This document shows, one piece after another, positions 1-64,000 of a stretch of DNA of 64,000 nt (the first letter of the stretch is position 1; the number at the start of each line of letters is the position of its first letter). Below the pieces are notes generated by a model. It worked only from the letters and a program-made list of their open reading frames with translations, made no database searches and had not been told where the DNA came from. The stretch comes from Niastella populi (GTDB taxonomy: Bacteria; Bacteroidota; Bacteroidia; Chitinophagales; Chitinophagaceae), in contig NZ_LWBP01000200.1 of assembly GCF_002078015.1 (NCBI RefSeq), forward strand, positions 1 to 64,000. The letters are read 5' to 3'. The position numbers and the translations under genes were made by a program.

Positions 1-31
1 AGCATTCCTCCCGCGGGAGGAATGCTTTATT
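1..31. terminator. Perfect 26-bp palindrome with T-rich tail
   Basis: Bases 1-13 and 14-26 are exact reverse complements (AGCATTCCTCCCG and its complement), followed by TTTATT. This fits an intrinsic terminator for a plus-strand gene left of the window, or the 3' hairpin of the minus-strand gene at 52-546. The left flank needed to see a T-run for minus-strand reading is outside the window. Confidence 0.6.
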
Positions 32-51
32 AACCAAAACGCATCGCACTA

Positions 52-546
52 TTATTTTTGTCCGTAAAATTTTCTTATATATTCCGGCTTATAGTCATCT
101 GACAAATGATTATCTCTAAAGTAGAGATAATCATTCTTAACATTCCATTCAAATTTATAATCTTTGACTTCCAGGGAATCTTTCAAAATGGATATCCTGT
201 TGAAAGCATCAATCTCAAAGATCTTATACCTTCTATTGTCGATCTTTTGCGAATATTTTTTCTTCTCTAATTTAACATTTACTTTTAACTCCTCGTTTGC
301 ATAGTACAAATCATCCCCCTTCCGGTACAATTTCCCTATGTCACTTTTAGCAATGATATCCTTTGTTGAAGAAGTACTTTTCAGGTTATCATGTTTACCA
401 TATTTAATTCCATATATCTCTATTGTAATTCTCTCTTTATGTAAATCGTAATAAATCTCCCAGGGAAAGCTTTTTCCTACATAGATCTCATCCGGTGGAA
501 TAAATGGTGATGAAAAAGCCATGATTAATATTAATAAACCGGTCAT
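52..546 (-). CDS. Small secreted or membrane-anchored orphan protein
   Basis: A 164-residue protein that I do not recognise. It starts with a hydrophobic stretch (about residues 3-14) that could be a signal peptide or anchor; there is no lipobox cysteine. The rest is charged, rich in Lys, Asp and Tyr, and looks like a small beta-rich extracellular domain. The gene is clearly more AT-rich than its neighbours, which suggests an accessory or recently acquired gene. It sits alone, between a palindrome at the window edge and a decayed permease, so context gives no function. Small AT-rich secreted orphans like this are often immunity or phage-related proteins, but nothing here shows that. Confidence 0.6.
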   Translation of the reverse strand: MTGLLILIMAFSSPFIPPDEIYVGKSFPWEIYYDLHKERITIEIYGIKYGKHDNLKSTSSTKDIIAKSDIGKLYRKGDDLYYANEELKVNVKLEKKKYSQKIDNRRYKIFEIDAFNRISILKDSLEVKDYKFEWNVKNDYLYFRDNHLSDDYKPEYIRKFYGQK

Positions 547-715
547 ATTAATTTTGCTTTATTGAGTTAAATATTGTGAAAAATAAATGGGCCTAAAACC
601 AACTGACCTTAAAAACATTTGCGCATGGAGAATAAAAGGATGTATGCCAAGTGCTGGAACTCCAGATATTGTCAATGCCCGTGCTGTGTGATTGACACAA
701 CTACTAAAATATAAA

Positions 716-1710
716 TTATATCTCACCCCGCCATACCAGGTAAAAAGCGGCAAATGCAATAAACAGCCACGGTGTTACCGGGTAACCCCATACCTTATAC
801 GGCCGTTGCCGGTCGGGCATTTTTCTTCTCAATAGGATAATACCAACTGCGCCCAGTAAATACGCTGCCCAGGTAACGAAAGTGAACATATCTGCCAGCA
901 TATCGAACGAACCGCTTATAATAAGAAAAGCAGCCCATATGCCGTGCAGCCACAAAGCATTACCCGGTGTATGAAAACGGGTGTGGGTTTTACCGGTCCA
1001 GGGAATAAACAATCCATCTTTTCCCATTGCATATGTTACACGTGCCGTAGCCATTGCATTACCATTGATGGCGCCAAAGTGCATATAACGATAAGAGCGG
1101 CCACAATGGCGCCGCTGGTTTTTCCGAGGGCTACCGCAATGGCATCTGAAGCCACCAATGGTGATGCAGCCATTTTATCAACCGGCAGCGCGTATAAATA
1201 AGCCTGGTTTACCAGCAGGTACACTATTATGCAGGTAAATACACCGGTTACGAGACTGCGAAAAATATTCTTTTGCGGATGGCGTATTTCCCCACCGAGA
1301 AACGTGATATTGATCCACCCGTCATACGCCATAAAAGCGCCTGTCAATGCGGCAACCAGCCCACCCGCCAGGGAGAACCCCTGTTTAGGATGTGTGGATG
1401 GGTTAATAAAATTAGCCGCTGTTCCATTGCCCGAATAAAATATGCCTGCTATCAACAGAGCCACCACCACCATCTTTATCACCGTTGATACCAGTTGCAG
1501 CGAACTGCCAGCCCGCACACTAAGATAATTTACCAACGTAAGGCCCAGCACCAGTACGATCGCCATCAGCTTTACTCCTGCATTGGCTAACGGGTACAGA
1601 TTCCCTAAAAAAGGAATATGCCACACGACAGACCGTTCAATAGCAGCATCGAACCGCGGCATATGCACAAAAAAATCAGCATACTGAGCGCATACAAATT
1701 GAGAATTCAA
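716..1710 (-). pseudogene. Decayed APC-family amino acid permease
   Basis: Two overlapping minus-strand frames (1036-1710 and 716-1084) together spell the middle and later part of an APC superfamily permease, with several hydrophobic helices and the typical DGWINITFLGGEI segment. The frames join near 1076-1080: losing one base in a T-run turns the expected ICTFGAINGN into ICTLAPSMV. The front is also missing: the protein begins in what is normally helix 3 (about 100 residues lost), and upstream lies intergenic repeat DNA (1745-1782). The C-terminus stops after YLVWRGEI, about 50-80 residues short of family length. Three independent lesions argue for a true pseudogene and not a sequencing error. 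Confidence 0.85.
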
Positions 1711-1744
1711 GTGTATAGGTAGAATAAACGAAGTGAAGTAAGAG

Positions 1745-1782
1745 GTAAGAAACCAGTTAACAGGTTAACGAGTCAACAGCCC
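1745..1782. repeat. Short-word intergenic array, GTTAAC/GTCAAC type
   Basis: Degenerate repeats of the words AGTTAAC, GGTTAAC and AGTCAAC lie directly upstream of the truncated permease. The same word family recurs at 35755-35820 and 43967-44066. The broken front of the permease adjoins this array. Confidence 0.5.
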
Positions 1783-1788
1783 TTTTCC

Positions 1789-2877
1789 TCAGGCGTTCTT
1801 CAACAATTCAGCAATAATTCTATGAAAATGATGCGTGCCCTGTTCTCTCGTCACCGAATACCGGCCGTGGTTATAGAACCGCGACCGTATTCCTTTCTGC
1901 ACAGTCTCCACCACTTCTTCATCTTCCATCTCTACCTGGTTCAGATCGGAACCGGCGCCGCGGTTAAATAATTCCTCCTTCCATACGTACGTCAGGAACG
2001 ACACTTTACACTGCTGTTGCGAAACCGGTTTTACTATATTGATGCTTAATCCCCAGGGATAAAAATTGAACATCATGTTGGGAAAAACGAAAAAATAATA
2101 AGCAGCCACAGGTTTGCCGTAATCGGGTGAGGTAACTGGCAGTTCAAATACATCTTCCCCGTCTTTGGCAATGCCCAGCTGCAGGTTGCTGTACGGGAAC
2201 AATTCTGTTACATAATTACCGAAATCGAGCACCGCATTTAAACCGGCATGTATAAACGGAATATGAAAACCTTCGAGGTAGTTTTCACAATACAGGGCCC
2301 AATGCGCCTGCACCAGGTAATCTTTCGACAATTCGGGCCTGAAAACAAATTCCTGCAATGGCAACCACCCAACCCGCTCCATCATTTGCTGTAAATAAAG
2401 TTGTGGCGATGATGCTCCCTGCAGCGAAATAAATATCAGCGGCCCCCAGCTAAAGAACGGCACCTGCTTAAGGTCATCATCTGCAGTTGGAAAGTTTTTT
2501 ACCTCTTTAAATTCAGGCATGGAAATAAAGTGGCCGTCGAGGCCAAACTGCCGGCCATGGTAACGGCATCGCAAATGGGCGGCCCTGCAGGGTTCTTTTA
2601 TAACCAGCGTACCGCGATGCGTACATACATTACTGATACAATGCAGGTTGTGCTGATGATCGCGGGTGAGCAGCAACGGCTCATCGAGATAATTTTCAAG
2701 CAGTGTGAAAGGATAACAAAGGCCTGGTTCATTCACCATACCAACATCGCCTATAAACTGCCAACTGCCGGCAAACAGCTTCTCTTTGGCCAGTTCAAAA
2801 ACCGCAGGGTCTGTATAAAAATCAGTATGTAAAGTTTTAGCCCGGGAAATATCAGCATCTATATGAAAACGCGACAT
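1789..2877 (-). CDS. Rieske non-heme iron oxygenase, alpha-subunit-like
   Basis: A 362-residue aromatic ring-hydroxylating dioxygenase-family protein. The N-terminal Rieske domain has the [2Fe-2S] ligands Cys85-x-His87 and Cys104-x2-His107 (CTHRG and CRYHG). The C-terminal SRPBCC-type catalytic domain carries the mononuclear iron motif NYLEGFHIPFIH (His205 and His210), and the third ligand is expected near the C-terminus. Family members hydroxylate or demethylate small aromatic or quaternary ammonium substrates using electrons from a separate reductase, none of which is encoded nearby, so the substrate is unknown. It is a single gene, convergent with the decayed permease and divergent from the DUF1080 gene. 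The length is normal for the family. Confidence 0.85.
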   Translation of the reverse strand: MSRFHIDADISRAKTLHTDFYTDPAVFELAKEKLFAGSWQFIGDVGMVNEPGLCYPFTLLENYLDEPLLLTRDHQHNLHCISNVCTHRGTLVIKEPCRAAHLRCRYHGRQFGLDGHFISMPEFKEVKNFPTADDDLKQVPFFSWGPLIFISLQGASSPQLYLQQMMERVGWLPLQEFVFRPELSKDYLVQAHWALYCENYLEGFHIPFIHAGLNAVLDFGNYVTELFPYSNLQLGIAKDGEDVFELPVTSPDYGKPVAAYYFFVFPNMMFNFYPWGLSINIVKPVSQQQCKVSFLTYVWKEELFNRGAGSDLNQVEMEDEEVVETVQKGIRSRFYNHGRYSVTREQGTHHFHRIIAELLKNA

Positions 2878-2958
2878 GCAGTTAGATTATCAGGGTGAAG
2901 AATGCCATAATAAGTTAGTAATTTAATTGCTGCTAACACCATCATCTAATATAAAATC

Positions 2959-3558
2959 ATGAATAAATTACTGCTCATAACAAGTTTCCTCCTGCTCACC
3001 GGCAGCCTGGCGGCTCAAAAGAACAGGTCGCTTTTCAACGGGAAAGACCTTACCGGGTGGACGATCCACGGCACCGAAAAATGGTATGTCGACGGGGGTG
3101 AACTGGTTTGTGAAAGCGGGCCCGATAAAGAATACGGTTATTTAAGCACCAACGAAAAATATAAGAACTTCGAACTAACGCTGCGGTTCAAACAGGAAGC
3201 CAATGGCAACAGCGGGGTATTCTTCCGCAGCAGTATTGAAGGGGTGAAGATCACCGGCTGGCAGGTAGAAGTGGCTCCCCTGAATGGCCATACCGGCGGC
3301 ATTTATGAATCGTATGGCCGCGCTTGGCTTATAAAGCCGGCACCTGAAGATGAGCAATGGCTGAAACCGGGCAAATGGAATATATTAAAAATTAAGGCAA
3401 TCGATGACGAGGTCACTACCTGGTTAAATGGTCATAAGATGATCAACCTGAAAGATGATAAAATAGGCCGGGGCGAGGGTTTTATAGCCTTACAGATCCA
3501 TTCCGGCGGCGGTATTAAAGTAAGGTGGAAGAAGATCAGAATAAAGTTGAAAAGCTGA
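2959..3558 (+). CDS. Secreted DUF1080 (3-keto-disaccharide hydrolase family) protein
   Basis: A 199-residue protein with a Sec signal peptide (about residues 1-19, ending SLAAQ). The rest is a single concanavalin-like DUF1080 domain: LFNGKDLTGW near the mature N-terminus, NSGVFFRS in the middle and FIALQIHSGGGIKVRWKKI at the end. Family members are periplasmic or surface proteins of Bacteroidota and Planctomycetota. Some have been linked to hydrolysis of 3-keto-glycosides, others probably bind glycans. No glucoside 3-dehydrogenase partner is present in the window, so the substrate is open. It is a monocistronic plus-strand gene followed by about 1.3 kb without genes. Confidence 0.85.
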   Translation: MNKLLLITSFLLLTGSLAAQKNRSLFNGKDLTGWTIHGTEKWYVDGGELVCESGPDKEYGYLSTNEKYKNFELTLRFKQEANGNSGVFFRSSIEGVKITGWQVEVAPLNGHTGGIYESYGRAWLIKPAPEDEQWLKPGKWNILKIKAIDDEVTTWLNGHKMINLKDDKIGRGEGFIALQIHSGGGIKVRWKKIRIKLKS

Positions 3559-3971
3559 CAGGTCAACGCCGATGTAGCCGGGGTACCTTACAATTCAGGC
3601 TACCTGGTTAATTGCTTACCACGCAAATTCCCGGCAATAGGTAGCTTTAACCAATAAATCTCAACTAAATAACCAACTTATCAACATTCCCGGGCGCCCA
3701 TACAACGGTGTGGAACAATTCCCCGTCATACCAGTGCTACCCGCTCCCTTTTTAACCCGTTTTAGATCCGCTATGGGTAATCTTCGAGACCACAGGCTCA
3801 AAGAATTACTGCATGTAAGGGTGGGCTTTTTGGCCCAGCCTTTTTTATTTACAGGAGTGGAATAAATTGGTTTTCAATCACATTTGATCTTTTTTACCGC
3901 TCAATTATCCCCTATTCCGCACCTTTACATTATGAAGCTTTAGGCTTTTTTCAGCCAAAATCTCCTGAAAG
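3559..3971. other. Gene-free spacer before the tandem arrays
   Basis: No convincing ORF is seen. The only structure is a small hairpin (TGGGC/GCCCA, about 3822-3836) with a T-run, listed separately as a possible terminator. Confidence 0.5.
3818..3850 (+). terminator. Possible intrinsic terminator
   Basis: GG-TGGGC, a TTTTTG loop and GCCCA-CC are followed by TTTTTTATTT. The stem is short (5 bp plus a bulged 2 bp). It lies 260 bp past the DUF1080 stop, so it may close that transcript or a short RNA. Confidence 0.4.
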
Positions 3972-4211
3972 TCATTTCCCGAAGGGAATTCGCTTTTCCC
4001 TCAGGGAAATTGCTTTTCCTTACAGGAAACCGTAAAATCTTTCGGGAAACCGTAAAAGGCTTCGGGAAATCGCAAAATCCTTAGGGAAAAGGTATAAGCT
4101 TTTGGGAAAGCTGAAAAGCCTGCGGGAAATCAGAAAACCCGTAGGGATTCCTTAAAAATGTCAGGGAAAACGTAAAAGCCTCCGGGAAACGACTTTTCCT
4201 TGAGTAGTTTG
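3972..4211. repeat. 20-bp tandem array, about 12 degenerate units
   Basis: Units start at 3972 and repeat every 20 bp to about 4211, with rough consensus GTAAAAGCCTTCGGGAAACC. The GGGAAA core and the AAAA tract are the most constant parts. The first three units carry TTTTCC at the position of the AAAA tract. A-tracts recur about every 10 bp, which would favour intrinsic curvature. The period is not a multiple of three, so this is not a protein repeat. Confidence 0.9.
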
Positions 4212-4245
4212 CGCATCAAATCCTGACTTTGACCTGACATATGTC

Positions 4246-4707
4246 AACAATGCTTCATTACAAATCAACATTAGTCAATTCCAAGCCTACAAGCGTCCAT
4301 TACAAGTCAACAATCCTCCGTTTCAACTCAACAATATTCCATTACAAAGCAACAATAGACCGTTGCAAGTCAACAATGCTCCATTACAAGTCAACAATGG
4401 CCAATTGAAAGCCAACATTAGTCAATCCCAAGCCAACAAACGTCCATTAAAAGACAACAATCCTCCGTTTCAACTCAACAATACTCCATTACAAAACAAC
4501 AATAGACCGTTGCCAGTCAACATTGCTCCACTACTAACCAACAATAGGCCGTTACAATCCACCATTAGTTAATCCCAAGCCAACAAACGTCCATTACAAG
4601 TCAACAATGCTCCGTTATTAGTTAACAATGCTCTATTACAAAACAACAATAGACCGTTGCCAGTCAACATTGCTCCATTACAAGCCAACAATGACCCGTT
4701 ACGAGCC
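4246..4707. repeat. 21-bp tandem array with a 147-bp higher-order repeat
   Basis: There are 22 units of 21 bp (typical unit AACAATGCTCCATTACAAGT plus C) running without a gap from 4246. After one leading unit, the array resolves into three successive sets of seven units: 4267-4413, 4414-4560 and 4561-4707. Corresponding units across sets match better than neighbouring units do, and sets one and two differ at about 20 of 147 positions. Read in the frame starting at 4246 the DNA is open from 4204 and encodes a heptapeptide NNxPLQx repeat up to a single TAA at 4570-4572, then is open again. No ATG precedes it in frame, so coding is uncertain. Confidence 0.92.
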
Positions 4708-4917
4708 AATGTTTATTACAAGCCCACAACGGCGCAGGGTGGCCCGGCGATGGGCCAGGTGGAAGTATCAAAAGCAATTTTGAGAGCCTGAGAATCGCGT
4801 AAACGAAAGTTTTCTCCATCAGGTACCCCAATAAAAAGAGGGCGTACCTGACTATGATACACCCTCCTTTCTACAAAAGCTGATTTCTCCGTTAAGCGCA
4901 ACCCACCTTTTGGGATA

Positions 4918-5721
4918 TTATTTTATAATTGTAAAAGCAGCCATCACCGGTAAGTGGTCTGAACCATAACTGTGCGTAGCCAACACGCTGTCTTTTTTTA
5001 ATAAAAGCCCGTTTGGCTGATAAAAAAAATAATCGATCTTCTTATTTGGCCTTTCTGCCGGGATAGTGAATGCATTCATGCTGCCTGCATTGGTATACTG
5101 CTGCATAAGGTATTGAATGCTCTCCTCTTCAGGTACCGCATTAAAATCACCTCCAATTATCAGCCGCTGCTTTTTGAGTGAACTAAACACGTTTACCATT
5201 TCCCGCGCCTGCAGCATTTTTACCTCCCTGTTCTTAAAGTCGAAATGCGTGCACGCAAAATAAACCGGGCGTTTATTGATTTCAACTTTTACCACCAGCA
5301 ACTTTCTCGGTTCTGTTGGGATGCCGGTTATCGACGGCAGCTGATAGCCCGTCGCTTCTTTTATTGGGTACTTAGACAAAATACCAATCCCGTATGAACC
5401 TCCTTCGTAAGGAATGGTCCGTTCAAAATGATAATACATTCCCAACTTTTCGGCCAACACTTTCAGTTGATACACGCCGTTACTGCGTTTTGTAACGCTA
5501 TCCAGTTCCTGAACCGCAACCAATTCAGCATCGACAGCTTTAATAGTAGCCGCTATTGTATCGAGGTCTATAACCGCTTTAGCCTGCAAAGGCGGGTTAG
5601 CATGATGAATATTATAACTTAAAACAGTAAGCGTTGTATAAGTTGCAGACAATTTACCGGTTTGGCTGCAACTCATTAACAAAGCACCAAATAAAACAAC
5701 AATGAAATATTTTTTTGTCAT
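4918..5721 (-). CDS. Endonuclease/exonuclease/phosphatase-fold lipoprotein (second copy)
   Basis: A 267-residue DNase I-like (EEP superfamily) enzyme, last gene of the SusCD operon. It is a lipoprotein: the signal ends LLMSC with Cys18. The catalytic landmarks are in order: SYNIH (Asn37), VQELD (Glu72), THFD (His159), GGDFNAVPE (Asp192, Asn194), IDYFF (Asp230) and GSDHLPV (Asp255, His256). This is a complete metal-dependent phosphodiesterase/phosphatase site. The family includes DNases, sphingomyelinases and inositol-phosphate phosphatases, so the substrate cannot be named. The start lies 6 bp after the preceding lipoprotein stop. It is paralogous to the gene at 7351-8235. Confidence 0.9.
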   Translation of the reverse strand: MTKKYFIVVLFGALLMSCSQTGKLSATYTTLTVLSYNIHHANPPLQAKAVIDLDTIAATIKAVDAELVAVQELDSVTKRSNGVYQLKVLAEKLGMYYHFERTIPYEGGSYGIGILSKYPIKEATGYQLPSITGIPTEPRKLLVVKVEINKRPVYFACTHFDFKNREVKMLQAREMVNVFSSLKKQRLIIGGDFNAVPEEESIQYLMQQYTNAGSMNAFTIPAERPNKKIDYFFYQPNGLLLKKDSVLATHSYGSDHLPVMAAFTIIK

Positions 5722-5727
5722 GACCTG

Positions 5728-7341
5728 TTATGGATAATTAAATAATGATACCGGATTGTACTTTACCCGCTGATCTTCTTCAGGCACTTTAATATCGAGC
5801 GTAATGGTGGCGTACTGACCGGTTACCTGGTAGTTTCTTACTATCACTATACCAAACGACTGGTTGTTGATGGGGTCCCACTGGCCCCAGCCAATATAAA
5901 AACCCTGTCCCACATTGAATACGTTATTCGTTCTGCGATTGGTAGCGTAAATATTATATCCTTCGCCACCCTGTGCTGTTGGTGCGGCCACTTTAGTGGC
6001 AACATGTTCCATCAATTGCGTATCCCACAGCAGCGTATCGAATGAGGTAACATTTACACTGGGCCGGTTAGCGGTAACCAATGTATATGGCGCTTTATCG
6101 AACCCCGTCATATAAGGGGCAAGCGCATTTGCATACGCGGTACCGGCAGCAAAAACCGCGGGCGGCATAATGTTGTTGCTCGTAGAAGTATATTTAAAGA
6201 ACCCGATGTCGATCATTTCATCATTCGGCGCTGCATTATCGATGCTAAAAACATGCGGCGCCTGGTAGGCAGAAAAGAAATTGTTTTTCCCGGAGCCTAT
6301 TTCCGTTGTCAATACGATATTTTTAAACACCTTCAGTGGTTTGTAAACTTTCGCCACATTATATTCCACTACAGCATTTTTTCCACCGGCATTGGCTCCG
6401 GTGATCCTGACTGCCTCAATATCGTTTTCGCCTAAAAAGTTGAATGAAAAGGGAAATTCATCAGCAGGATTACCTACGAGCAACGTTATCTCCGCACCGT
6501 ATGCGCCGCTCTTTTTGATGGCATAGCTTAAACCGGTTACAGCGGTTCCTGAGAAAACAGTACCGCTTACTGTATTATTCACCGTAGTATACATTTTTTC
6601 AATGCCGGTCATGTTATTGTCTAACGAAATAACCACTGCATCATCCTGTACCTGGCCAATGGTAAATGTATCCTTTACTATGGCATTATATATATTCGTA
6701 GTGTTGATGACAATACCAGATAAACCGTTTGTTACGTTTATGTCAATGGCAAACGGTGCATTCCGCTTATCGGCAATTGCAATGGAAGTTTCCCCCGACG
6801 CTGTTCCATTCACAATAGTCTGGTAACTGATGGCAGCCAGGTCAAATTCCGAAACCACATTACCTTCCACAACCATCTTTTTTCCTTCGAACACAGATGG
6901 CCGGTGGCTTATATCATCCTTGAATTGTATTTTCTGTACCGACCTGATATTGTCGGTTGTAATATGTAGTTCACTGTTTTTATGCTGAACGTCAAATGCA
7001 ATGACCACCAGCGCTAAAAAATTATCAGTTACCGTAAACCCGATCGTATCGGTAAGGCTGGTGGGCGCATCTGTTCGATCGATGGTAACAGGATCGCCGG
7101 CGCTTGTGCCGTTGGTTGTTTTCGTGATCAAATACCAGGCAAGCCGTTTAATGCCCGCCGCCGACTGAACCTGAACGGGAATGCGCAATTGATCACCGCT
7201 GTTCAATCCCTCAACTTTTGTATATTTTTCATCAATTGTAATAACAGGCTTCGCTCCTGACTGGTCGTTCACCTTTTTACAACCGCCCGCAACAAGTAAC
7301 AACAACAGGCTCATTGCACAACAGTGGAAAATTGATCTCAT
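5728..7341 (-). CDS. Large SusCD-operon lipoprotein of unknown function
   Basis: A 537-residue protein with a lipoprotein signal (VAGGC, Cys21). The rest is beta-rich, with several repeated modules resembling immunoglobulin-like or binding domains; I recognise no catalytic motif. It lies between two EEP-fold lipoproteins, 9 bp and 6 bp from each neighbour, so all three are almost certainly translated from one message. In SusCD loci, lipoproteins at this position are usually surface ligand-binding proteins (SusE/SusF-like in role, not in sequence). I infer that it captures the substrate processed by the two hydrolases. The C-terminal part has many aromatic residues (GFYIGWGQWDP), compatible with ligand binding. 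Confidence 0.75.
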   Translation of the reverse strand: MRSIFHCCAMSLLLLLVAGGCKKVNDQSGAKPVITIDEKYTKVEGLNSGDQLRIPVQVQSAAGIKRLAWYLITKTTNGTSAGDPVTIDRTDAPTSLTDTIGFTVTDNFLALVVIAFDVQHKNSELHITTDNIRSVQKIQFKDDISHRPSVFEGKKMVVEGNVVSEFDLAAISYQTIVNGTASGETSIAIADKRNAPFAIDINVTNGLSGIVINTTNIYNAIVKDTFTIGQVQDDAVVISLDNNMTGIEKMYTTVNNTVSGTVFSGTAVTGLSYAIKKSGAYGAEITLLVGNPADEFPFSFNFLGENDIEAVRITGANAGGKNAVVEYNVAKVYKPLKVFKNIVLTTEIGSGKNNFFSAYQAPHVFSIDNAAPNDEMIDIGFFKYTSTSNNIMPPAVFAAGTAYANALAPYMTGFDKAPYTLVTANRPSVNVTSFDTLLWDTQLMEHVATKVAAPTAQGGEGYNIYATNRRTNNVFNVGQGFYIGWGQWDPINNQSFGIVIVRNYQVTGQYATITLDIKVPEEDQRVKYNPVSLFNYP

Positions 7342-7350
7342 ATATATGCT

Positions 7351-8235
7351 TTATCTGTTTATTTTTAATTCACTCACCACCGGTAAATGATCGGAGGCAA
7401 ATGTTTCCATGATCGTTTTGTGATTGACCACACTGTATCTGGCCGCCGGTTTATAAGCCAGGTAGTCAATAACGGCTGTTGCATTGCTGGCCGGAAAGGT
7501 ATTGGGGCACGTTGTACATGTTCTGGTAAACGCACCATCCAATATGTTGATGAACTCAGTAGCGGAAGGCCGTTCGTTCAGATCGCCGCCCATCACCATC
7601 GGAATGGTAAATGAAGAGGCGACATTCACCAGCTCCTTTATCTGCAACAGCCTCGTTGCATCGTTGTCATGTTGCAGGTGCGTTGCCAGTGCCAGCAGGG
7701 AATCTTTGCCGGGGAGGTCAACCTGCGCCAGGCCCAATACACGCTGCTCTTCGGCAGCATTGCCTTTTGGCAAAAGCTGTTTCCTGATCTGGCTCATCGG
7801 ATACTTACTCAGGATTGCGACCCCATAGAAACCCTTCATATAGTTGATGGCAGAAAAATAAGCCACATTCATTTTTGTAAGCGTGCCCAACTCTGCCGAC
7901 TGGTCTTTCGTATACCCGTTCCTGCCGGTATTCTTATCTACCTCCTGTAAAAAAACGATATCAGGGTCTTCATCGGTGATCACTTTGGCAATAGCTGCTA
8001 TGTTCACTGTTCCGGGCGATCCGGGTGGCACCGCGGCGTGAATATTATACGTCATTATTTTAATACTGTTCAAAGCCGGATCATTATCATTATCCTTACC
8101 GTAAGTATTCACATTATTTATCAACTCTACATAGGCAGGCGGCGTATCGGGCATATACGGATCTTTATTGCAGCCCCAATGTATCAATAACACTGCTGCC
8201 GCTATCAGGGATGTTAAACGTTTACTCATTTCCAT
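7351..8235 (-). CDS. Endonuclease/exonuclease/phosphatase-fold lipoprotein (first copy)
   Basis: A 294-residue EEP-superfamily (DNase I-like) enzyme with a lipoprotein signal ending IHWGC (Cys22). Translation may begin at Met1 or Met3. Active-site motifs are all present: TYNIHAAV, FLQEVDK, a catalytic His in THLQHD, GGDLNERP, VIDYLAY and ASDHLPVV near the end. It follows susD by 11 bp and precedes the large lipoprotein by 9 bp. A surface-anchored phosphodiesterase next to a TonB-dependent importer suggests that an extracellular phosphodiester (DNA, phospholipid or phosphorylated glycan) is cut outside the cell and the product imported. The paralog at 4918-5721 shares fold and motifs but is clearly diverged. 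Confidence 0.9.
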   Translation of the reverse strand: MEMSKRLTSLIAAAVLLIHWGCNKDPYMPDTPPAYVELINNVNTYGKDNDNDPALNSIKIMTYNIHAAVPPGSPGTVNIAAIAKVITDEDPDIVFLQEVDKNTGRNGYTKDQSAELGTLTKMNVAYFSAINYMKGFYGVAILSKYPMSQIRKQLLPKGNAAEEQRVLGLAQVDLPGKDSLLALATHLQHDNDATRLLQIKELVNVASSFTIPMVMGGDLNERPSATEFINILDGAFTRTCTTCPNTFPASNATAVIDYLAYKPAARYSVVNHKTIMETFASDHLPVVSELKINR

Positions 8236-8246
8236 TGTAAGTTTAA

Positions 8247-10001
8247 TTACCAGTTAGGGTTTTGTGCCAGGTTCTTATTCAGTTCTCTGTCCTCTATAGG
8301 CAAAGGCCATAAATAATCCCTGTCTTCCCGGAATGTTTTGTTGATGTTCCTGTTAGTTAGAATATAGCCGCCGGTCGACAGCGTCAGTTCGCTGCTGGCA
8401 ATCTGGTAAGGACCGGTTGCCGGTGGTTTGGCGCCGTCATATATTTCAACATCCACCTTTCCATCCCTGTTCAGGTCATAGTTGCCGGCCCCGGGAAAGT
8501 ACATGCCCAAAAAAGGCCGTGTAAGCAAATGACCTTCTTTCCAACGCATAAGATCGTCCCAACGAAAGTTATTTTCCATAACCAGTTCTATTCTCCGTTC
8601 CCTTCTTATTTCAAGGATCACTCCTTTATTGTCGCTTCCGACGTTCTTGTACATATCTGCGAGGTAGGGATCAGGTTGGGCATTGGCTACCGACATATCG
8701 AGGTTGGGCATATTTACCCTGTCGCGCAATAATTTTATAGACATATTCAGGTCGGCCTGGGTAAGGGTACCCAGTTCAGCCAATGCTTCCGCATAGTTCA
8801 GCAAAACTTCGCCGGCGCGGAACAATACCATATCATGGTACGACTGGCCGTTTCCGTCCATGGCAACGATATTCATCCACTTGATGGGCTGATAACCGGT
8901 CATGGTTGCTTCAAAGTCGGGAGCGAGCGACGTTGTTTGTCCTATACGGGTATAACCCGGCGTACGAATTGTTTGCGCCAGCCTCGGATCGCGGTTCTGC
9001 ACTTCATTATAAAACTCCATAATCTGGTAACCGGGTATATCGGTAAATCGCGAACCGTCGGCCATGAGATAGCTGTTTACCAGGCTTTTTTCCAAACCGG
9101 GTTTTCCCTGTGTTCTGGCAGTCATATAAAACTGAAGGCCATGCCGTATAGCCTGTTCATTTGAATAACGCCGGGCAAGAATTACTTCATCGGCTACGCC
9201 ATCTGCATTGATGGTAGCAAACAGGTCCTGGTACGGTTTGCCGGAAGGGCCCGTTGTTTTATTGTAAATGATATACCCGCTTTCGTTTATAAATTTCAGG
9301 GACGCTTCTGCAGCCAGCGCCAACAACCGTTCGGCGCCGGGCAAATTAAATTCTTTATGATGGTACTTTCGCCATGTTCCTTCATACAGTGCAACCCTCG
9401 ATTTTAAAGCCAGTGCAGTCCATTTGGTTACACGTTCCACACTTTTGGCAGCAGGTAAATTGTCTATTGCAAAGTCAAGATCGGCTAAAACAGAATCGAT
9501 GATCAATACCCTTGAATCCCTTGGCTTCATCAGGTTCTCCACATCGTTATTCTCCAGTACATTGCTATACCAGGGCACATCGCCAAACCATCTTACTTTT
9601 TCGAAATAGAACTGCGCCCTGAAAAAACGCGCCAGTCCAAAATAGCGATCGCGCACAGCGGCATCTTTATAGTTTATGGCGCTGGTATTGTTCAACAGGA
9701 AGTTGATACTGCGCAGATCGCTCCATCCCCATTTGGAATCGGTAGTAGGAACGATCCTGGTGCCACTCACTTCGGCATTCACGCTCGATTTAACTACGTT
9801 ATCTACCGCCTCTCCATAGATATACGCTGCATCGGGGAACTGCGGATAAAAGCCATTGGTATAGGAGATGAATGCTCCCTCGCTGCGGAAAAAGTTTTGC
9901 GGCGTTACCTGGTCGGTAGGGTAACGTTCAAGATAATCCTTCGAACAGTTGGTGAAAGAAATAAGGCTTGCAGCTATGATAAGTTTATAACTCAGTTTCA
10001 T
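8247..10001 (-). CDS. SusD/RagB-family outer-membrane lipoprotein
   Basis: A 584-residue SusD homologue. It has a lipoprotein signal (ISFTNC, Cys19) followed by the typical SusD start KDYLERYPTDQVTPQNFF. The N-terminal TPR-type helical region and the C-terminal RagB/SusD signature (VILEIRRERRIELVMEN, FRWDDLMRWKEG) are intact. SusD proteins form the lid over a SusC barrel and bind the ligand at the cell surface. The susC gene lies 29 bp upstream, the usual pair order. Its length is in the normal range. Specificity cannot be read from sequence; the neighbouring phosphodiesterase-fold lipoproteins are the best clue. Confidence 0.95.
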   Translation of the reverse strand: MKLSYKLIIAASLISFTNCSKDYLERYPTDQVTPQNFFRSEGAFISYTNGFYPQFPDAAYIYGEAVDNVVKSSVNAEVSGTRIVPTTDSKWGWSDLRSINFLLNNTSAINYKDAAVRDRYFGLARFFRAQFYFEKVRWFGDVPWYSNVLENNDVENLMKPRDSRVLIIDSVLADLDFAIDNLPAAKSVERVTKWTALALKSRVALYEGTWRKYHHKEFNLPGAERLLALAAEASLKFINESGYIIYNKTTGPSGKPYQDLFATINADGVADEVILARRYSNEQAIRHGLQFYMTARTQGKPGLEKSLVNSYLMADGSRFTDIPGYQIMEFYNEVQNRDPRLAQTIRTPGYTRIGQTTSLAPDFEATMTGYQPIKWMNIVAMDGNGQSYHDMVLFRAGEVLLNYAEALAELGTLTQADLNMSIKLLRDRVNMPNLDMSVANAQPDPYLADMYKNVGSDNKGVILEIRRERRIELVMENNFRWDDLMRWKEGHLLTRPFLGMYFPGAGNYDLNRDGKVDVEIYDGAKPPATGPYQIASSELTLSTGGYILTNRNINKTFREDRDYLWPLPIEDRELNKNLAQNPNW

Positions 10002-10030
10002 CTTTACTTTTTTTGGTAAAACAAACAGGA

Positions 10031-13000
10031 TTAAAGGGTAATATCCAGTCCAAATGAATATGTTTTACTAAAGGGATACACCCTTCCGTCGATCTGCGCC
10101 ATTGCCTGCTCCGGATCTATATACTTTGATCTTAGTTTGGTGCTGGTGAAAATATTTTCCCCGCTGGCAAAGAAGCGCAATCCTTTTATGCCGGCCCGCT
10201 GGGTAAGTTGCCGCGGGAGCGTATAACCGATCGTGAGATTTTTCAGCCTGATATATGCCAGGTTCTGGATGTACCGGTTATTCGTTGCACGCAGTTCGTT
10301 GTTCGCGTTCAGCGCCACATAGGCTAACAAATTGGGGAAATAGGCATTGGGATTGTCAACACTGTACACATCTTTTTCAAAATCCTTTGGAATGAAAGAG
10401 AAATACGGGCGCGAATAAGGTCCCCAGAAACGGTCTGCATTATTACCGGGGTACCAGTCCATTTTACCCAGCCCCTGGAACAGGAAACTAAGATCTATAT
10501 TGTTCCAACTGGCGTTGCCGCCGAACGAATAAGAATAACGTGGCGTATTATTACCTACTACCCGCTGGTCGCCCGGGTCGTAGATAGTATTGGCGCCGGA
10601 ATTAATAATGCCGTTTCCATCCAGGTCTATCCAGCGAAGATCACCTGCCCGCAGGGGAATATTGTTATCAAGGCGGGTGCGGTTTAAAAACCGTTGATTA
10701 ACAGGATAGGTTTTCGCTTCTGCATCTGTAAGGAAAAATCCATCCGTTACATAGCCCCAGATCTCCCCCATTCTTTTTCCTTCGTATAAGCTGTTGGTGA
10801 GGGCTGTAGGATTGTTGATCTTCTTTACGGTGGAGTAGTTATCGCTTAAAGCAACTGTAATTCCATATTTAAAAGTTTTAGACAGCAACCGGAACTGATC
10901 GCGGTAGTTCATTGCCAGCTCAAATCCTTTTGTTTCAATGCTGGCCACATTCTCGGATGGCTGCGTAGCCCCATATACGTTGGGGATCTTGACGCCGGCA
11001 GCCAGAATATTATCGGTGATACGAACAAATTTATCAAAGCTGATATTCAGCTTGTTTTTGAAAAAGGCGATATCGATGCCCCCGTTGTACGTGGTAGCCA
11101 TTTCCCAGGTTAAGCTGGCCGATACAGGGTTGGCAGGACTATAGTAGTTAACTTTCTGGCCATCGAGGATATAGGAAGCTGTTCCCGGGTTCATGCTCGA
11201 GATGTAAGGATAGCGGCTATCCACCTGCTGGTTGCCCAATGAGCCGATGGAACCCCTGATCTTCAGATCGCTTACAACAGGTAGCAGGGCATTGAAGAAA
11301 CGCTCCTGGCTGATGCGCCATGCAGCTGACATGGAAGGGAAAAAGCCCCAGCGATCCTTTGCCGGGAACCGCGATGATCCATCATAACGTCCATTTGTTT
11401 CAATGATATATTTCCCTTTATAGTCGTAACTAAGCCGGTAAAAAGCGCCGATCAACGCTACTTCAGAGGAACCGCCAAAAACGCGTTGTTCCCCGGTACC
11501 AAGGTTTAAATCGTTCAGGTCTTCCGCGGTCAGATTATTCCTTTCTGCACGCAGGCTCTTATCGGTATGCAATTCCTGGTTATAACCCACCAACACTTTC
11601 AGGTGATGATTTTTACTGAACGATGTGGTATAATCGGAATACAGGTTTACTACATGCCGTTGATTAAACTGCTGTGTCTCTTTCAACATATCCACACTAT
11701 ACTTGGGTGCAACTTCCACTACCCCCGGATATAAAGAATACGTTGCAGGCGTTTGCCGGTAAAACCTGGGATCTGTATATAAGTTAAAACTATAGTTACC
11801 GGTAATATTCCAGTTTTTAAGCGGGGTTACCACTACTTCATTGATGGTGGTGAGCTCGTATTTTTTATCTACCCCTTTGGTATTGCCATCGATCAGCATG
11901 GCAAAGATACCATCGCCGATATCATAGTTATTCAGGCCGGTTCTGTAGGAAGCCGTACCGTCGGGATTTACAGGAGCATAAGCCGGCGATGCATGCACAT
12001 TTATATGCGTAAAGTTGGCGGTTCCCCCACCTTCGCGTCCCTGGTAGGTATAATTGTTATGGTATAAATTCGTGTTGTTTGAAATGCGCAACCAGGGATT
12101 GAGCTTTGCACTTATCTTGGTGCGCAAAGTTTTAGCACTGTATTTATCGGTATTCATACGCATGATACCGTTTTTCGATTTGATATTACCGTTGATCATA
12201 TAGCTGAACGTTTCACTACCGCCACTGATGGAGATGTTATGGTTTTGCGATGGCTGCCATTTCGTAAACATGATATCCCACCAATCGTAATTACCATAGT
12301 AAACGTATTGATCCTTGCCATTCCGGTTTTGGATGGTTACCCATGGCCGGGACGGATCTTCCGTTTTATCATTACGCCTGTCATATAATTCCTGGTAATC
12401 CCTTTCGGTATAACCTGAATATCCGCCCACATGCGCCAGGGCGGCGTCGTTCAGGCGCATCCAGTCATAAGCTGTTGTCAGGAAATCGGTACTAACCGTG
12501 GGGGTGGAATATCCCAGGTAATTATTGTAACGTATAACTGTTTTTCCCGACTTACCGCTTTTGGTTGTTACCAGTATAACGCCAAATGCGCCGCGCGCGC
12601 CATAGATGGCGGCTACCGATGCATCTTTCAGTACGCTGATACTTTCTACTTCTTCCGGATTCAGCCGGTCGAGCGTGCCGGGCACCCCATCGATGATCAC
12701 CAACGGCTCTTCCGGGCCGCCGGTAGAAGCATTACCCCTGATATTGAATGTGCCCATCTGGCCGGGCGTTCCGCTGGCTACGCGGATATTGAGGTTGGGC
12801 ACCACGCCCTGTAACAGCGTGGTAATGTTGGAAGCAGGCCGGTCGCGTAGATCATCACCCACAATTTGTTGCACGGCGCCACTTAAATTCATTCTCTTCT
12901 GCGTACCATATCCAACGTATACTACTTCATCCATACTGTTCACCGGCGCCAGCGCCATCTTCACCATTATAGAGTTACTCTCCCCCGCTTTGATAAGGAA

Positions 13001-13294
13001 ATTCTTTACATCATACTGCCGATACCCGATAAAAGAAAACCGGAAATGGTATGCGGTACCTGTTTTCAGTTGGTTGAAGCTGAAAATACCGTTGATGTTT
13101 GTATTTGTTGTAATTCGGGAGAATGTATCGGATGCGTTTACTGCTATAACCGTTACATTGGCCATCACCGTACCTTTTTCATCCAGTACGGTACCGGTTA
13201 TAGCGCCTGTTTGGGCTTTTATTCCGGATGACAGTAGAAGCATCAGTAATAAACATGCCCCTGCCCGCCGGAGACAAGTTAGTCCAACTTTCAT
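10031..13294 (-). CDS. SusC/RagA-family TonB-dependent outer-membrane transporter
   Basis: A 1087-residue SusC homologue. It has a signal peptide (about residues 1-28, ending GIKAQ), a carboxypeptidase-regulatory-like beta-sandwich (about 29-115), a TonB-box-like VVYVGYGTQK (about 124-134), a plug domain and a large beta-barrel ending in an aromatic-rich strand (FSKTYSFGLDITL). The plug has the RagA-type LQGVVPNLNIR and the segment DASVAAIYGARGAFGVILVT. There is no N-terminal STN signalling domain between the signal peptide and the beta-sandwich, although the operon encodes its own sigma factor and anti-sigma factor. It lies 45 bp after the FecR gene, so it is probably co-transcribed with the regulators. 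Confidence 0.95.
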   Translation of the reverse strand: MKVGLTCLRRAGACLLLMLLLSSGIKAQTGAITGTVLDEKGTVMANVTVIAVNASDTFSRITTNTNINGIFSFNQLKTGTAYHFRFSFIGYRQYDVKNFLIKAGESNSIMVKMALAPVNSMDEVVYVGYGTQKRMNLSGAVQQIVGDDLRDRPASNITTLLQGVVPNLNIRVASGTPGQMGTFNIRGNASTGGPEEPLVIIDGVPGTLDRLNPEEVESISVLKDASVAAIYGARGAFGVILVTTKSGKSGKTVIRYNNYLGYSTPTVSTDFLTTAYDWMRLNDAALAHVGGYSGYTERDYQELYDRRNDKTEDPSRPWVTIQNRNGKDQYVYYGNYDWWDIMFTKWQPSQNHNISISGGSETFSYMINGNIKSKNGIMRMNTDKYSAKTLRTKISAKLNPWLRISNNTNLYHNNYTYQGREGGGTANFTHINVHASPAYAPVNPDGTASYRTGLNNYDIGDGIFAMLIDGNTKGVDKKYELTTINEVVVTPLKNWNITGNYSFNLYTDPRFYRQTPATYSLYPGVVEVAPKYSVDMLKETQQFNQRHVVNLYSDYTTSFSKNHHLKVLVGYNQELHTDKSLRAERNNLTAEDLNDLNLGTGEQRVFGGSSEVALIGAFYRLSYDYKGKYIIETNGRYDGSSRFPAKDRWGFFPSMSAAWRISQERFFNALLPVVSDLKIRGSIGSLGNQQVDSRYPYISSMNPGTASYILDGQKVNYYSPANPVSASLTWEMATTYNGGIDIAFFKNKLNISFDKFVRITDNILAAGVKIPNVYGATQPSENVASIETKGFELAMNYRDQFRLLSKTFKYGITVALSDNYSTVKKINNPTALTNSLYEGKRMGEIWGYVTDGFFLTDAEAKTYPVNQRFLNRTRLDNNIPLRAGDLRWIDLDGNGIINSGANTIYDPGDQRVVGNNTPRYSYSFGGNASWNNIDLSFLFQGLGKMDWYPGNNADRFWGPYSRPYFSFIPKDFEKDVYSVDNPNAYFPNLLAYVALNANNELRATNNRYIQNLAYIRLKNLTIGYTLPRQLTQRAGIKGLRFFASGENIFTSTKLRSKYIDPEQAMAQIDGRVYPFSKTYSFGLDITL

Positions 13295-13339
13295 TGTTGA
13301 TTGTTTAGTAAAATATATTGTTTATGATTCTATAAGTAC

Positions 13340-14773
13340 TTACTGCCTGGCCAACTTCACGGTATACTCGCCGCGTTTCTTTTTAATTAGCTTTAAACCG
13401 TTCATGCGACATATAACGGGAAGCATTTCGATAGATGAATTATCGTTGGGGATGGTACCGGTAAAATACAGGTCCCGTATTTCTTCTTTCTGATATTTAA
13501 TTATTACGTTGTTCCTTTCTGCCACCTGGTCAAACACCAGCCACAGCGGCACTTTGCGGTAATCTTTGCCGGCCGGCACATCGGCGATGCGCATTCCGTT
13601 AGCATCTGACTGAACGGTGTGCAGGTTACTATCGGCCACCGCTGGGGGTATTACTGCCGGTTTCTCAGGCAATGGAAGCAACCCGGGGGTGGTTTCATTA
13701 ACGGTTTGCTCATGCATTTTTACCGGGGCTGTATTGGTATTTGCGGCTTTGTTAAACAGCAGGAATTTATCGCCCTGTTGTTCAACCTGCAATCCATTCA
13801 TAACGGCGATGATCTGTAAGATCTGTGATAAAGAATCACTTTTATCGAAGTGCCCGGTAAACAACTCATGACCGGTTTCATTTCCGTTAAAAACAATTTC
13901 TTTCCCAAATATTTTTTCAAGCCGGTCGAATGTTGCCGTTAGCGGCACTTTTTTAAAGTCAAGCACCAGTTCGCCGGCACTATTGTCTTTAACCGTTCCT
14001 GCTATATAATTACGGTTATCATTGCCGGCCATCACCTCCCCGATCTTTGTAACTTTTACCTGCGCCAGCGCCAGATCTATATTACATTGTTCGCCCGGGA
14101 AAAGATAGGTATCGCCAATGGCCAATTGCGCATTCACCGATCTTACAACCACTTTTCCCTCGTATAATTGAACATTGATATTCGTCGCTGTTTTACCCGC
14201 ATCTACCATGAAAACAGTACCTAACGCTGTAGTGGTAATGCCGCCGCTGTATACTGTAAAGGGGGCGTTTGGGTTTTTGGCTACATTAAAAACAGCTTTA
14301 CCCGTTAAATAAATGTCTCTTTTATCTTTCGCGGTTGAATAGATCACAGCAGACCCCGGATGTAAACTCAATCGCGAACCGTCGGCCAGTAAGACCTCCT
14401 GTACATTATTGTCGCCATTGACAATCCTGTCGAATGCCGGTGCAGCGAATATATTACCTGCAACAACAGCCTTCTCCTTTTTTACCGGCATTAACATATA
14501 TGCGCCTGTAATAAAGATCATGACGGCTGCAGCCGCCGCCAGTGGTTTCCATAGGGCAGCCAGCTTACCCCTGGTAGTGGCTGCGGAAACATGCCCCCGG
14601 ATGCTTTCTTCAATGTGCTGTGGTATTTCCGTTGCAGGCATATCCCATTCAGCTTTTGGCGCCAATTCGTCAAGAATGCCCGGGTCCCCGTTAATGAACT
14701 GCATAGCCTGCTCCGCTTCTTCTGCAGTGCATTCATTTCTCAAAAACTTTATAACGAGGTCTCTTTTTTCCAA
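13340..14773 (-). CDS. FecR-family anti-sigma factor with two C-terminal DUF4974/STN-like domains
   Basis: A 477-residue inner-membrane anti-sigma factor. The cytoplasmic N-terminus (1-75) should hold the ECF sigma factor, one membrane helix follows (about 78-95), then a periplasmic FecR domain (about 118-215). A DUF4974 domain follows (about 270-340; DFKKVPLTATFDRLEKIFG). Then, after a Pro-rich linker, comes a second similar domain (about 403-475; YRKVPLWLVFDQVAERNN). Family members usually have about 320-400 residues and one such domain. The duplicated beta-alpha-beta domain resembles the STN module normally found on the cognate SusC, which lacks it here. It follows the sigma gene by 48 bp. 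Confidence 0.9.
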   Translation of the reverse strand: MEKRDLVIKFLRNECTAEEAEQAMQFINGDPGILDELAPKAEWDMPATEIPQHIEESIRGHVSAATTRGKLAALWKPLAAAAAVMIFITGAYMLMPVKKEKAVVAGNIFAAPAFDRIVNGDNNVQEVLLADGSRLSLHPGSAVIYSTAKDKRDIYLTGKAVFNVAKNPNAPFTVYSGGITTTALGTVFMVDAGKTATNINVQLYEGKVVVRSVNAQLAIGDTYLFPGEQCNIDLALAQVKVTKIGEVMAGNDNRNYIAGTVKDNSAGELVLDFKKVPLTATFDRLEKIFGKEIVFNGNETGHELFTGHFDKSDSLSQILQIIAVMNGLQVEQQGDKFLLFNKAANTNTAPVKMHEQTVNETTPGLLPLPEKPAVIPPAVADSNLHTVQSDANGMRIADVPAGKDYRKVPLWLVFDQVAERNNVIIKYQKEEIRDLYFTGTIPNDNSSIEMLPVICRMNGLKLIKKKRGEYTVKLARQ

Positions 14774-14820
14774 ACGGAGATTTATTATAACAGGAAGTAC
14801 GGGCGAAATCTGATTTTCCC

Positions 14821-15369
14821 CTACGCTGTAAAAAATAAAATGTAAATAATTATAAAATGGGAGTTGCTCAGTGTTTTTCTCAGGTGGCTTAACGCCTTCA
14901 GCAACTGGCTGTCAACCGTTTTTGTGGAAATGCCCAGCAGGCGGGATATTTCTTTATAAGAATAACCGTGAACATGCTTCAATTCGAAGATCTGCTTTCG
15001 TTTTGCGGGCAAACTGTTCAATGCCGAATGAATAGCATCGCGAAGTTCATGACGGTCATTAAATGCAGCGGAAGAAATTTCGGCGGGAATATTTTCCGGC
15101 GTTTCAACATGCCGGCGATAACTGGCTTCTTTTCTGAGCCAGTCAATATAGATCTGGCGGGCTTTCTGAAAGATCTGTTGATCGAGGCCGATGGTTGCAT
15201 CCATTTGCTGCCGGTACTTCCATAATTTTATAAAAGTATCCTGCGTAAGCTCTTTTGCAACTTCTTCCTGTTTTGTTTTACGCATGAAGTAGGAATACAC
15301 CTTGTGCTTCCATTCGTCGAAGACGTCTGTGAAAGTTTTATGATCTCCCTCCTTCAGACTACTAATCAT
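14821..15369 (-). CDS. ECF RNA polymerase sigma-70 factor
   Basis: A 182-residue ECF sigma factor of the Bacteroidota SusCD-linked type. Region 2 shows KELTQDTFIKLWKYR, and region 4 shows LPAKRKQIFELKHVHGYSYKEISRLLGIS, followed by KTVDSQLLKALSHLRK. It is the first gene of the seven-gene operon and is expected to be held by the FecR protein encoded next, then released when the importer senses substrate. The hydrophobic end (HFIIIYILFFTA) is unusual for a cytoplasmic sigma factor; it may be a short membrane-contacting tail. A TAGGTTTG box (15394-15401) lies 25 bp upstream of the start. Confidence 0.92.
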   Translation of the reverse strand: MISSLKEGDHKTFTDVFDEWKHKVYSYFMRKTKQEEVAKELTQDTFIKLWKYRQQMDATIGLDQQIFQKARQIYIDWLRKEASYRRHVETPENIPAEISSAAFNDRHELRDAIHSALNSLPAKRKQIFELKHVHGYSYKEISRLLGISTKTVDSQLLKALSHLRKTLSNSHFIIIYILFFTA

Positions 15370-15393
15370 AACAGGGGCCTTTTAAATGAGATG

Positions 15394-15401
15394 CAAACCT
15401 A
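15394..15401 (-). promoter_or_regulatory. Bacteroidota -7 box before the sigma/FecR/SusCD operon
   Basis: On the minus strand the sequence reads TAGGTTTG, a match to TAnnTTTG, 25 bp before the ECF sigma start. No clear TTTG box sits about 20 bp upstream. Confidence 0.45.
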
Positions 15402-15495
15402 TTACAGATATATCGTTTGAAAGATTATTTTTACTTTAAGAAATTATAAATAATTGACATCTGTACACTTCATTGAAAATCACTAGAAATGCCCT

Positions 15496-15533
15496 TCACT
15501 GCGCAGCCACCAGCTCATTATACTGCTTCACCA
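15496..15533 (-). repeat. Left copy of the 38-bp direct repeat (gene-3'-end relic)
   Basis: It matches 27353-27390 at 36 of 38 positions in the same orientation. Read on the minus strand it encodes VKQYNELVAAQ and a stop, the counterpart of VKKYNELEAAQ-stop that ends the gene at 27353-27991. No other part of that gene is present here. The two copies bracket the whole RHS island. Confidence 0.85.
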
Positions 15534-15556
15534 AACAGGAAGCAGGAAACATTGAA

Positions 15557-16255
15557 TTAACCCGACTTGCGAGAAGACAATTTACCCAATGCCTCAACAT
15601 ATTTTTTCCAGTATGCCTCATTTCGCCAGATCCATCGCTCTTTTTTGACCCAACCGTGGGGCGGAGGTATTGTATCTAATGGATGAAATTTCCCGTTGGT
15701 AAATTTCGATACCATTTCTTTATTTGATCTAATGTCCTGATCAGTCATCTTCTGCAGGTCTGCCATGTAAACTATTTTAATCTCATCATATTTGATCACC
15801 TTAAGCCAAAATTCCCCGCCAAACCAGGGAGCAAGATAACTACGTGAAACGTTATTTATATACTGTGCTTTGATGGTGTCTCCGTCGATCTTATAAGCTC
15901 CCCAATATGAACCGATGTAAAATTCATCTCCAATACCATTTCTGGCAACGGCCATTAAACAACTATCAACATCAGGTGGAAAAGGCTGACGAAAGAAGAA
16001 GCTGTATACAAACGAACCATCTTCATAAAAAAGCATCTGCACAAAAAAGCTATCCAATTTCCCGGTTCTATTATTCTTCAAAAATTCTCCCCGCTCCCAA
16101 AATTGGTAATAACCATCAATATTCAAGAGGCTTCTGATGTTTGTGCTTTTCCCTTCGAGCTTATTGGTAAACCGTTCTCTTATATCTTTAGATACTGGTT
16201 TGTATGAGCATGCAAATAAAAGGTTCAATACTATTATAACTACTGCAATTTTCAT
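15557..16255 (-). CDS. Candidate immunity lipoprotein for the RHS toxin
   Basis: A 232-residue lipoprotein: the signal is short and ends LLFAC, Cys16. I recognise no family. The mature part is beta-rich with many aromatic residues (YYQFWERGEF, FVYSFFFRQPFP, APWFGGEFWLKVI). It begins 20 bp after the stop of the RHS-toxin gene on the same strand, the usual position of an immunity gene in polymorphic toxin loci, and it is more AT-rich than the RHS genes. A periplasmic or surface lipoprotein would intercept an incoming toxin outside the cytoplasm. This role is inferred from position only. Alternatively it could be an unrelated accessory lipoprotein. Confidence 0.6.
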   Translation of the reverse strand: MKIAVVIIVLNLLFACSYKPVSKDIRERFTNKLEGKSTNIRSLLNIDGYYQFWERGEFLKNNRTGKLDSFFVQMLFYEDGSFVYSFFFRQPFPPDVDSCLMAVARNGIGDEFYIGSYWGAYKIDGDTIKAQYINNVSRSYLAPWFGGEFWLKVIKYDEIKIVYMADLQKMTDQDIRSNKEMVSKFTNGKFHPLDTIPPPHGWVKKERWIWRNEAYWKKYVEALGKLSSRKSG

Positions 16256-16275
16256 TACTTCAAATAAGTTGGGTA

Positions 16276-19200
16276 TTAGAATAAAGAATACGGATTGTAA
16301 TATCCTGAATAGCCGTATAGCCCCTGGTTAAACTGACTATAATCTAAGTAATAATTTTGATTGCCAAACGTAAATACTCTTGATTGATGAATGCCATTCT
16401 GTTGCACGTCCTGAAATATCCAGTGGCTGTAACCAAATCTCGAAACATTTGAACCATTTCTGTAACCAATCCACAAAGGACTCGAGTAAACCATACCTTT
16501 TTCCCAGGCAGAAAATCCTGGTCGTTGATTATAACCATAGGTTGGGCTTGGGTTGTTTGCAACAGGGCTTCCTTCTTTTCGTTCATTTGTGTAAACAGAA
16601 GATCCAACTACAAAATTTCCCACTCCAAGCTCCCAGGCATTTGTTCGCCACCTGTCGCCATTACCGGCAAAGAAATCATTTTCCAATCTAAATGAAACAT
16701 CCCTGAACGATAATTTTACCCCACCTACGATTTGGGAATTTGAAGCTCCATCCGGACCAATGGCATTGCCATAATGGGTACGATAATAGGAGCCGCCATA
16801 ACCGTTGTATGTTACTCCGCCTCCCGCCGATACAGAGTTATTTGTAGTTCCGATCCCTGCAGAAATATTCCATTTCCCATCATCATAGGCAGCTCCAAAA
16901 TTTCCGCCGGCAGTAATTCCTCCTCCGCTAAAACCCAACCCAATTGAAGCGCTGAATGTAAAATCACCTATGGGTATGTTAATGGAAGGCATTATTGAAT
17001 TTAACGCGCTGGCTGCCGCCGTTTTGGCTGCAAAAGATAATCCGACCGTGTTTGCCTGCGCCTGAAAGCCTCCACTGGAGAAAGCATTCGCAATGCTTCC
17101 CTGGCTTATTCCGGCCGAACCTCCGGCTGTATAGTATCCCAACAAAAAGGTACCGGCACTCAACAGGCCAGATTGTACAGAACGCCAGCCCCAATTTCCG
17201 GTGGTCAAACCAGAGGATACATAACCTACTGCAAAGCCAATGGCGCCAACGATCACATCATCCCATCCTGCCCATTTTCCATCCGGGTCTATAGTACCGG
17301 GCCAGTTATTAGCCATCGCATTATAAGGGCTCGCAAACTGCCCGGCCGGGTCCTGTGCGTGCCACCTTCCTAATTGCGGATCATAATACCTGGCTTCAAA
17401 ATCATACTCCTCCAGCCCGCTGCCGTCATAAAACTCCCCCTGCTGCATTTCCTTTCCCTGGTATCCAAAATTCATTTGCATACTACCGTAAGCACGGCTG
17501 GTAAGGGCATACATGGCAAGCCCCTGCGGGTAGTAATGCATCTCATTCAGCAAAGCCCCTTTTGTGTGTACTACCTGCAGGTTGTCAAAATATACATCCC
17601 AATTACTTTCATTGCTGCAATACAAATACAAGTACCCGCTTTTTACAACATTAATGTTAAACGAGTGAAGCTTAAATGCATCGGCTGTGGCATTGATAGG
17701 GTCAAACCCGCTGCCGGCCTGTACCGGTTTAAATTGTTCATCAAATAGTATCCAGCAGATATTGGCACGCGGGGAAGTGGCAGGAACCGAAGAACTGTTT
17801 AATATGGGTGAGAGGTTGCCAGTGGTGGGCACATTAGCATTTAGCAGTGTACCGGTTGCGGCTCCTTTACTACCGCTTACTACCGCATTGGTCCCGGCAA
17901 AGGCATTGATAAAGGTGGAAAGTACATTACTTACCAGGTAACCGGTGTTATTAACTGAACCACCCGGGTTATGCCACAGCGAACGGCCATATACCTGGAA
18001 GGCATCTCCTGCCATCACTTTCAATGCTATACCCATGCCAAAACGATCACCGGTAGCGCCGTTCAGCTTATACATCTTCGTACTGGCCTGGGTAGGATTG
18101 ACCGTTGGGTCAGGCGGCGTCGGAAGCCCATTATTACTGTTATTGTTATAGCTATTGCCACTAACGGAGCTATACCAGCCTAATTGGCTCATCGTTACTA
18201 CATGATTGGCATCATTGGTAATATTGTAAAAGGTTTGTTCTGTTGCCATTCCGCCGGCCTCAAGCGTAGCGGCAGGGTAGTAAACTGTTTGCGATTCGTC
18301 TGTAAGGGTCATACGGATATTCCCCAGATGATCCCGTATATAATAGTCAAACACCCAGGTGTAATTGCTACCCGAAGACTTCAGCCGGGCGCGGCCTTCT
18401 GCATGCGCCATAAATAACAGGGATTCCGGTTGGTTTAACGATGACAGCGAAGCGTTTGAATAATTTTTCGACTGGTAAATAAATCCACCTATGTAAGTGG
18501 TAACGGTAGTAATATTTGAAGTATAGGTATTGATACCCAACTTAACGGAGGCTCCATTCTCCTGTACCGTCTTTTTCAGTTTATTTCCTGCTGCATCGTA
18601 CTGGTAAGTGATGCTCCCTTTGGAAAAAGTGATAACATTGGGCAGGTTTGAAGCATTATAGGTAATCAGGCTTATATTTTTGTTATCATCCCTGGTAAGG
18701 TTGCCATTATAGTCATAACCATAATCTACCGTTGCAGCTGTTTTGGATGTTGTTGCATAGTGAAAGTCGCCCAGTTTAGAACCGGCAACATTGGCATTGT
18801 CAATCACATGCTGAAGCCTGTTGCTGTTTTCTATGTTCAGATAGGCGTAGCTCAGGTTATCTATATTTGGAGCCCCGCCCAATACAAATCCATTTTGATT
18901 AAGTGTTTTAATATTGCCATTCAAATCATAGCTCATGCTGTTAAGAGAAAAATCCATGTAAGATTTATCCCAGGTAGTACTGCTGGTATTTTGCAAATAA
19001 GCTGCATTGGTCAACTGGTTTGCTTTATCGTAACTATAATCGAATTTTCTTGATACACCATCCCCTTTGCTTCTCCATATTTGCCCGCTAAGGCTGCCAT
19101 TGTAAGCCGGGTTTAAAAAGCTGGTAGTTCCGGTTGTGGCTGATGTTTTATCATATCCCAGTTCCATTCCAAACCAGTTGCCTGAATTACCAGCTATAGT

Positions 19201-20988
19201 ATAGTTCTTATTAATACCTGTCAGCCATCCCCGCACATTATAGTCATAGGTTTGGGTTTCAAGCGAAGTGCCAAGGGTTTTCGTTTTAGCCTGGCCAGTT
19301 TCCATATAGGTATAGGCAGCTATTGTTTTATCATTACTATTCGCGGTAGCGCCACCAATAGTACTGCTGATATTTTTCACCACAGAGAGCAACCGGCCTG
19401 CATGATCATAATTCCTTTTTGTCAATACGTTATGTGACTGCGCTCCCGTCCCCGGTTTACTATGTTGTTCATAAACTCTTAGTGGCGCACCCGTCCAACT
19501 GTATTGTGTGGTAGCCTTATCTATACCGTTGCTTAGGTTCGTTCCCTGTGTTTGTATAACACGGCCATGGTCGTCGTAAAAACTAACGGTATACAGGTAT
19601 TGGGTGCCATTGCTTTCCAACACTTCAGTTTTACTGCCTGTAACCATTCCCCTAATCATGGGCGATTGCACAATGGGCTGGGGATATGGTGCCGTGTTGT
19701 TGCTGGCAGCATAAAAGATTGCGGTATTCGATGTATTGGAAGCATCCAATGAGGAACCAAGTCCTGAACCTGTGCCCGCTACCCAATCATAGTTATCATA
19801 CCATGTTTGCGAAAGCAGTTCTGTTGTGTAGGATGCCACATTTGGGTAGGTGGTAGACCCTTTGGCAATACCCTGATGATAAATCCTGTTGTTATAATTG
19901 GTGTGATCAGTCATTAAACCCGTTGCAATCGGCCGGTCCTGCGTATCATACTGAAAATATTGCCATTTATGTATATTTCTCAGGTTACCATCCTGTGTCA
20001 TTACAATGCGGCCTCTCTGATCATATACCGTCCACACTTCTCCGGCGCTACCAGTGGGTGTTCCGGCATTTTTCCGGATAATAACCCGGTTATAATCATC
20101 ATATTCGAATCGGAAACATAATTCATCAGCCCTGCCCTGGTCTATTGTCCATGTGCCATCTGTTAGTGCAACCATTTTTGGGGGGATAATGAAACGTAGA
20201 TTACTATAATCATCATACACATAGTAAGTGCATTGCCAGCCTGCATGCGGGCTGCCGCTACCGTTATCTGCTGTAGTTGTTGTATACTGCACTTTTTTTA
20301 GGATAACCAGGCCATCTTTATCGGTATATTGAATGCTTTGATTCCCGTTTACATCCGTACCGATAGTTTTATATAACCGGCCGGCTGCATAGGCGCCGGA
20401 ACTGGCAGGAAGGCTCCCGGGCGCCGCCGCAATATTCCAGATGCGCACATTATCCGTTGCCGTATTGGTAACATGGCGAACGGTAGTGCCTCTGTTGCTG
20501 CCCACCCAACTGCTGCCCCGGCCATAGCTCTTCAATACCCTGTTCGCCGGGGAATTGTCTACATCTATCTGCGAATAGAAATTCGATTCGCCCGGGAACA
20601 TGGCCTGGTTAAAAGCGGTTTGCAGCGCCAGGGCGTTGTTCTTAAAGGCCCCGTCACTGCCATTGATGAACGGCATGTATTTCTTTGTTTCCCTTCCCCA
20701 GTTGTCATATACGTGCATTGCCACCGCATCCTGCTGCAAAGGGCTGATTTGTTTGCTTACCGTTTGCACCGTTCTGCCAAAACCGTCGATGTACTCGGTA
20801 CTTTGTATCACATGCGATACAGGTAAGGAAGTGGACACAATATCTATTTCGTTGGCAAACGGCTTTTGGGCCACCCACGACTTCAGCGTATTGTATGTTT
20901 GACCATAGCTGGTGAAAGCGTTCAGCAACAGCATTATGGTGGAAAGAATGCGTAATGATCGCAGGTAAGGTTTATTATTGATAGTCAT
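16276..20988 (-). CDS. RHS-repeat protein with C-terminal toxin-23-like domain
   Basis: About 1570 residues. I take ATG at 20988 as start; an upstream TTG at 20994 is possible. The order is: signal-like hydrophobic N-terminus (SLRILSTIMLLLNAFTSYGQ), a DUF6443-type start, many YD/RHS repeats, then the RHS core end signature (YDFEARYYDPQLGRWHAQDP; about residue 1210). A variable tail of about 330 residues follows IDPDGK. The tail opens with a Gly/Ala-rich hydrophobic region and then a beta-rich domain (FRLENDFFAGNGDRWRT, FVVGSSVYTNERK) that resembles polymorphic toxin type 23. RHS repeats form a shell enclosing the tail, which is released by cleavage at the core. The start lies 2 bp after the preceding stop. 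Confidence 0.85.
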   Translation of the reverse strand: MTINNKPYLRSLRILSTIMLLLNAFTSYGQTYNTLKSWVAQKPFANEIDIVSTSLPVSHVIQSTEYIDGFGRTVQTVSKQISPLQQDAVAMHVYDNWGRETKKYMPFINGSDGAFKNNALALQTAFNQAMFPGESNFYSQIDVDNSPANRVLKSYGRGSSWVGSNRGTTVRHVTNTATDNVRIWNIAAAPGSLPASSGAYAAGRLYKTIGTDVNGNQSIQYTDKDGLVILKKVQYTTTTADNGSGSPHAGWQCTYYVYDDYSNLRFIIPPKMVALTDGTWTIDQGRADELCFRFEYDDYNRVIIRKNAGTPTGSAGEVWTVYDQRGRIVMTQDGNLRNIHKWQYFQYDTQDRPIATGLMTDHTNYNNRIYHQGIAKGSTTYPNVASYTTELLSQTWYDNYDWVAGTGSGLGSSLDASNTSNTAIFYAASNNTAPYPQPIVQSPMIRGMVTGSKTEVLESNGTQYLYTVSFYDDHGRVIQTQGTNLSNGIDKATTQYSWTGAPLRVYEQHSKPGTGAQSHNVLTKRNYDHAGRLLSVVKNISSTIGGATANSNDKTIAAYTYMETGQAKTKTLGTSLETQTYDYNVRGWLTGINKNYTIAGNSGNWFGMELGYDKTSATTGTTSFLNPAYNGSLSGQIWRSKGDGVSRKFDYSYDKANQLTNAAYLQNTSSTTWDKSYMDFSLNSMSYDLNGNIKTLNQNGFVLGGAPNIDNLSYAYLNIENSNRLQHVIDNANVAGSKLGDFHYATTSKTAATVDYGYDYNGNLTRDDNKNISLITYNASNLPNVITFSKGSITYQYDAAGNKLKKTVQENGASVKLGINTYTSNITTVTTYIGGFIYQSKNYSNASLSSLNQPESLLFMAHAEGRARLKSSGSNYTWVFDYYIRDHLGNIRMTLTDESQTVYYPAATLEAGGMATEQTFYNITNDANHVVTMSQLGWYSSVSGNSYNNNSNNGLPTPPDPTVNPTQASTKMYKLNGATGDRFGMGIALKVMAGDAFQVYGRSLWHNPGGSVNNTGYLVSNVLSTFINAFAGTNAVVSGSKGAATGTLLNANVPTTGNLSPILNSSSVPATSPRANICWILFDEQFKPVQAGSGFDPINATADAFKLHSFNINVVKSGYLYLYCSNESNWDVYFDNLQVVHTKGALLNEMHYYPQGLAMYALTSRAYGSMQMNFGYQGKEMQQGEFYDGSGLEEYDFEARYYDPQLGRWHAQDPAGQFASPYNAMANNWPGTIDPDGKWAGWDDVIVGAIGFAVGYVSSGLTTGNWGWRSVQSGLLSAGTFLLGYYTAGGSAGISQGSIANAFSSGGFQAQANTVGLSFAAKTAAASALNSIMPSINIPIGDFTFSASIGLGFSGGGITAGGNFGAAYDDGKWNISAGIGTTNNSVSAGGGVTYNGYGGSYYRTHYGNAIGPDGASNSQIVGGVKLSFRDVSFRLENDFFAGNGDRWRTNAWELGVGNFVVGSSVYTNERKEGSPVANNPSPTYGYNQRPGFSAWEKGMVYSSPLWIGYRNGSNVSRFGYSHWIFQDVQQNGIHQSRVFTFGNQNYYLDYSQFNQGLYGYSGYYNPYSLF

Positions 20989-20990
20989 GT

Positions 20991-21527
20991 TCAATTGACT
21001 TTAAAAGTGATGCGGATAGGTAATACAACCGGATCGGTTGAAGGAAGCTGCCCTTCAGACAACTTAATAAAGCACCAGCCATCCTTTTGTACCCTGATGT
21101 CGTACACGTCGGTTAACAGCCAGTACCTTGCTTCCACGGCATTGGGCGGCCATAACTTCTTATCCCTGATCCTGCCGAAAGGCCGATACTGGCTCCAGTC
21201 GGCATCGCGGCTATGGGAAACGGCGGCCTCCAGCACCACACTATCGCGTCCCCGGGTACTCACATACGAAGCAAACAATGACCAGGCGCCCTGCCGGTTC
21301 GGTACAAACCCCGAAGTATCGGCCAGTTCGCTGGCACGCCTGTGCGCCATGCGCAGTGAAAGTGTTGAATCGGGAGCCAGCGACGCGGGCAGATTCCCTA
21401 TGGCCCTGGCAGCTACGGTCGGCGATGTAACCGGCGCTGGGCGCACACGCAAATAAAAGGTATCCTGCGCCCATGACCGATGCAGGCCAAAGGCAAATAA
21501 TACGGTAAATATGATAAGGTATCTCAT
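20991..21527 (-). CDS. Small secreted protein between the two RHS genes
   Basis: About 178 residues if started at ATG 21527, which has a good signal peptide (RYLIIFTVLFAFGLHRSWAQ); a longer start at 21557 would overlap the upstream gene. I recognise no family. The mature part has an Arg-rich helical section followed by a beta-rich half (KLWPPNAVEARYWLLTDVYD, DGWCFIKLSEGQLP). It lies 10 bp after the DUF5977/RHS gene and 2 bp before the RHS-toxin gene, so it is tightly coupled to both. A chaperone, adaptor or surface-assembly factor for the RHS proteins would fit, but this is inference from position. Confidence 0.7.
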   Translation of the reverse strand: MRYLIIFTVLFAFGLHRSWAQDTFYLRVRPAPVTSPTVAARAIGNLPASLAPDSTLSLRMAHRRASELADTSGFVPNRQGAWSLFASYVSTRGRDSVVLEAAVSHSRDADWSQYRPFGRIRDKKLWPPNAVEARYWLLTDVYDIRVQKDGWCFIKLSEGQLPSTDPVVLPIRITFKVN

Positions 21528-21537
21528 GTTATTTTCT

Positions 21538-24500
21538 TTAAAGAGTAAACGTAACACCGCTTAAAGGCACGGTATTGTTCGGCGGAACGTCAGTGCCGCT
21601 GGTGATCTGGGCATATATCTGCCCGGTAGTATATATAGTAATTTGCCAGGTTCGGCCGGCCGCCGAAACGGTTACATACCTGGTTGTGGAAGGCCGGCAA
21701 AGCCCGCTGATGGTTCCAATGAAATAACTGGAGCCAAAATACATCGTGCCCGAAGTGGGATAGAATATCATATAGAAAGTAACCGTTCCTCCCGATGCAG
21801 ACGCACCGCTGGCAATGGTGCTGTAACCGGTATTCGTCGTTATCGTGCACGATATGGCCGAACAGCTGCCATTGGCGTTTGCATACGCCTGCCCGTTGGT
21901 GTTCACATCGTTAATGGCTTTCTGGTTGGCATCGGCCTGGCTGATCGTCGACATGTAGGTGCCCGCAGCTACGGTATAGGTGACCGTACTGCCGGTGCTG
22001 CCGGTGCCACAATTATTGCGGGTAAAGCTGCCCGATTGGGCCACATTGTACCAAACCTGGTAGCACGTGGCGTTATTGTTGGCATACGTTTGCCCGTTAG
22101 TGACCACATCGTTATACGCCTGCGCATCGGCATCGGCCTGGCTGATGGCCGACGTATATATACCGGCGGGCACTACGTAGGTAGCCTGGTTGCCCAGGTA
22201 GCCGGCGGCACAGTTATTTCGCGTAAAGGTTTGTGAACGCGATGCATTCGCATATACCGTTGGTACGGGGCAGGCTACCGGCTGCCCGGCAAAATTGTAA
22301 CAGTTTTTAGATACGATGTTCCTGTCGTTATCCCGTACAACGTTCAATCTGCCCAAACCGTCGAATTCATAGGTGGTGGTTCTGCCGCTGGGATCTATCT
22401 CGCCGGTTTTACCCACCTGAGGATCGTATGTGTAGGTGGTCATCAGGGCGTCGGCCGGGAACACCCTGATATCGTCCACTACGCCGCTGAGCGTAGTTGG
22501 ATAAGTATAGGGCGCCTCATTGAACACCCATTTGCCGCTTACCCATTTCCACCATTGTATAATATAGTTTTTGCTGTTGGGGGGTGAGAACGGAACCGCA
22601 TACGAACCCGAACTGCTGTACCTGTTGCCCGTATGCGCGCTACCGGCCGTTCCGGCATTTTCTTCGAACCCCTGATAAAAATACTCCCTGGTCATGGTGG
22701 GATAATTCTTTGGGTACGTTCCCGTAATGTAAAAACTGAAACCCGGCGCACTGCTTGCCGTAAGCGTTAAAGTATAGGTTCCGGCCGGAAGTGAGATATT
22801 TGCCGAAACGTTGGAGGAGCAGCCTGAACCTGAGGGTCCCATACAATGGCTCCCACTCAAATTGGAGGAGCCCGTGATCGTGTAGCTCCACGTAATATTG
22901 CCTGTCAAATTACCCATGGGATAAATATTCCAGATGAGCGAACCTGCATAGTCGGTAGTTATGTTTACCGTGTACGTAGAAGTTACGGAGCTGCCGAAAC
23001 CGCTCGATCCCTGGTTCACCTGCAAAAAAACGTCGGCATTGGCAACCGCGGCAACCGGATAGGTATTGTTATACCCATATAACACGCTGGTGCTTTTACC
23101 GCCGGTTTCTTTGCTGGCCACCATGTTAACGTTGGTGGTTTCGTACTTCAGCGTTTTAGTGGTGAGCAGGGTGCTGCCTTTATAACTGGCCGCGCTGGTG
23201 AGGTAAGGCGCCGTACTTCCCTGGTAAGCATAAGTATAGGTATAATGGGTTTGCCTGATGGCGCCGTTCCTGTTCGCGGTTTCATGTACTACGGCATCGA
23301 GGTTGTTCATCGATTTCAGGGTGTTCACTACCGTTTGTTCGGCAGTTGTGATCATGGGAATACCCGTATCATGTGCATGATGAACAGTTTTGGTTACGGT
23401 ATTCCCTTTAGCGTCTGTAGAAGATATGCTTTGTATGGTTCGCTTATTGGCGCAATAGGTAAAACTGGTAGCCGTTTCAATATAATTGGCCGGCGTCAGC
23501 TGATCGTATTCGCGGCGCACCACGCCCGACAACCGGTAATTCTCTATATTGGTGTAATAAACGGAACTGAGGTCTCTGAGGCTCCAGTTTCCACCGCACG
23601 ATGCGTTGGCAATGTACGAGCGATAGGCCCAGCCCGATTTTGCGACCGGGCTGGTAAGGCTTGTATAGGAATTGATCTCCTCTGTAATTTTTTCGTTTGC
23701 GGCAGTGTATGCAATGACTGATTTAAGCAAACCCCGTTTGTGTGCGAAACTTACAGAGGATGTAAGCGTTGGCACGTTGGTTTCGCTGCAAAGCATACCG
23801 GTGCTGAACACATCGCCAAAATCGCTGAAGTTCTGAAAATTACAAACGGTATATCCACCATTCTGCTGTACGGTTTTCACCGATGAATAACCGATGAATG
23901 CGCCATTGAGGTCGTAGATATTTACTGCCGACTCGGAAAGAACCTTTTGCGCGAGGAGCTGGCAGCTGCCATTGATGGAATTCACTACCAGGTACTGGTA
24001 GGCTTCCGTTTGTATCTGCCCGGTAGATTTTCCGGTGGCATCATTGTAAACGTATTGTGTTTGAATTATATCGCCGGCTGCGAGGCTCTTTGCAATACTG
24101 CTTACCCTGAGCCCGCATACAATGGTATTTGAACCGGGATTTGCCTGGTAGTATGTGTTACCCTCATAGTTGATGGTCCAGGTAGCGCCGCCCAATTCCG
24201 CAATTTTAGTAAGAATGTCGGCTTTTGAATTATGCGCATTCGCCGACCTGATGGTAGGGTCGGTCATGGGATCGGTGGTTGCGTATGGGATAAAAGATTT
24301 ATAATAACCCCAGTAGTCGAAGTTCTGGGAATTGCGTGCCGGTAAATGCTGATCGGCGTTATAAGTAAAGGAACGATAGGTAACCGGCGTGGAGGTGGCA
24401 ACGGTACCGCCCGCCATTGTGATATTATCCAGCTTCAGCCGAAGCAGGTTCACATTGGTGGTAGGGTCGCCGAAATAACTATAGTTAAAGCCAAATGTTT

Positions 24501-25548
24501 TCAACACAATAGTGCCCACAGAACCGGTAGCCTTCAGGCTTACCGATGTGAGCCTGGCCGCGGTGGTAATATCGCGCCGGTCATAAGCATAAGTGAATGA
24601 AATTTGACCGGTTGCACAGCTGATGGATGACAGGTACTTAGGCTGAACGACCGTCATGGGAATAGGATCGCTGGTATTGGTAACACACCCGTTGTAGTAA
24701 TAAGTTCGCGTCCATTGATAATGGTTCAATACATCATTATTGGAAGAAGAGGTATAACTGAAGTTTACATTGTCCTTTCCATTAAAGCTGGTAATATTGC
24801 TCAGGTACCAGGCAGTGGTAAAAGTGTACGATGTGCCGTAGAGCGTGGTAATGGTCTTTTCCCTCGAATTACCGAAAGTGTATACATTGCCCGCAGGGTC
24901 GGTTACGGTAAAGATCGAATTATCGTAACTCCCTGTTGCAAAAAAGCCGGAAGTAGTGATCCTGACGCCTGTTTCATTGTTAAAAACAGGGTTACCGTTC
25001 TCATCGAACGTAAACTGAAGGTTAAAGGTGGGCGTTCTTAAATAATAGATATCCGGTTCCCCGTCGGCGGTAACACCCACGTAAGACGTACCGTCCCACC
25101 CTGTAATGGCCTTGTAATCGGCCGCAGACAAGGGAACATTGTCAACCATGTTTTGTTTTATCTTCCGGCCATAGCGAAGGGTTCCCAGGTAACCGTTTGT
25201 AAATTCATCGGGGAAGCCCCGCACCACGCGTGAAATGCTTCCACCGGCCGATAGTTGCCAGCCAAGGCCCACACTGGTTGCATAGTCCTGTACTTTTATA
25301 CCCCGCCCGGCGGTGTACTGCAGGGAAACCGGGATATTCAACGCACGCGATGAAAGCTCGCAAAGCGGAATATTAACCTGGGCGGCGCCGGTATACAGGT
25401 CTACCCCCACACCGGATGAACCACCTATGGAATTCAAAAAGCTGTTATTGGGTGATGGAAATCCCAGATTGTTCAAATTGCCCTGGGCAAACAGTTCTGC
25501 AAGTGGCAGCAAAACGAAGCAGAGGAGTAAGGTTTTGGTTTTGTTCAT
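21538..25548 (-). CDS. Large secreted RHS/YD-type protein with DUF5977 repeats
   Basis: 1336 residues. It has a signal peptide (about 1-22, ending ELFAQ), then a start typical of Bacteroidota SpvB/RHS-like proteins (VDLYTGAAQVNIPL, VGLGWQLSAGGSISR), a long beta-rich body, and one clear YD repeat near the end (YEFDGLGRLNVVRDNDRN). Two DUF5977 repeats follow (FTRNNC with ISQADA, about residues 1090-1225), and a Thr/Gly-rich beta domain closes the protein. No type IX sorting signal is seen. It lies upstream of the small protein and the RHS-toxin, reminiscent in order, though not proven in homology, of B and C components of Tc toxins that build one shell from two proteins. Confidence 0.82.
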   Translation of the reverse strand: MNKTKTLLLCFVLLPLAELFAQGNLNNLGFPSPNNSFLNSIGGSSGVGVDLYTGAAQVNIPLCELSSRALNIPVSLQYTAGRGIKVQDYATSVGLGWQLSAGGSISRVVRGFPDEFTNGYLGTLRYGRKIKQNMVDNVPLSAADYKAITGWDGTSYVGVTADGEPDIYYLRTPTFNLQFTFDENGNPVFNNETGVRITTSGFFATGSYDNSIFTVTDPAGNVYTFGNSREKTITTLYGTSYTFTTAWYLSNITSFNGKDNVNFSYTSSSNNDVLNHYQWTRTYYYNGCVTNTSDPIPMTVVQPKYLSSISCATGQISFTYAYDRRDITTAARLTSVSLKATGSVGTIVLKTFGFNYSYFGDPTTNVNLLRLKLDNITMAGGTVATSTPVTYRSFTYNADQHLPARNSQNFDYWGYYKSFIPYATTDPMTDPTIRSANAHNSKADILTKIAELGGATWTINYEGNTYYQANPGSNTIVCGLRVSSIAKSLAAGDIIQTQYVYNDATGKSTGQIQTEAYQYLVVNSINGSCQLLAQKVLSESAVNIYDLNGAFIGYSSVKTVQQNGGYTVCNFQNFSDFGDVFSTGMLCSETNVPTLTSSVSFAHKRGLLKSVIAYTAANEKITEEINSYTSLTSPVAKSGWAYRSYIANASCGGNWSLRDLSSVYYTNIENYRLSGVVRREYDQLTPANYIETATSFTYCANKRTIQSISSTDAKGNTVTKTVHHAHDTGIPMITTAEQTVVNTLKSMNNLDAVVHETANRNGAIRQTHYTYTYAYQGSTAPYLTSAASYKGSTLLTTKTLKYETTNVNMVASKETGGKSTSVLYGYNNTYPVAAVANADVFLQVNQGSSGFGSSVTSTYTVNITTDYAGSLIWNIYPMGNLTGNITWSYTITGSSNLSGSHCMGPSGSGCSSNVSANISLPAGTYTLTLTASSAPGFSFYITGTYPKNYPTMTREYFYQGFEENAGTAGSAHTGNRYSSSGSYAVPFSPPNSKNYIIQWWKWVSGKWVFNEAPYTYPTTLSGVVDDIRVFPADALMTTYTYDPQVGKTGEIDPSGRTTTYEFDGLGRLNVVRDNDRNIVSKNCYNFAGQPVACPVPTVYANASRSQTFTRNNCAAGYLGNQATYVVPAGIYTSAISQADADAQAYNDVVTNGQTYANNNATCYQVWYNVAQSGSFTRNNCGTGSTGSTVTYTVAAGTYMSTISQADANQKAINDVNTNGQAYANANGSCSAISCTITTNTGYSTIASGASASGGTVTFYMIFYPTSGTMYFGSSYFIGTISGLCRPSTTRYVTVSAAGRTWQITIYTTGQIYAQITSGTDVPPNNTVPLSGVTFTL

Positions 25549-25579
25549 TATACTTCTATTGAATAAGGTTGTAAACAGG

Positions 25580-27040
25580 TTAACGCAGGGTATACCCCAT
25601 TCTGAAAACCAGTGGGCCTGGCCGGGGCGCCTGCCTGTAACTCAAAAAATCCCACAGTAACTGCAGCCTGGCGCCCTTCAATGGTTTTGAGCTGAACGAA
25701 ACGGTTTTACTTATTCCCAGCAACGCACTTTGCTGCCAGGCCGGCTGGTCCTTCAGGTCGGCAATTTTCCTGATCTCCGAAAGGTAATTTCGTTCATAGC
25801 CCCCCGTGATCCACCAGCTTCCCCTGGTCTTTTTAATGCCGAATAGCGTAACAGGGAATTTTATATCTACATAACTTCTTAAGCCAACCCCCTGGTGCGT
25901 AAGCTGAATTCGCCGGATGTTCTCGCCAAGCCCCAACTTATAGGAAACGCCGAGGCCGATAGTACCGGCGTTGGAAAGTCGGTATCCTATACCTGCCCCC
26001 AGTTCGGAAGATGCGGGAAAATAGCCGTTCGATTTGTGAGACTGCAGGCTGGTGGTAAGCTCGAGCCGTTGCAGAAAAGATTTCGTTCTTTGTGGGTTTG
26101 GTTTAAATCCCTCTGGCATAATATCATCGCTGCCCCGGTTGCCCGTTTCGCCTATCTTATTCTTCAGTTGTTGCAATTGCGCCTGGCCTGCCTGTAAATT
26201 AGCCTGCATCGCGCCTTGGGCATTCGGGCCGCCGGCCGCCAATTGATTTTGGATCAATTCATTCATAGCCGATCGCGTTTGCAGGCCCGTTAAATCAGCC
26301 GCTGCTGACCCGTTTCCCTGGCTGCCTGCTGCAAACAAACCTGCAAGCATGCCGTTTTTTTGTATAAACTCCTCAAATGGTTTCATGCGGCCCAGTATCG
26401 ACAATATCGTTCGCTCCGCTTTTCGCTGGTTACTGAAAGTTTCTTTTATGCCAATTAACTCTTCCGAGTAATAATACAGTTCCTTGTTGATCTTTGTAAG
26501 CTCTTTCGATAATTTGAACCGGTTCAACTGATCTTTTATGTAACTTTTGCTCTCCTGCAAATACTGTTTGATATCCTCTGCGTTCTTCAGTTTGGCAGTA
26601 AATGCCGTAACATTTGCAACGGCATTCCGCACTTCGCCGCCCTGCGCCCCTCCCAACTTAGATTGCTGTAAGAACTTAAGTGATGAAGTAATGGTGTCCA
26701 GCGCCGGAAAATATCTCGACATGGCACCTGGTGCGGCCAGTTTACGCTGAAGGTCTTTATATCTTTGTTCAGATACGATGTAAAAATTGCGGGCCGCTAC
26801 AGAATCGGTTTTATATAATTTACGTAAAATAGTTTTTTCATATTTCGCGTACTTACGTAGTGCCTTACTCGTTTTCCGGTCAACTTCATGATTGAGCGTT
26901 AGCGACTTGTGAGATATACTTTTACCGAATGTATTGGAGAGGCCTGCAAGCTCAGCAGGTGTGGGATCCTGTGCATAAACGCAGAATGGTTTAAATAGCA
27001 CAGGCAGGCAGAACAGGAAGATAAGGTTATAGGTTTTCAT
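25580..27040 (-). CDS. Outer-membrane barrel protein with coiled-coil domain, RHS-operon leader
   Basis: 486 residues. A signal peptide (about 1-24, ending CVYAQ) is followed by a long helical, Lys/Glu-rich region with coiled-coil character (about 45-230), a Gln/Ala-rich linker (LQAGQAQLQQLKNKIG) and a C-terminal beta-barrel-like part of about 170 residues (SSELGAGIGYRLSN, SWWITGGYERNY) ending in an outer-membrane-type strand (PLVFRMGYTLR). I know no named family. It is the first gene of the RHS operon, 31 bp before the DUF5977/RHS gene. A periplasm-spanning coiled coil joined to a barrel suggests an export or anchoring platform for the RHS proteins; this is inferred. Confidence 0.75.
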   Translation of the reverse strand: MKTYNLIFLFCLPVLFKPFCVYAQDPTPAELAGLSNTFGKSISHKSLTLNHEVDRKTSKALRKYAKYEKTILRKLYKTDSVAARNFYIVSEQRYKDLQRKLAAPGAMSRYFPALDTITSSLKFLQQSKLGGAQGGEVRNAVANVTAFTAKLKNAEDIKQYLQESKSYIKDQLNRFKLSKELTKINKELYYYSEELIGIKETFSNQRKAERTILSILGRMKPFEEFIQKNGMLAGLFAAGSQGNGSAAADLTGLQTRSAMNELIQNQLAAGGPNAQGAMQANLQAGQAQLQQLKNKIGETGNRGSDDIMPEGFKPNPQRTKSFLQRLELTTSLQSHKSNGYFPASSELGAGIGYRLSNAGTIGLGVSYKLGLGENIRRIQLTHQGVGLRSYVDIKFPVTLFGIKKTRGSWWITGGYERNYLSEIRKIADLKDQPAWQQSALLGISKTVSFSSKPLKGARLQLLWDFLSYRQAPRPGPLVFRMGYTLR

Positions 27041-27352
27041 TCAACTCCTTTTTGGTAGTTGTGATAAGAATGGCCCCTGTAAAAATGAGAATGAATGCAG
27101 TCAGTATGTATTGATGGCAGCGCGGTAAAAGGAAAACAGCAGATCTGGGTCACAAGCAGCAATCAACCCAAAACAGACGAAATTCTGTATTAAATTTATG
27201 GAAGAATTAAATACTTCCCGTTTTTTAATAAAATTTTTCCTGAAAAAATGCAATACAAAGGTAAAAACTACAAGTATTCGTTAGAGACATATATGAATTG
27301 GGTATTATACATGGCACCGCGGTAAGAACGCTGTATTTTATGCTAACCCGGC
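27041..27352. other. Leader region of the RHS operon
   Basis: 312 bp of AT-rich DNA without a gene. It holds one promoter-like box (27256-27263), so the leader would be about 200 nt; no hairpin with a T-run was seen in it. Confidence 0.45.
27256..27263 (-). promoter_or_regulatory. Possible -7 box for the RHS operon
   Basis: The minus strand reads TACCTTTG, matching TAnnTTTG, about 215 bp before the barrel-protein start. No -33 box is evident. Confidence 0.35.
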
Positions 27353-27390
27353 TCACTGCGCAGCCTCCAGCTCATTATACTTCTTCACCA
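27353..27390 (-). repeat. Right copy of the 38-bp direct repeat
   Basis: The 3' end and stop codon of the secreted-protein gene, repeated in the same orientation at 15496-15533 with two mismatches. Together the copies flank 11.8 kb. Confidence 0.85.
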
Positions 27391-27991
27391 CCGCTACAAA
27401 ATCTTCGGGGTGTTGCATTTTAAGCTGGTTGGCAGCAATAAACTGCGCGAGCGGTTCCTTCTTATCGGCAAAAATTTCAGGCAGCTCGGTACGGCTGGCG
27501 GGTAACAATACCATTTCGCCATTGCGCAGCAGGTAATAAAATTCTACTTCTTCCATGCGGCGGTTAATACGGCCGTTCACCGAAACGAGTTGTTTTTCTT
27601 CAATGATATTGCGCGCAATTAACCTTAGTAGTGAAATTTTATCCTGCAAAAGCACGTGAAAATAGGTTTGATCGGTGGTTTTGTTCGTTGAGGGAAATCC
27701 GCGGCGGAATAAAAGCGAGTCTTTCTTTTTGGGATACAATACAAATTCCTTCACCTTGCTTTCGGCTGCGAAGGCATTGCCCTCGAACTGCAGCAGTAAC
27801 ATATTCTTTAAACAATCGAACTTCAGTTTGAACTGGGTGAGGGTACGGCCGCTGGTAAAACGCACCACCCCATCGCACCAGTCTTTCATGAGATAAGGGT
27901 TGCCGGTGATCGAATTCATTTCATCTTCTCTCGGTGTTTGGCCCAACGCACACTGGCACAGCAACAGCAAACACCAGGCAATATGTTTCAT
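27353..27991 (-). CDS. Secreted protein of unknown function bordering the RHS island
   Basis: 212 residues with a Sec signal (about 1-17, ending CALGQ). I recognise no family. The mature part looks like a small beta-rich domain with a helical end (EDFVAVVKKYNELEAAQ). It is on the same strand as the RHS operon, 312 bp upstream of it. Its last 38 bases including the stop are duplicated at the far end of the RHS island (15496-15533), so this gene marks one border. It may be a resident housekeeping gene whose 3' end served as a recombination site, or an ancestral member of the island with a lost paralog. Confidence 0.65.
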   Translation of the reverse strand: MKHIAWCLLLLCQCALGQTPREDEMNSITGNPYLMKDWCDGVVRFTSGRTLTQFKLKFDCLKNMLLLQFEGNAFAAESKVKEFVLYPKKKDSLLFRRGFPSTNKTTDQTYFHVLLQDKISLLRLIARNIIEEKQLVSVNGRINRRMEEVEFYYLLRNGEMVLLPASRTELPEIFADKKEPLAQFIAANQLKMQHPEDFVAVVKKYNELEAAQ

Positions 27992-28045
27992 GGCCGCAAT
28001 TTTGATTGGTTATAAGGTACGAAATAATTTGATAATGTGATAATT

Positions 28046-28083
28046 CGATAATCCCGACTAAAGCCGGAACAGGTGGTGATAAT
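28046..28083 (+). repeat. CCCG..CGGGACA hairpin module, copy 1
   Basis: A 38-bp segment (CGATAATCCCGACTAAAGCC and onward) is almost identical, in inverted orientation, to 32176-32213. It contains the hairpin CCCGACTAAAGCCGG followed by AACAGG and is preceded by GATAAT words. Confidence 0.8.
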
Positions 28084-28110
28084 GAAATGCAGGAATGGCC
28101 ACATTCACCC

Positions 28111-28143
28111 AAAAAAAATCCCGTCCGGCATCACCGAACGGGA
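28111..28143 (-). terminator. Intrinsic terminator of groEL
   Basis: On the minus strand TCCCGTTCGG, a 5-base TGATG loop and CCGGACGGGA are followed by eight T. It lies 65 bp after the groEL stop. Confidence 0.9.
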
Positions 28144-28207
28144 CATTATCGTGAGGTAAGCGCCGGAGGCATTTTCATACTTCCTGCTTCTTACTTCATA
28201 CTTCAGC

Positions 28208-29851
<1,644 letters not shown>

Positions 29852-29854
29852 TTA

Positions 29855-29999
29855 ATTTGAAAATTTGAAAATGTGAAAATTTGAAAATGCAAATACAAAT
29901 ACCAATGTGAAAATTTGAAAATGTGCAAATGTGCAAATGGAAAACCGCTGCGCATTTCATTTGCTAATTTTCAGATTTGCTAATTTGCACATTAAACAA
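29855..29999. repeat. Inverted short-word array between groES and groEL
   Basis: The left half repeats GAAAATTTG/GAAAATGTG words; the right half has the complementary words (GCTAATTTTCAGATTTGC, TTTGCACATT). The two halves could pair into one long imperfect hairpin in the groES-groEL mRNA. Confidence 0.75.
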
Positions 30000-30282
30000 T
30001 TGCTAAGATGTCGCTCTCGCGCATGATCAGCAGATCATCGCCTTCGATCTGGATCTCTGTACCTGCGTATTTACCATATAAAACAGTATCGCCAACTTTT
30101 ACAGTAACCGGCTCATCTTTCTTACCAGGACCGGCAGCTACAACCGTACCACGTTGCGGCTTTTCTTTAGCAGTATCGGGGATGATGATACCACCGGCGG
30201 TTTTCTCTTCCGCTTTAGCTGGTTTAACTATTACCCTGTCATGCAGTGGGGTAACGTTTATAGCTTCTACTTTCTTAGCCAT
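29992..30282 (-). CDS. groES: Co-chaperonin GroES
   Basis: 96 residues, the normal length for the 10-kDa heptameric lid of GroEL. It has the conserved N-terminal LHDRVIVKP, the mobile-loop region [19 protein letters not shown], and the C-terminal [13 protein letters not shown]. It is the first gene of the groES-groEL pair. A TACTTTTG box lies 90 bp upstream (30372-30379). Confidence 0.98.
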
Positions 30283-30371
30283 AGTGTATTAATTTTTGAT
30301 TTTAGATGATGTATTGAGGGATATGATTTTCCCGACACAGAATATAGGCGCCCTGCCAAAAAGCCGGGCGG

Positions 30372-30379
30372 CAAAAGTA
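30372..30379 (-). promoter_or_regulatory. Bacteroidota -7 box upstream of groES
   Basis: The minus strand reads TACTTTTG, a match to TAnnTTTG, 90 bp before groES. The expected -33 TTTG is not obvious. Confidence 0.45.
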
Positions 30380-30572
30380 AACGAATTTTATACCAATCCT
30401 TTCCTAAAGGTCATTTTTTCAGCGTTTTTGCCAAAGTATGGCAGAAAACCCAAATAAACACCAGCCAGGCCAACCTGGCAATGTGCCATTTTAGCAGCAT
30501 TCAACCGGTTCACATCCAGGTTATTGGCGTTGAGCAATAAATACATAATATGAGCAGGTTCATAAACACGAT

Positions 30573-30604
30573 TTTGGGGGTACCCTTTAAATGGTTTAGC
30601 TTTG
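30573..30604 (+). promoter_or_regulatory. Promoter of nusB operon
   Basis: TTTG (30573-30576), a 20-bp spacer and TAGCTTTG (30597-30604) give a near-consensus Bacteroidota promoter. It lies inside the longer possible nusB reading frame, so it supports the start at 30631, giving a leader of about 20 nt. Confidence 0.65.
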
Positions 30605-30630
30605 TGCGCTCAAAAACAAGTTCTTGCAAG

Positions 30631-31611
30631 ATGATCAGTAGAAGAAACATTCGTGTGAAAGTTATGCAAACCATCTATTCTGTAGAAAGCCACCTTGCAG
30701 AATCAGGAGGTGAAGTGCCTGCAAAGCCAGTTGATACTGTGAAGATCCTACAAAAACACTTTGATCAAACCCGGCAGCTTTTTATTTATTTGATCCATTT
30801 TCTTACCGAAGTGGCCCGATATGCAGAGACAGACGCCCGCAACCGCGCCTCGAAACACCTGCCAACGAAAGAAGACCTTAACGTTAACATCAAACTGGCC
30901 GGCAACGAGCTGTTATGGAAGATCCTCGATCATCCTTCGTACAAACAGGCTGTCAAAGAAGACAAACCTGAAATGCTCACCGATGCCGATCTGCTGAAGA
31001 AGATCTACCAGGAACTGGTTGATTCGGAAAAATACCAGCAATACATTGCCGCCCAGGGAAGGGATAAAAAAGAAGAAAAAGAGATCATCTCGTATATCTT
31101 CGATACCCTGTTATTACCTAACGAAACATTCACCAGCTATATAGAAGAGTACTTCAGCAACTGGGACGATGACGCCGAAATGGTGGTGGTACTGATGCAG
31201 AATTTCCTGAACAAACCCGCTGCCTACAACTTTCAGGAACTGTTAAGCAGGGAAAAATGGCAGTTTGCCAAAAACCTGCTGCAAACAACCCTCGAAAAGA
31301 AAGAGCTGGCATTACAATATATAAAACCAAAACTCAAGAACTGGGACCCCGACCGTATAGCGTCGCTTGATATGATCCTGATGCGGATGGGCGTTTGCGA
31401 ATTCCTTTTCTTCGAAACCATTCCCCCGAAAGTTACCATCAACGAGTACATTGACCTGGCCAAGGAATACAGTACGCAGCAAAGCGGCCAGTTTGTAAAT
31501 GGTATTCTGGATAATATACACAAGGATCTGGTGCGGGATAATCAAATGAATAAAGTGGCTTTTTCCCCCACCCCCGGGCAGCCGCCACAATCGGCGAATA
31601 AACCTTCCTGA
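30631..31611 (+). CDS. nusB: Transcription antitermination factor NusB
   Basis: I choose ATG 30631 (MISRRNIRVKVMQTIYS) over the open frame from 30550, because homologues begin this way and a promoter lies between the two. This gives 326 residues, much longer than the E. coli protein (139) but usual in Bacteroidota, where an extra helical N-terminal half precedes the NusB fold. The C-terminal fold shows LDMILMRMGVCEFLFF and VTINEYIDLAKEYSTQQSGQFVNGILDNI, matching the conserved helices that bind boxA RNA with NusE. It leads the cluster nusB-DUF1573-yajC. Confidence 0.93.
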   Translation: MISRRNIRVKVMQTIYSVESHLAESGGEVPAKPVDTVKILQKHFDQTRQLFIYLIHFLTEVARYAETDARNRASKHLPTKEDLNVNIKLAGNELLWKILDHPSYKQAVKEDKPEMLTDADLLKKIYQELVDSEKYQQYIAAQGRDKKEEKEIISYIFDTLLLPNETFTSYIEEYFSNWDDDAEMVVVLMQNFLNKPAAYNFQELLSREKWQFAKNLLQTTLEKKELALQYIKPKLKNWDPDRIASLDMILMRMGVCEFLFFETIPPKVTINEYIDLAKEYSTQQSGQFVNGILDNIHKDLVRDNQMNKVAFSPTPGQPPQSANKPS

Positions 31612-31652
31612 TTTCCATGCAATGATTAGATTTGCAGAAAATTTATTCCTTG

Positions 31653-32087
31653 ATGAAATACTTTTTGGCCTTGATTTCAGCAGCCGTTTTCATTGGCTGT
31701 GATTATGCCGATAAAACGGCTTCGGGCTCGGCAAACGTTCCCAACGAAGCATTGGACAGCGCTAAGTATACGACGATACAATGGATCGATTCTTCCAGGA
31801 ATTATGGCAAGATCACCGAAGGACAAACGCTGGATGTATCTTTCCGTTTTAAGAATACCGGCGACAAGCCGCTGATTATCATGGATGTTAAGCCTGGTTG
31901 TGGTTGTACCGCTGCCGAACCGCCCAAGGAGCCGATAGCACCGGGGGCAGAAGGCGTAATAAAAGCATCCTTCAACAGCCATAACCGTCCGGGCCATAAC
32001 AGCAAGGATATTTATGTTGAAGCAAATACCAAAGGTACACGCAGCCATACCGTACACTTTGAAGTGGATGTGGAGAAGGCTAATTAG
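31653..32087 (+). CDS. DUF1573 lipoprotein
   Basis: 144 residues from ATG 31653; an ORF start at 31632 is less likely because the lipoprotein signal (KYFLALISAAVFIGC, Cys16) fits the later Met. The mature part is one DUF1573 domain, an immunoglobulin-like module (DVSFRFKNTGDKPLIIMDVK, then PGCGCTAAEPPKEPIAPG). Such proteins are common cell-envelope lipoproteins of Bacteroidota with no established role. It lies 41 bp after nusB and 165 bp before yajC, a conserved neighbourhood in the phylum. Confidence 0.9.
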   Translation: MKYFLALISAAVFIGCDYADKTASGSANVPNEALDSAKYTTIQWIDSSRNYGKITEGQTLDVSFRFKNTGDKPLIIMDVKPGCGCTAAEPPKEPIAPGAEGVIKASFNSHNRPGHNSKDIYVEANTKGTRSHTVHFEVDVEKAN

Positions 32088-32236
32088 CTAATGTGCTAAT
32101 GTGATAATGCTTTAAGGTCGTACAGTTCTTATAAAAGCTAAGTTCACGCGAAGGCATTAACGAAAGCCTGTATTTCATTATCACCACCTGTCCCGGCTTT
32201 AGTCGGGATTATCGAATCATCAAATTATAACATTTT
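32083..32236. repeat. Short-word array with inverted CCCG hairpin module (copy 2)
   Basis: GCTAATGTG/GATAATG words at 32083-32110 face an inverted block at 32176-32236. That block contains the near-identical, inverted copy of 28046-28083 (TCCCGGCTTTAGTCGGGA, 32191-32208). Confidence 0.75.
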
Positions 32237-32252
32237 TTAAATTTCAATAACA

Positions 32253-32588
32253 ATGACAAGTTTAGTTTATTTATTACAAGCTCAGGGCGGCAGCGGCGGA
32301 TACATGCAGTTGGTCCTCTTGGTAGGTATGATCCTCGTGTTCTGGTTATTTATGATCCGTCCGCAGGCTAAAAAGGCAAAGCTGGCCAAATCATTCCAGG
32401 AAAATTTACAAAAAGGCGATAAGATCGTAACCATTGCCGGCATCCACGGCAGAGTAAATAAAATGAATGAAGATGGTACCATCGAAATGGAAACCAGCCC
32501 CGGCAGCTATATGAAGGTAGAAAAAAGCGCCATTTCTATGGAAATGACCGCTAATGTGAACAAAGCCACTGCTACTCCGGCGAAGTAA
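32253..32588 (+). CDS. yajC: Preprotein translocase subunit YajC
   Basis: 111 residues. A single N-terminal membrane helix (LVLLVGMILVFWLFMIRPQ) is followed by the conserved RPQAKKAKLAKSFQENLQKG and a small cytoplasmic domain (KIVTIAGIHGRVNKM). YajC binds SecDF at the inner membrane; the window's secDF is at 37410, so the two are not in one operon here. An intrinsic terminator follows at 32633. Confidence 0.96.
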   Translation: MTSLVYLLQAQGGSGGYMQLVLLVGMILVFWLFMIRPQAKKAKLAKSFQENLQKGDKIVTIAGIHGRVNKMNEDGTIEMETSPGSYMKVEKSAISMEMTANVNKATATPAK

Positions 32589-32631
32589 TACCATACTCCT
32601 GCCCCTCATGGGGAGGAAGAATATAACTATA

Positions 32632-32658
32632 GGCTCCGCCGGTTGGCGGAGCTTTTTT
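32632..32658 (+). terminator. Intrinsic terminator after yajC
   Basis: GCTCCGCC, GGTT loop, GGCGGAGC, six T: a perfect 8-bp stem. Confidence 0.92.
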
Positions 32659-32705
32659 ATTGTGATGTAGCCTGCCAACTTGCCCCACATAACCGATATC
32701 TACCA

Positions 32706-32732
32706 ACTCCCCCTTCAGGGGGGTTGGGGGGA
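32706..32732 (+). repeat. C5-TTCA-G hairpin plus G-run, copy 1 (upstream of coaE)
   Basis: CTCCCCCTTCAGGGGGGTT followed by GGGGGGA. The inverted repeat CCCCC/GGGGG has a TTCA loop and a second G-run follows. The coaE start codon is about 20 bp downstream. A near-identical element is at 45210-45236. Confidence 0.8.
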
Positions 32733-32750
32733 TTTCACTAACTTGCCCCC

Positions 32751-33350
32751 ATGTTAAAGATCGGCCTCACCGGTGGTATCGGCAGTGGCAAAAGCACTGT
32801 AGCCAAAGTATTTGAAGTACTGGGCATTCCCATATATTATGCCGACGATGCCGCCCGCCGCCTTATGAACGAAGATGAAGAGCTGCGACAGCAGATCATC
32901 GGTCATTTTGGCCCATCCGCTTACAGGAACAACCAGCTCGACCGCGCATATATTGCCAGCCAGGTGTTCGACAACAAAGAAAAACTCGAGTTGATGAATT
33001 CGCTCGTGCATCCCGCCACCATTCGCGATTCGGAGAACTGGATGGCCAGGCAAACCACTCCCTATGCCATCAAGGAAGCCGCCATCATCTTTGAAAGCGG
33101 CACCCAAAATCAGTACGATTATATCGTTGGCGTTTCGGCGCCCCTGCCCCTGCGAACGCTGCGCGCCATGCGGCGCGACGGTTCAACCCGCGAACAGGTG
33201 CTTGCCCGTATGGGTAAACAAATTCAGGAGGTGATCAAAATGCGGTTATGCGATTTTGTTATAACCAATGATGAGCAGCAACCCGTAATACCACAGGTTT
33301 TAAAGATGCATAATACATTTATGGAGCTCAGTGCTGATAATGGCAAATAG
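32751..33350 (+). CDS. coaE: Dephospho-CoA kinase
   Basis: 199 residues, normal family length. It catalyses the last step of coenzyme A synthesis, phosphorylating the ribose 3'-hydroxyl of dephospho-CoA with ATP. The P-loop GGIGSGKST is at about residues 8-16, the conserved YYADDAARRLM follows, and the CoA domain shows LVHPATIRDSENWM. It is a single gene behind a terminator, with a short leader carrying the C5-TTCA-G5 hairpin element. Confidence 0.96.
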   Translation: MLKIGLTGGIGSGKSTVAKVFEVLGIPIYYADDAARRLMNEDEELRQQIIGHFGPSAYRNNQLDRAYIASQVFDNKEKLELMNSLVHPATIRDSENWMARQTTPYAIKEAAIIFESGTQNQYDYIVGVSAPLPLRTLRAMRRDGSTREQVLARMGKQIQEVIKMRLCDFVITNDEQQPVIPQVLKMHNTFMELSADNGK

Positions 33351-33351
33351 C

Positions 33352-33478
33352 GGTTATTGAGTTATTGAGTTATTGAGTTCGCGAATAATAGCGAGTCTAA
33401 ACTGAACAACTGAATAACTGAACAACTGCGAACAGTGAACTGTGAACTGTGAACTAAGAACTAAGAACTAAGAACTAA
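33352..33478. repeat. Short-word intergenic arrays (7-8 bp periods)
   Basis: GTTATTGA is repeated three times at about 33354-33377. Then come GAACAACT/GAATAACT words and TGAACTG followed by AAGAACT, each repeated three times, up to 33475. The first and second blocks are complementary in type. Confidence 0.75.
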
Positions 33479-34430
33479 TAACTTTTCTGTTCTTATAAAC
33501 CAGCAACGCCGTCAAAGCAAACACCGCAACACCTGCGGCGACAGCTACGCCCGGCGCAATTTTATTCACCGGTTTGGGAACATAGGTAACACCGCCTTCA
33601 TCGGTGCGGGCGGGCTCATGGGTATACCGGCCATCGGCAGGCACTGCCATCTCATTAAAATTATCTGCAAGATTGTGGAGCATTTTCCGCATTTGTTCTC
33701 CCTTCATTGGCTGACCATGCCCTGTAGCCACTGTCTCAGGATCAAGTGCCGCCAGCGCTTTTACCGATTTGGCCGCTTTCTGCCAGTCGCAGGTAAAATA
33801 GCGGGGCGGCCCCGTAAGCTTACGGGTTTGCATCATTACCGACCATACCGACTCCTGGCGGGTGGTAACAATTGCATCGCCGGCCAGTAATACGCGGTCT
33901 CTTTTCCTGTACAGACTGATGTGGCCCGGTGAATGACCGGGTGTATGAATATATCTCCAGTCGGGCAAAAAAGGCAGACTGCCATCCTGGGGTAAGATCT
34001 GAATATGATCGCTTAAATTAATGGGGCCTCTGGGAAACGCAGGAGATACGATCGACATCAAACCTCCACCGGCCCATGGATCGGCAGGCGGATAGGAAGA
34101 AACTCCGGTGAGATAGGGCAATTCCATCAAATGGGCGAAAACCGGCACTTCCCATTCCCGCGCCAGTTCGAGGACAGAACCTACATGATCGAAATGGCCA
34201 TGGGTTAAGATAATGGCCGCCGGTTTTGAATCGGGCCAGAACAGGTTATCGGCCAGCTCCTGTATTTTGGAAGCGGAGCGTTTAAGACCGGCATCTACGA
34301 GCACCCATTTTTTCTCAACAGCGTTATGAATAAAATAAACATTAACGAATGCATCGCGCAGTCCCCATATTCCAGGTGCTACGCTAAACCAATTTACATT
34401 GATCACCGATTTGATCGTACCGTTTTTCAT
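33468..34430 (-). CDS. Metallo-beta-lactamase-fold hydrolase with C-terminal membrane anchor
   Basis: 320 residues. The MBL fold shows the zinc motif THGHFDHVGS (HxHxDH), a further metal His in HTPGHSPGH, and AGDAIV. The C-terminus adds a hydrophobic helix and positive tail (VAVAAGVAVFALTALLVYKN, RKVISS), which is not typical of soluble family members and would anchor it to a membrane with the enzyme on the N-terminal side. The substrate is unknown; glyoxalase II-like and quorum-lactone-type enzymes share these motifs. It is transcribed divergently from the Crp/Fnr regulator, so it may be its target. Confidence 0.85.
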   Translation of the reverse strand: MKNGTIKSVINVNWFSVAPGIWGLRDAFVNVYFIHNAVEKKWVLVDAGLKRSASKIQELADNLFWPDSKPAAIILTHGHFDHVGSVLELAREWEVPVFAHLMELPYLTGVSSYPPADPWAGGGLMSIVSPAFPRGPINLSDHIQILPQDGSLPFLPDWRYIHTPGHSPGHISLYRKRDRVLLAGDAIVTTRQESVWSVMMQTRKLTGPPRYFTCDWQKAAKSVKALAALDPETVATGHGQPMKGEQMRKMLHNLADNFNEMAVPADGRYTHEPARTDEGGVTYVPKPVNKIAPGVAVAAGVAVFALTALLVYKNRKVISS

Positions 34431-34523
34431 TTGCGAACTTTTAATTGGAAGAAGAATAGTCTGGCACTTATCTACTTAAAGTAAATTCTGTGCCATAATC
34501 AACTGGCAATCGGCAATTGGCAG

Positions 34524-34569
34524 GGTGTGCCTCACTTACATTATCGCGGCCAGGAAAGTGTGGCACACC
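34524..34569. promoter_or_regulatory. Long inverted repeat between the divergent MBL and Crp genes
   Basis: 34524-34537 (GGTGTGCCTCACTT) and 34556-34569 (AAGTGTGGCACACC) pair at 13 of 14 positions across an 18-bp spacer. It could be an operator with two half-sites or a leader RNA hairpin for the plus-strand gene. Confidence 0.6.
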
Positions 34570-34643
34570 TCAATAGGCAACAGGCAATCGAAGATGGGAT
34601 CATGTTTGGGAAGTTGTTAATTTCGGGCTTATTCACCACAACT

Positions 34644-35207
34644 ATGCAGGAAAAGCTACGAGAACATTTTGAGAAGATCATTTCGCTAACGGATGAAGAG
34701 TTCGCATTCGTGCTTTCTCATTTTACGTTTAGAAAATTCAAAAAGCACCAGTATCTTATTCAGCAGGGCGATCCCGTAAATCATACCTTTTTTGTGGTGT
34801 CGGGCCTGCTGAGGTTGTCACATACCGATGCCAATGATAAAGAGCATATCCTGCTTTTTGCCATGGAAGACTGGTGGGTAAGCGACGACCATGCGTTCTT
34901 AACCGGAACAAACGCCACCATGTCGCTCGACTGTCTCGAGGATACCGGCGTTTTTTGCATAACCAGGGAAGACAACCGGAAACTATTTGCCGCCATGCCT
35001 AAAATGGAACATTTCTTTCTGAAAAAATCGCACTTTGGGTACATCGCCCTGCAACGGCGTCTGCTGGCGTTACTCAGTTCAAGCGCAGCGGAACGGTACC
35101 AACAGTTATTGATGCAGTACCCTTCTCTTATACAACGGGTAAATAAAACGCTGCTGGCCGCCTACCTTGGCGTTTCCCGCGAAACCCTTAGCCGCCTCAC
35201 CTCCTAG
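34644..35207 (+). CDS. Crp/Fnr-family transcriptional regulator
   Basis: 187 residues from ATG 34644 (MQEKLREHFEKIISLTDEEF), the start typical for Bacteroidota members; the frame is open from 34527, but that part contains the intergenic inverted repeat. A cyclic-nucleotide-binding-type beta-roll (KKHQYLIQQGDPVNHTFFVV) is followed by a C-terminal helix-turn-helix (LLAAYLGVSRETLSRL). The protein ends just after the recognition helix. No cysteine cluster for an Fe-S cluster is seen. Two FNR-like palindromes overlap or follow its stop codon, upstream of ridA. Confidence 0.88.
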   Translation: MQEKLREHFEKIISLTDEEFAFVLSHFTFRKFKKHQYLIQQGDPVNHTFFVVSGLLRLSHTDANDKEHILLFAMEDWWVSDDHAFLTGTNATMSLDCLEDTGVFCITREDNRKLFAAMPKMEHFFLKKSHFGYIALQRRLLALLSSSAAERYQQLLMQYPSLIQRVNKTLLAAYLGVSRETLSRLTS

Positions 35208-35246
35208 CGTGATGTACATCACGCCAAACTTGTGATGTACATCGGG
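35208..35246. promoter_or_regulatory. Two Crp/Fnr-type palindromes upstream of ridA
   Basis: CGTGATGTACATCACG (35208-35223) is a perfect palindrome directly after the regulator stop. TGATGTACATC repeats at 35233-35243, with 23 bp between equivalent positions. The core TGAT-N4-ATCA is the FNR-type operator shape. The ridA start lies about 60 bp further on. Confidence 0.7.
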
Positions 35247-35299
35247 GGCTAATTGCGGGCTTCTTCCCAGCTTTGCAGTACATAAAAAAAGTAAAGATT

Positions 35300-35689
35300 A
35301 TGGAAAAGAAGATCATCAATCCCTGGAAATGGCAGGATGCGCGCAACTATGTTCAGGCCGTTGAAGTAAAGAACGTAACAGGTACGCTGTATGTGGCCGG
35401 ACAGGCAGCGGTTCATGCCGATGGCAAATCGAGCAATGCAGATATGAAAACGCAGCTGCAACTGGCCATCCAAAACCTGGAACAGGTTATTACGGAAGCC
35501 GGGTATGAGCTCAGCAATATTGTACGATTGAATATCCTCACTACATCATCAGCCGAATTGTGGCCCCACTTCGACCTGCTGCAAAGCTGGCTCACCAGGC
35601 ATGGCATTAAGCAGGCGACAACGCTGTTTGAAGTGCCGGTGCTTTTTGAAACATTAAAGATAGAACTGGAGGCTACGGCGGTGCGGTAA
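35300..35689 (+). CDS. RidA-family (YjgF/YER057c/UK114) protein
   Basis: 129 residues from ATG 35300; the frame opens at 35273, but homologues begin near MEKKIINPWKW. It has the YjgF fold with LYVAGQAAVHADGK and, near the end, TTLFEVPVLFETLKIELEATAV. RidA proteins hydrolyse reactive enamine/imine intermediates made by PLP enzymes. The canonical catalytic Arg of strict RidA (in the R-x-C/V region) is not clearly present, so this may be a relative with another activity. It lies 92 bp after the Crp/Fnr gene, behind two palindromic operator-like sites, and is convergent with the aminotransferase gene. Confidence 0.85.
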   Translation: MEKKIINPWKWQDARNYVQAVEVKNVTGTLYVAGQAAVHADGKSSNADMKTQLQLAIQNLEQVITEAGYELSNIVRLNILTTSSAELWPHFDLLQSWLTRHGIKQATTLFEVPVLFETLKIELEATAVR

Positions 35690-35704
35690 GAAACAAAACA
35701 AAAA

Positions 35705-35738
35705 AACCCTGGCAGCATTACACTCCAGGGTTCTTATA
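35705..35738. terminator. Bidirectional terminator between ridA and aminotransferase
   Basis: AACCCTGG (35705-35712) and CCAGGGTT (35725-35732) form an 8-bp stem. On the minus strand it is followed by TTTTTTTG, on the plus strand by CTTATAT. It serves the convergent pair. Confidence 0.8.
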
Positions 35739-35749
35739 TATTCATTGTT

Positions 35750-35820
35750 GAGTTTTCCTTGTCAACTCGCCAACTCATTAGTCAACTCGTCAACCAGTCA
35801 ACCCGTCAACTATTCAACTT
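35750..35820. repeat. GTCAACTC short-word array (8-bp period)
   Basis: The words GTCAACTC, GTCAACCA, GTCAACCC and relatives follow each other at 8-bp steps, ending at the aminotransferase stop. Confidence 0.7.
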
Positions 35821-37009
35821 ACTTCAACTTCGCCAGCGCGGCAGTGATGCGTTTCCAGGCTTCTTCGATCTTCTCCATGCTGTTGGCAAAAGAGATCCGA
35901 ATAGCGGTAGGTTCGCCAAAGGCGCGGCCGGTAACGGTAGATACATGCGCTTTGTTCAGCAGGTACATACACAGGTCGTCGGCATCCTTGATCGTTTCTT
36001 CACCATCGCTTTTTCCGAAGAAAGCGGTAACGGTCGGGAATACGTAGAAAGCGCCATCCGGCTCGGGGAAGGTTAAACCGGGGATAGCCTTCATCAATTC
36101 GATCACACGTTTTTTACGACGCTCGAACTCTTTCGTCATTTCGAAAGAAGGTTTCAGATCGGTAGTCAACGCGGTGATGGCAGCGCGCTGGGTAATGCTG
36201 TTGGTACCGCTGGTGAACTGGCCCTGTAATTTCTCGCAGGCTTTGATCACATCAGGATGAGCGGCGAGGTAACCTAACCGGTAACCGGTCATGGCAAAAC
36301 CTTTACTTAAACCGTTCAATACAATAACGCGGTCTTTCAGTTCTTCGAACTGCGCAATGCTCTCGTGTTTGCCTACGAAATTGATGTACTCATAAATTTC
36401 GTCAGACAGGATATAACAGTTGGGATATTTTGCAAATACTTTGGCCAGGCCTTCCAGTTCGGCTTTGCTGTACACGCTGCCGCTGGGGTTACAGGGTGAA
36501 GAGAAAATGAACAACCTTGTTTTATCGCTGATCGCAGCCTGCAGCTCTTCAGGCGTGATCTTGTACTTGTTCTTGATAGAAGTAGGTACCAGTTTCACTA
36601 CGCCTTCGCCAAGTTTCACGATCTCGGAATAGGTAACCCAGTAAGGCGTAGGGATGATTACCTCATCGCCTTTGCTTACAGTGGCAAAAACGGCATTGGC
36701 AAGGCTGTGCTTGGCGCCGGTTGAGGCTATGATATTTTCAGGCTTATATGACAGGTTGTTATCACGCTTCAACTTTGTACAAACCGCTTCGCGCAATTCG
36801 GGATAGCCGGCTACCGGTGTGTAATGGCTGTAGTTTTCATCAATTGCCTTCTTGGCAGCTTCTTTAATATGCTCAGGCGTATCGAAATCAGGTTCGCCCA
36901 GGCTCAGGTCGATCACATCGATTCCTTTGGCGCGTAATTCACGGCCCAACTTAGCCATCTTCAAAGTTTCAGGCTCGTTAAATAACTGTAAACGTGATGA
37001 AAGTTGCAT
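35819..37009 (-). CDS. PLP-dependent aminotransferase, aspartate aminotransferase type
   Basis: 396 residues, class I/II aminotransferase, subfamily I-gamma type by length and motifs. The signature LSKGFAMTGYRLGYLAAHPD holds the PLP lysine. Also present are SLGEPDFDTP near the start, SSPCNPSG (PLP-ribitol loop) and the substrate Arg region AIRISFANS near the end. It probably transfers the amino group between aspartate and 2-oxoglutarate, although related enzymes act on other amino acids. It is a single gene with its own terminator, facing ridA. Confidence 0.92.
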   Translation of the reverse strand: MQLSSRLQLFNEPETLKMAKLGRELRAKGIDVIDLSLGEPDFDTPEHIKEAAKKAIDENYSHYTPVAGYPELREAVCTKLKRDNNLSYKPENIIASTGAKHSLANAVFATVSKGDEVIIPTPYWVTYSEIVKLGEGVVKLVPTSIKNKYKITPEELQAAISDKTRLFIFSSPCNPSGSVYSKAELEGLAKVFAKYPNCYILSDEIYEYINFVGKHESIAQFEELKDRVIVLNGLSKGFAMTGYRLGYLAAHPDVIKACEKLQGQFTSGTNSITQRAAITALTTDLKPSFEMTKEFERRKKRVIELMKAIPGLTFPEPDGAFYVFPTVTAFFGKSDGEETIKDADDLCMYLLNKAHVSTVTGRAFGEPTAIRISFANSMEKIEEAWKRITAALAKLK

Positions 37010-37124
37010 ACTATTTATTGGTTGATAGTTTTTTTGTGCCGCAAAAGTACACCAAAAGCGCTAATGTGCTGGTTTGAAAAAAGCCCCGGGCCAAAAATTT
37101 GACATTTGAAAAAACAGGAGGCCC

Positions 37125-37350
37125 ATACAGGTTGCAGGTTACAGGTTGCAGCGGCTAAAAGGCAGAAAACTGTATAAATTGCAAAATTCCGCGACACTTC
37201 ACCACAATTTTCGCCCAAATACACGTTTTAACGTAAACTTAAAATCCTGAATCTGAACCAGGAAATCCTGATGGGGGTGAAAGGGAGCCGGAAATCCGGA
37301 AAACCCCGTAAAATCCCGATAAATCCGGGACAGGCGCTGTAACTTGTAAC
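37125..37350. repeat. Inverted AGGTTACAGGTTGC words and CCCG hairpin module (copy 3)
   Basis: CAGGTTGCAGGTTACAGGTT (from about 37130) faces the complementary CTGTAACTTGTAACCTG (37339-37355). Next to the latter is TCCCGATAAATCCGGGACAG (37314-37333), a member of the dispersed CCCG..CGGGACA family. Confidence 0.65.
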
Positions 37351-37371
37351 CTGTTTCTGATCGAAAACACT

Positions 37372-37379
37372 ATCTTTGC
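37372..37379 (+). promoter_or_regulatory. -7 box of secDF
   Basis: TATCTTTG matches TAnnTTTG, 31 bp before the secDF start codon. Confidence 0.5.
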
Positions 37380-37409
37380 CAACTCTAAAAAAATAAACGA
37401 CACAATCCA

Positions 37410-40400
37410 ATGAGAGCACTGGTTAGCATTTTTGCAGGTCTGTTGATCCTGATCTCTTTATACCAGCTTTCGTTTACCTGGTTTGTTAACCAGCACGAAA
37501 AGGAAATGGGTAAAAAAGCAGATGCCTATGTGAAACGGGCCTATCCCCTTACTCCTGCCCAAAAGTACCCCAACAACACCGAAGCCCGGGCCTATTACAA
37601 GGATACCGTGGACAATGTACGCGACGCTTATCTCGATAGCTTGCTGACTGCTACAAGAGACAAAAAAATTACCTGGTGGGGTCAAACCTATCAGAAAGCC
37701 AAAGAAAGCGAACTGTTGCTGGGGCTCGACCTGCAAGGCGGTATCAACGTAACGATGGATGTAGCCCTCGACGGCCTCATTAAAGGCCTGGCTAACAATC
37801 CGAAAGATCCTCAATTGTTAAAAGCGATCGCCGAGGCGCAGGCGAGAAAGATCAATAGCGATCGAAACTTCATCGATCTGTTTGCCGCAGCTTACAGCCA
37901 ACAGAACCCGGGCGCCAGACTGGCCCCCCTGTTCGCTAATTCAAACAACAAACTGAGTGGAAACGCTTCTGACAGCAAAGTGTTAAGCTACATTCACGAA
38001 CAGGCCAATGCTGCAATGAAGCAAACCTACCAGGTATTGCAAAAGCGTATTGACAAGTTCGGTGTTGCCCAGCCTAACATCAGCCTCGATGAGAACAAAG
38101 GTATCATTACCGTAGAACTGGCAGGCGCCAGCGATCCTGAAAGGGTTCGTAAATACCTGCAATCGACAGCCAACCTGCAGTTCTGGGAAGTATATACACT
38201 CGAAGAATTATCTTCTTCAGTGATGAACGCTTCCAAGGCGCTCGACGATTACCTGGCTGTCACTAAAACCGATTCAAACGGTGTAGCTGTAAAAGACACT
38301 TCAGCCGCCAGCCGCAATATTCTGGCCAGCAAAATAAGATTCTTCCCGCCGCAACAGGATCCCCAAACCGGCAAAGTAAGCTATTCGCCTTACCTCGGTA
38401 TGGCCCTGCTGTCCGATACAAGCACCATCAATAAATACCTGAGCATCCCTGTTGTACGCAACAGCTTCCCTGCCAACCTGAAGTTCCTTTGGGGCAAACA
38501 GGACCGCGATGCGGAAGGCAAGCTGAGCAATGCTTTGCAACTGTATGCCATCAAAACCGTTCCCGGTAAAGACAAGGCCGAACTCGAAGGCGACGCTATC
38601 GAAGATGCCCGCCAGGAGTTTGACCAGGTTACCAACGAAGTGGCTGTGTCGATGGAAATGAATCCCAGCGGCGGCAGAACATGGGCCCGCATGACCGAAA
38701 AGAACGTAGGCAAACCAATCGCCATCGTTCTCGACGACATCGTTTACAGCGCCCCCAACGTGATTCAAAAGATCGATGGTGGTAACTCACGTATTACCAT
38801 GGGTTCTGGCGGAAAGAACCAGCAACTGGTTATCGAAGAAGCCAATGACCTCGCCAACATCCTGAAAGCCGGTAAACTGGAAGCACCAGCCGTTATCGTT
38901 CAGGAACAGGTGGTTGGTCCCACCCTCGGTGAGCAGGCCGTAAACGGCGGTATCATGGCCTTCGCCATTTCATTCATCGTCATATTCGCCCTGATGCTGG
39001 TTTATTACAATACCGCAGGTATTGTTGCCAACATCGCACTGATATTGAACCTGTTATTTACCATTGGCGTGTTGAGCGCCCTGAATGCCACCTTAACAGC
39101 GCCCGGTATTGCCGGTCTGGTGCTGACCATCGGTATGGCGGTAGATACCAACGTAATCATCTTTGAGCGTATTAAAGAGGAGCTTTCGAAAGGCAACACC
39201 TACGCTCAGGCAGTTAAAACAGGTTACCTGCGCTCATTGCCTCCGGTACTCGATGCGCACATCACCACCCTGTTAACCGCCGTCATCCTGTTCATTTATG
39301 GTTTAGGCCCTGTATTAGGTTTCGCTACCACCCAGATCCTCGGTATCCTGTTATCGTTGTTCTGTGGTATCCTGGTATCACGCCTGATCACTGATTTCTA
39401 TACCAACAAGAACAGGCACTTCAATTATTTCACAGCTATCTCAAAACGCATATTCAAACACGCTGCCTTTAAATTCATCCAGTACCGTAAAATAGCTTAT
39501 GGTATTTCAGTAATCGTATTGTTACTGGGCGTGGCTTCGTTCTTCCACGGTTTCAGATACGGGGTAGAATTCAGCGGCGGTAGAAGTTATGTAGTGAACT
39601 TTGGTAAAGCGGTAAATGCCGAACAGGTTCGCAATACACTGGAAAAAACATTTGGCAGCACACCCGTTATTAAAACTTACGGCAGCGACGCCAAACTGAA
39701 CATCACCACCGATTACCGCGTAAATGAAACCGGTTTGGGTGTCGATTCAGCCGTGCAAACCACACTATATAACGGGTTGAAAACCTTTTTGCCTGAAGGA
39801 ACCACCCAGCAGGATTTCAACAACCGTTTGCTGGAAGGAAGCAATAAGGTAAACCCAACCATTTCCGATGACCTGAAAGCCGGTGCCCAATGGGCCACCT
39901 TCTGGTCGATGCTGATCATCGCTATCTATATCTTCATCCGTTTCCGCGACTGGAGATATTCAGTAGGTACCATCATTGCCCTGCTGCACGACGTACTGGT
40001 AACGCTGGCCGTGTTCTCGTTCCTGAAAGACGTAGTACCGTTCCCGCTTGAAATTGACCAGCACTTCATTGCCGCGATATTGACCGTTATCGGTTTCTCA
40101 ATGAACGATACCGTGATCGTGTACGACCGTATCCGCGAGTACAGTCATACCATGCACAATGTTGATAAAACCACCATTCTTAACAAAGCGATCAACGACA
40201 CCCTGAGCCGTACCGTAATGACGTCACTCACCGTGTTCCTCACCATCCTCATCCTGTTCCTGGTAGGCGGCGAGGTAACCAAAGGTTTCGCCTTCGCAAT
40301 GTTGATAGGTGTAGTTACCGGTACTTATTCTTCTATCTTTGTAGCAGCGCCGATCCTGGTCGACTTTGCCAAAGACAAACCACTGGGCGAAGCTGCTCCT

Positions 40401-40454
40401 CCTAAAAAACCGGAAACAGCAGCTGCGAAACCAGCGCTCGCGAAGAAAGCTTAA
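37410..40454 (+). CDS. secDF: Fused protein translocase subunit SecDF
   Basis: 1014 residues: SecD and SecF in one chain, as is usual in Bacteroidota. The SecD part has a first membrane helix (about 5-25), a large periplasmic domain, then GLVLTIGMAVDTNVIIFERI. The SecF part begins near RIFKHAAFKFIQYRK, with YGVEFSGGRSYVVNF and AILTVIGFSMNDTVIVYDRI. About 12 membrane helices are expected, and the Pro/Ala/Lys-rich tail is cytoplasmic. SecDF uses the proton gradient to pull exported proteins through SecYEG. It is a single gene with a strong terminator. Confidence 0.98.
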   Translation: MRALVSIFAGLLILISLYQLSFTWFVNQHEKEMGKKADAYVKRAYPLTPAQKYPNNTEARAYYKDTVDNVRDAYLDSLLTATRDKKITWWGQTYQKAKESELLLGLDLQGGINVTMDVALDGLIKGLANNPKDPQLLKAIAEAQARKINSDRNFIDLFAAAYSQQNPGARLAPLFANSNNKLSGNASDSKVLSYIHEQANAAMKQTYQVLQKRIDKFGVAQPNISLDENKGIITVELAGASDPERVRKYLQSTANLQFWEVYTLEELSSSVMNASKALDDYLAVTKTDSNGVAVKDTSAASRNILASKIRFFPPQQDPQTGKVSYSPYLGMALLSDTSTINKYLSIPVVRNSFPANLKFLWGKQDRDAEGKLSNALQLYAIKTVPGKDKAELEGDAIEDARQEFDQVTNEVAVSMEMNPSGGRTWARMTEKNVGKPIAIVLDDIVYSAPNVIQKIDGGNSRITMGSGGKNQQLVIEEANDLANILKAGKLEAPAVIVQEQVVGPTLGEQAVNGGIMAFAISFIVIFALMLVYYNTAGIVANIALILNLLFTIGVLSALNATLTAPGIAGLVLTIGMAVDTNVIIFERIKEELSKGNTYAQAVKTGYLRSLPPVLDAHITTLLTAVILFIYGLGPVLGFATTQILGILLSLFCGILVSRLITDFYTNKNRHFNYFTAISKRIFKHAAFKFIQYRKIAYGISVIVLLLGVASFFHGFRYGVEFSGGRSYVVNFGKAVNAEQVRNTLEKTFGSTPVIKTYGSDAKLNITTDYRVNETGLGVDSAVQTTLYNGLKTFLPEGTTQQDFNNRLLEGSNKVNPTISDDLKAGAQWATFWSMLIIAIYIFIRFRDWRYSVGTIIALLHDVLVTLAVFSFLKDVVPFPLEIDQHFIAAILTVIGFSMNDTVIVYDRIREYSHTMHNVDKTTILNKAINDTLSRTVMTSLTVFLTILILFLVGGEVTKGFAFAMLIGVVTGTYSSIFVAAPILVDFAKDKPLGEAAPPKKPETAAAKPALAKKA

Positions 40455-40476
40455 TTGATCTCTTTCTATAAAAAAA

Positions 40477-40508
40477 GCCTCCCCGCCAGCTGGCGGAGGG
40501 GCTTTTTT
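40477..40508 (+). terminator. Intrinsic terminator of secDF
   Basis: GCCTCCCCGCCA/TGGCGGAGGGGC arms, followed by six T, start 23 bp after the secDF stop. Confidence 0.9.
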
Positions 40509-40527
40509 GTTTTTGGCGTGCTTTCTA

Positions 40528-40665
40528 CAAGTTGAAAAGTTGATAAAGTTGATACAGGTGATAGAGGGCTATCGCTGTTTTAGGCTTTTCGAATTTAATT
40601 ATGAGTCCCAAAACAGTGACCTTTATCAACTTTATCACCTCCTCCATCAACTCTATCAACTAACC
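40528..40665. repeat. Inverted GTTGATAAAGTTGAT / ATCAACTTTATC word arrays
   Basis: The left block (AAGTTGAAAAGTTGATAAAG, from 40529) is complementary to the right block (TTTATCAACTTTATCACC and CATCAACTCTATCAAC, 40621-40661). They could pair over about 130 bp. No credible gene lies between 40509 and 40819. Confidence 0.75.
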
Positions 40666-40819
40666 CCCATTAACCGCTCCTTAACCATCCCAGGTTTATC
40701 CTTCCACCTGCTTTGCATTCATACAGTAGCCTGAAACCTGCAGCTGTATCTCCCTTCCACTGAAGTAACTTTAGTAACGCATCGCCAAATTTTTCAACTT
40801 ACTTTAATAACAACACACT

Positions 40820-41377
40820 ATGCACTCGTCAAAAGCAAAATACATCAACCAACTGCTCAGTACAGAGAATGATCACCAGAAAAAATTGAACGAGATCGTT
40901 TTACAGTCAATAGAGCAGGAAAAACTGTTGCTGCAAAGCATTACCCAACCAAAGGATGAACCACTTACTGCAGGCCAGCGGCTGGCCGACCGGGTAGCGC
41001 GTTTCGGCGGCAGTTGGAAATTCATTTCCTCGTTCGTGATCATCCTATCGGTATGGATTGGCATTAACGTCGTTTTGCAAGGCCCCAACCGGTTCGACCC
41101 CTACCCTTTTATTTTGCTGAACCTGCTGCTCTCCTGCCTTGCCGCCATTCAGGCGCCGGTAATTATGATGAGCCAGAACCGCCAGGAAGAAAAGGACCGC
41201 AAACGCAATGAGAACGATTATGTGGTTAACCTGAAGGCCGAGATCGAGATCAGGACCCTGCATCAGAAGATAGACCTGCTTATTCATGAACAGTTCAAAG
41301 AACTGATAGAATCACAAGCCGAACAGATCAAACTGCTGCATACGATCATTAGGGAAGACAGGAAGAAGGGAATGTGA
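40820..41377 (+). CDS. DUF1003 membrane protein
   Basis: 185 residues, a typical DUF1003 protein. It has a cytoplasmic N-terminus, then RLADRVARFGGSWKFISSF, two membrane helices (about 68-85 and 98-118; WIGINVVLQGPNRFDPYPF between them), and the QAPVIMMSQNRQEEKDRKR motif followed by a helical tail (EIEIRTLHQKIDLLIHEQ). The function of the family is not established; members often occur near stress or ion-homeostasis genes. Here it stands alone between repeat-rich spacers. Confidence 0.9.
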   Translation: MHSSKAKYINQLLSTENDHQKKLNEIVLQSIEQEKLLLQSITQPKDEPLTAGQRLADRVARFGGSWKFISSFVIILSVWIGINVVLQGPNRFDPYPFILLNLLLSCLAAIQAPVIMMSQNRQEEKDRKRNENDYVVNLKAEIEIRTLHQKIDLLIHEQFKELIESQAEQIKLLHTIIREDRKKGM

Positions 41378-41480
41378 TAATGTGATAATGTGATAATGCC
41401 TTATGCGGAAAGCCTGCCCATTGGCGGTCATCACGAATTTAATTAATTATCGAATTATCCAATTATCACATTAACAAAAA
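41370..41480. repeat. Inverted GTGATAAT / ATTATCAC word arrays
   Basis: GTGATAAT is repeated three times at 41374-41397, starting at the DUF1003 stop. The complementary TCGAATTATCCAATTATCAC sits at about 41452-41471. The pair could form a long 3' hairpin on the DUF1003 message. Confidence 0.75.
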
Positions 41481-41512
41481 CGCCGCCCACCCGGAGCGAC
41501 GTTTAAACCCTA
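41479..41512. terminator. Possible terminator downstream of DUF1003 gene
   Basis: AACGCCGC, a CCACCCGGA loop and GCGACGTT form an 8-bp stem with one wobble. A-rich DNA on the left and TAAA on the right. From 41513 to the kinase promoter I see nothing else. Confidence 0.5.
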
Positions 41513-41838
41513 AAGAAACCGACCTATTTTAGTATTTTTTATGATCTGTATGCCATGTTGGATCAGCAGCTTTTTTCGCCATTACATGCCCGGGGTTGAA
41601 GCCGGGCTATAATTTTTATGATGCATTTGCGCCCTCATGATAAAACCCATTATCACCGGCCAACCCGGCAGTGATACACTTTCTGTTTATTTAATGATTT
41701 GAATGGATTTTTAATGCCTGTTCGCCGAAGCACCGGCGTAGGCGCCCCGGTTGCTTTTGTTAATGTGAAAGTATTCAAATGCACTACCCCGAAGAAATTT
41801 TGGGCGCTGCTTAACCGGTGATTAACAAACCCCGCCAC

Positions 41839-41870
41839 CTTGACCATCTGTAGCAGTTGTTGTACCTTTC
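41839..41870 (+). promoter_or_regulatory. Possible promoter of the histidine kinase operon
   Basis: CTTG (41839-41842), a 20-bp spacer and TACCTTTC (41863-41870, one mismatch to TAnnTTTG) lie 41 bp before the kinase start. Confidence 0.45.
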
Positions 41871-41911
41871 CTTAACGAGCAGTTAACCAGTTTACACAAA
41901 AAGTAAGAATA

Positions 41912-43222
41912 ATGAATGGCAAATTTGCTTACAGGAGTATATCAGATTTTATGCGATCATCAACACTCAGATGGCTGGTTCTGTTGGCAAGTGTTTTAAT
42001 AACGCTTATCATTATCGTGCAGTTGTTCTGGCTGAACAAGGTGTATTCGTTTGAACAAAAAACATTCAACATGAATGTTGTCAAAAGTATCAGGGGACTG
42101 TACGAAGACCTCGATCTTGTTAACTCCCGTACGCATTTACAGGACCTCATAGAACATCCCCGTACCGATTATTTCATGTTCAGGGTCGATAACCCTTATT
42201 TTGAGGATTCCATTGCATCGTACCTGCAACATGAACTGAACGATTTCGATGTGCTCACCGACGCGCACATTGCCTTTTATACCGCCGGCCAGCCCGGCTA
42301 CAGGCATACGACCTACATTACGGCCGCCGCTTCGCGTTATGATGTAGAGAAGATCAACCTCGCCGTATACAACCGCAACTATAATTATATCATGCTGTAC
42401 TTTCCGCACCGCAATAAATACGTATTGCAACAAATGAACTTCTGGTTCATCAGTAGCGCCGTGTTGTTCGTTGTGCTGGTTGGCCTCGCAGTGATCCTGT
42501 TCTTTTTCTACCGGCAACGGTTCCTGGCCGAAATTCAGAAAGATTTCGTGAACAACTTCACGCATGAATTCAAAACACCGCTCGCCGTAATGAAAATATC
42601 GGCTGAAGTACTGCTGAATGAAAAAATAACAACCCAACCCGAGCGGTTACGCAAATACGCCACCATTATAGAAAACCAGACCCAGCATTTACAGCACCAG
42701 GTAGAACGCCTGCTGCAGATTGCCCGCAGCGACCGGAGAGACCTGCCTATTCAAAAAAAGCTGGTGCCGGTGAAAGACCTAATTGAACAGGCCGTTGCCA
42801 AAATGCAACCGATTATCGATGAGAAAAAAGCAGATGTGGATGTACCCATCGATGAAGAACAGAATTTTGAACTGTATGCCGACCGCACACAACTTGAACT
42901 GGCCGTTGTGAACCTGTTGGAAAACGCACTTAAGTTTTCGGTTAAACCACATATTATCGTTTCAACCGGGCACGAAGACGGAAACATTTACATTTCCGTA
43001 AAAGACAATGGTATTGGAATAGAAAAGAAATACCAGAAACGCCTGTTCAATAAATTTTACCGCGTGCCTACCGGTGACGTACACAATGTAAAAGGGTTTG
43101 GACTGGGACTGAATTTCGTAAAAAGAATTATCGATGCCCATCATGGCACCATTAAGATAAACAGCCTGCCCGGTATAGGCACCGAGTTCAGGCTTATTCT
43201 TCCAGGAACTGTAAATAGCTGA
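41912..43222 (+). CDS. Membrane sensor histidine kinase
   Basis: 436 residues. Two membrane helices (about 18-38 and 176-197) flank a periplasmic sensor region of about 135 residues that I cannot assign. The cytoplasmic part has the phosphoacceptor H-box NNFTHEFKTPLAVMK and the ATP-binding boxes VVNLLENALKFS (N), DNGIGIEKKY (G1) and GFGLGLNFVKRI (G2). It phosphorylates itself and passes the phosphate to the regulator encoded 2 bp downstream. The signal is not known. The layout matches RprX-type kinases of Bacteroidota. Confidence 0.94.
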   Translation: MNGKFAYRSISDFMRSSTLRWLVLLASVLITLIIIVQLFWLNKVYSFEQKTFNMNVVKSIRGLYEDLDLVNSRTHLQDLIEHPRTDYFMFRVDNPYFEDSIASYLQHELNDFDVLTDAHIAFYTAGQPGYRHTTYITAAASRYDVEKINLAVYNRNYNYIMLYFPHRNKYVLQQMNFWFISSAVLFVVLVGLAVILFFFYRQRFLAEIQKDFVNNFTHEFKTPLAVMKISAEVLLNEKITTQPERLRKYATIIENQTQHLQHQVERLLQIARSDRRDLPIQKKLVPVKDLIEQAVAKMQPIIDEKKADVDVPIDEEQNFELYADRTQLELAVVNLLENALKFSVKPHIIVSTGHEDGNIYISVKDNGIGIEKKYQKRLFNKFYRVPTGDVHNVKGFGLGLNFVKRIIDAHHGTIKINSLPGIGTEFRLILPGTVNS

Positions 43223-43224
43223 TT

Positions 43225-43929
43225 ATGCTACCAAAAAAAGTTAAAGTACTTCTCGCAGAAGACGACCTGTCGTTAGGATATGTGATCAAAGACAACCTGC
43301 AGGATGCAGGTTATGAAGTGGTATTATGTGCCGACGGACAAACCGCTATCGAAAAGTTCGATAAAACGCAGTATGACATTTGTTTGCTCGACGTTATGAT
43401 GCCCAATAAAGACGGCTTCACCGTTGCGCGCAAGATCCGCCAGCAAAGCGATATGGTGCCTATTTTATTTCTCACCGCCAAATCGATGGAGGAAGATAAA
43501 GTAAAAGGGTTTCTCACCGGCGCCGACGATTATATTACCAAACCGTTCAGTATGCAGGAGCTGTTGCTGCGTATGGAGGTGTTTATTCGCCGCACGCGTA
43601 AGCTGCATGCCGACAGCATTCAGGAGTATAGCATCGGGCAAATGAAGTTCTCCTATACCGATCTCAAACTGCGTACGCAAACCGATACGTTTACCTTAAC
43701 GCAAAAAGAGGCCGACCTGCTCAAGTTCCTGTGCGAGCATGCCAATCATATTTTAAAACGCGATGAAGTATTGCGGAACGTGTGGGGCAAGGATGATTAT
43801 TTCCTCGGCAGAAGCATGGATGTGTTTATGACCAAACTACGGAAGTATTTCAGGGCCGATCCCGATATTGTGCTGGAAACCATTCATGGCGTTGGCTTCC
43901 GGTTCAATGCACCGGTGGGTCATTCGTGA
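43225..43929 (+). CDS. OmpR-family response regulator
   Basis: 234 residues. The receiver domain (about 5-120) has the acidic pair AEDD, the phosphorylation site CLLDVMMPNKDG and KPFSM with the conserved Lys. The C-terminal winged helix (about 140-232) shows LTQKEADLLKFLCEHANHIL and SMDVFMTKLRKYF, ending ETIHGVGFRFN. It is the partner of the kinase just upstream and is translated from the same message. Its targets are unknown. Confidence 0.95.
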   Translation: MLPKKVKVLLAEDDLSLGYVIKDNLQDAGYEVVLCADGQTAIEKFDKTQYDICLLDVMMPNKDGFTVARKIRQQSDMVPILFLTAKSMEEDKVKGFLTGADDYITKPFSMQELLLRMEVFIRRTRKLHADSIQEYSIGQMKFSYTDLKLRTQTDTFTLTQKEADLLKFLCEHANHILKRDEVLRNVWGKDDYFLGRSMDVFMTKLRKYFRADPDIVLETIHGVGFRFNAPVGHS

Positions 43930-43949
43930 AACGTGAAAGGGCTCTTACT

Positions 43950-44066
43950 GCCGCGCAGGAGCCTTGTCAACTTGTTAACCTCGAATTCATCGTGCAATCG
44001 CTGAAAACCTATTAACTTGTCTCTGATGCCGCGTGAGCGCCTTGTCAACCTGTTAACTTATCAACT
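43950..44066. repeat. Tandem GCCTTGTCAACTTGTTAAC block
   Basis: Two copies of a segment with GCCGCG..AG..GCCTTGTCAAC.TGTTAAC (about 43952-43980 and 44029-44058) separate the response regulator from the convergent YjbR gene. Confidence 0.6.
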
Positions 44067-44414
44067 TCTTTTTGCCTTTATGCCTTGTTGCCTCGTTGCC
44101 TTATCCACAGCAACTCCATTATAAGCCGTAGTCAACAAATCAACTAACATTGCTTTTTTAACCTTCTTCAGGTCAACTAAAGTCCAGCCCTGTTTTCCCC
44201 ATTTGTTATCGACGGGGTAAATGATTGTCTTGTCAAACGCGCAAAAGACCGACTGGTCAATCTCCGACAGCTTAACGCAAATGATATGGCTGTCGGGCGC
44301 ATGGGTGGCAAAGATCTTTTTCTTCACCCGGTAAGATGACTTTTCAAAATGCGGTTGTTCTTCCGTACCCGGAAAAGAAAGCGCCAGTTGTTTGAAGGTA
44401 TTTATAGCAACCAT
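44061..44414 (-). CDS. MmcQ/YjbR-family protein
   Basis: 117 residues, a CyaY-like-fold family described as DNA-binding by structure only. It begins INTFKQLALSFPGTEEQPHF and has WTLVDLKKVKKAMLVDLLTT near the end, both typical. Its biological role is not known. It lies 14 bp after the IscA-type gene on the same strand, so the two are probably co-transcribed. Confidence 0.88.
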   Translation of the reverse strand: MVAINTFKQLALSFPGTEEQPHFEKSSYRVKKKIFATHAPDSHIICVKLSEIDQSVFCAFDKTIIYPVDNKWGKQGWTLVDLKKVKKAMLVDLLTTAYNGVAVDKATRQQGIKAKRS

Positions 44415-44428
44415 AAAAGTGTAAGTGC

Positions 44429-44773
44429 CTACACGGCAAACGAAGTACCGCAGCCGCAGGTTTTGCTGGCATTGGGATTACTGAACGTGAACCCGCGGGC
44501 ATTTAAACCCTCGGCCCAGTCAATTTGCATTCCCATCAGGTAAATGCCATGCATTTTATTCATGATAAAGGTTTGTCCTTCGAACTCAAATACCTCATCA
44601 TCTGCTGTTTTATCGTCGAAACCCAAAATATAAGAAAGGCCCGAACATCCACCCCCTTTCACACCAATTCGTAAGAATTTGGTTGTATCGAACTCCGGGG
44701 CGCTCATCAGGCGACGGATCTCAGCCAGGGCGCCGGCAGTAAAACTCACAGGAACAGCCATTGTCATATCCAT
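44429..44773 (-). CDS. Iron-sulfur cluster assembly accessory protein (HesB/IscA/ErpA family)
   Basis: 114 residues. The three conserved cysteines are present: GGGCSGLSYIL and the C-terminal CGCGTSF. Family members carry Fe-S clusters or iron to target enzymes. The residues before the first Cys (FLRIGVKGGGCSG) are canonical. It leads the pair with the YjbR gene. No other Fe-S assembly gene is adjacent. Confidence 0.94.
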   Translation of the reverse strand: MDMTMAVPVSFTAGALAEIRRLMSAPEFDTTKFLRIGVKGGGCSGLSYILGFDDKTADDEVFEFEGQTFIMNKMHGIYLMGMQIDWAEGLNARGFTFSNPNASKTCGCGTSFAV

Positions 44774-44811
44774 ACTCGAATCGTTTATTATTGCAAAATT
44801 ACGATAAAATC

Positions 44812-45140
44812 CGGTTACCGGGTTGCTGGCACCAGTTGCCGGGCATTGGAAAAGAGTAATTTACAAGATAGTGACAAAGAACCGGTTACAAGTGTGTTGC
44901 AGGTTCAGATCTCGTGCAAGGTCCTGAAAGCAGGAGGTTCCATCTTTTGTAACAAAAAAACAGCGATCAGCCCGGTAAGCAGCATGTCCGGGTTCCCGGA
45001 AGGGCTTCCCGAAAATAAAACCCTGCAACCCCGCAGAGCGGGGCAAGCTCTGTAACCTGTAATCTGACACCCGCCTTCCCGGCAACCGGTGCCTGGTAAC
45101 CGGTAACTGGAAACAGCCAACCGGTAACTTCCTGTAATTA
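44812..45140. repeat. CCGGTTACCGG word arrays and CCCCGCAGAGCGGGG module (copy 4)
   Basis: CCGGTTACCGGG (44810-44822) and later GGTAACCGGTAACTGG (45094-45109) and CCGGTAAC (45121-45128) are complementary words. Between them ACCCCGCAGAGCGGGGCAAG (45029-45048) belongs to the dispersed hairpin family. No gene is supported from 44774 to 45269. Confidence 0.6.
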
Positions 45141-45209
45141 TACTAGTTGTGTAAGTTCTACGTTTAAGCAACCAACTGGTAATATCTGATAACTTAAATT
45201 AAAAACTTT

Positions 45210-45236
45210 CCTCCCCCTTCAGGGGGTTGGGGGGTT
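45210..45236 (+). repeat. C5-TTCA-G hairpin plus G-run, copy 2
   Basis: CCTCCCCCTTCAGGGGGTT followed by GGGGGG, nearly identical to 32706-32732. It directly precedes the TATTTTTG box (45243-45250), so it occupies the place where a -33 box would be. Confidence 0.8.
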
Positions 45237-45242
45237 AAACTG

Positions 45243-45250
45243 TATTTTTG
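45243..45250 (+). promoter_or_regulatory. -7 box of the membrane protein/mutase operon
   Basis: TATTTTTG matches TAnnTTTG, 20 bp before the start at 45270. Confidence 0.5.
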
Positions 45251-45269
45251 TTAACCTAAAACCTATTTA

Positions 45270-45818
45270 ATGTATTTATTGGAACTGACGTCCACCCAAA
45301 TGACAATATCCATTGTAATTGCCCTTGTCCTCGGCGGCGCCCTCGCTTTTTTGTTTTGGAAACAGCGTAAAGAAGCAAAAGAATTGCTCGAAAAGCACGA
45401 ACAACAAAAAGCAGCCGCAGCCCCCCAATCTACTCAACCGCTTCAACTACAGGCCTACGAACGCCTGATGTTACTGGTAGACCGCATTGCATTGCCCAAC
45501 CTTATTGGCCGCACCGCTTCAGCCGGATTAAGCTCCCGCGATATGCAAATGCTGTTAATACAGCAAATACGCCAGGAATTCGAATATAATGTTACCCAGC
45601 AGATCTATGTTACCCAGGAATCATGGGAAGCGGTTCGCAACCTGAAAGATCAAAACCTGCTCATCATAAACCAGATCGCTTCTTTCCTTCCGGCCGATGC
45701 CACCGGGCAGGACCTCAGCCGCAGCATTCTCGAAATGCTGATGCAAAACCCCAAGGCCTCTTTGCATAATGTGGTGGCTGACGTGCTGAGCTATGAAGCT
45801 AAAAAGTTAATGGTGTAA
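45270..45818 (+). CDS. Membrane-anchored conserved protein upstream of mutase
   Basis: 182 residues. One N-terminal membrane helix (about 11-30; ISIVIALVLGGALAFLFW), a charged coiled-coil stretch (KQRKEAKELLEKHEQQK), then a helical cytoplasmic domain (LLVDRIALPNLIGRT, QQIRQEFEYNVTQQIYV). I believe this is a Bacteroidota conserved hypothetical but do not know a function. It is 37 bp upstream of the methylmalonyl-CoA mutase gene on the same strand, probably in one operon. Confidence 0.8.
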   Translation: MYLLELTSTQMTISIVIALVLGGALAFLFWKQRKEAKELLEKHEQQKAAAAPQSTQPLQLQAYERLMLLVDRIALPNLIGRTASAGLSSRDMQMLLIQQIRQEFEYNVTQQIYVTQESWEAVRNLKDQNLLIINQIASFLPADATGQDLSRSILEMLMQNPKASLHNVVADVLSYEAKKLMV

Positions 45819-45855
45819 ACATTTCGAATAAGGGAGAAGAAGTAAGAAAACAGCT

Positions 45856-47418
45856 ATGCCAGATAAAAAGATATATACCGATAGCGCCATAGAAATAAAG
45901 GAACTGTACACCCCTTCCGATGTACCGGCGGGCAGCCGGCAGGAAATGCCCGGACAATTCCCCTTTACCCGGGGCGTACAGGAAGATATGTACCGCGGTA
46001 AACTATGGACCATGCGCCAGTACGCAGGGTTCAGTACCGCCGAAGAAAGCAATAAACGATATCACTACCTGTTATCACAGGGGGTAATGGGTTTAAGCGT
46101 GGCCTTCGACCTGCCCACACAAATAGGGTACGACAGCGACCATGCCCTTGCCGAAGGTGAGGTGGGTAAGGTAGGCGTGGCCATCGACAGTATAGAAGAC
46201 ATGCAAACGCTGTTCAGCGGCATACAACTGGAAGAGGTTTCCACCTCCATGACCATTAACGCCACCGCCTATATTCTACTCTCCTTTTATGTGGCGCTGG
46301 CAAAAAAACAGGGCGCCGATCTGAAAAAGATAACCGGCACCATTCAGAACGATATATTAAAAGAGTACGCGGCCCGGGGTACCTATATCTATCCCCCCCA
46401 GCCTTCCATGCGCATCATAACCGATATTTTCGAGTATTGCAGCAAAGACCTGCCGAAATGGAACACCATCTCTATTTCGGGTTATCATATTCGTGAGGCC
46501 GGCAGTACCGCCGTTCAGGAGATCGCGTTTACCTTAAGCAACGGAAAGGCATATGTAAAAGCGGCGTTGGAAAAGGGCCTCGACATCAACGTATTTGGCC
46601 GCCGGCTTTCGTTCTTTTTTAATTCGCATAATAACCTGTTTGAAGAAATAGCCAAGTTCAGGGCAGCCCGCCGCATGTGGGCCAATATAATGAAAGAACT
46701 GGGCGCTACCGACCCAAAGGCCATGATGCTGCGCTTTCATAGCCAAACCGGCGGAAGCACCTTAACGGCCCAACAACCGCAAAACAATATTGCCCGGGTA
46801 ACCGTACAAACGCTGGCCGCTGTTTTGGGCGGAACCCAGTCATTGCACACCAACGGGTTCGATGAGGCGCTGAGCCTGCCTACGGAAGAAGCGGCTCGCA
46901 TTGCCTTACGTACCCAGCAGATCGTTGCCTTTGAAAGCGGCGCCGCCGATACCGTCGATCCGCTCGCCGGCTCATATTACGTAGAAGCGCTGACCAGCGA
47001 AATAGAACAAAAAGCCTATGAGCTTATTGCCACCATCGACGCTATGGGCGGCGCTGTGTCGGCCATCGAGGAAGGGTTTATTCAGGATGCCATCGCCCGC
47101 AGTTCTTACGACTACCAGCGCAAAGTTGAAAGCGGCGAAAAGATCATTGTAGGCGTCAACAAATTCCAATCAAAAGAAAAAGATACTACGCCTGTTTTTA
47201 AAATAGACGACTCCATTCGCCAGGTGCAAAGTCAGAAACTGGCGCAGCTGCGCAATAACCGCGACCCCGCCAAATGCGACCAGGTGTTGCAATACCTGAG
47301 CGACAAAGCCACTTCGGGCGAGAACATCATGCCCACCGTTATTGAGGCCGTTGAACACAAGTGCACCTTAGGTGAAATTGCCGATACGTTAAGGGAGGTG
47401 TTTGGGGAATACAGGTAA
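45856..47418 (+). CDS. Methylmalonyl-CoA mutase, catalytic subunit without B12 domain
   Basis: 520 residues. The TIM-barrel catalytic domain is complete: [20 protein letters not shown] near the start, [53 protein letters not shown] and [19 protein letters not shown]. It ends with [17 protein letters not shown] and lacks the cobalamin-binding domain (DxHxxG) found in full-length mutases, so it must work with a separate B12-binding subunit, not encoded in the window. The reaction is the interconversion of methylmalonyl-CoA and succinyl-CoA; a related acyl-CoA mutase activity cannot be excluded. Confidence 0.9.
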
Positions 47419-47575
47419 ACTAATGTGATAATTCGATAATGGGATAATGTGATAATGGAATACAGATAGCGAATGGGGAAATGGGATAATTCGATAATGG
47501 GATAATGGAATACAGATGGCCAATGTGCTAATGGGATAATTTGCTACTCCCGCAGAGCGGGACAAGTTGCGCTAA
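47419..47575. repeat. GATAATGTGATAATTC word array with CCCGCAGAGCGGGACAAG module (copy 5)
   Basis: GATAATTC/GATAATGG words of 8-9 bp are repeated at 47423-47541. TCCCGCAGAGCGGGACAAGT follows at 47549-47568. The same module is found inverted at 56297-56321. Confidence 0.75.
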
Positions 47576-47633
47576 TTGAAAACAGCTTAAGTGCGGCCAA
47601 AACGTAAATAAACAGCTATAAGCTATACTGTCG

Positions 47634-47656
47634 GCAGGGTCACCCCTGCTTTTTTT
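47634..47656 (+). terminator. Intrinsic terminator
   Basis: GCAGGG, TCAC loop, CCCTGC and seven T. It lies 215 bp after the mutase stop, so it may end that transcript or a short RNA from the interval 47575-47656. Confidence 0.75.
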
Positions 47657-47727
47657 ATGCCCTTAAGATTCTGAACCAGATAAGCGCGGGAGGGTTCCTC
47701 CCTTGTCTGGCGCGGGTTTCAGGGCAT
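47657..47727. other. Nested hairpin; candidate structured RNA element
   Basis: The inner stem GGGAGG-GTT-CCTCCC is stacked under CCAGATAAG/CTTGTCTGG (one wobble), spanning 47676-47710. An outer stem ATGCCCT/AGGGCAT (47657-47663 with 47721-47727) encloses it. No RNA family is recognised and no T-run follows. Confidence 0.5.
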
Positions 47728-47758
47728 TCACTTCCTGTCTTCCTAGGGAAAAGCAATA

Positions 47759-47840
47759 GATATCCCGGAGATATCCCCGATATATCCCGGATATAAGACC
47801 GATATATTTCGGCTTTAATAAGCACCGGGATATCCCGGGA
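47759..47840. repeat. 11-bp GATATCCCGGA array with palindrome
   Basis: Five units of 11 bp start at 47759, 47770, 47781, 47792 and 47803 (GATATCCCGGA, GATATCCCCGA, TATATCCCGGA, TATAAGACCGA, TATATTTCGGC). The perfect palindrome CCGGGATATCCCGG lies at 47825-47838. Confidence 0.8.
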
Positions 47841-47965
47841 TCATCTCTTTAATATCTATAAAAATTCGGTAACAGGGTATGCCTGTACCCGGTTTTTACA
47901 TTATACAAACGGGATGTACAACCCGGTTCAATGTTGCCAAATGCGGCTGTGCGCCATTGATCATG

Positions 47966-49144
47966 TCACCACACAAACTTTTTGCTGCTGGTTAGCTTAT
48001 TGCCCGCCAGGCGAATTACATAAACCCCATGCCCAAGGGCGTTCAAAGGCAATGTAATAACGTGTGTTCCGGCATCCATTTCAACGGAACGCTGCTGCAG
48101 AATGGCCCCGTTAAGGCCAATGATCGACAGCCTGTACGTGCCCTTCTCAGGCGCCTGCAATGCGGTCAGCAGCGATTGGCCCTGAATGGAGGTATAGCCG
48201 ATCTGCGCCTGCGTGGCGGCCTTGTTACCGATCTTTACTACAGGTGAGAAGAACGTTTGTCCCGATGGCTGTATGCCCTGCACCCGGTAGTACAACGGCT
48301 GTGCAACAACCGGCACCTGGTTATCAGTGTAATTATAAGCGTTTGACGTTTTGTATTCCTTTTCAGTGATGTTATTCAGGGTGGTAAAATCAAAACCGTT
48401 AACAGAGCGCTGTACATTGAATGAAGTTCCCGCCTCCACATTATTCATTTGCCATTTTACAGCAATGCTTTTTTCGTTATTCCGCACGGCCTGTATACCG
48501 GTAAGGTTTACAGGCAACACCGCGCCAATGCCCTGGATGCTGATATCATCAAGAACCACCCGGCTGAGGCCGCCACCGCTCGACACAGTGGCATTAAAAC
48601 CATATAAACGAAAGGTAACAGGTATATAAACATGCAAAAAGCCGCTGCCAAGTGTAACCGTATAATTGTTGTAGCTGCTGGTTAAACTGCTTGTACCGAG
48701 GTCTGCGGCATAACCATCCAGGCTTGAACGCAGGCTCCAGCTATTGGGCCCCGAACCCGATGAGCCGGTGGTACTACGGCGCATGCGCAAAACAATGCTC
48801 GTTATATCGAGTTGGTAACCGGCATTCGGGCTTATCGTGAATTGTAAATAATAAGTGGGATCCGGAACGGTGGATGACGGCCAGCCACCTTCGCCAAAAT
48901 ATTCCGAAGCACCATGATACGTTCTGGTGGGAATAGCGGCGCTGAAATCGGCATTGGAAACTGTATTATATGTATTGCCGGTGCCTGTAGTTGAACCGGT
49001 GAAGTTCCAGTGGCCTATCGTTTGCGACAGGCAGGGTAGAACGATCATCGAATGCAGCATTACACTGCAAACATACTTACCAATGCGGCACAACCTTGCC
49101 GGTCGGCCATTGGCAATGGCGGTTTTCAAAACAGGGACGGTCAT
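47966..49144 (-). CDS. Type IX secretion substrate of unknown function
   Basis: 392 residues. The N-terminus is long and positively charged before a hydrophobic stretch (CSVMLHSMIVLPCLSQ), so the true start may be a later Met. The mature part has a beta-sandwich (WNFTGSTTGTGNTYN and following, up to VVLDDISIQGIG, as in secreted Bacteroidota adhesins and glycan-active proteins), a fibronectin-like module (about 215-310), and a C-terminal sorting domain of the Por-secretion type (YRLSIIGLNGAILQQ, GVYVIRLAGNKLTSSKKFVW). It should cross the outer membrane by type IX secretion and be attached to the surface. There is no catalytic motif. Confidence 0.82.
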   Translation of the reverse strand: MTVPVLKTAIANGRPARLCRIGKYVCSVMLHSMIVLPCLSQTIGHWNFTGSTTGTGNTYNTVSNADFSAAIPTRTYHGASEYFGEGGWPSSTVPDPTYYLQFTISPNAGYQLDITSIVLRMRRSTTGSSGSGPNSWSLRSSLDGYAADLGTSSLTSSYNNYTVTLGSGFLHVYIPVTFRLYGFNATVSSGGGLSRVVLDDISIQGIGAVLPVNLTGIQAVRNNEKSIAVKWQMNNVEAGTSFNVQRSVNGFDFTTLNNITEKEYKTSNAYNYTDNQVPVVAQPLYYRVQGIQPSGQTFFSPVVKIGNKAATQAQIGYTSIQGQSLLTALQAPEKGTYRLSIIGLNGAILQQRSVEMDAGTHVITLPLNALGHGVYVIRLAGNKLTSSKKFVW

Positions 49145-49323
49145 TTTGGGGTCGGGTTTTCGGGATTAAACACTTAATAAACGTTAAATATATCTACTTA
49201 TTACATGTTTTACCTCAAGCGATTGCAATCATGATAAGTGCTATATAAAGTAGATTAAAAATCATATGTTTAGTAAGGGTTCCCACTCGTGATTTTTTTC
49301 TACATTCAGCAAAATAATTAAGC

Positions 49324-50658
49324 ATGCAGCCAAAACGATCAACCCGGTGGGTACTGCTACCTGTCTTGCTTATCATGGCCTCAGCCATAGCACAGGGCCA
49401 GTCGAACAAAGCGTCGAAATCTGCCGGTACGGCCATCGATCAAAAAGCCGCAGCCATTCTGCCCCGGGTAATTGAATGGCGCCGTTACCTGCACCAGCAT
49501 CCCGAACTATCGAACCGCGAATACAAGACTGCTGAATACATTGCCGCTCATTTGAAGCAACTGGGGCTCGAGGTGCAAACCGGCATAGCAAAAACCGGTA
49601 TTGTGGCCATATTGCGGGGCGGGCAACCGGGGCCTGTTGTAGCCCTACGCGCCGACATGGATGCATTGCCGGTCAAGGAACGCGTTGACCTCCCTTTCAA
49701 ATCAACGGTAAGGGCCGAATACATGGGCGATACCGTTCCTGTTATGCATGCCTGCGGGCACGATAGCCATGTGGCTATGCTGATGGGCGCCGCAGAAGTA
49801 TTGTCATCCATGAAAAAAGACGTTCCGGGCATTGTAAAGTTCTTTTTTCAGCCGGCAGAAGAAGGTCCGCCCGGAACTGAAGAAGGCGGTGCGCCGCTGA
49901 TGGTGAAAGAAGGTTGTATGGATAATCCCAAAGTAGATGCGGTATTCGGCATGCATATAGAGGCCGACATTGAAGCCGGGAGCTTCGAATACAAACCCGG
50001 CGCATTCATGGCTTCCTCCGACTGGTTTACGATTAACATCAAAGGCAAACAAAGCCATGGGTCGCAACCCTGGAAAGGAATAGATCCTATTGTGACAGGC
50101 ACGGAGATCGTAAATGCATTGCAAACCATTGTAAGCCGGCAATCGGAGCTTACCAAAGCGCCGGTAGTTGTTACAGTAGGCAAATTCCATAGCGGTGTTC
50201 GTGCGAATATTATTCCCGAAGAAGCAGTGCTGCAGGGTACCATTCGAACGCTCGACAGCAAAATGCAAAAAGAAACCCATGACCGCATACGCAAAATAGC
50301 CACCACCATTGCCGATGCCATGGGCGCAACAGCCGAAGTGACCATCGATACCAAAACGCTGGTAACATACAATGACCCGGCATTGGTAAAAATGATGCTC
50401 CCTACGCTCGAAAGAACTGCCGGGAAGGAAAATGTAAGGGAACGCGAATGGGTAACCGGTGCAGAAGACTTCAGTTATTATGGCGAGAAGGCGCCTTCGT
50501 TCTTTATTTACTTTGGCGGCATGCCCAAAGGAACCGACAGATCAAAAGCGCCGCCGCATCATACCCCCGATTTTTATATCGACGACAGCCGCCTCGATGT
50601 AGGTGTTAAGGCATTTTGTAACCTGGTGTTTGATTATGCCAGGAACGCAAAACGCTGA
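49324..50658 (+). CDS. M20-family metallopeptidase / N-acyl amino acid amidohydrolase, secreted
   Basis: 444 residues with a signal peptide (about 1-24, ending ASAIAQG). M20D motifs are clear: VALRADMDALPVKE, HACGHDSHVAMLMGAAEVL (metal His/Asp), FFFQPAEEGPPGTEEGG (catalytic Glu) and GMHIEADI; the dimerisation domain follows (about 225-345), and GAEDFSYYGE and PPHHTPDF carry the last ligands. These enzymes cleave N-acyl amino acids or hippurate-like amides. A periplasmic location is inferred from the signal. It is a single gene, convergent with glnS. Confidence 0.92.
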   Translation: MQPKRSTRWVLLPVLLIMASAIAQGQSNKASKSAGTAIDQKAAAILPRVIEWRRYLHQHPELSNREYKTAEYIAAHLKQLGLEVQTGIAKTGIVAILRGGQPGPVVALRADMDALPVKERVDLPFKSTVRAEYMGDTVPVMHACGHDSHVAMLMGAAEVLSSMKKDVPGIVKFFFQPAEEGPPGTEEGGAPLMVKEGCMDNPKVDAVFGMHIEADIEAGSFEYKPGAFMASSDWFTINIKGKQSHGSQPWKGIDPIVTGTEIVNALQTIVSRQSELTKAPVVVTVGKFHSGVRANIIPEEAVLQGTIRTLDSKMQKETHDRIRKIATTIADAMGATAEVTIDTKTLVTYNDPALVKMMLPTLERTAGKENVREREWVTGAEDFSYYGEKAPSFFIYFGGMPKGTDRSKAPPHHTPDFYIDDSRLDVGVKAFCNLVFDYARNAKR

Positions 50659-50701
50659 ACGCTCAATGCTGAACGCGAAAACTCAACATACTGTTATAAA
50701 C

Positions 50702-50739
50702 AAAATGCCGGATGCGTGAACATCCGGCATTTTGTTTTA
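50702..50739. terminator. Bidirectional terminator between M20 peptidase and glnS
   Basis: AAAATGCCGGATG (50702-50714), CGTGAA loop and CATCCGGCATTTT (50721-50733): a 13-bp perfect stem with A/T flanks on both sides. Confidence 0.92.
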
Positions 50740-50764
50740 TGCGTTTGGCGTTATGCGTTCTGCG

Positions 50765-52447
50765 TTAAGCCTTCTTCGCTTCCTTCGCCCACGTATCCTT
50801 CAACGTAACCGTTCGGTTAAAGACCATTTTCTCTTCAGAAGTATCTTTATCCAAACAGAAATAGCCTTTGCGCAGGAACTGGCAACGATCGGCAAAGCGA
50901 ATGTTCCTCAATGCGGGTTCGGCATAAGCCGTGGTGATCGTTTGCAAAGAATTGGGATTGATATAATCCTTGAAATCGCCTTCTTCACTGGAAGGGTTTT
51001 CAACCTTGAACAACCGGTCGTACAGGCGCACTTCAACGCTGATGGCCTGTGCAACGCTTACCCAATGCAAAGTGCCTTTCACATGTATACCGGAGGTATC
51101 GGCATTGCTTTTACTTTCGGGTATATAGGTACAATGTAACTCGGTTATTTTGCCATTACTGTCCTTCACCACTTCATCGCACTTGATGATGTAGGCGCTT
51201 TTCAGGCGAACCATTTGTCCCGGCGCCAGGCGGAAGAACTTCTTGGGCGGGTTCTCCATAAAGTCTTCGCGTTCTATATACAATTCGCGGCTGAAAGGAA
51301 TTTCGCGGTGCGTGGTGTTGGGATCTTCCGGGTTGTCTTCACTCTTCACTATTTCAAACGACCCATCGGCCGGGTAATTGGTGAGCACCACCTTTACCGG
51401 ATCGAATACCACCATGCGGCGCAGGGCAATTTTGTTCAGGTGTTCGCGTACACAGAATTCCAGCAGCGATACATCGATCATATTGTCGCGTTTGGCAATA
51501 CCAATACGCGTACAGAACTCCCGGATGCTTTCCGGCGTATAACCTGCCCGGCGTAAACCCGAGATCGTTGGCATACGCGGATCGTCCCAGCCGCTTACGT
51601 ATTTCTCATTCACCAGTTGCAGCAGTTTTCTTTTGCTGGTAACGGTGTAGCTCAAATTACGGCGGGCAAACTCATATTGATGCGAGGGATAGATCTCCAG
51701 TTTTTCTATCAGCCAGTCGTACAGCTCACGATGCGGCACAAACTCCAAAGTACAAATGGAATGGGTAACGTTCTCGATAGAATCGCTTTGTCCATGCGCC
51801 ATATCGTACATGGGATAAATGCACCATTTGTCGCCGGTACGGTGGTGATGGGCATGTTTAATGCGGTATAATACAGGATCACGCATCAGCATGTTCACAT
51901 GTGCCATATCTATTTTTGCACGCAGGGTACGGGAGCCATCGGGAAACTCCCCGTTCTTCATGCGGGTAAACAGGTCGAGATTTTCTTCAACAGAGCGGGT
52001 ACGAAAAGGGCTGTCCTTACCAGGTTCGGTAGGTGAGCCTTTCATGGCAGCTATCTGATCGGAAGTGGAGTCATCGACATACGCCAGTCCTTTTTCTATC
52101 AGTTTTACGGCGAATGCGTACATCTGGTCGAAGTAATCGGAAGCATACAATTCATTCTTCCACTCAAAACCCAGCCAGCGAACATCATCTTTGATGCTTT
52201 CTACATATTCGGTTTCCTCTGTAGTGGGGTTGGTATCGTCGAAACGAAGGTTGGTATACCCGGGAAACTTTTTGGTAAGACCGAAATTGAGGCAAATGCT
52301 CGAAGCATGGCCAATATGCAAATAACCATTGGGTTCGGGGGGGAAACGGGTGATAATGGATTTATACCTGCCCGACTTCAGATCCTCTTCAATGATCTCT
52401 TCTATAAAATTCAGACTTTTTTCTTCCGGAGTGTTGATCTCTGCCAT
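50765..52447 (-). CDS. glnS: Glutaminyl-tRNA synthetase
   Basis: 560 residues, normal length. The class I HIGH motif appears as PEPNGYLHIGHAS, followed by NLRFDDTNP. The KMSKS counterpart is VTSKRKLLQLV. The remaining catalytic landmarks (GWDDPRMPTISGLRRRGY-type segment, here GWDDPRMPTISGLRRAGY) and the C-terminal anticodon-binding beta-barrels (GSFEIVKSEDNP onward) are complete. It attaches glutamine to tRNA-Gln. It is a single gene ending at a shared terminator. Confidence 0.97.
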   Translation of the reverse strand: MAEINTPEEKSLNFIEEIIEEDLKSGRYKSIITRFPPEPNGYLHIGHASSICLNFGLTKKFPGYTNLRFDDTNPTTEETEYVESIKDDVRWLGFEWKNELYASDYFDQMYAFAVKLIEKGLAYVDDSTSDQIAAMKGSPTEPGKDSPFRTRSVEENLDLFTRMKNGEFPDGSRTLRAKIDMAHVNMLMRDPVLYRIKHAHHHRTGDKWCIYPMYDMAHGQSDSIENVTHSICTLEFVPHRELYDWLIEKLEIYPSHQYEFARRNLSYTVTSKRKLLQLVNEKYVSGWDDPRMPTISGLRRAGYTPESIREFCTRIGIAKRDNMIDVSLLEFCVREHLNKIALRRMVVFDPVKVVLTNYPADGSFEIVKSEDNPEDPNTTHREIPFSRELYIEREDFMENPPKKFFRLAPGQMVRLKSAYIIKCDEVVKDSNGKITELHCTYIPESKSNADTSGIHVKGTLHWVSVAQAISVEVRLYDRLFKVENPSSEEGDFKDYINPNSLQTITTAYAEPALRNIRFADRCQFLRKGYFCLDKDTSEEKMVFNRTVTLKDTWAKEAKKA

Positions 52448-52772
52448 AACTCAATAGATTGAATTTGGCAAATTTAACGGAAATTAAGCAACCAGATGCG
52501 GCAGAAGCGCCAGTTATCGCAGGGATGGGAATTATATTTTCATGAGGCAGCAGCGTGCTGTTATCGGCTTCGTAGTGCCTGTACCAAACATTTATGCCGG
52601 GATCTGTTAGGCGGCGCATTTCAGGGTCCTGTACGCCGGAGCACCGAAAAGGACACCCCTTCCGGCGAGTTTCATTCCGATAAACGGAATGAAACTTATG
52701 GGCAGGTATGACAAAACAAATTCGTATTCCAAAAGATCTATAAGCAGCCATACTGCGCAAAAGCGTCAGCTA
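52448..52772. other. Spacer upstream of glnS
   Basis: No supported gene. A 123-codon minus-strand frame spans it but has no family resemblance and overlaps glnS. A short inverted repeat GAAACTC-like/ GGAATGAAAC at about 52667-52693 (TTTCATTCCG/CGGAATGAAA) is the only structure. Confidence 0.4.
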
Positions 52773-53186
52773 CTACATTCTTTTAACCAGGATCTGCTGA
52801 ACCATCTTCGATTCGGTAGACAGTTCAAATTTGTGGCTGGTTTTTTCTTTGCTGTCACGGATGATGATAACCAGTTTGCCATTTTCAACCGGGGCTCTGA
52901 ACACTTTGTTAAAGTTCTTGCCGGTAAAAGTAGCGCGGTACAGGTTGTCACCGGTAACATCATTCACCAGGATGTCGAAACGGCCACCATCGGCGTTGTC
53001 AAACTTTACATTGAAGTAAACCTGGCCTTCTTCCATTTTCAGGCATGATACCGTAGCGTTTTCATCATCTTCGTAAGTAGAATCAGAAATTTTAGCAGAG
53101 GCAGAAGTAACTGTTACTGTAACCGCCAGCAGGATAAAAGCAGTTTTCTTAACTAAAGAAAAGGCTTTGAGCATGATTGTTTTCAT
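52773..53186 (-). CDS. Small secreted protein of unknown function
   Basis: 137 residues from ATG 53186 (MKTIMLKAFSLVKKTAF); the frame opens further up at 53276, but only this Met gives a proper signal peptide (about 1-26, ending SASAK). The mature part is one small beta-sandwich-like domain (GQVYFNVKFDNADGGRFDIL, KVFRAPVENGKLVIIIRDS, SHKFELSTESKMVQQILVKR). It resembles common small secreted proteins of Chitinophagaceae; I know no function. It is divergent from no gene and stands alone upstream of glnS. Confidence 0.75.
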   Translation of the reverse strand: MKTIMLKAFSLVKKTAFILLAVTVTVTSASAKISDSTYEDDENATVSCLKMEEGQVYFNVKFDNADGGRFDILVNDVTGDNLYRATFTGKNFNKVFRAPVENGKLVIIIRDSKEKTSHKFELSTESKMVQQILVKRM

Positions 53187-53467
53187 ATTCGTTTTGTTTT
53201 TAGATACAAAAATTGTTAATATGAAAGCAAATCGTTTAAATCTGGAGGCAAGCTGTTGATTAACAAGAGAAGACAAGCAGCGTCGAGTGGGAGGAGTTTT
53301 AAGGAACGTTTAATTCCTTCTGCAAATTTATACAAAAAACGGGAAAAGGTAACCCGCTGGTATAAATATCGCCCGAAATAATATTTTGGTAATACAATGG
53401 GGCATGTAAATGAAGCGGTTACCGTAAACGGCTGTTGGTCACGTGAACAGCACAACATTAACCGGTA

Positions 53468-54181
53468 TCACCGCCGCAACAACCGGTTCTGTATAAGTTG
53501 CTGCAACACCGCCTCCCTTTCGGTTCTGCTGATAGGAATATGATGCGTGCCGATGGTTATTTCATTTCCTTCTATGCTTTCCACTTTGTTGGCCGCTACA
53601 AGGTAGGATTTATGTGTACGGATAAAACGCGCCGGCGGTAAATGGGCTTCAATACTATGAAAGGTTAAATAAGTAATGTACTTCTTCGAGGTCGTATACA
53701 CGGCTACGTAATTCTGTAAGGCCTCCACAAATAAAATATCGTCGTACAATACTTTCACCAGTTTGTTGTCGGTCTTTATAAAGAAATGATCCGGTTCTCC
53801 TATCGGTGCCGGCCGGGCGATAGCTTCCTGCATGCCGCGCGCTTTCGATACCGCCTTCCAGAAACGTTCAAATGAAAATGGCTTCAGTAAATAATCGATC
53901 GCATTCCATTCAAAACCCTCTACTGCATATTGCGGGTAGGCTGTGGTAAAGATCACCATCGGCGGATGCGATAACGTTTTCAGGAACTCCATACCGGTCA
54001 TCTTCGGCATTTGTATATCCAGGAACAACAGGTCGATCTTTTCGCGCACCAGCATATCGGCCGCCTTTAACGGGTTATCGAACTCCCCGGCCAGTTGCAG
54101 AAAGGAAGCATCCTGGATGTATTCCTTCAACCCTTTACGGGCTATAGGCTCATCGTCTATGATCACACACCGGAGTATCAT
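53468..54181 (-). CDS. LytTR-family response regulator
   Basis: 237 residues. The receiver domain (about 1-118) has the phosphorylation site LLFLDIQMPKMTG and the conserved KPF. The C-terminal LytTR DNA-binding domain (about 135-232) shows the typical FVEALQNYVAVYTTSKKYIT, PPARFIRTHKSYLVA and ISRTEREAVL. It overlaps the kinase gene by 4 bp (ATGA), so translation is coupled. Confidence 0.95.
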   Translation of the reverse strand: MILRCVIIDDEPIARKGLKEYIQDASFLQLAGEFDNPLKAADMLVREKIDLLFLDIQMPKMTGMEFLKTLSHPPMVIFTTAYPQYAVEGFEWNAIDYLLKPFSFERFWKAVSKARGMQEAIARPAPIGEPDHFFIKTDNKLVKVLYDDILFVEALQNYVAVYTTSKKYITYLTFHSIEAHLPPARFIRTHKSYLVAANKVESIEGNEITIGTHHIPISRTEREAVLQQLIQNRLLRR

Positions 54182-55197
54182 GATAAATGTAAATTGAGTT
54201 CAACTTTAAATAGATGCGCATCGTTATGGATCTGTAAACTGTGCCTGCCGGGATACAGTAATTCCAGCCTGCGTTTCACATTCGCCAGCCCTATGCCGCC
54301 CCTGGGTTCCGTGCTTCGCTGCTGATCGTCTTTCGTATTCTCTACAATAAAAGAAAGGGCCCCGTTTTGCCGTTGCAGCTGTACCCTGATAAAGTTTTTT
54401 TCATGGCTATAATGGGAGATGTGTTTGAACGCATTCTCCACAAACGGTATCAGCAGCAATGGCGTTATCCGGAACCCTTTCACCTGCTCCCCTACTTCTA
54501 TCCCAACTTCGTACTGGTTATCTTTTCGCAGTTCCTGCAGCCTGATGTAATGGCGCAGGTAAAGCACTTCTTTTTCTATTTCAATGGTCGAACTGTTACA
54601 ATCATATAACTGGTAACGCAACAGGTCGCTCATTTGCAATAAGGTGGTACGGGCTTCCGCGTTCTGCCTATCTATCAAAAAATAGATCGTGTTCAGCGAA
54701 TTGAACAAAAAATGCGGATTGATCTGTGACTTTAGAAAATTCAGTTCCGTTTCTGCCTTTTCTCTGGCCATTTCACCCAGCCGCCGCTGTGCCCGGGCAT
54801 GGTCGGCCAGTAATTTCATTGCTGCCCCCGTGCTTACCAGCAAAAAATGCGGGATCACATTATCGTATACGCGCACTTTAAAGCGGTCCCAGATATCGAA
54901 TGAAATGTTCATTAACCCGGCCTCGATATACATTTTACCAATACTGAACGAAAAAACAAGCACGGCGAACAGCAGCGCAAACAGTACGTACCTTTTCTTA
55001 TACAACAAACGGGGAATGAGCAGGTAATTGGTAACGTACACCATCAGTGCCAGGTCGGCCACTTTTATAAAAGTGATGTACCAGCCTTTTCCGGCGGGAT
55101 AATCCTGGTAACGGAAAAAATGCCATCCAAAGAACAGCAGTCCCCAGCCAATTAAATGATGCAGGTAATAACGTTGTATAAAACCGGCAGTGCTCAT
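54178..55197 (-). CDS. LytS/YehU-family sensor histidine kinase
   Basis: 339 residues. Four N-terminal membrane helices (about 10-130) carry no obvious extracellular sensor domain. The His_kinase domain has SQINPHFLFNSLNTIYFL with the phosphoacceptor His, and the ATPase part shows LLIPFVENAFKH and GGIGLANVKRRLELLY. It is the first gene of a two-gene operon with its LytTR regulator. The stimulus is unknown. Confidence 0.94.
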   Translation of the reverse strand: MSTAGFIQRYYLHHLIGWGLLFFGWHFFRYQDYPAGKGWYITFIKVADLALMVYVTNYLLIPRLLYKKRYVLFALLFAVLVFSFSIGKMYIEAGLMNISFDIWDRFKVRVYDNVIPHFLLVSTGAAMKLLADHARAQRRLGEMAREKAETELNFLKSQINPHFLFNSLNTIYFLIDRQNAEARTTLLQMSDLLRYQLYDCNSSTIEIEKEVLYLRHYIRLQELRKDNQYEVGIEVGEQVKGFRITPLLLIPFVENAFKHISHYSHEKNFIRVQLQRQNGALSFIVENTKDDQQRSTEPRGGIGLANVKRRLELLYPGRHSLQIHNDAHLFKVELNLHLS

Positions 55198-55295
55198 ACC
55201 TCAAATTAAATATACAAAATTGGCACGGGATAACTATTTACGCTTACAGTGCCTTTTACTACACGAAATGCAGATTGGGGAATGGAGAACTGCTT

Positions 55296-55327
55296 TGGGT
55301 TCCCTTCCTTCAGGAAGGGCCGGGGAA
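55296..55327. repeat. CCCTTCC-TTCA-GGAAGGG hairpin, relative of the C5-TTCA-G5 element
   Basis: CCCTTCCTTCAGGAAGGG (55304-55321) keeps the CCTTCAGG core and is followed by CCGGGGAAGG. It is a more diverged relative of the elements at 32706 and 45210. Confidence 0.5.
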
Positions 55328-55330
55328 GGC

Positions 55331-55357
55331 AAAAAAAAAGAGCTGTAGAAACAGCCC
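55331..55357 (-). terminator. Intrinsic terminator downstream of yggS-like gene
   Basis: On the minus strand GGGCTGT, TTCT loop and ACAGCTC (one wobble) are followed by nine T. Confidence 0.75.
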
Positions 55358-55496
55358 TTTACCATTAATCAATAACCTATGAAAAACACTATTTAATTAT
55401 GTAAGTCAAAGATAACCAGTAGCGTGCCCGGTTCATAATCGTTTCGATGTTTGCATATAATTTCACGATGAATCAGCGCTAAAAACCGATAAGCAA

Positions 55497-56174
55497 TTAT
55501 TGGCGGGCGCCAAATAAAAGACTGCCGATGCGTACCATGGTGCTGCCCTCTTCAATGGCCAGTTTAAAATCACCGCTCATTCCCATCGACAAGGTATTAA
55601 ATTGGGTATTCCACGGCAAATCGGCACAACCATCGAACAGTAATTTCAGGTACTTAAACTCTTTACGCAACTGCTCAACGTCATCAGTGAACGAAGCCAT
55701 GCCCATTAAGCCAACAACCTCTACGTTCCTGAGCTCGTTTAAGAGTTTATACTTATGAATAGCGTCCATGGCTTCCATCAGTTCTATCTCGTTAAAACCG
55801 AACTTGGTTTCTTCCTGCGCAACATGCACCTGCAACAGGCATTGGATAACCCGGTCGAATTTGCGGGCCTGTTTATCTATTTCGAGCAATAATTTGTAGC
55901 TGTCGACACCATGGATCAAATGCACAAAGGGGGCAATGTATTTTACCTTGTTCGATTGCAGGTGACCGATAAAATGCCAGCGGATATCGTTGGGGAGCAA
56001 CAGGTGTTTTTCGGCCAGTTCCTGCACATAGTTCTCACCAAAATCCCGTTGTCCGAGGTCGTAGAGTTCCTGTATATCACCGGCCGGTTTGATTTTTGAT
56101 ACCGCCACCAGGGTAACCTGTTGAGCTTGTAATTGTTCGTTTATTTCAAGGAATGCTTTTGTATTTACCGCCAT
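55497..56174 (-). CDS. YggS-family PLP homeostasis protein
   Basis: 225 residues, alanine-racemase-like TIM barrel. The PLP lysine is in VAVSKIKPAGDI, followed by GQRDFGENYVQEL and the conserved WHFIGHLQSNKVKYI; GLMGMASF and FNTLSMGMSGDFKLAIEEGST are also typical. These proteins buffer pyridoxal phosphate and influence amino-acid pools; they have no known enzyme activity. It is a single gene. Confidence 0.95.
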   Translation of the reverse strand: MAVNTKAFLEINEQLQAQQVTLVAVSKIKPAGDIQELYDLGQRDFGENYVQELAEKHLLLPNDIRWHFIGHLQSNKVKYIAPFVHLIHGVDSYKLLLEIDKQARKFDRVIQCLLQVHVAQEETKFGFNEIELMEAMDAIHKYKLLNELRNVEVVGLMGMASFTDDVEQLRKEFKYLKLLFDGCADLPWNTQFNTLSMGMSGDFKLAIEEGSTMVRIGSLLFGARQ

Positions 56175-56235
56175 CAGATATTCTATTTAATCTGTTATAC
56201 AAACAAAATTTTATGCCGCGGCAAAGGTAATGGGA

Positions 56236-56345
56236 ATAGAAAATTAGTAGTTAAATAATTAACTACTAACCGAAGCCCCAATGTATTCCAATTAGCACAA
56301 CTTGTCCTGCTCTGCGGGATTAGCAAATTAGCTAATCAGCACATT
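56236..56345. repeat. CCCGCAGAGC hairpin module (copy 6, inverted) with GCTAAT words
   Basis: CAACTTGTCCTGCTCTGCGG (56299-56318) is the reverse complement of the module at 47549-47568 with few changes. It is followed by TTAGCAAATTAGCTAATCAG, ending at the acyl-CoA dehydrogenase stop. Confidence 0.7.
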
Positions 56346-57498
56346 ATTTCAGTATCGATCTGCTGATAACGATCCGCTGCACTTCGCTGGTTCCTTCATA
56401 GATCTGGGTGATCTTGGCATCGCGCATAAGGCGTTCAACATGGTATTCCTTAACATAACCATAACCGCCATGCACCTGTACCGCTTCCACGGTAACCCAC
56501 ATGGCCGCTTCGCTGGCAAACACTTTGGCCATTGAAGAACTTAACGTATAATCGAGGTGTTGATCTTTTTCCCAGGCAGCTTTCAAACACAACAACCGGG
56601 CGCATTCAATCTTTGTTGCCATATCGGCCAGTTTGAACTGAATGGCCTGGTGATGCATGATCTCTTTGCCAAATGCCTTTCTTTCTTTTGAATACTTCAA
56701 CGACAGTTCATAGGCGCCGCTGGCAATGCCCAACGCCTGCGAAGCAATGCCTATGCGTCCGCCGGCGAGGGTCTTCATCGCAAATGTAAACCCAAACCCG
56801 TCGCCGCCTATGCGGTTCTCTTTTGGCACTTTTACATCGGTAAACGTTATGCTGTGCGTATCGCTGCCGCGAATGCCCAGTTTATTTTCCTTGGCGCCAA
56901 CGGTTACACCGGGCCAGTTCTTTTCTACAATAAATACATTGATGCCTTTGCTTCCTTTTTCCACATCCGACTGTGCCATCACCAGGTATACACTGGCCGA
57001 CGATCCGTTGGTGATCCAGTTCTTGGTGCCGTTCAAAATATAATGATCGCCTTTATCTTCTGCAAAAGTGCGTTGTGAGGTGGCATCACTCCCCGCTTCG
57101 GGTTCGCTCAACAGGAAGGCGCCGATATGCAGTTCTCCATCTTTACGGCCCTGCGCCAGGTTCACGAGGTATTTTTGTTTTTGTTCTTCCGAACCGAATT
57201 TTTCAAGCCCCCAGCAAACAAGGCTGTTGTTCACACTCATGCATACGCTTACACTGGCATCCACCTTACTGATCTCTTCCATGGCCAGCACATAGCTGAT
57301 GGTGTCCATACCGGCGCCGCCGTAATCCGGACTTACCATCATACCCATAAAACCAAGTTCCGCCAGCTTCAATACCTGCTCACGGGGAAATTTCTGCTGT
57401 TCATCACGTTCTATAACCCCCGGGAGGCACTCGTTCTGGGCGAAATCGCGGGCAGCTTTCTGGATCATCAAATGTTCTTCAGTAAGTTGGAATTGCAT
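56344..57498 (-). CDS. Acyl-CoA dehydrogenase
   Basis: 384 residues, the usual length for short/medium-chain acyl-CoA dehydrogenases. FAD-binding signatures are present (HIGAFLLSEPEAGSDATSQR, NGTKNWITNGSSASVYL, QVHGGYGYVKEYHVERLMRD) and the catalytic glutamate lies in QIYEGTSEVQRIVISR near the end. It makes the first oxidation step of beta-oxidation, with butyryl- or branched-chain acyl-CoA the most likely substrates. It is a single gene; an electron-transfer flavoprotein is not encoded nearby. Confidence 0.94.
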   Translation of the reverse strand: MQFQLTEEHLMIQKAARDFAQNECLPGVIERDEQQKFPREQVLKLAELGFMGMMVSPDYGGAGMDTISYVLAMEEISKVDASVSVCMSVNNSLVCWGLEKFGSEEQKQKYLVNLAQGRKDGELHIGAFLLSEPEAGSDATSQRTFAEDKGDHYILNGTKNWITNGSSASVYLVMAQSDVEKGSKGINVFIVEKNWPGVTVGAKENKLGIRGSDTHSITFTDVKVPKENRIGGDGFGFTFAMKTLAGGRIGIASQALGIASGAYELSLKYSKERKAFGKEIMHHQAIQFKLADMATKIECARLLCLKAAWEKDQHLDYTLSSSMAKVFASEAAMWVTVEAVQVHGGYGYVKEYHVERLMRDAKITQIYEGTSEVQRIVISRSILK

Positions 57499-57661
57499 AT
57501 CACGAATTTAATAATTGGCCGCAAGATAACAGAATTCATTACAAAACTAACACTCGTTCGTATTATTTTTATGCTTTTCCAACAAAAAAGGCGCGCCCTC
57601 CGCCACCCGGTTGCTACCAGACGGCGAACGACCCGCCTCCCTGAGATCCTCTCATATGAGG

Positions 57662-58378
57662 TTACTGCATCATTTTCACAATGCGGGGAAACAAAAGATT
57701 ATTCTCCAAATGTATATGGCGGTGCAGGTCTTCCTCAAACGACTTCAGTTCGGCCAGGCTGATGCGGAAAGTAGCACAGGCATCGGCCGGCGGGGTGTAA
57801 TCATTCGTCAACCGGCGGATCTGCGCCAGCAGTTCACCCGCCTCCTCATGCTCCGTTTCCATCATATGTATAGGGCTGTTTATATAACCTGTATTCAATG
57901 CCGGCTGGTTATTTTTCTGCTCCAGCGCTTTTTCTACTTCTTTTATCCGGGGAAACAGCACCATTTCTTCCTTTTGCATGTGCGCGTCCAGTTCCGTTTG
58001 CAGGGTACTGAACAAATTAAACACCTGTTGCATATAAGAAAAACGGTCGCCATGTTTGGCAGCCACCCGGTTCAAATGTTCATAAATGACCGGCATGGCA
58101 TGTTTAACGTATATATGGTGTTTCAAAACGATATAATCGGAAAGCTGAGAAACCGACATGGTTGCCAGTAACTGGTCTTCTACCCCACTACCCGGTTCAA
58201 ATACCTGTTGCAATTCTTCCAGTATTGGCTCTACGGGAATGTTCTTTTCTGCACATGCATCCTGCAGGGTACGTTTTCCTTTACAGCAAAAATCGAGATG
58301 ATATTTTTCAAATACAGCCGCCGCCTGGTGTCTGTCGGAAACGATCGCCGCTAACGTATGATTTTTATATTCCAGCAT
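57662..58378 (-). CDS. ric: Iron-sulfur cluster repair di-iron protein (RIC/ScdA/YtfE family)
   Basis: 238 residues from ATG 58378 (MLEYKNHTLAAIVSD), the family-typical start; the frame opens at 58444. The N-terminal ScdA/DUF542 part has LDFCCKGKRTLQDAC, and the hemerythrin-like part carries the di-iron His/Glu ligands (VLKHHIYVKHAMP, DAHMQKEEMVLFPRI, MMETEHEEAGELL, DLHRHIHLENNLLFPRI). These proteins repair Fe-S clusters damaged by nitric oxide or oxidants. A palindrome (ATGACTTCGATCAT, 58424-58437) of Crp/Fnr shape lies upstream. Confidence 0.93.
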   Translation of the reverse strand: MLEYKNHTLAAIVSDRHQAAAVFEKYHLDFCCKGKRTLQDACAEKNIPVEPILEELQQVFEPGSGVEDQLLATMSVSQLSDYIVLKHHIYVKHAMPVIYEHLNRVAAKHGDRFSYMQQVFNLFSTLQTELDAHMQKEEMVLFPRIKEVEKALEQKNNQPALNTGYINSPIHMMETEHEEAGELLAQIRRLTNDYTPPADACATFRISLAELKSFEEDLHRHIHLENNLLFPRIVKMMQ

Positions 58379-58423
58379 GATATATATTTTTTGTAAAATT
58401 CCATCATGCCGGGCCGACGGGTT

Positions 58424-58437
58424 ATGACTTCGATCAT
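58424..58437. promoter_or_regulatory. Crp/Fnr-like palindrome upstream of ric
   Basis: ATGACTTCGATCAT has matching ATGA/TCAT ends, 46 bp before the ric start. Its shape, TGA-N6-TCA, fits NO-responsive Crp/Fnr regulators that often control ric, but a single site is weak evidence. Confidence 0.4.
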
Positions 58438-58656
58438 AGTTCAATAAAATATCGAATATGCAACGCTAAATGTTGAATGACGAAGTAAACAGCGATAGTA
58501 TGAGATTTAATCAAAAAATAGTTCGCGAACATTTTCTTTCCTTCAACGTTCAACATTGGAAATTCGACATTCATCATTCCCCGTGCAAAGCCTGTTAAAC
58601 CGGATTCGTTATATTTGAACCAACATGATTATTAGAAAATAAACCGATAAAAACTT

Positions 58657-60108
58657 ATGTCCCGTAAAGACAAAAAAATAGTTCAGGTAACCTCTGAAGT
58701 TGGCCGGTTACGACGATTGTTGGTGCATAGCCCGGATAGTGGTTTGGGTAAGGTGGTTCCTTCGAAAGCGCAGGACTGGTTGTTTGAAGACATTGTGCAC
58801 CTCGAAACCATGCGGAAGAAAGAATATGATCATTACACAAAAATACTCCTGTACTTTTTAGACCCCGAAAAGATAAGGGGCCGTTTGCACCAGATAGACG
58901 CACCGGAAAGCAACCGCGATTTTTACAAACCCGAAAAAAAGGATTTCTATAAATCGGATAAAGTAGTTGAACTGGAATGGCTGCTGGCCGATATACTGGA
59001 AGACCAGGAAATAAAACTAAAGCTCATTGCATCGGTTTGCGCGGTGGAGGGTTGTTCCTATGCCACCCAGAACGAGTTACTGGCGCTTTCACCGGTCAAG
59101 TTATCAAAGGTCATCATCAGCGGCACTATCGAAGACGACCGGCTGATCTTTCCGCCCATTCCCAATTTTATTTTCACCCGCGATATCGGCATTGTTATCA
59201 ATGAATATGTATTGCTGAACAAACCAGCCAAAACCGCGCGCCTTCGGGAAGCCCTGCTGGCCAAATACATTTTCTTCAACCATCCCTTATTTGAAGCATA
59301 CCACGATAACATCCTTGAAATACCCGATACGGCCCATCACTTTCTGTTACCACGCGACGGCGATGAAAAAAAGGTGACGCTCGAGGGCGGCGATGTAATG
59401 GTCGTACACAAGGATCACTTACTGATCGGCATAAGCGAACGCACTACTATGGAAGCCGCCCGTCAGGTAGTGAATATGCTGTTTGCAAAGAACATCGTTA
59501 AAAAGATAACGGTGATCAAAATTCCCCGCCGGCGCGATTACATGCATATCGATACCATCTTCACACAGGTAAAACGCAACGTATGGGTAATGCTGGGCGC
59601 GTTCAGTAAAAAAGTAATGAAACACGAAGGCGCCGATCCGGTTGAACGAATACTGGAAGGCCCGAAAAAAGAAGATAAGATCAAGATCATCCAGTTCAGA
59701 AAAAAAGATCCCGAGAACCCGGTGTTCTTCGATAACCTTGAAGAGCTGCTTACAGATATCAGCCAGAACGATCTTGAATGCAATCAGAAAGTAAGGTTCA
59801 TTTATAGTGGTAATAACAAATTCCCCTTCGATACCCGCGAACAATGGACAGATAGCTGTAACCTGCTGGCATTAAAAGAAGGGGTTGTGCTGGGTTATGA
59901 CCGCAACGACAAAACGGTGGAAGCATTTCGGGAAGCCGGTTTTAGTGTGGTACATGTAAAAGATCTGCTCGATCAGTTTGAAAAGGAAGAAACGACGCCC
60001 GATGAATTGGAAAACACGCTTATCCTGATCCCTTCTGCGGAATTGTCGCGCGCCCGCGGCGGTTTTCATTGTATGAGCATGCCGTTATTACGGGAGGATA
60101 TCGATTAA
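58657..60108 (+). CDS. Arginine deiminase-family protein
   Basis: 483 residues, longer than classical arginine deiminase (about 410). Guanidino-group modifying enzyme motifs are in order: the start RLRRLLVHSPDSGLGKV, FTRDIGI (Asp), LEGGDVMVV (Glu/Asp), MHIDTIFTQV (catalytic His) and the end RARGGFHCMSMPL (catalytic Cys). The canonical fold would hydrolyse arginine to citrulline and ammonia; extra segments in the middle (residues about 60-130) may change specificity. It lies 13 bp before the related CtlX-type gene, so the two form an operon. Confidence 0.9.
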   Translation: MSRKDKKIVQVTSEVGRLRRLLVHSPDSGLGKVVPSKAQDWLFEDIVHLETMRKKEYDHYTKILLYFLDPEKIRGRLHQIDAPESNRDFYKPEKKDFYKSDKVVELEWLLADILEDQEIKLKLIASVCAVEGCSYATQNELLALSPVKLSKVIISGTIEDDRLIFPPIPNFIFTRDIGIVINEYVLLNKPAKTARLREALLAKYIFFNHPLFEAYHDNILEIPDTAHHFLLPRDGDEKKVTLEGGDVMVVHKDHLLIGISERTTMEAARQVVNMLFAKNIVKKITVIKIPRRRDYMHIDTIFTQVKRNVWVMLGAFSKKVMKHEGADPVERILEGPKKEDKIKIIQFRKKDPENPVFFDNLEELLTDISQNDLECNQKVRFIYSGNNKFPFDTREQWTDSCNLLALKEGVVLGYDRNDKTVEAFREAGFSVVHVKDLLDQFEKEETTPDELENTLILIPSAELSRARGGFHCMSMPLLREDID

Positions 60109-60121
60109 ACGTATTTAAGTT

Positions 60122-61036
60122 ATGCAAACAACATCGCACATCTTGATGATAAGGCCGGTTAATTTTGGCTTCAATGCCCAAACGGCCGTGAACAATGCAT
60201 TCCAGGTGGCCGGCGCCGACGCGGATGCCCAGGAAAAAGCACAGGCAGAGTTTGATGATTTCGTAACACTGCTGCGTTCGAACGATATCGGGGTAACAGT
60301 GATCGACGATACGCCTGAGCCGCATACACCCGATTCCATTTTTCCCAATAACTGGATCTCGTTCCATGACCCCGGCACTATTTGCCTGTATCCCATGTTT
60401 GCCGGCAACCGGCGGCAGGAGCGCAAACCATCAGTGATCGGGCAACTGAAAAAAACATTCACCATCGACAACACGTATGATCTTACTTCATACGAAAACG
60501 ACCAGTTGTTTCTGGAAGGTACGGGCAGCATGGTGCTCGACCGTGATCATAAAATTGCCTACGCCTGCCTTTCGCCCCGCACACATCAAACAGTACTTGA
60601 TGATTTCTGCCGGCAGATGGGTTACCGGCCGGTATTGTTTACCGCAACAGATGGCGCAGGTAAAGCCATATATCATACCAATGTGATGATGTGTGTGGCC
60701 GACAGGTATGTGGTTGTTTGCCTTGAATCACTGCCCAATCATGCAGAATATCAGATGATACAGGAAATGATCGGTAAAACCGGTAAGGAAATGGTGACCA
60801 TCAGCTTTGAACAAATGAACCATTTTGCCGGCAACATGTTGCAGGTGCAAAATAAGCAGGGTGAAAAACTGCTTGTTATGTCAACCCGGGCATATCGATC
60901 GTTACAACCAGATCAGGTAAAGAAGCTGGAAGGTTATAACCGTATACTGCATGCGCCGCTTACAACCATTGAAACAAACGGCGGCGGCAGCGCGAGGTGT
61001 ATGATGGCGGAAGTTTTTTTGAATGTGCAAATGTGA
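60122..61036 (+). CDS. ctlX: Citrulline-utilisation hydrolase CtlX-type amidinohydrolase
   Basis: 304 residues, the normal size of the CtlX-like branch of the same superfamily. It begins ILMIRPVNFGFNAQTAVNNA, has DSIFPNNWISFHD, EGTGSMVLDRDH (Glu), MMCVADRYVVVC region with the His, and ends ETNGGGSARCMMAEVFLN with the catalytic Cys. Such enzymes act on citrulline or a related ureido/guanidino compound. Placement after the arginine deiminase-like gene suggests a two-step route from arginine through citrulline to ornithine. Confidence 0.9.
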   Translation: MQTTSHILMIRPVNFGFNAQTAVNNAFQVAGADADAQEKAQAEFDDFVTLLRSNDIGVTVIDDTPEPHTPDSIFPNNWISFHDPGTICLYPMFAGNRRQERKPSVIGQLKKTFTIDNTYDLTSYENDQLFLEGTGSMVLDRDHKIAYACLSPRTHQTVLDDFCRQMGYRPVLFTATDGAGKAIYHTNVMMCVADRYVVVCLESLPNHAEYQMIQEMIGKTGKEMVTISFEQMNHFAGNMLQVQNKQGEKLLVMSTRAYRSLQPDQVKKLEGYNRILHAPLTTIETNGGGSARCMMAEVFLNVQM

Positions 61037-61160
61037 AAATTCGAAAATGTGAAAGTGAAATACAGCTCACGTGAGTGCTTCGCGTGAGCTTTTTTATTAC
61101 AGATGCTGCCTGTTCTGTATTTCATTTGCACATTTGCATATTTGCTAATTTTCACATTAA
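61028..61160. repeat. Inverted GAAAATGTG word arrays around the ctlX terminator
   Basis: GTGCAAATGTGAAAATTCGA (from 61025) on the left and the complementary TTTGCACATTTGCATATTTG and GCTAATTTTCACATT (61125-61158) on the right face each other, with the terminator between them. Confidence 0.75.
61065..61096 (+). terminator. Intrinsic terminator of ctlX
   Basis: GCTCACG, an 11-base loop and CGTGAGC are followed by TTTTTTTATT. Confidence 0.85.
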
Positions 61161-62036
61161 TTCCAGTCCTTCATCAAAACTCATTGGCTCAAACCCCAAC
61201 TCCTTTCTTGCTTTCTCAATAATGAACCCCGTCTTCAACGGGCGGCGGCCGGGTTGTTTAAATGTAGCGGCATCAACCTTTACAATTTTACCGGCATCCA
61301 GGTTGAACTTAGCGGCGGTTTTAAGCGCTATGTCGTAGGGGGTAAGCCAATCTTTTCCCGAGATATGATATATACCGGTAGCTTTCTTTTCAATGATCAG
61401 TAAGATCCCTTTTGCCAGGTCTTCAACATATGTTGGTGTGCGCAGCTGATCACTCACTACCTTAATGGTTTTACCCTGTTCGAGGTTTTCCCTCACCCAG
61501 CTAACGATATTACTACGGGTGCCCTGTAATAAATTTCCATACACCAAACAGGTGCGAACGATAGCGAATGGTATGGTGCTGGTTTGCACCATACTTTCAG
61601 CCTGTAGTTTGGTAAACCCATATAAACTGATTGGTTTTGTATCATCTTCTTCGGCATAATTTCCCTGCTCGCCATCAAACACAAAATCAGTTGAAATATA
61701 AATGAAATGACTGCTAAAAGTTTCAGCATCTGTAAGTACCTGTGATGTGCCCTGTACATTGATGCGTTCACAATGCTGCGGGCGCAATTCGCAATCATCA
61801 ACCTGCGTCATGGCCGCAGCGTGAACCACTATATCGGGTTTTTCATTACTCATAACCGCGAACGTTTCCAAAGAATTTGTAATATCCATTTCGCGATAAG
61901 TATAATTAGCCGATGGTTGAAACGGCAATCGTGATTCGCCGCGGCTGGTGGCTACTACTTCATAATTCCTGTCGAGTAACAATTTGATCATATGCTGCCC
62001 CAACAATCCATTTGCACCGGTTATAAGTACTTTCAT
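61152..62036 (-). CDS. RmlD-like sugar-nucleotide reductase (extended SDR)
   Basis: 294 residues from ATG 62036 (MKVLITGANGLLGQHM); the frame opens at 62096, but the longer N-terminus lies before the NAD(P)-binding fold. The Rossmann motif GANGLLGQH, the segment VVHAAAMTQVDDCE and the YGFTKLQAE (Tyr-x3-Lys) active site are typical of RmlD-type dTDP-4-dehydrorhamnose reductase relatives. No other rhamnose gene is nearby, so it may instead be an orphan epimerase/reductase. It is convergent with ctlX. Confidence 0.88.
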   Translation of the reverse strand: MKVLITGANGLLGQHMIKLLLDRNYEVVATSRGESRLPFQPSANYTYREMDITNSLETFAVMSNEKPDIVVHAAAMTQVDDCELRPQHCERINVQGTSQVLTDAETFSSHFIYISTDFVFDGEQGNYAEEDDTKPISLYGFTKLQAESMVQTSTIPFAIVRTCLVYGNLLQGTRSNIVSWVRENLEQGKTIKVVSDQLRTPTYVEDLAKGILLIIEKKATGIYHISGKDWLTPYDIALKTAAKFNLDAGKIVKVDAATFKQPGRRPLKTGFIIEKARKELGFEPMSFDEGLELM

Positions 62037-62096
62037 CTGAAAATTTTTTATTGTTTTGCATACGCCGGATATAACCTTCCCACACAAAATTTTCAT

Positions 62097-62503
62097 AAGC
62101 CATCGGCATCATAATGGAAATTTTGCACAGGCAAGTTTCATATTCCTTTACATTATTTCGTTTGGTTTCAAGCTGAAAATATCTGCTTATCAGTTGATTG
62201 CTTAAAAACTTAAGCACTTTTGTTTCTATCACATTTACTATCTTAACGCCCGGTTTTGACGCCTAAACGTACAACTGTTCAGCTAAACCCTTTTCCTAAA
62301 TAAAAAAGCAATAATGGTTAAAAAAAATAGTGTTTCGCAAAAAAAACATCATTTTATAAAACAATTTTAGTGTTTTTTCGAGCCAGCGTGTACTTAATAC
62401 GTGTATCAAAACAAAACCTTATTTTTGGGCCGCCTTTCAAAAGACAGCCTTTAACGATTTCCTTTGCAGATTCGAAGATTTTTAAATAAAACAGATTTTA
62501 TTC
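62097..62503. other. AT-rich regulatory spacer upstream of pfkA
   Basis: No gene supported. It should contain the pfkA promoter; a TATTTTTG box (62420-62427) is the best -7 match, 77 bp before the start. A-rich runs (AAAAAA) around 62303-62345 are notable. Confidence 0.4.
62420..62427 (+). promoter_or_regulatory. Possible -7 box of pfkA
   Basis: TATTTTTG matches TAnnTTTG; no TTTG at the expected upstream distance. Confidence 0.35.
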
Positions 62504-63487
62504 ATGGCAAAAAAGGTGACTAAAATCGGTGTTCTTACCTCGGGTGGTGATTCACCAGGTATGAATGCCGCCATACGGGCCGTTGTGAGAACCGGGAACT
62601 ATTATGGATTGGATGTATTTGGTATTATGCGTGGTTATAGCGGTATTATTGAAAATGATATAGTACCCATGCATTCGCGTAGTGTGGCCAATATTATTCA
62701 AAGGGGTGGAACGATCCTGAAAACAGCCCGCTGCAAGGAATTCTTTCAGCCCGAAGGACGTAAGAAAGCTTATGAGAACCTCAAAAAACTGGGCATCGAT
62801 GGCCTGGTGATCATTGGCGGCGACGGTTCATTCAGAGGCGCCGACATCTTCAGCCGCGAATTCGACATTCCCTGTATAGGCTTACCCGGCACTATCGATA
62901 AAGACATTGCCGGTACCGATTTTACCATTGGTTTCGACACTGCCGTAAACACTGCGGTAGAAGCGATAGATAAAATTCGCGATACAGCCGATGCGCACGA
63001 CCGTTTGTTCATTATTGAAGTAATGGGTCGCGATGCCGGTTATATTGCCCTGCACAGTGGTATTGCCACCGGTGCGGAACATATTTTGATACCGGAACGT
63101 AAAACAGATATTGAAGAGCTGGTTGCGTCGTTACAGGAAAAAGAACGCCGCAAAAAACTCGTGAACATGGTAGTGGTTGCCGAAGGCGATGAGTTCGGCG
63201 GCGCCAATGAAGTAGCCAAGGTAGTAAAAGAACGCCTTCCGTTCACCGACACCCGGGTTTGTATCCTCGGCCATATTCAACGCGGTGGCTCACCTACCTG
63301 TTTAGACAGGCTGATAGCCAGCCGCATGGGTTATGCCGCCGTAGAATCGTTACTCGAAGGCCGTCATAATGTAATGGTGGGTATCTTAAACAACCGCATG
63401 CATTACACCCTGCTTGAAAGAGCGGTAAAATCGAAACAAAAGATCAGCGACGAATGGATCAAGATCGTAAAGATCCTGGCCAGCTAA
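62504..63487 (+). CDS. pfkA: 6-phosphofructokinase
   Basis: 327 residues, ATP-dependent PfkA type. Conserved elements: GVLTSGGDSPGMNAAIR (ATP site), GGDGSFRGADIFSRE, PGTIDKDIAGTDFTIGFDTA (catalytic Asp), EVMGRDAGYIALHSG and GHIQRGGSPTCLDRLIASRM. It phosphorylates fructose 6-phosphate in glycolysis. The residue after GGDG is Ser, and Asp in PGTIDKDI is present, which favours ATP-type use. It is followed after 68 bp by pyruvate kinase, so the two glycolytic control enzymes are co-transcribed. Confidence 0.97.
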   Translation: MAKKVTKIGVLTSGGDSPGMNAAIRAVVRTGNYYGLDVFGIMRGYSGIIENDIVPMHSRSVANIIQRGGTILKTARCKEFFQPEGRKKAYENLKKLGIDGLVIIGGDGSFRGADIFSREFDIPCIGLPGTIDKDIAGTDFTIGFDTAVNTAVEAIDKIRDTADAHDRLFIIEVMGRDAGYIALHSGIATGAEHILIPERKTDIEELVASLQEKERRKKLVNMVVVAEGDEFGGANEVAKVVKERLPFTDTRVCILGHIQRGGSPTCLDRLIASRMGYAAVESLLEGRHNVMVGILNNRMHYTLLERAVKSKQKISDEWIKIVKILAS

Positions 63488-63555
63488 TTATACTGACGAA
63501 TACCAGAAACCTGTATCGGATAAACCTGAAAATTTAGAATCAAGAAATTAATACA

Positions 63556-64000
63556 ATGGCAAGAGATTTAACCAAGTACCTGCATAATGAAATGGATAAG
63601 GAAGCAGGCATACAGCATACTATACATAGAACTAAGATCGTAGCTACTGTGGGCCCTGCCTGCGACACTTACGAAAAACTGTTGGAACTGGTGAAAGCAG
63701 GGGTTAATATTTTCCGCCTCAATTTCTCTCACGGCACCCATGAGAACAAAGCCCAGATCATAGAGCACATCCGTGCCATCAATTCAAAAGAACCTTACAA
63801 CATCTCGATCCTGGCCGACCTGCAGGGTCCCAAATTACGCGTTGGTGAAATAGAGAACGGCGCCCTGCTCATCGAGCCCGGCGATATCCTCACTTTTACT
63901 TCTAAAGAAAAAGTAGTAGGCACCAAAGAAAAGATCTATGTTTCGTACCCCAACCTGCACGAAGATGTGGAAGTAGGCAACAAGATCATGATCGACGATG
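63556..64000 (+). CDS. pyk: Pyruvate kinase, 5' part (cut by window edge)
   Basis: ATG at 63556 opens a frame that runs to the window edge (148 codons). It reads MARDLTKYLHNEMDKEAGIQ, then RTKIVATVGPACD, GVNIFRLNFSHGTHENK and ADLQGPKLRVGEIENG: the N-terminal and first catalytic segments of pyruvate kinase, including the Arg in FRLNFSHG and the start of the B-domain. It follows pfkA by 68 bp. The remaining two thirds lie outside the window. Confidence 0.95.
   Translation, partial: MARDLTKYLHNEMDKEAGIQHTIHRTKIVATVGPACDTYEKLLELVKAGVNIFRLNFSHGTHENKAQIIEHIRAINSKEPYNISILADLQGPKLRVGEIENGALLIEPGDILTFTSKEKVVGTKEKIYVSYPNLHEDVEVGNKIMIDD

What the first reader, a model, noticed from the sequence alone, without database searches (positions are those of the whole stretch)
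15496..27390. RHS island bracketed by direct repeats copied from a neighbouring gene's 3' end
A 38-bp segment including a stop codon (VKxYNELxAAQ-stop) ends the gene at 27353-27991 and recurs, same strand, 36/38 identical, at 15496-15533. The two copies flank exactly the five-gene RHS block and nothing else of the border gene is present on the left. This looks like att-like duplication at a gene 3' end, or homologous exchange of toxin modules at conserved gene ends. No integrase is visible, so either the element is non-autonomous or the left copy is the last trace of a lost paralog.
Basis: partly seen in the sequence, partly recalled or inferred. Interest (0 to 1): 0.82.

Follow-up and report, generated by a model that had tools for sequence, protein, structure and literature searches.

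The report
Gene-end stub beside RHS cassette
A toxin gene block in a soil-type bacterium sits beside a short leftover copy of a neighbouring gene's end, which looks like a scar of imported DNA joined by ordinary recombination in a region that often gains genes, rather than like a special mobile element.

Summary
The repeat is real: 36 of 38 bases, same strand, 11,857 bp apart, the only two copies in the genome at up to 3 mismatches. The five-gene RHS cassette between the copies is missing at this place in 8 of 8 congeners whose contigs allow a judgement, and no congener carries a left-hand paralog. So it is a lineage-specific gain in a variable interval behind groEL and a conserved 212-aa gene.

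The att reading is weakened. The right copy is followed by 38 nt resembling the terminator behind this gene in three congeners, so the cassette border lies past the repeat. Beyond the left copy lies a second inserted block (sigma/FecR/TonB/SusD), found about 327 kb away from the gene in another species. Each copy has one private amino-acid change. No PF00589 integrase lies on this contig.

Best explanation: one-sided homologous recombination anchored on the groEL/212-aa side brought in gene, terminator and cassette; the far end joined illegitimately inside the resident gene and left its last 38 bp as a stub. A similar mechanism has been proposed for T6SS and Rhs modules. No conspecific genome was available, so this is inference.

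The parts
15496..15533 (-). Left copy of the repeat: last 38 bp of a 212-aa-gene allele, stop codon included (stub)
   Evidence: 36 of 38 to 27353-27390; one private change, Lys to Gln
27353..27390 (-). Right copy of the repeat: 3' end of the intact 212-aa gene
   Evidence: one private change at the codon after NEL, Glu where 9 of 9 congeners have Leu or Ile
27353..27991 (-). Border gene, 212 aa, no Pfam, NCBIfam or PHROGs match
   Evidence: one ortholog in each of 9 congeners at 74-83%
27315..27352 (-). Probable remnant of the ancestral terminator behind the 212-aa gene
   Evidence: blastn alignments with L038, L042 and L043 run to 27315; 15 of 18 match at 27332-27315; hairpin itself not kept
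25580..27040 (-). Cassette gene 1, 486 aa, no family match over cut-off
   Evidence: relatives at other sites in 8 of 9 congeners
21538..25548 (-). Cassette gene 2, 1336 aa, RHS/YD repeat and DUF5977
20991..21557 (-). Cassette gene 3, 188 aa, no family match
16276..20994 (-). Cassette gene 4, 1572 aa, DUF6443, RHS core, C-terminal Ntox23
15557..16255 (-). Cassette gene 5, 232 aa, candidate immunity gene by position only
   Evidence: no family match; no relative in 9 congeners at E 1e-5
15534..15556 (.). 23 bp between cassette gene 5 and the stub; inferred illegitimate join at or near 15533/15534
   Evidence: identity between the copies ends here
15465..15495 (.). 31 bp between the stub and the start of homology with the G007 sigma block
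4922..15464 (-). Second inserted block: ECF sigma, FecR, TonB receptor, SusD, 294-aa, 537-aa and 267-aa genes
   Evidence: 81.5% over 9,835 columns to L102, 77.3% over 727 to L108; families
2959..3558 (+). 3-keto-disaccharide hydrolase family gene, shared gene on the left side of the variable interval
   Evidence: behind the 212-aa gene in G002, G003, G006, G007

Best explanation
The left copy is a stub of the resident 212-aa gene. DNA from a closely related strain, carrying the groEL side, the 212-aa gene, its terminator and the RHS cassette, recombined with the chromosome: one end was anchored by homology in or upstream of the 212-aa gene, and the non-homologous far end behind the last cassette gene joined illegitimately into the resident gene 38 bp before the end of its stop codon. 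What remains is an intact incoming gene, the cassette, and then the resident gene's last 38 bp with its resident downstream neighbour, the sigma block. Shown: the repeat, its uniqueness, absence of cassette and of a second gene end in the congeners, terminator-like flank behind the right copy only, two blocks in a variable interval, one private change in each copy. Inferred: that the sigma block already lay directly behind the resident gene, who the donor was, and the one-sided mechanism.
For: Right copy followed by flank resembling the ancestral one to 27315, left copy not. Codon after NEL: 8 of 9 congeners Leu and 1 Ile, left copy Val, gene Glu; the Lys codon: 9 of 9 congeners and the gene Lys, left copy Gln, so the copies look like two alleles rather than a recent copy of the present gene. 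Interval from the gene to the next shared 168-aa gene is 1.2-3.7 kb in 7 congeners, about 38 kb in G003, and about 28 kb here if C199 and C213 abut. In G003 a FecR-like and a TonB-like frame begin 970 nt behind the gene. A mechanism of this kind is proposed for T6SS modules and noted as hypothesised for Rhs loci in PMC5361080 (passages).
Against: In the laboratory such events insert about 1 kb on average and are rare (PMC3240628, introduction); here about 11.8 kb. No genome with the gene followed directly by the sigma block was seen. Identity ending exactly at the stop codon is also what an att site would give. The terminator remnant is short (15 of 18), the same motif scores higher at window 1-26, and 6 of 9 congeners give no such alignment, so its orthology is likely, not certain. 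Base composition does not mark the cassette as foreign (46.8% G+C against 46.4% on the right).
Confidence: 0.42

Rival explanations
1. Site-specific integration: the 38 bp is an att site at the gene's 3' end, and the cassette (with a recombinase acting from elsewhere, or since lost) integrated there; the left copy is the displaced old gene end.
For: Direct repeats flank the cassette and one of them completes the gene; identity ends at the stop codon; 19 PF00589 matches elsewhere in the genome.
Against: No integrase-family match on C199 or C213; no recombinase domain in the 5 cassette proteins; no inverted repeat in either copy beyond shuffles (195 and 162 of 300 as good); no congener repeats its own gene end; terminator-like flank behind the wrong copy. 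Serine recombinases and transposases were not sought genome-wide.
Confidence: 0.2
2. A tandem duplicate of the 212-aa gene existed; the cassette entered between the two and the second copy was deleted but for its last 38 bp.
For: One private change in each copy fits an older duplication; some more distant genera hold 2-4 relatives of the gene.
Against: Each of 9 congeners has one copy; no degraded gene body beside the left copy.
Confidence: 0.16
3. Templated filler: the left join between cassette and sigma block was repaired with a 38-bp patch copied from the gene about 12 kb away.
For: The left copy sits between two unrelated blocks and has sharp ends.
Against: The patch would end at a stop codon by accident; at the codon after NEL the left copy is nearer to the congeners than the present gene is.
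Confidence: 0.12

Closest known systems
Homology-facilitated illegitimate recombination as proposed for effector-immunity module displacement in Vibrio cholerae T6SS clusters (PMC5361080, passages read)
   Same: A toxin module enters beside a conserved anchor and a leftover of the resident sequence is found behind the new module
   Different: There the leftovers are immunity genes and an effector 3' end, and the anchor belongs to the toxin locus; here the leftover is 38 bp of a neighbouring gene
Integrative elements that insert at the 3' ends of genes (recalled; abstract listing only)
   Same: Short direct repeats, one of which completes the gene
   Different: No integrase found near, no exact empty site seen, terminator-like flank on the other side, no repeat of the gene end in congeners
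RHS polymorphic toxin genes with Ntox23 (PMC3482391, one table passage read)
   Same: RHS plus Ntox23 in a member of the Bacteroidota
   Different: No difference established; the cassette itself was not studied further

Membership tests
Site-specific integrative element at a gene 3' end | Direct repeats at both ends, one completing the target gene | tested here: met
Site-specific integrative element at a gene 3' end | Recombinase gene in the element | tested here: not met
   none in 5 cassette proteins; 0 of 19 PF00589 matches on C199 or C213
Site-specific integrative element at a gene 3' end | Empty site: one repeat with the same outer flanks | tested here: inconclusive
   cassette absent in 8 of 8 judged congeners, but none has the sigma block next to the gene; no conspecific genome seen
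Site-specific integrative element at a gene 3' end | Excised circular form | not testable with these tools
   needs cells or reads
Product of homology-facilitated illegitimate recombination | Homologous anchor on one side, non-homologous join on the other | tested here: inconclusive
   gene and near flank intact on the right, abrupt end of identity on the left; donor and recipient sequences unknown
Product of homology-facilitated illegitimate recombination | Micro-homology of 3-10 bp at the join (PMC3240628) | not testable with these tools
   the donor sequence beyond the join is unknown
RHS polymorphic toxin gene | RHS core plus C-terminal toxin domain | tested here: met
   TIGR03696 and PF15528 over their cut-offs
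RHS polymorphic toxin gene | Cognate immunity protein next to the toxin | tested here: inconclusive
   232-aa gene in the right place but without a family match

The most novel reading that the evidence does not exclude
RHS cassettes in these Bacteroidota move as non-autonomous units that target the 3' end of a conserved chromosomal gene, using a recombinase encoded elsewhere in the genome.
Probability: 0.1. Interest if true: 0.65.

Novelty: new member of a known kind. Interest (0 to 1): 0.3.

Why it matters
It is a readable scar of how a toxin cassette can reach a chromosomal site without a mobility gene of its own. The interval behind the 212-aa gene gains large blocks in some lineages of this genus, so strain-level genomes could test how RHS modules spread in Bacteroidota. 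If the att reading held after all, it would point to a mobile toxin unit worth looking for.

Tried and rejected
Flank repeats as a general feature of such cassettes: 15 of the 20 other cassette regions fetched were scanned (L082, L084, L085, L087, L090 were not). The best 38-mer match between 5' flank and downstream DNA was 20-26 of 38 in 11, and 30, 30, 35, 38 in four (L093, L096, L097, L095); reversed controls gave 16-25, or no seed in one. For L096 the sequence shows a second gene start of the same kind; L095 holds a second copy of the 486-aa gene and L097 a second RHS region; L093 looks like a simple AGTTGACA-type repeat by eye. None looks like a repeated gene end.

The terminator hairpin as a common mobile repeat: unlikely. 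Its bulged form was found at four places in 3 of 10 genomes, three of them behind the 212-aa gene; the perfect palindrome only at the starts of C199 and C213.

The convergent gene behind the 212-aa gene in four congeners as source of 27041-27352: no convincing match; the output was cut. Rfam on window 1-32000: no match at gathering score. The repeat, with its two variable positions free, in viral contigs: 0. Papers holding both 'Niastella' and 'Rhs': 0 in this library. A promoter-motif regex (motif recalled) printed no site.

Full report
What was checked. The window is C199:1-64000 of an 8.61-Mb genome in 263 contigs. Relatives of its 212-aa protein at 74-83% lie in eight named Niastella and Longitalea records, with two more distant ones at 45-50%. 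The 38-bp repeat is as described, 36 of 38, far beyond chance. At up to 3 mismatches the window's own repeat was sought in 10 genomes (own, 6 congeners, 3 others of the order); only the own genome matched, twice.

The locus in relatives. The 212-aa gene has one ortholog in each of 9 congeners, beside groEL in all 9. The distance from its stop to the next shared gene (168 aa) is about 1.2, 2.4, 3.0, 2.9, 2.0, 3.5 and 3.7 kb in G008, G005, G004, G009, G002, G006 and G007, and about 38 kb in G003. In G001 the contig ends about 120 bp behind the gene, so it was not judged. The RHS cassette is not in this interval in any of the 8 judged: seven are too short, and in G003 relatives of the first cassette gene lie on other contigs. 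The sigma block is not there either. Here the interval is about 28 kb if C199 and C213 abut at the 24-bp palindrome with which both begin; gene order on C213 supports that.

Two neighbouring blocks. Window 4922-15464 (ECF sigma, FecR, TonB receptor, SusD and two Exo_endo_phos genes) is 81.5% identical over 9,835 aligned columns to G007 DNA in L102 and continues in L108. In G007 it lies about 327 kb from the 212-aa gene on the same contig. Its homology stops at 15464, 31 bp short of the left copy. The RHS cassette lies between the left copy and about 27314. At E up to 1e-10 its first gene has relatives at other sites in 8 of 9 congeners: two or three in six of them, one in two, at 37-42% identity with two partial hits at 29%, both in G007; the own genome has three more at 26-42%. 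Its last gene has none in the 9 at E 1e-5.

Where the ancestral flank lies. Behind the right copy, blastn alignments with G006, G007 and G001 run on to 27315; those of the other congeners end in or at the gene. The stretch includes AGCGTTCTTACCGCGGTG against AGCATTCCTCCCGCGGTG, 15 of 18, at nearly the same distance from the stop; in 64 kb, both strands, only the palindrome at window 1-26 scores higher. Local alignments of 150 nt for these three were reached by 2, 7 and 0 of 200 shuffles, for the other six by 4 to 169 of 200; behind the left copy the best of nine was reached by 13 of 200. The hairpin is strong in G007 (z -4.7) and lost here behind both copies. A simple integration at the gene end should leave the old flank behind the left copy; the reverse is seen.

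Relation of the copies. At one Lys codon 9 of 9 congeners and the gene have Lys and the left copy Gln. After NEL 8 congeners have Leu and 1 Ile, the left copy Val, the gene Glu. Each copy thus has one private change, as two alleles or an older duplication would.

Mechanism. I favour one-sided homologous recombination: anchor on the groEL/212-aa side, illegitimate join inside the resident gene, and a 38-bp stub left behind. PMC5361080 (passages) proposes this for T6SS modules and notes it as hypothesised for Rhs loci. PMC3240628 (abstract and introduction) describes the reaction; its rarity and its insert size of about 1 kb speak against it here. The att reading keeps weight because the repeat ends at the stop codon and integrases exist elsewhere in the genome (19 PF00589 matches, none on C199 or C213).

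Judgement. A real and neat scar in a variable interval, of a known kind of process. By family scans the cassette is an RHS locus with DUF5977, DUF6443 and Ntox23; three of its five proteins have no family match over a cut-off and were not studied further.

Noticed in passing
window 1-26: Perfect 24-bp palindrome at the contig start; contig C213 starts with the same one, so the two contigs probably abut there. It resembles the terminator behind the 212-aa gene in three congeners.
   Followed up: partly
window 3667-3862: Non-coding stretch; pieces of 75-164 nt are conserved at 74-87% in seven congeners, also in three where the neighbouring hydrolase gene was not found nearby; no Rfam match.
   Followed up: partly
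window 3975-4709: Tandem repeat arrays (20/60-bp and 21/147-bp units) between that stretch and the sigma block.
   Followed up: no
window 716-1710: Amino acid permease gene that looks broken: two overlapping frames here, one frame in G003, and about 350 bp less before the next gene.
   Followed up: no
window 13340-14773: FecR of the sigma block is 64% identical to its G007 counterpart while the TonB receptor beside it is 91%.
   Followed up: no
L085 (G000:C203): Partial relatives of the 486-aa and RHS proteins lie under 2 kb from a PF00589 match at C203:79752-80174.
   Followed up: no
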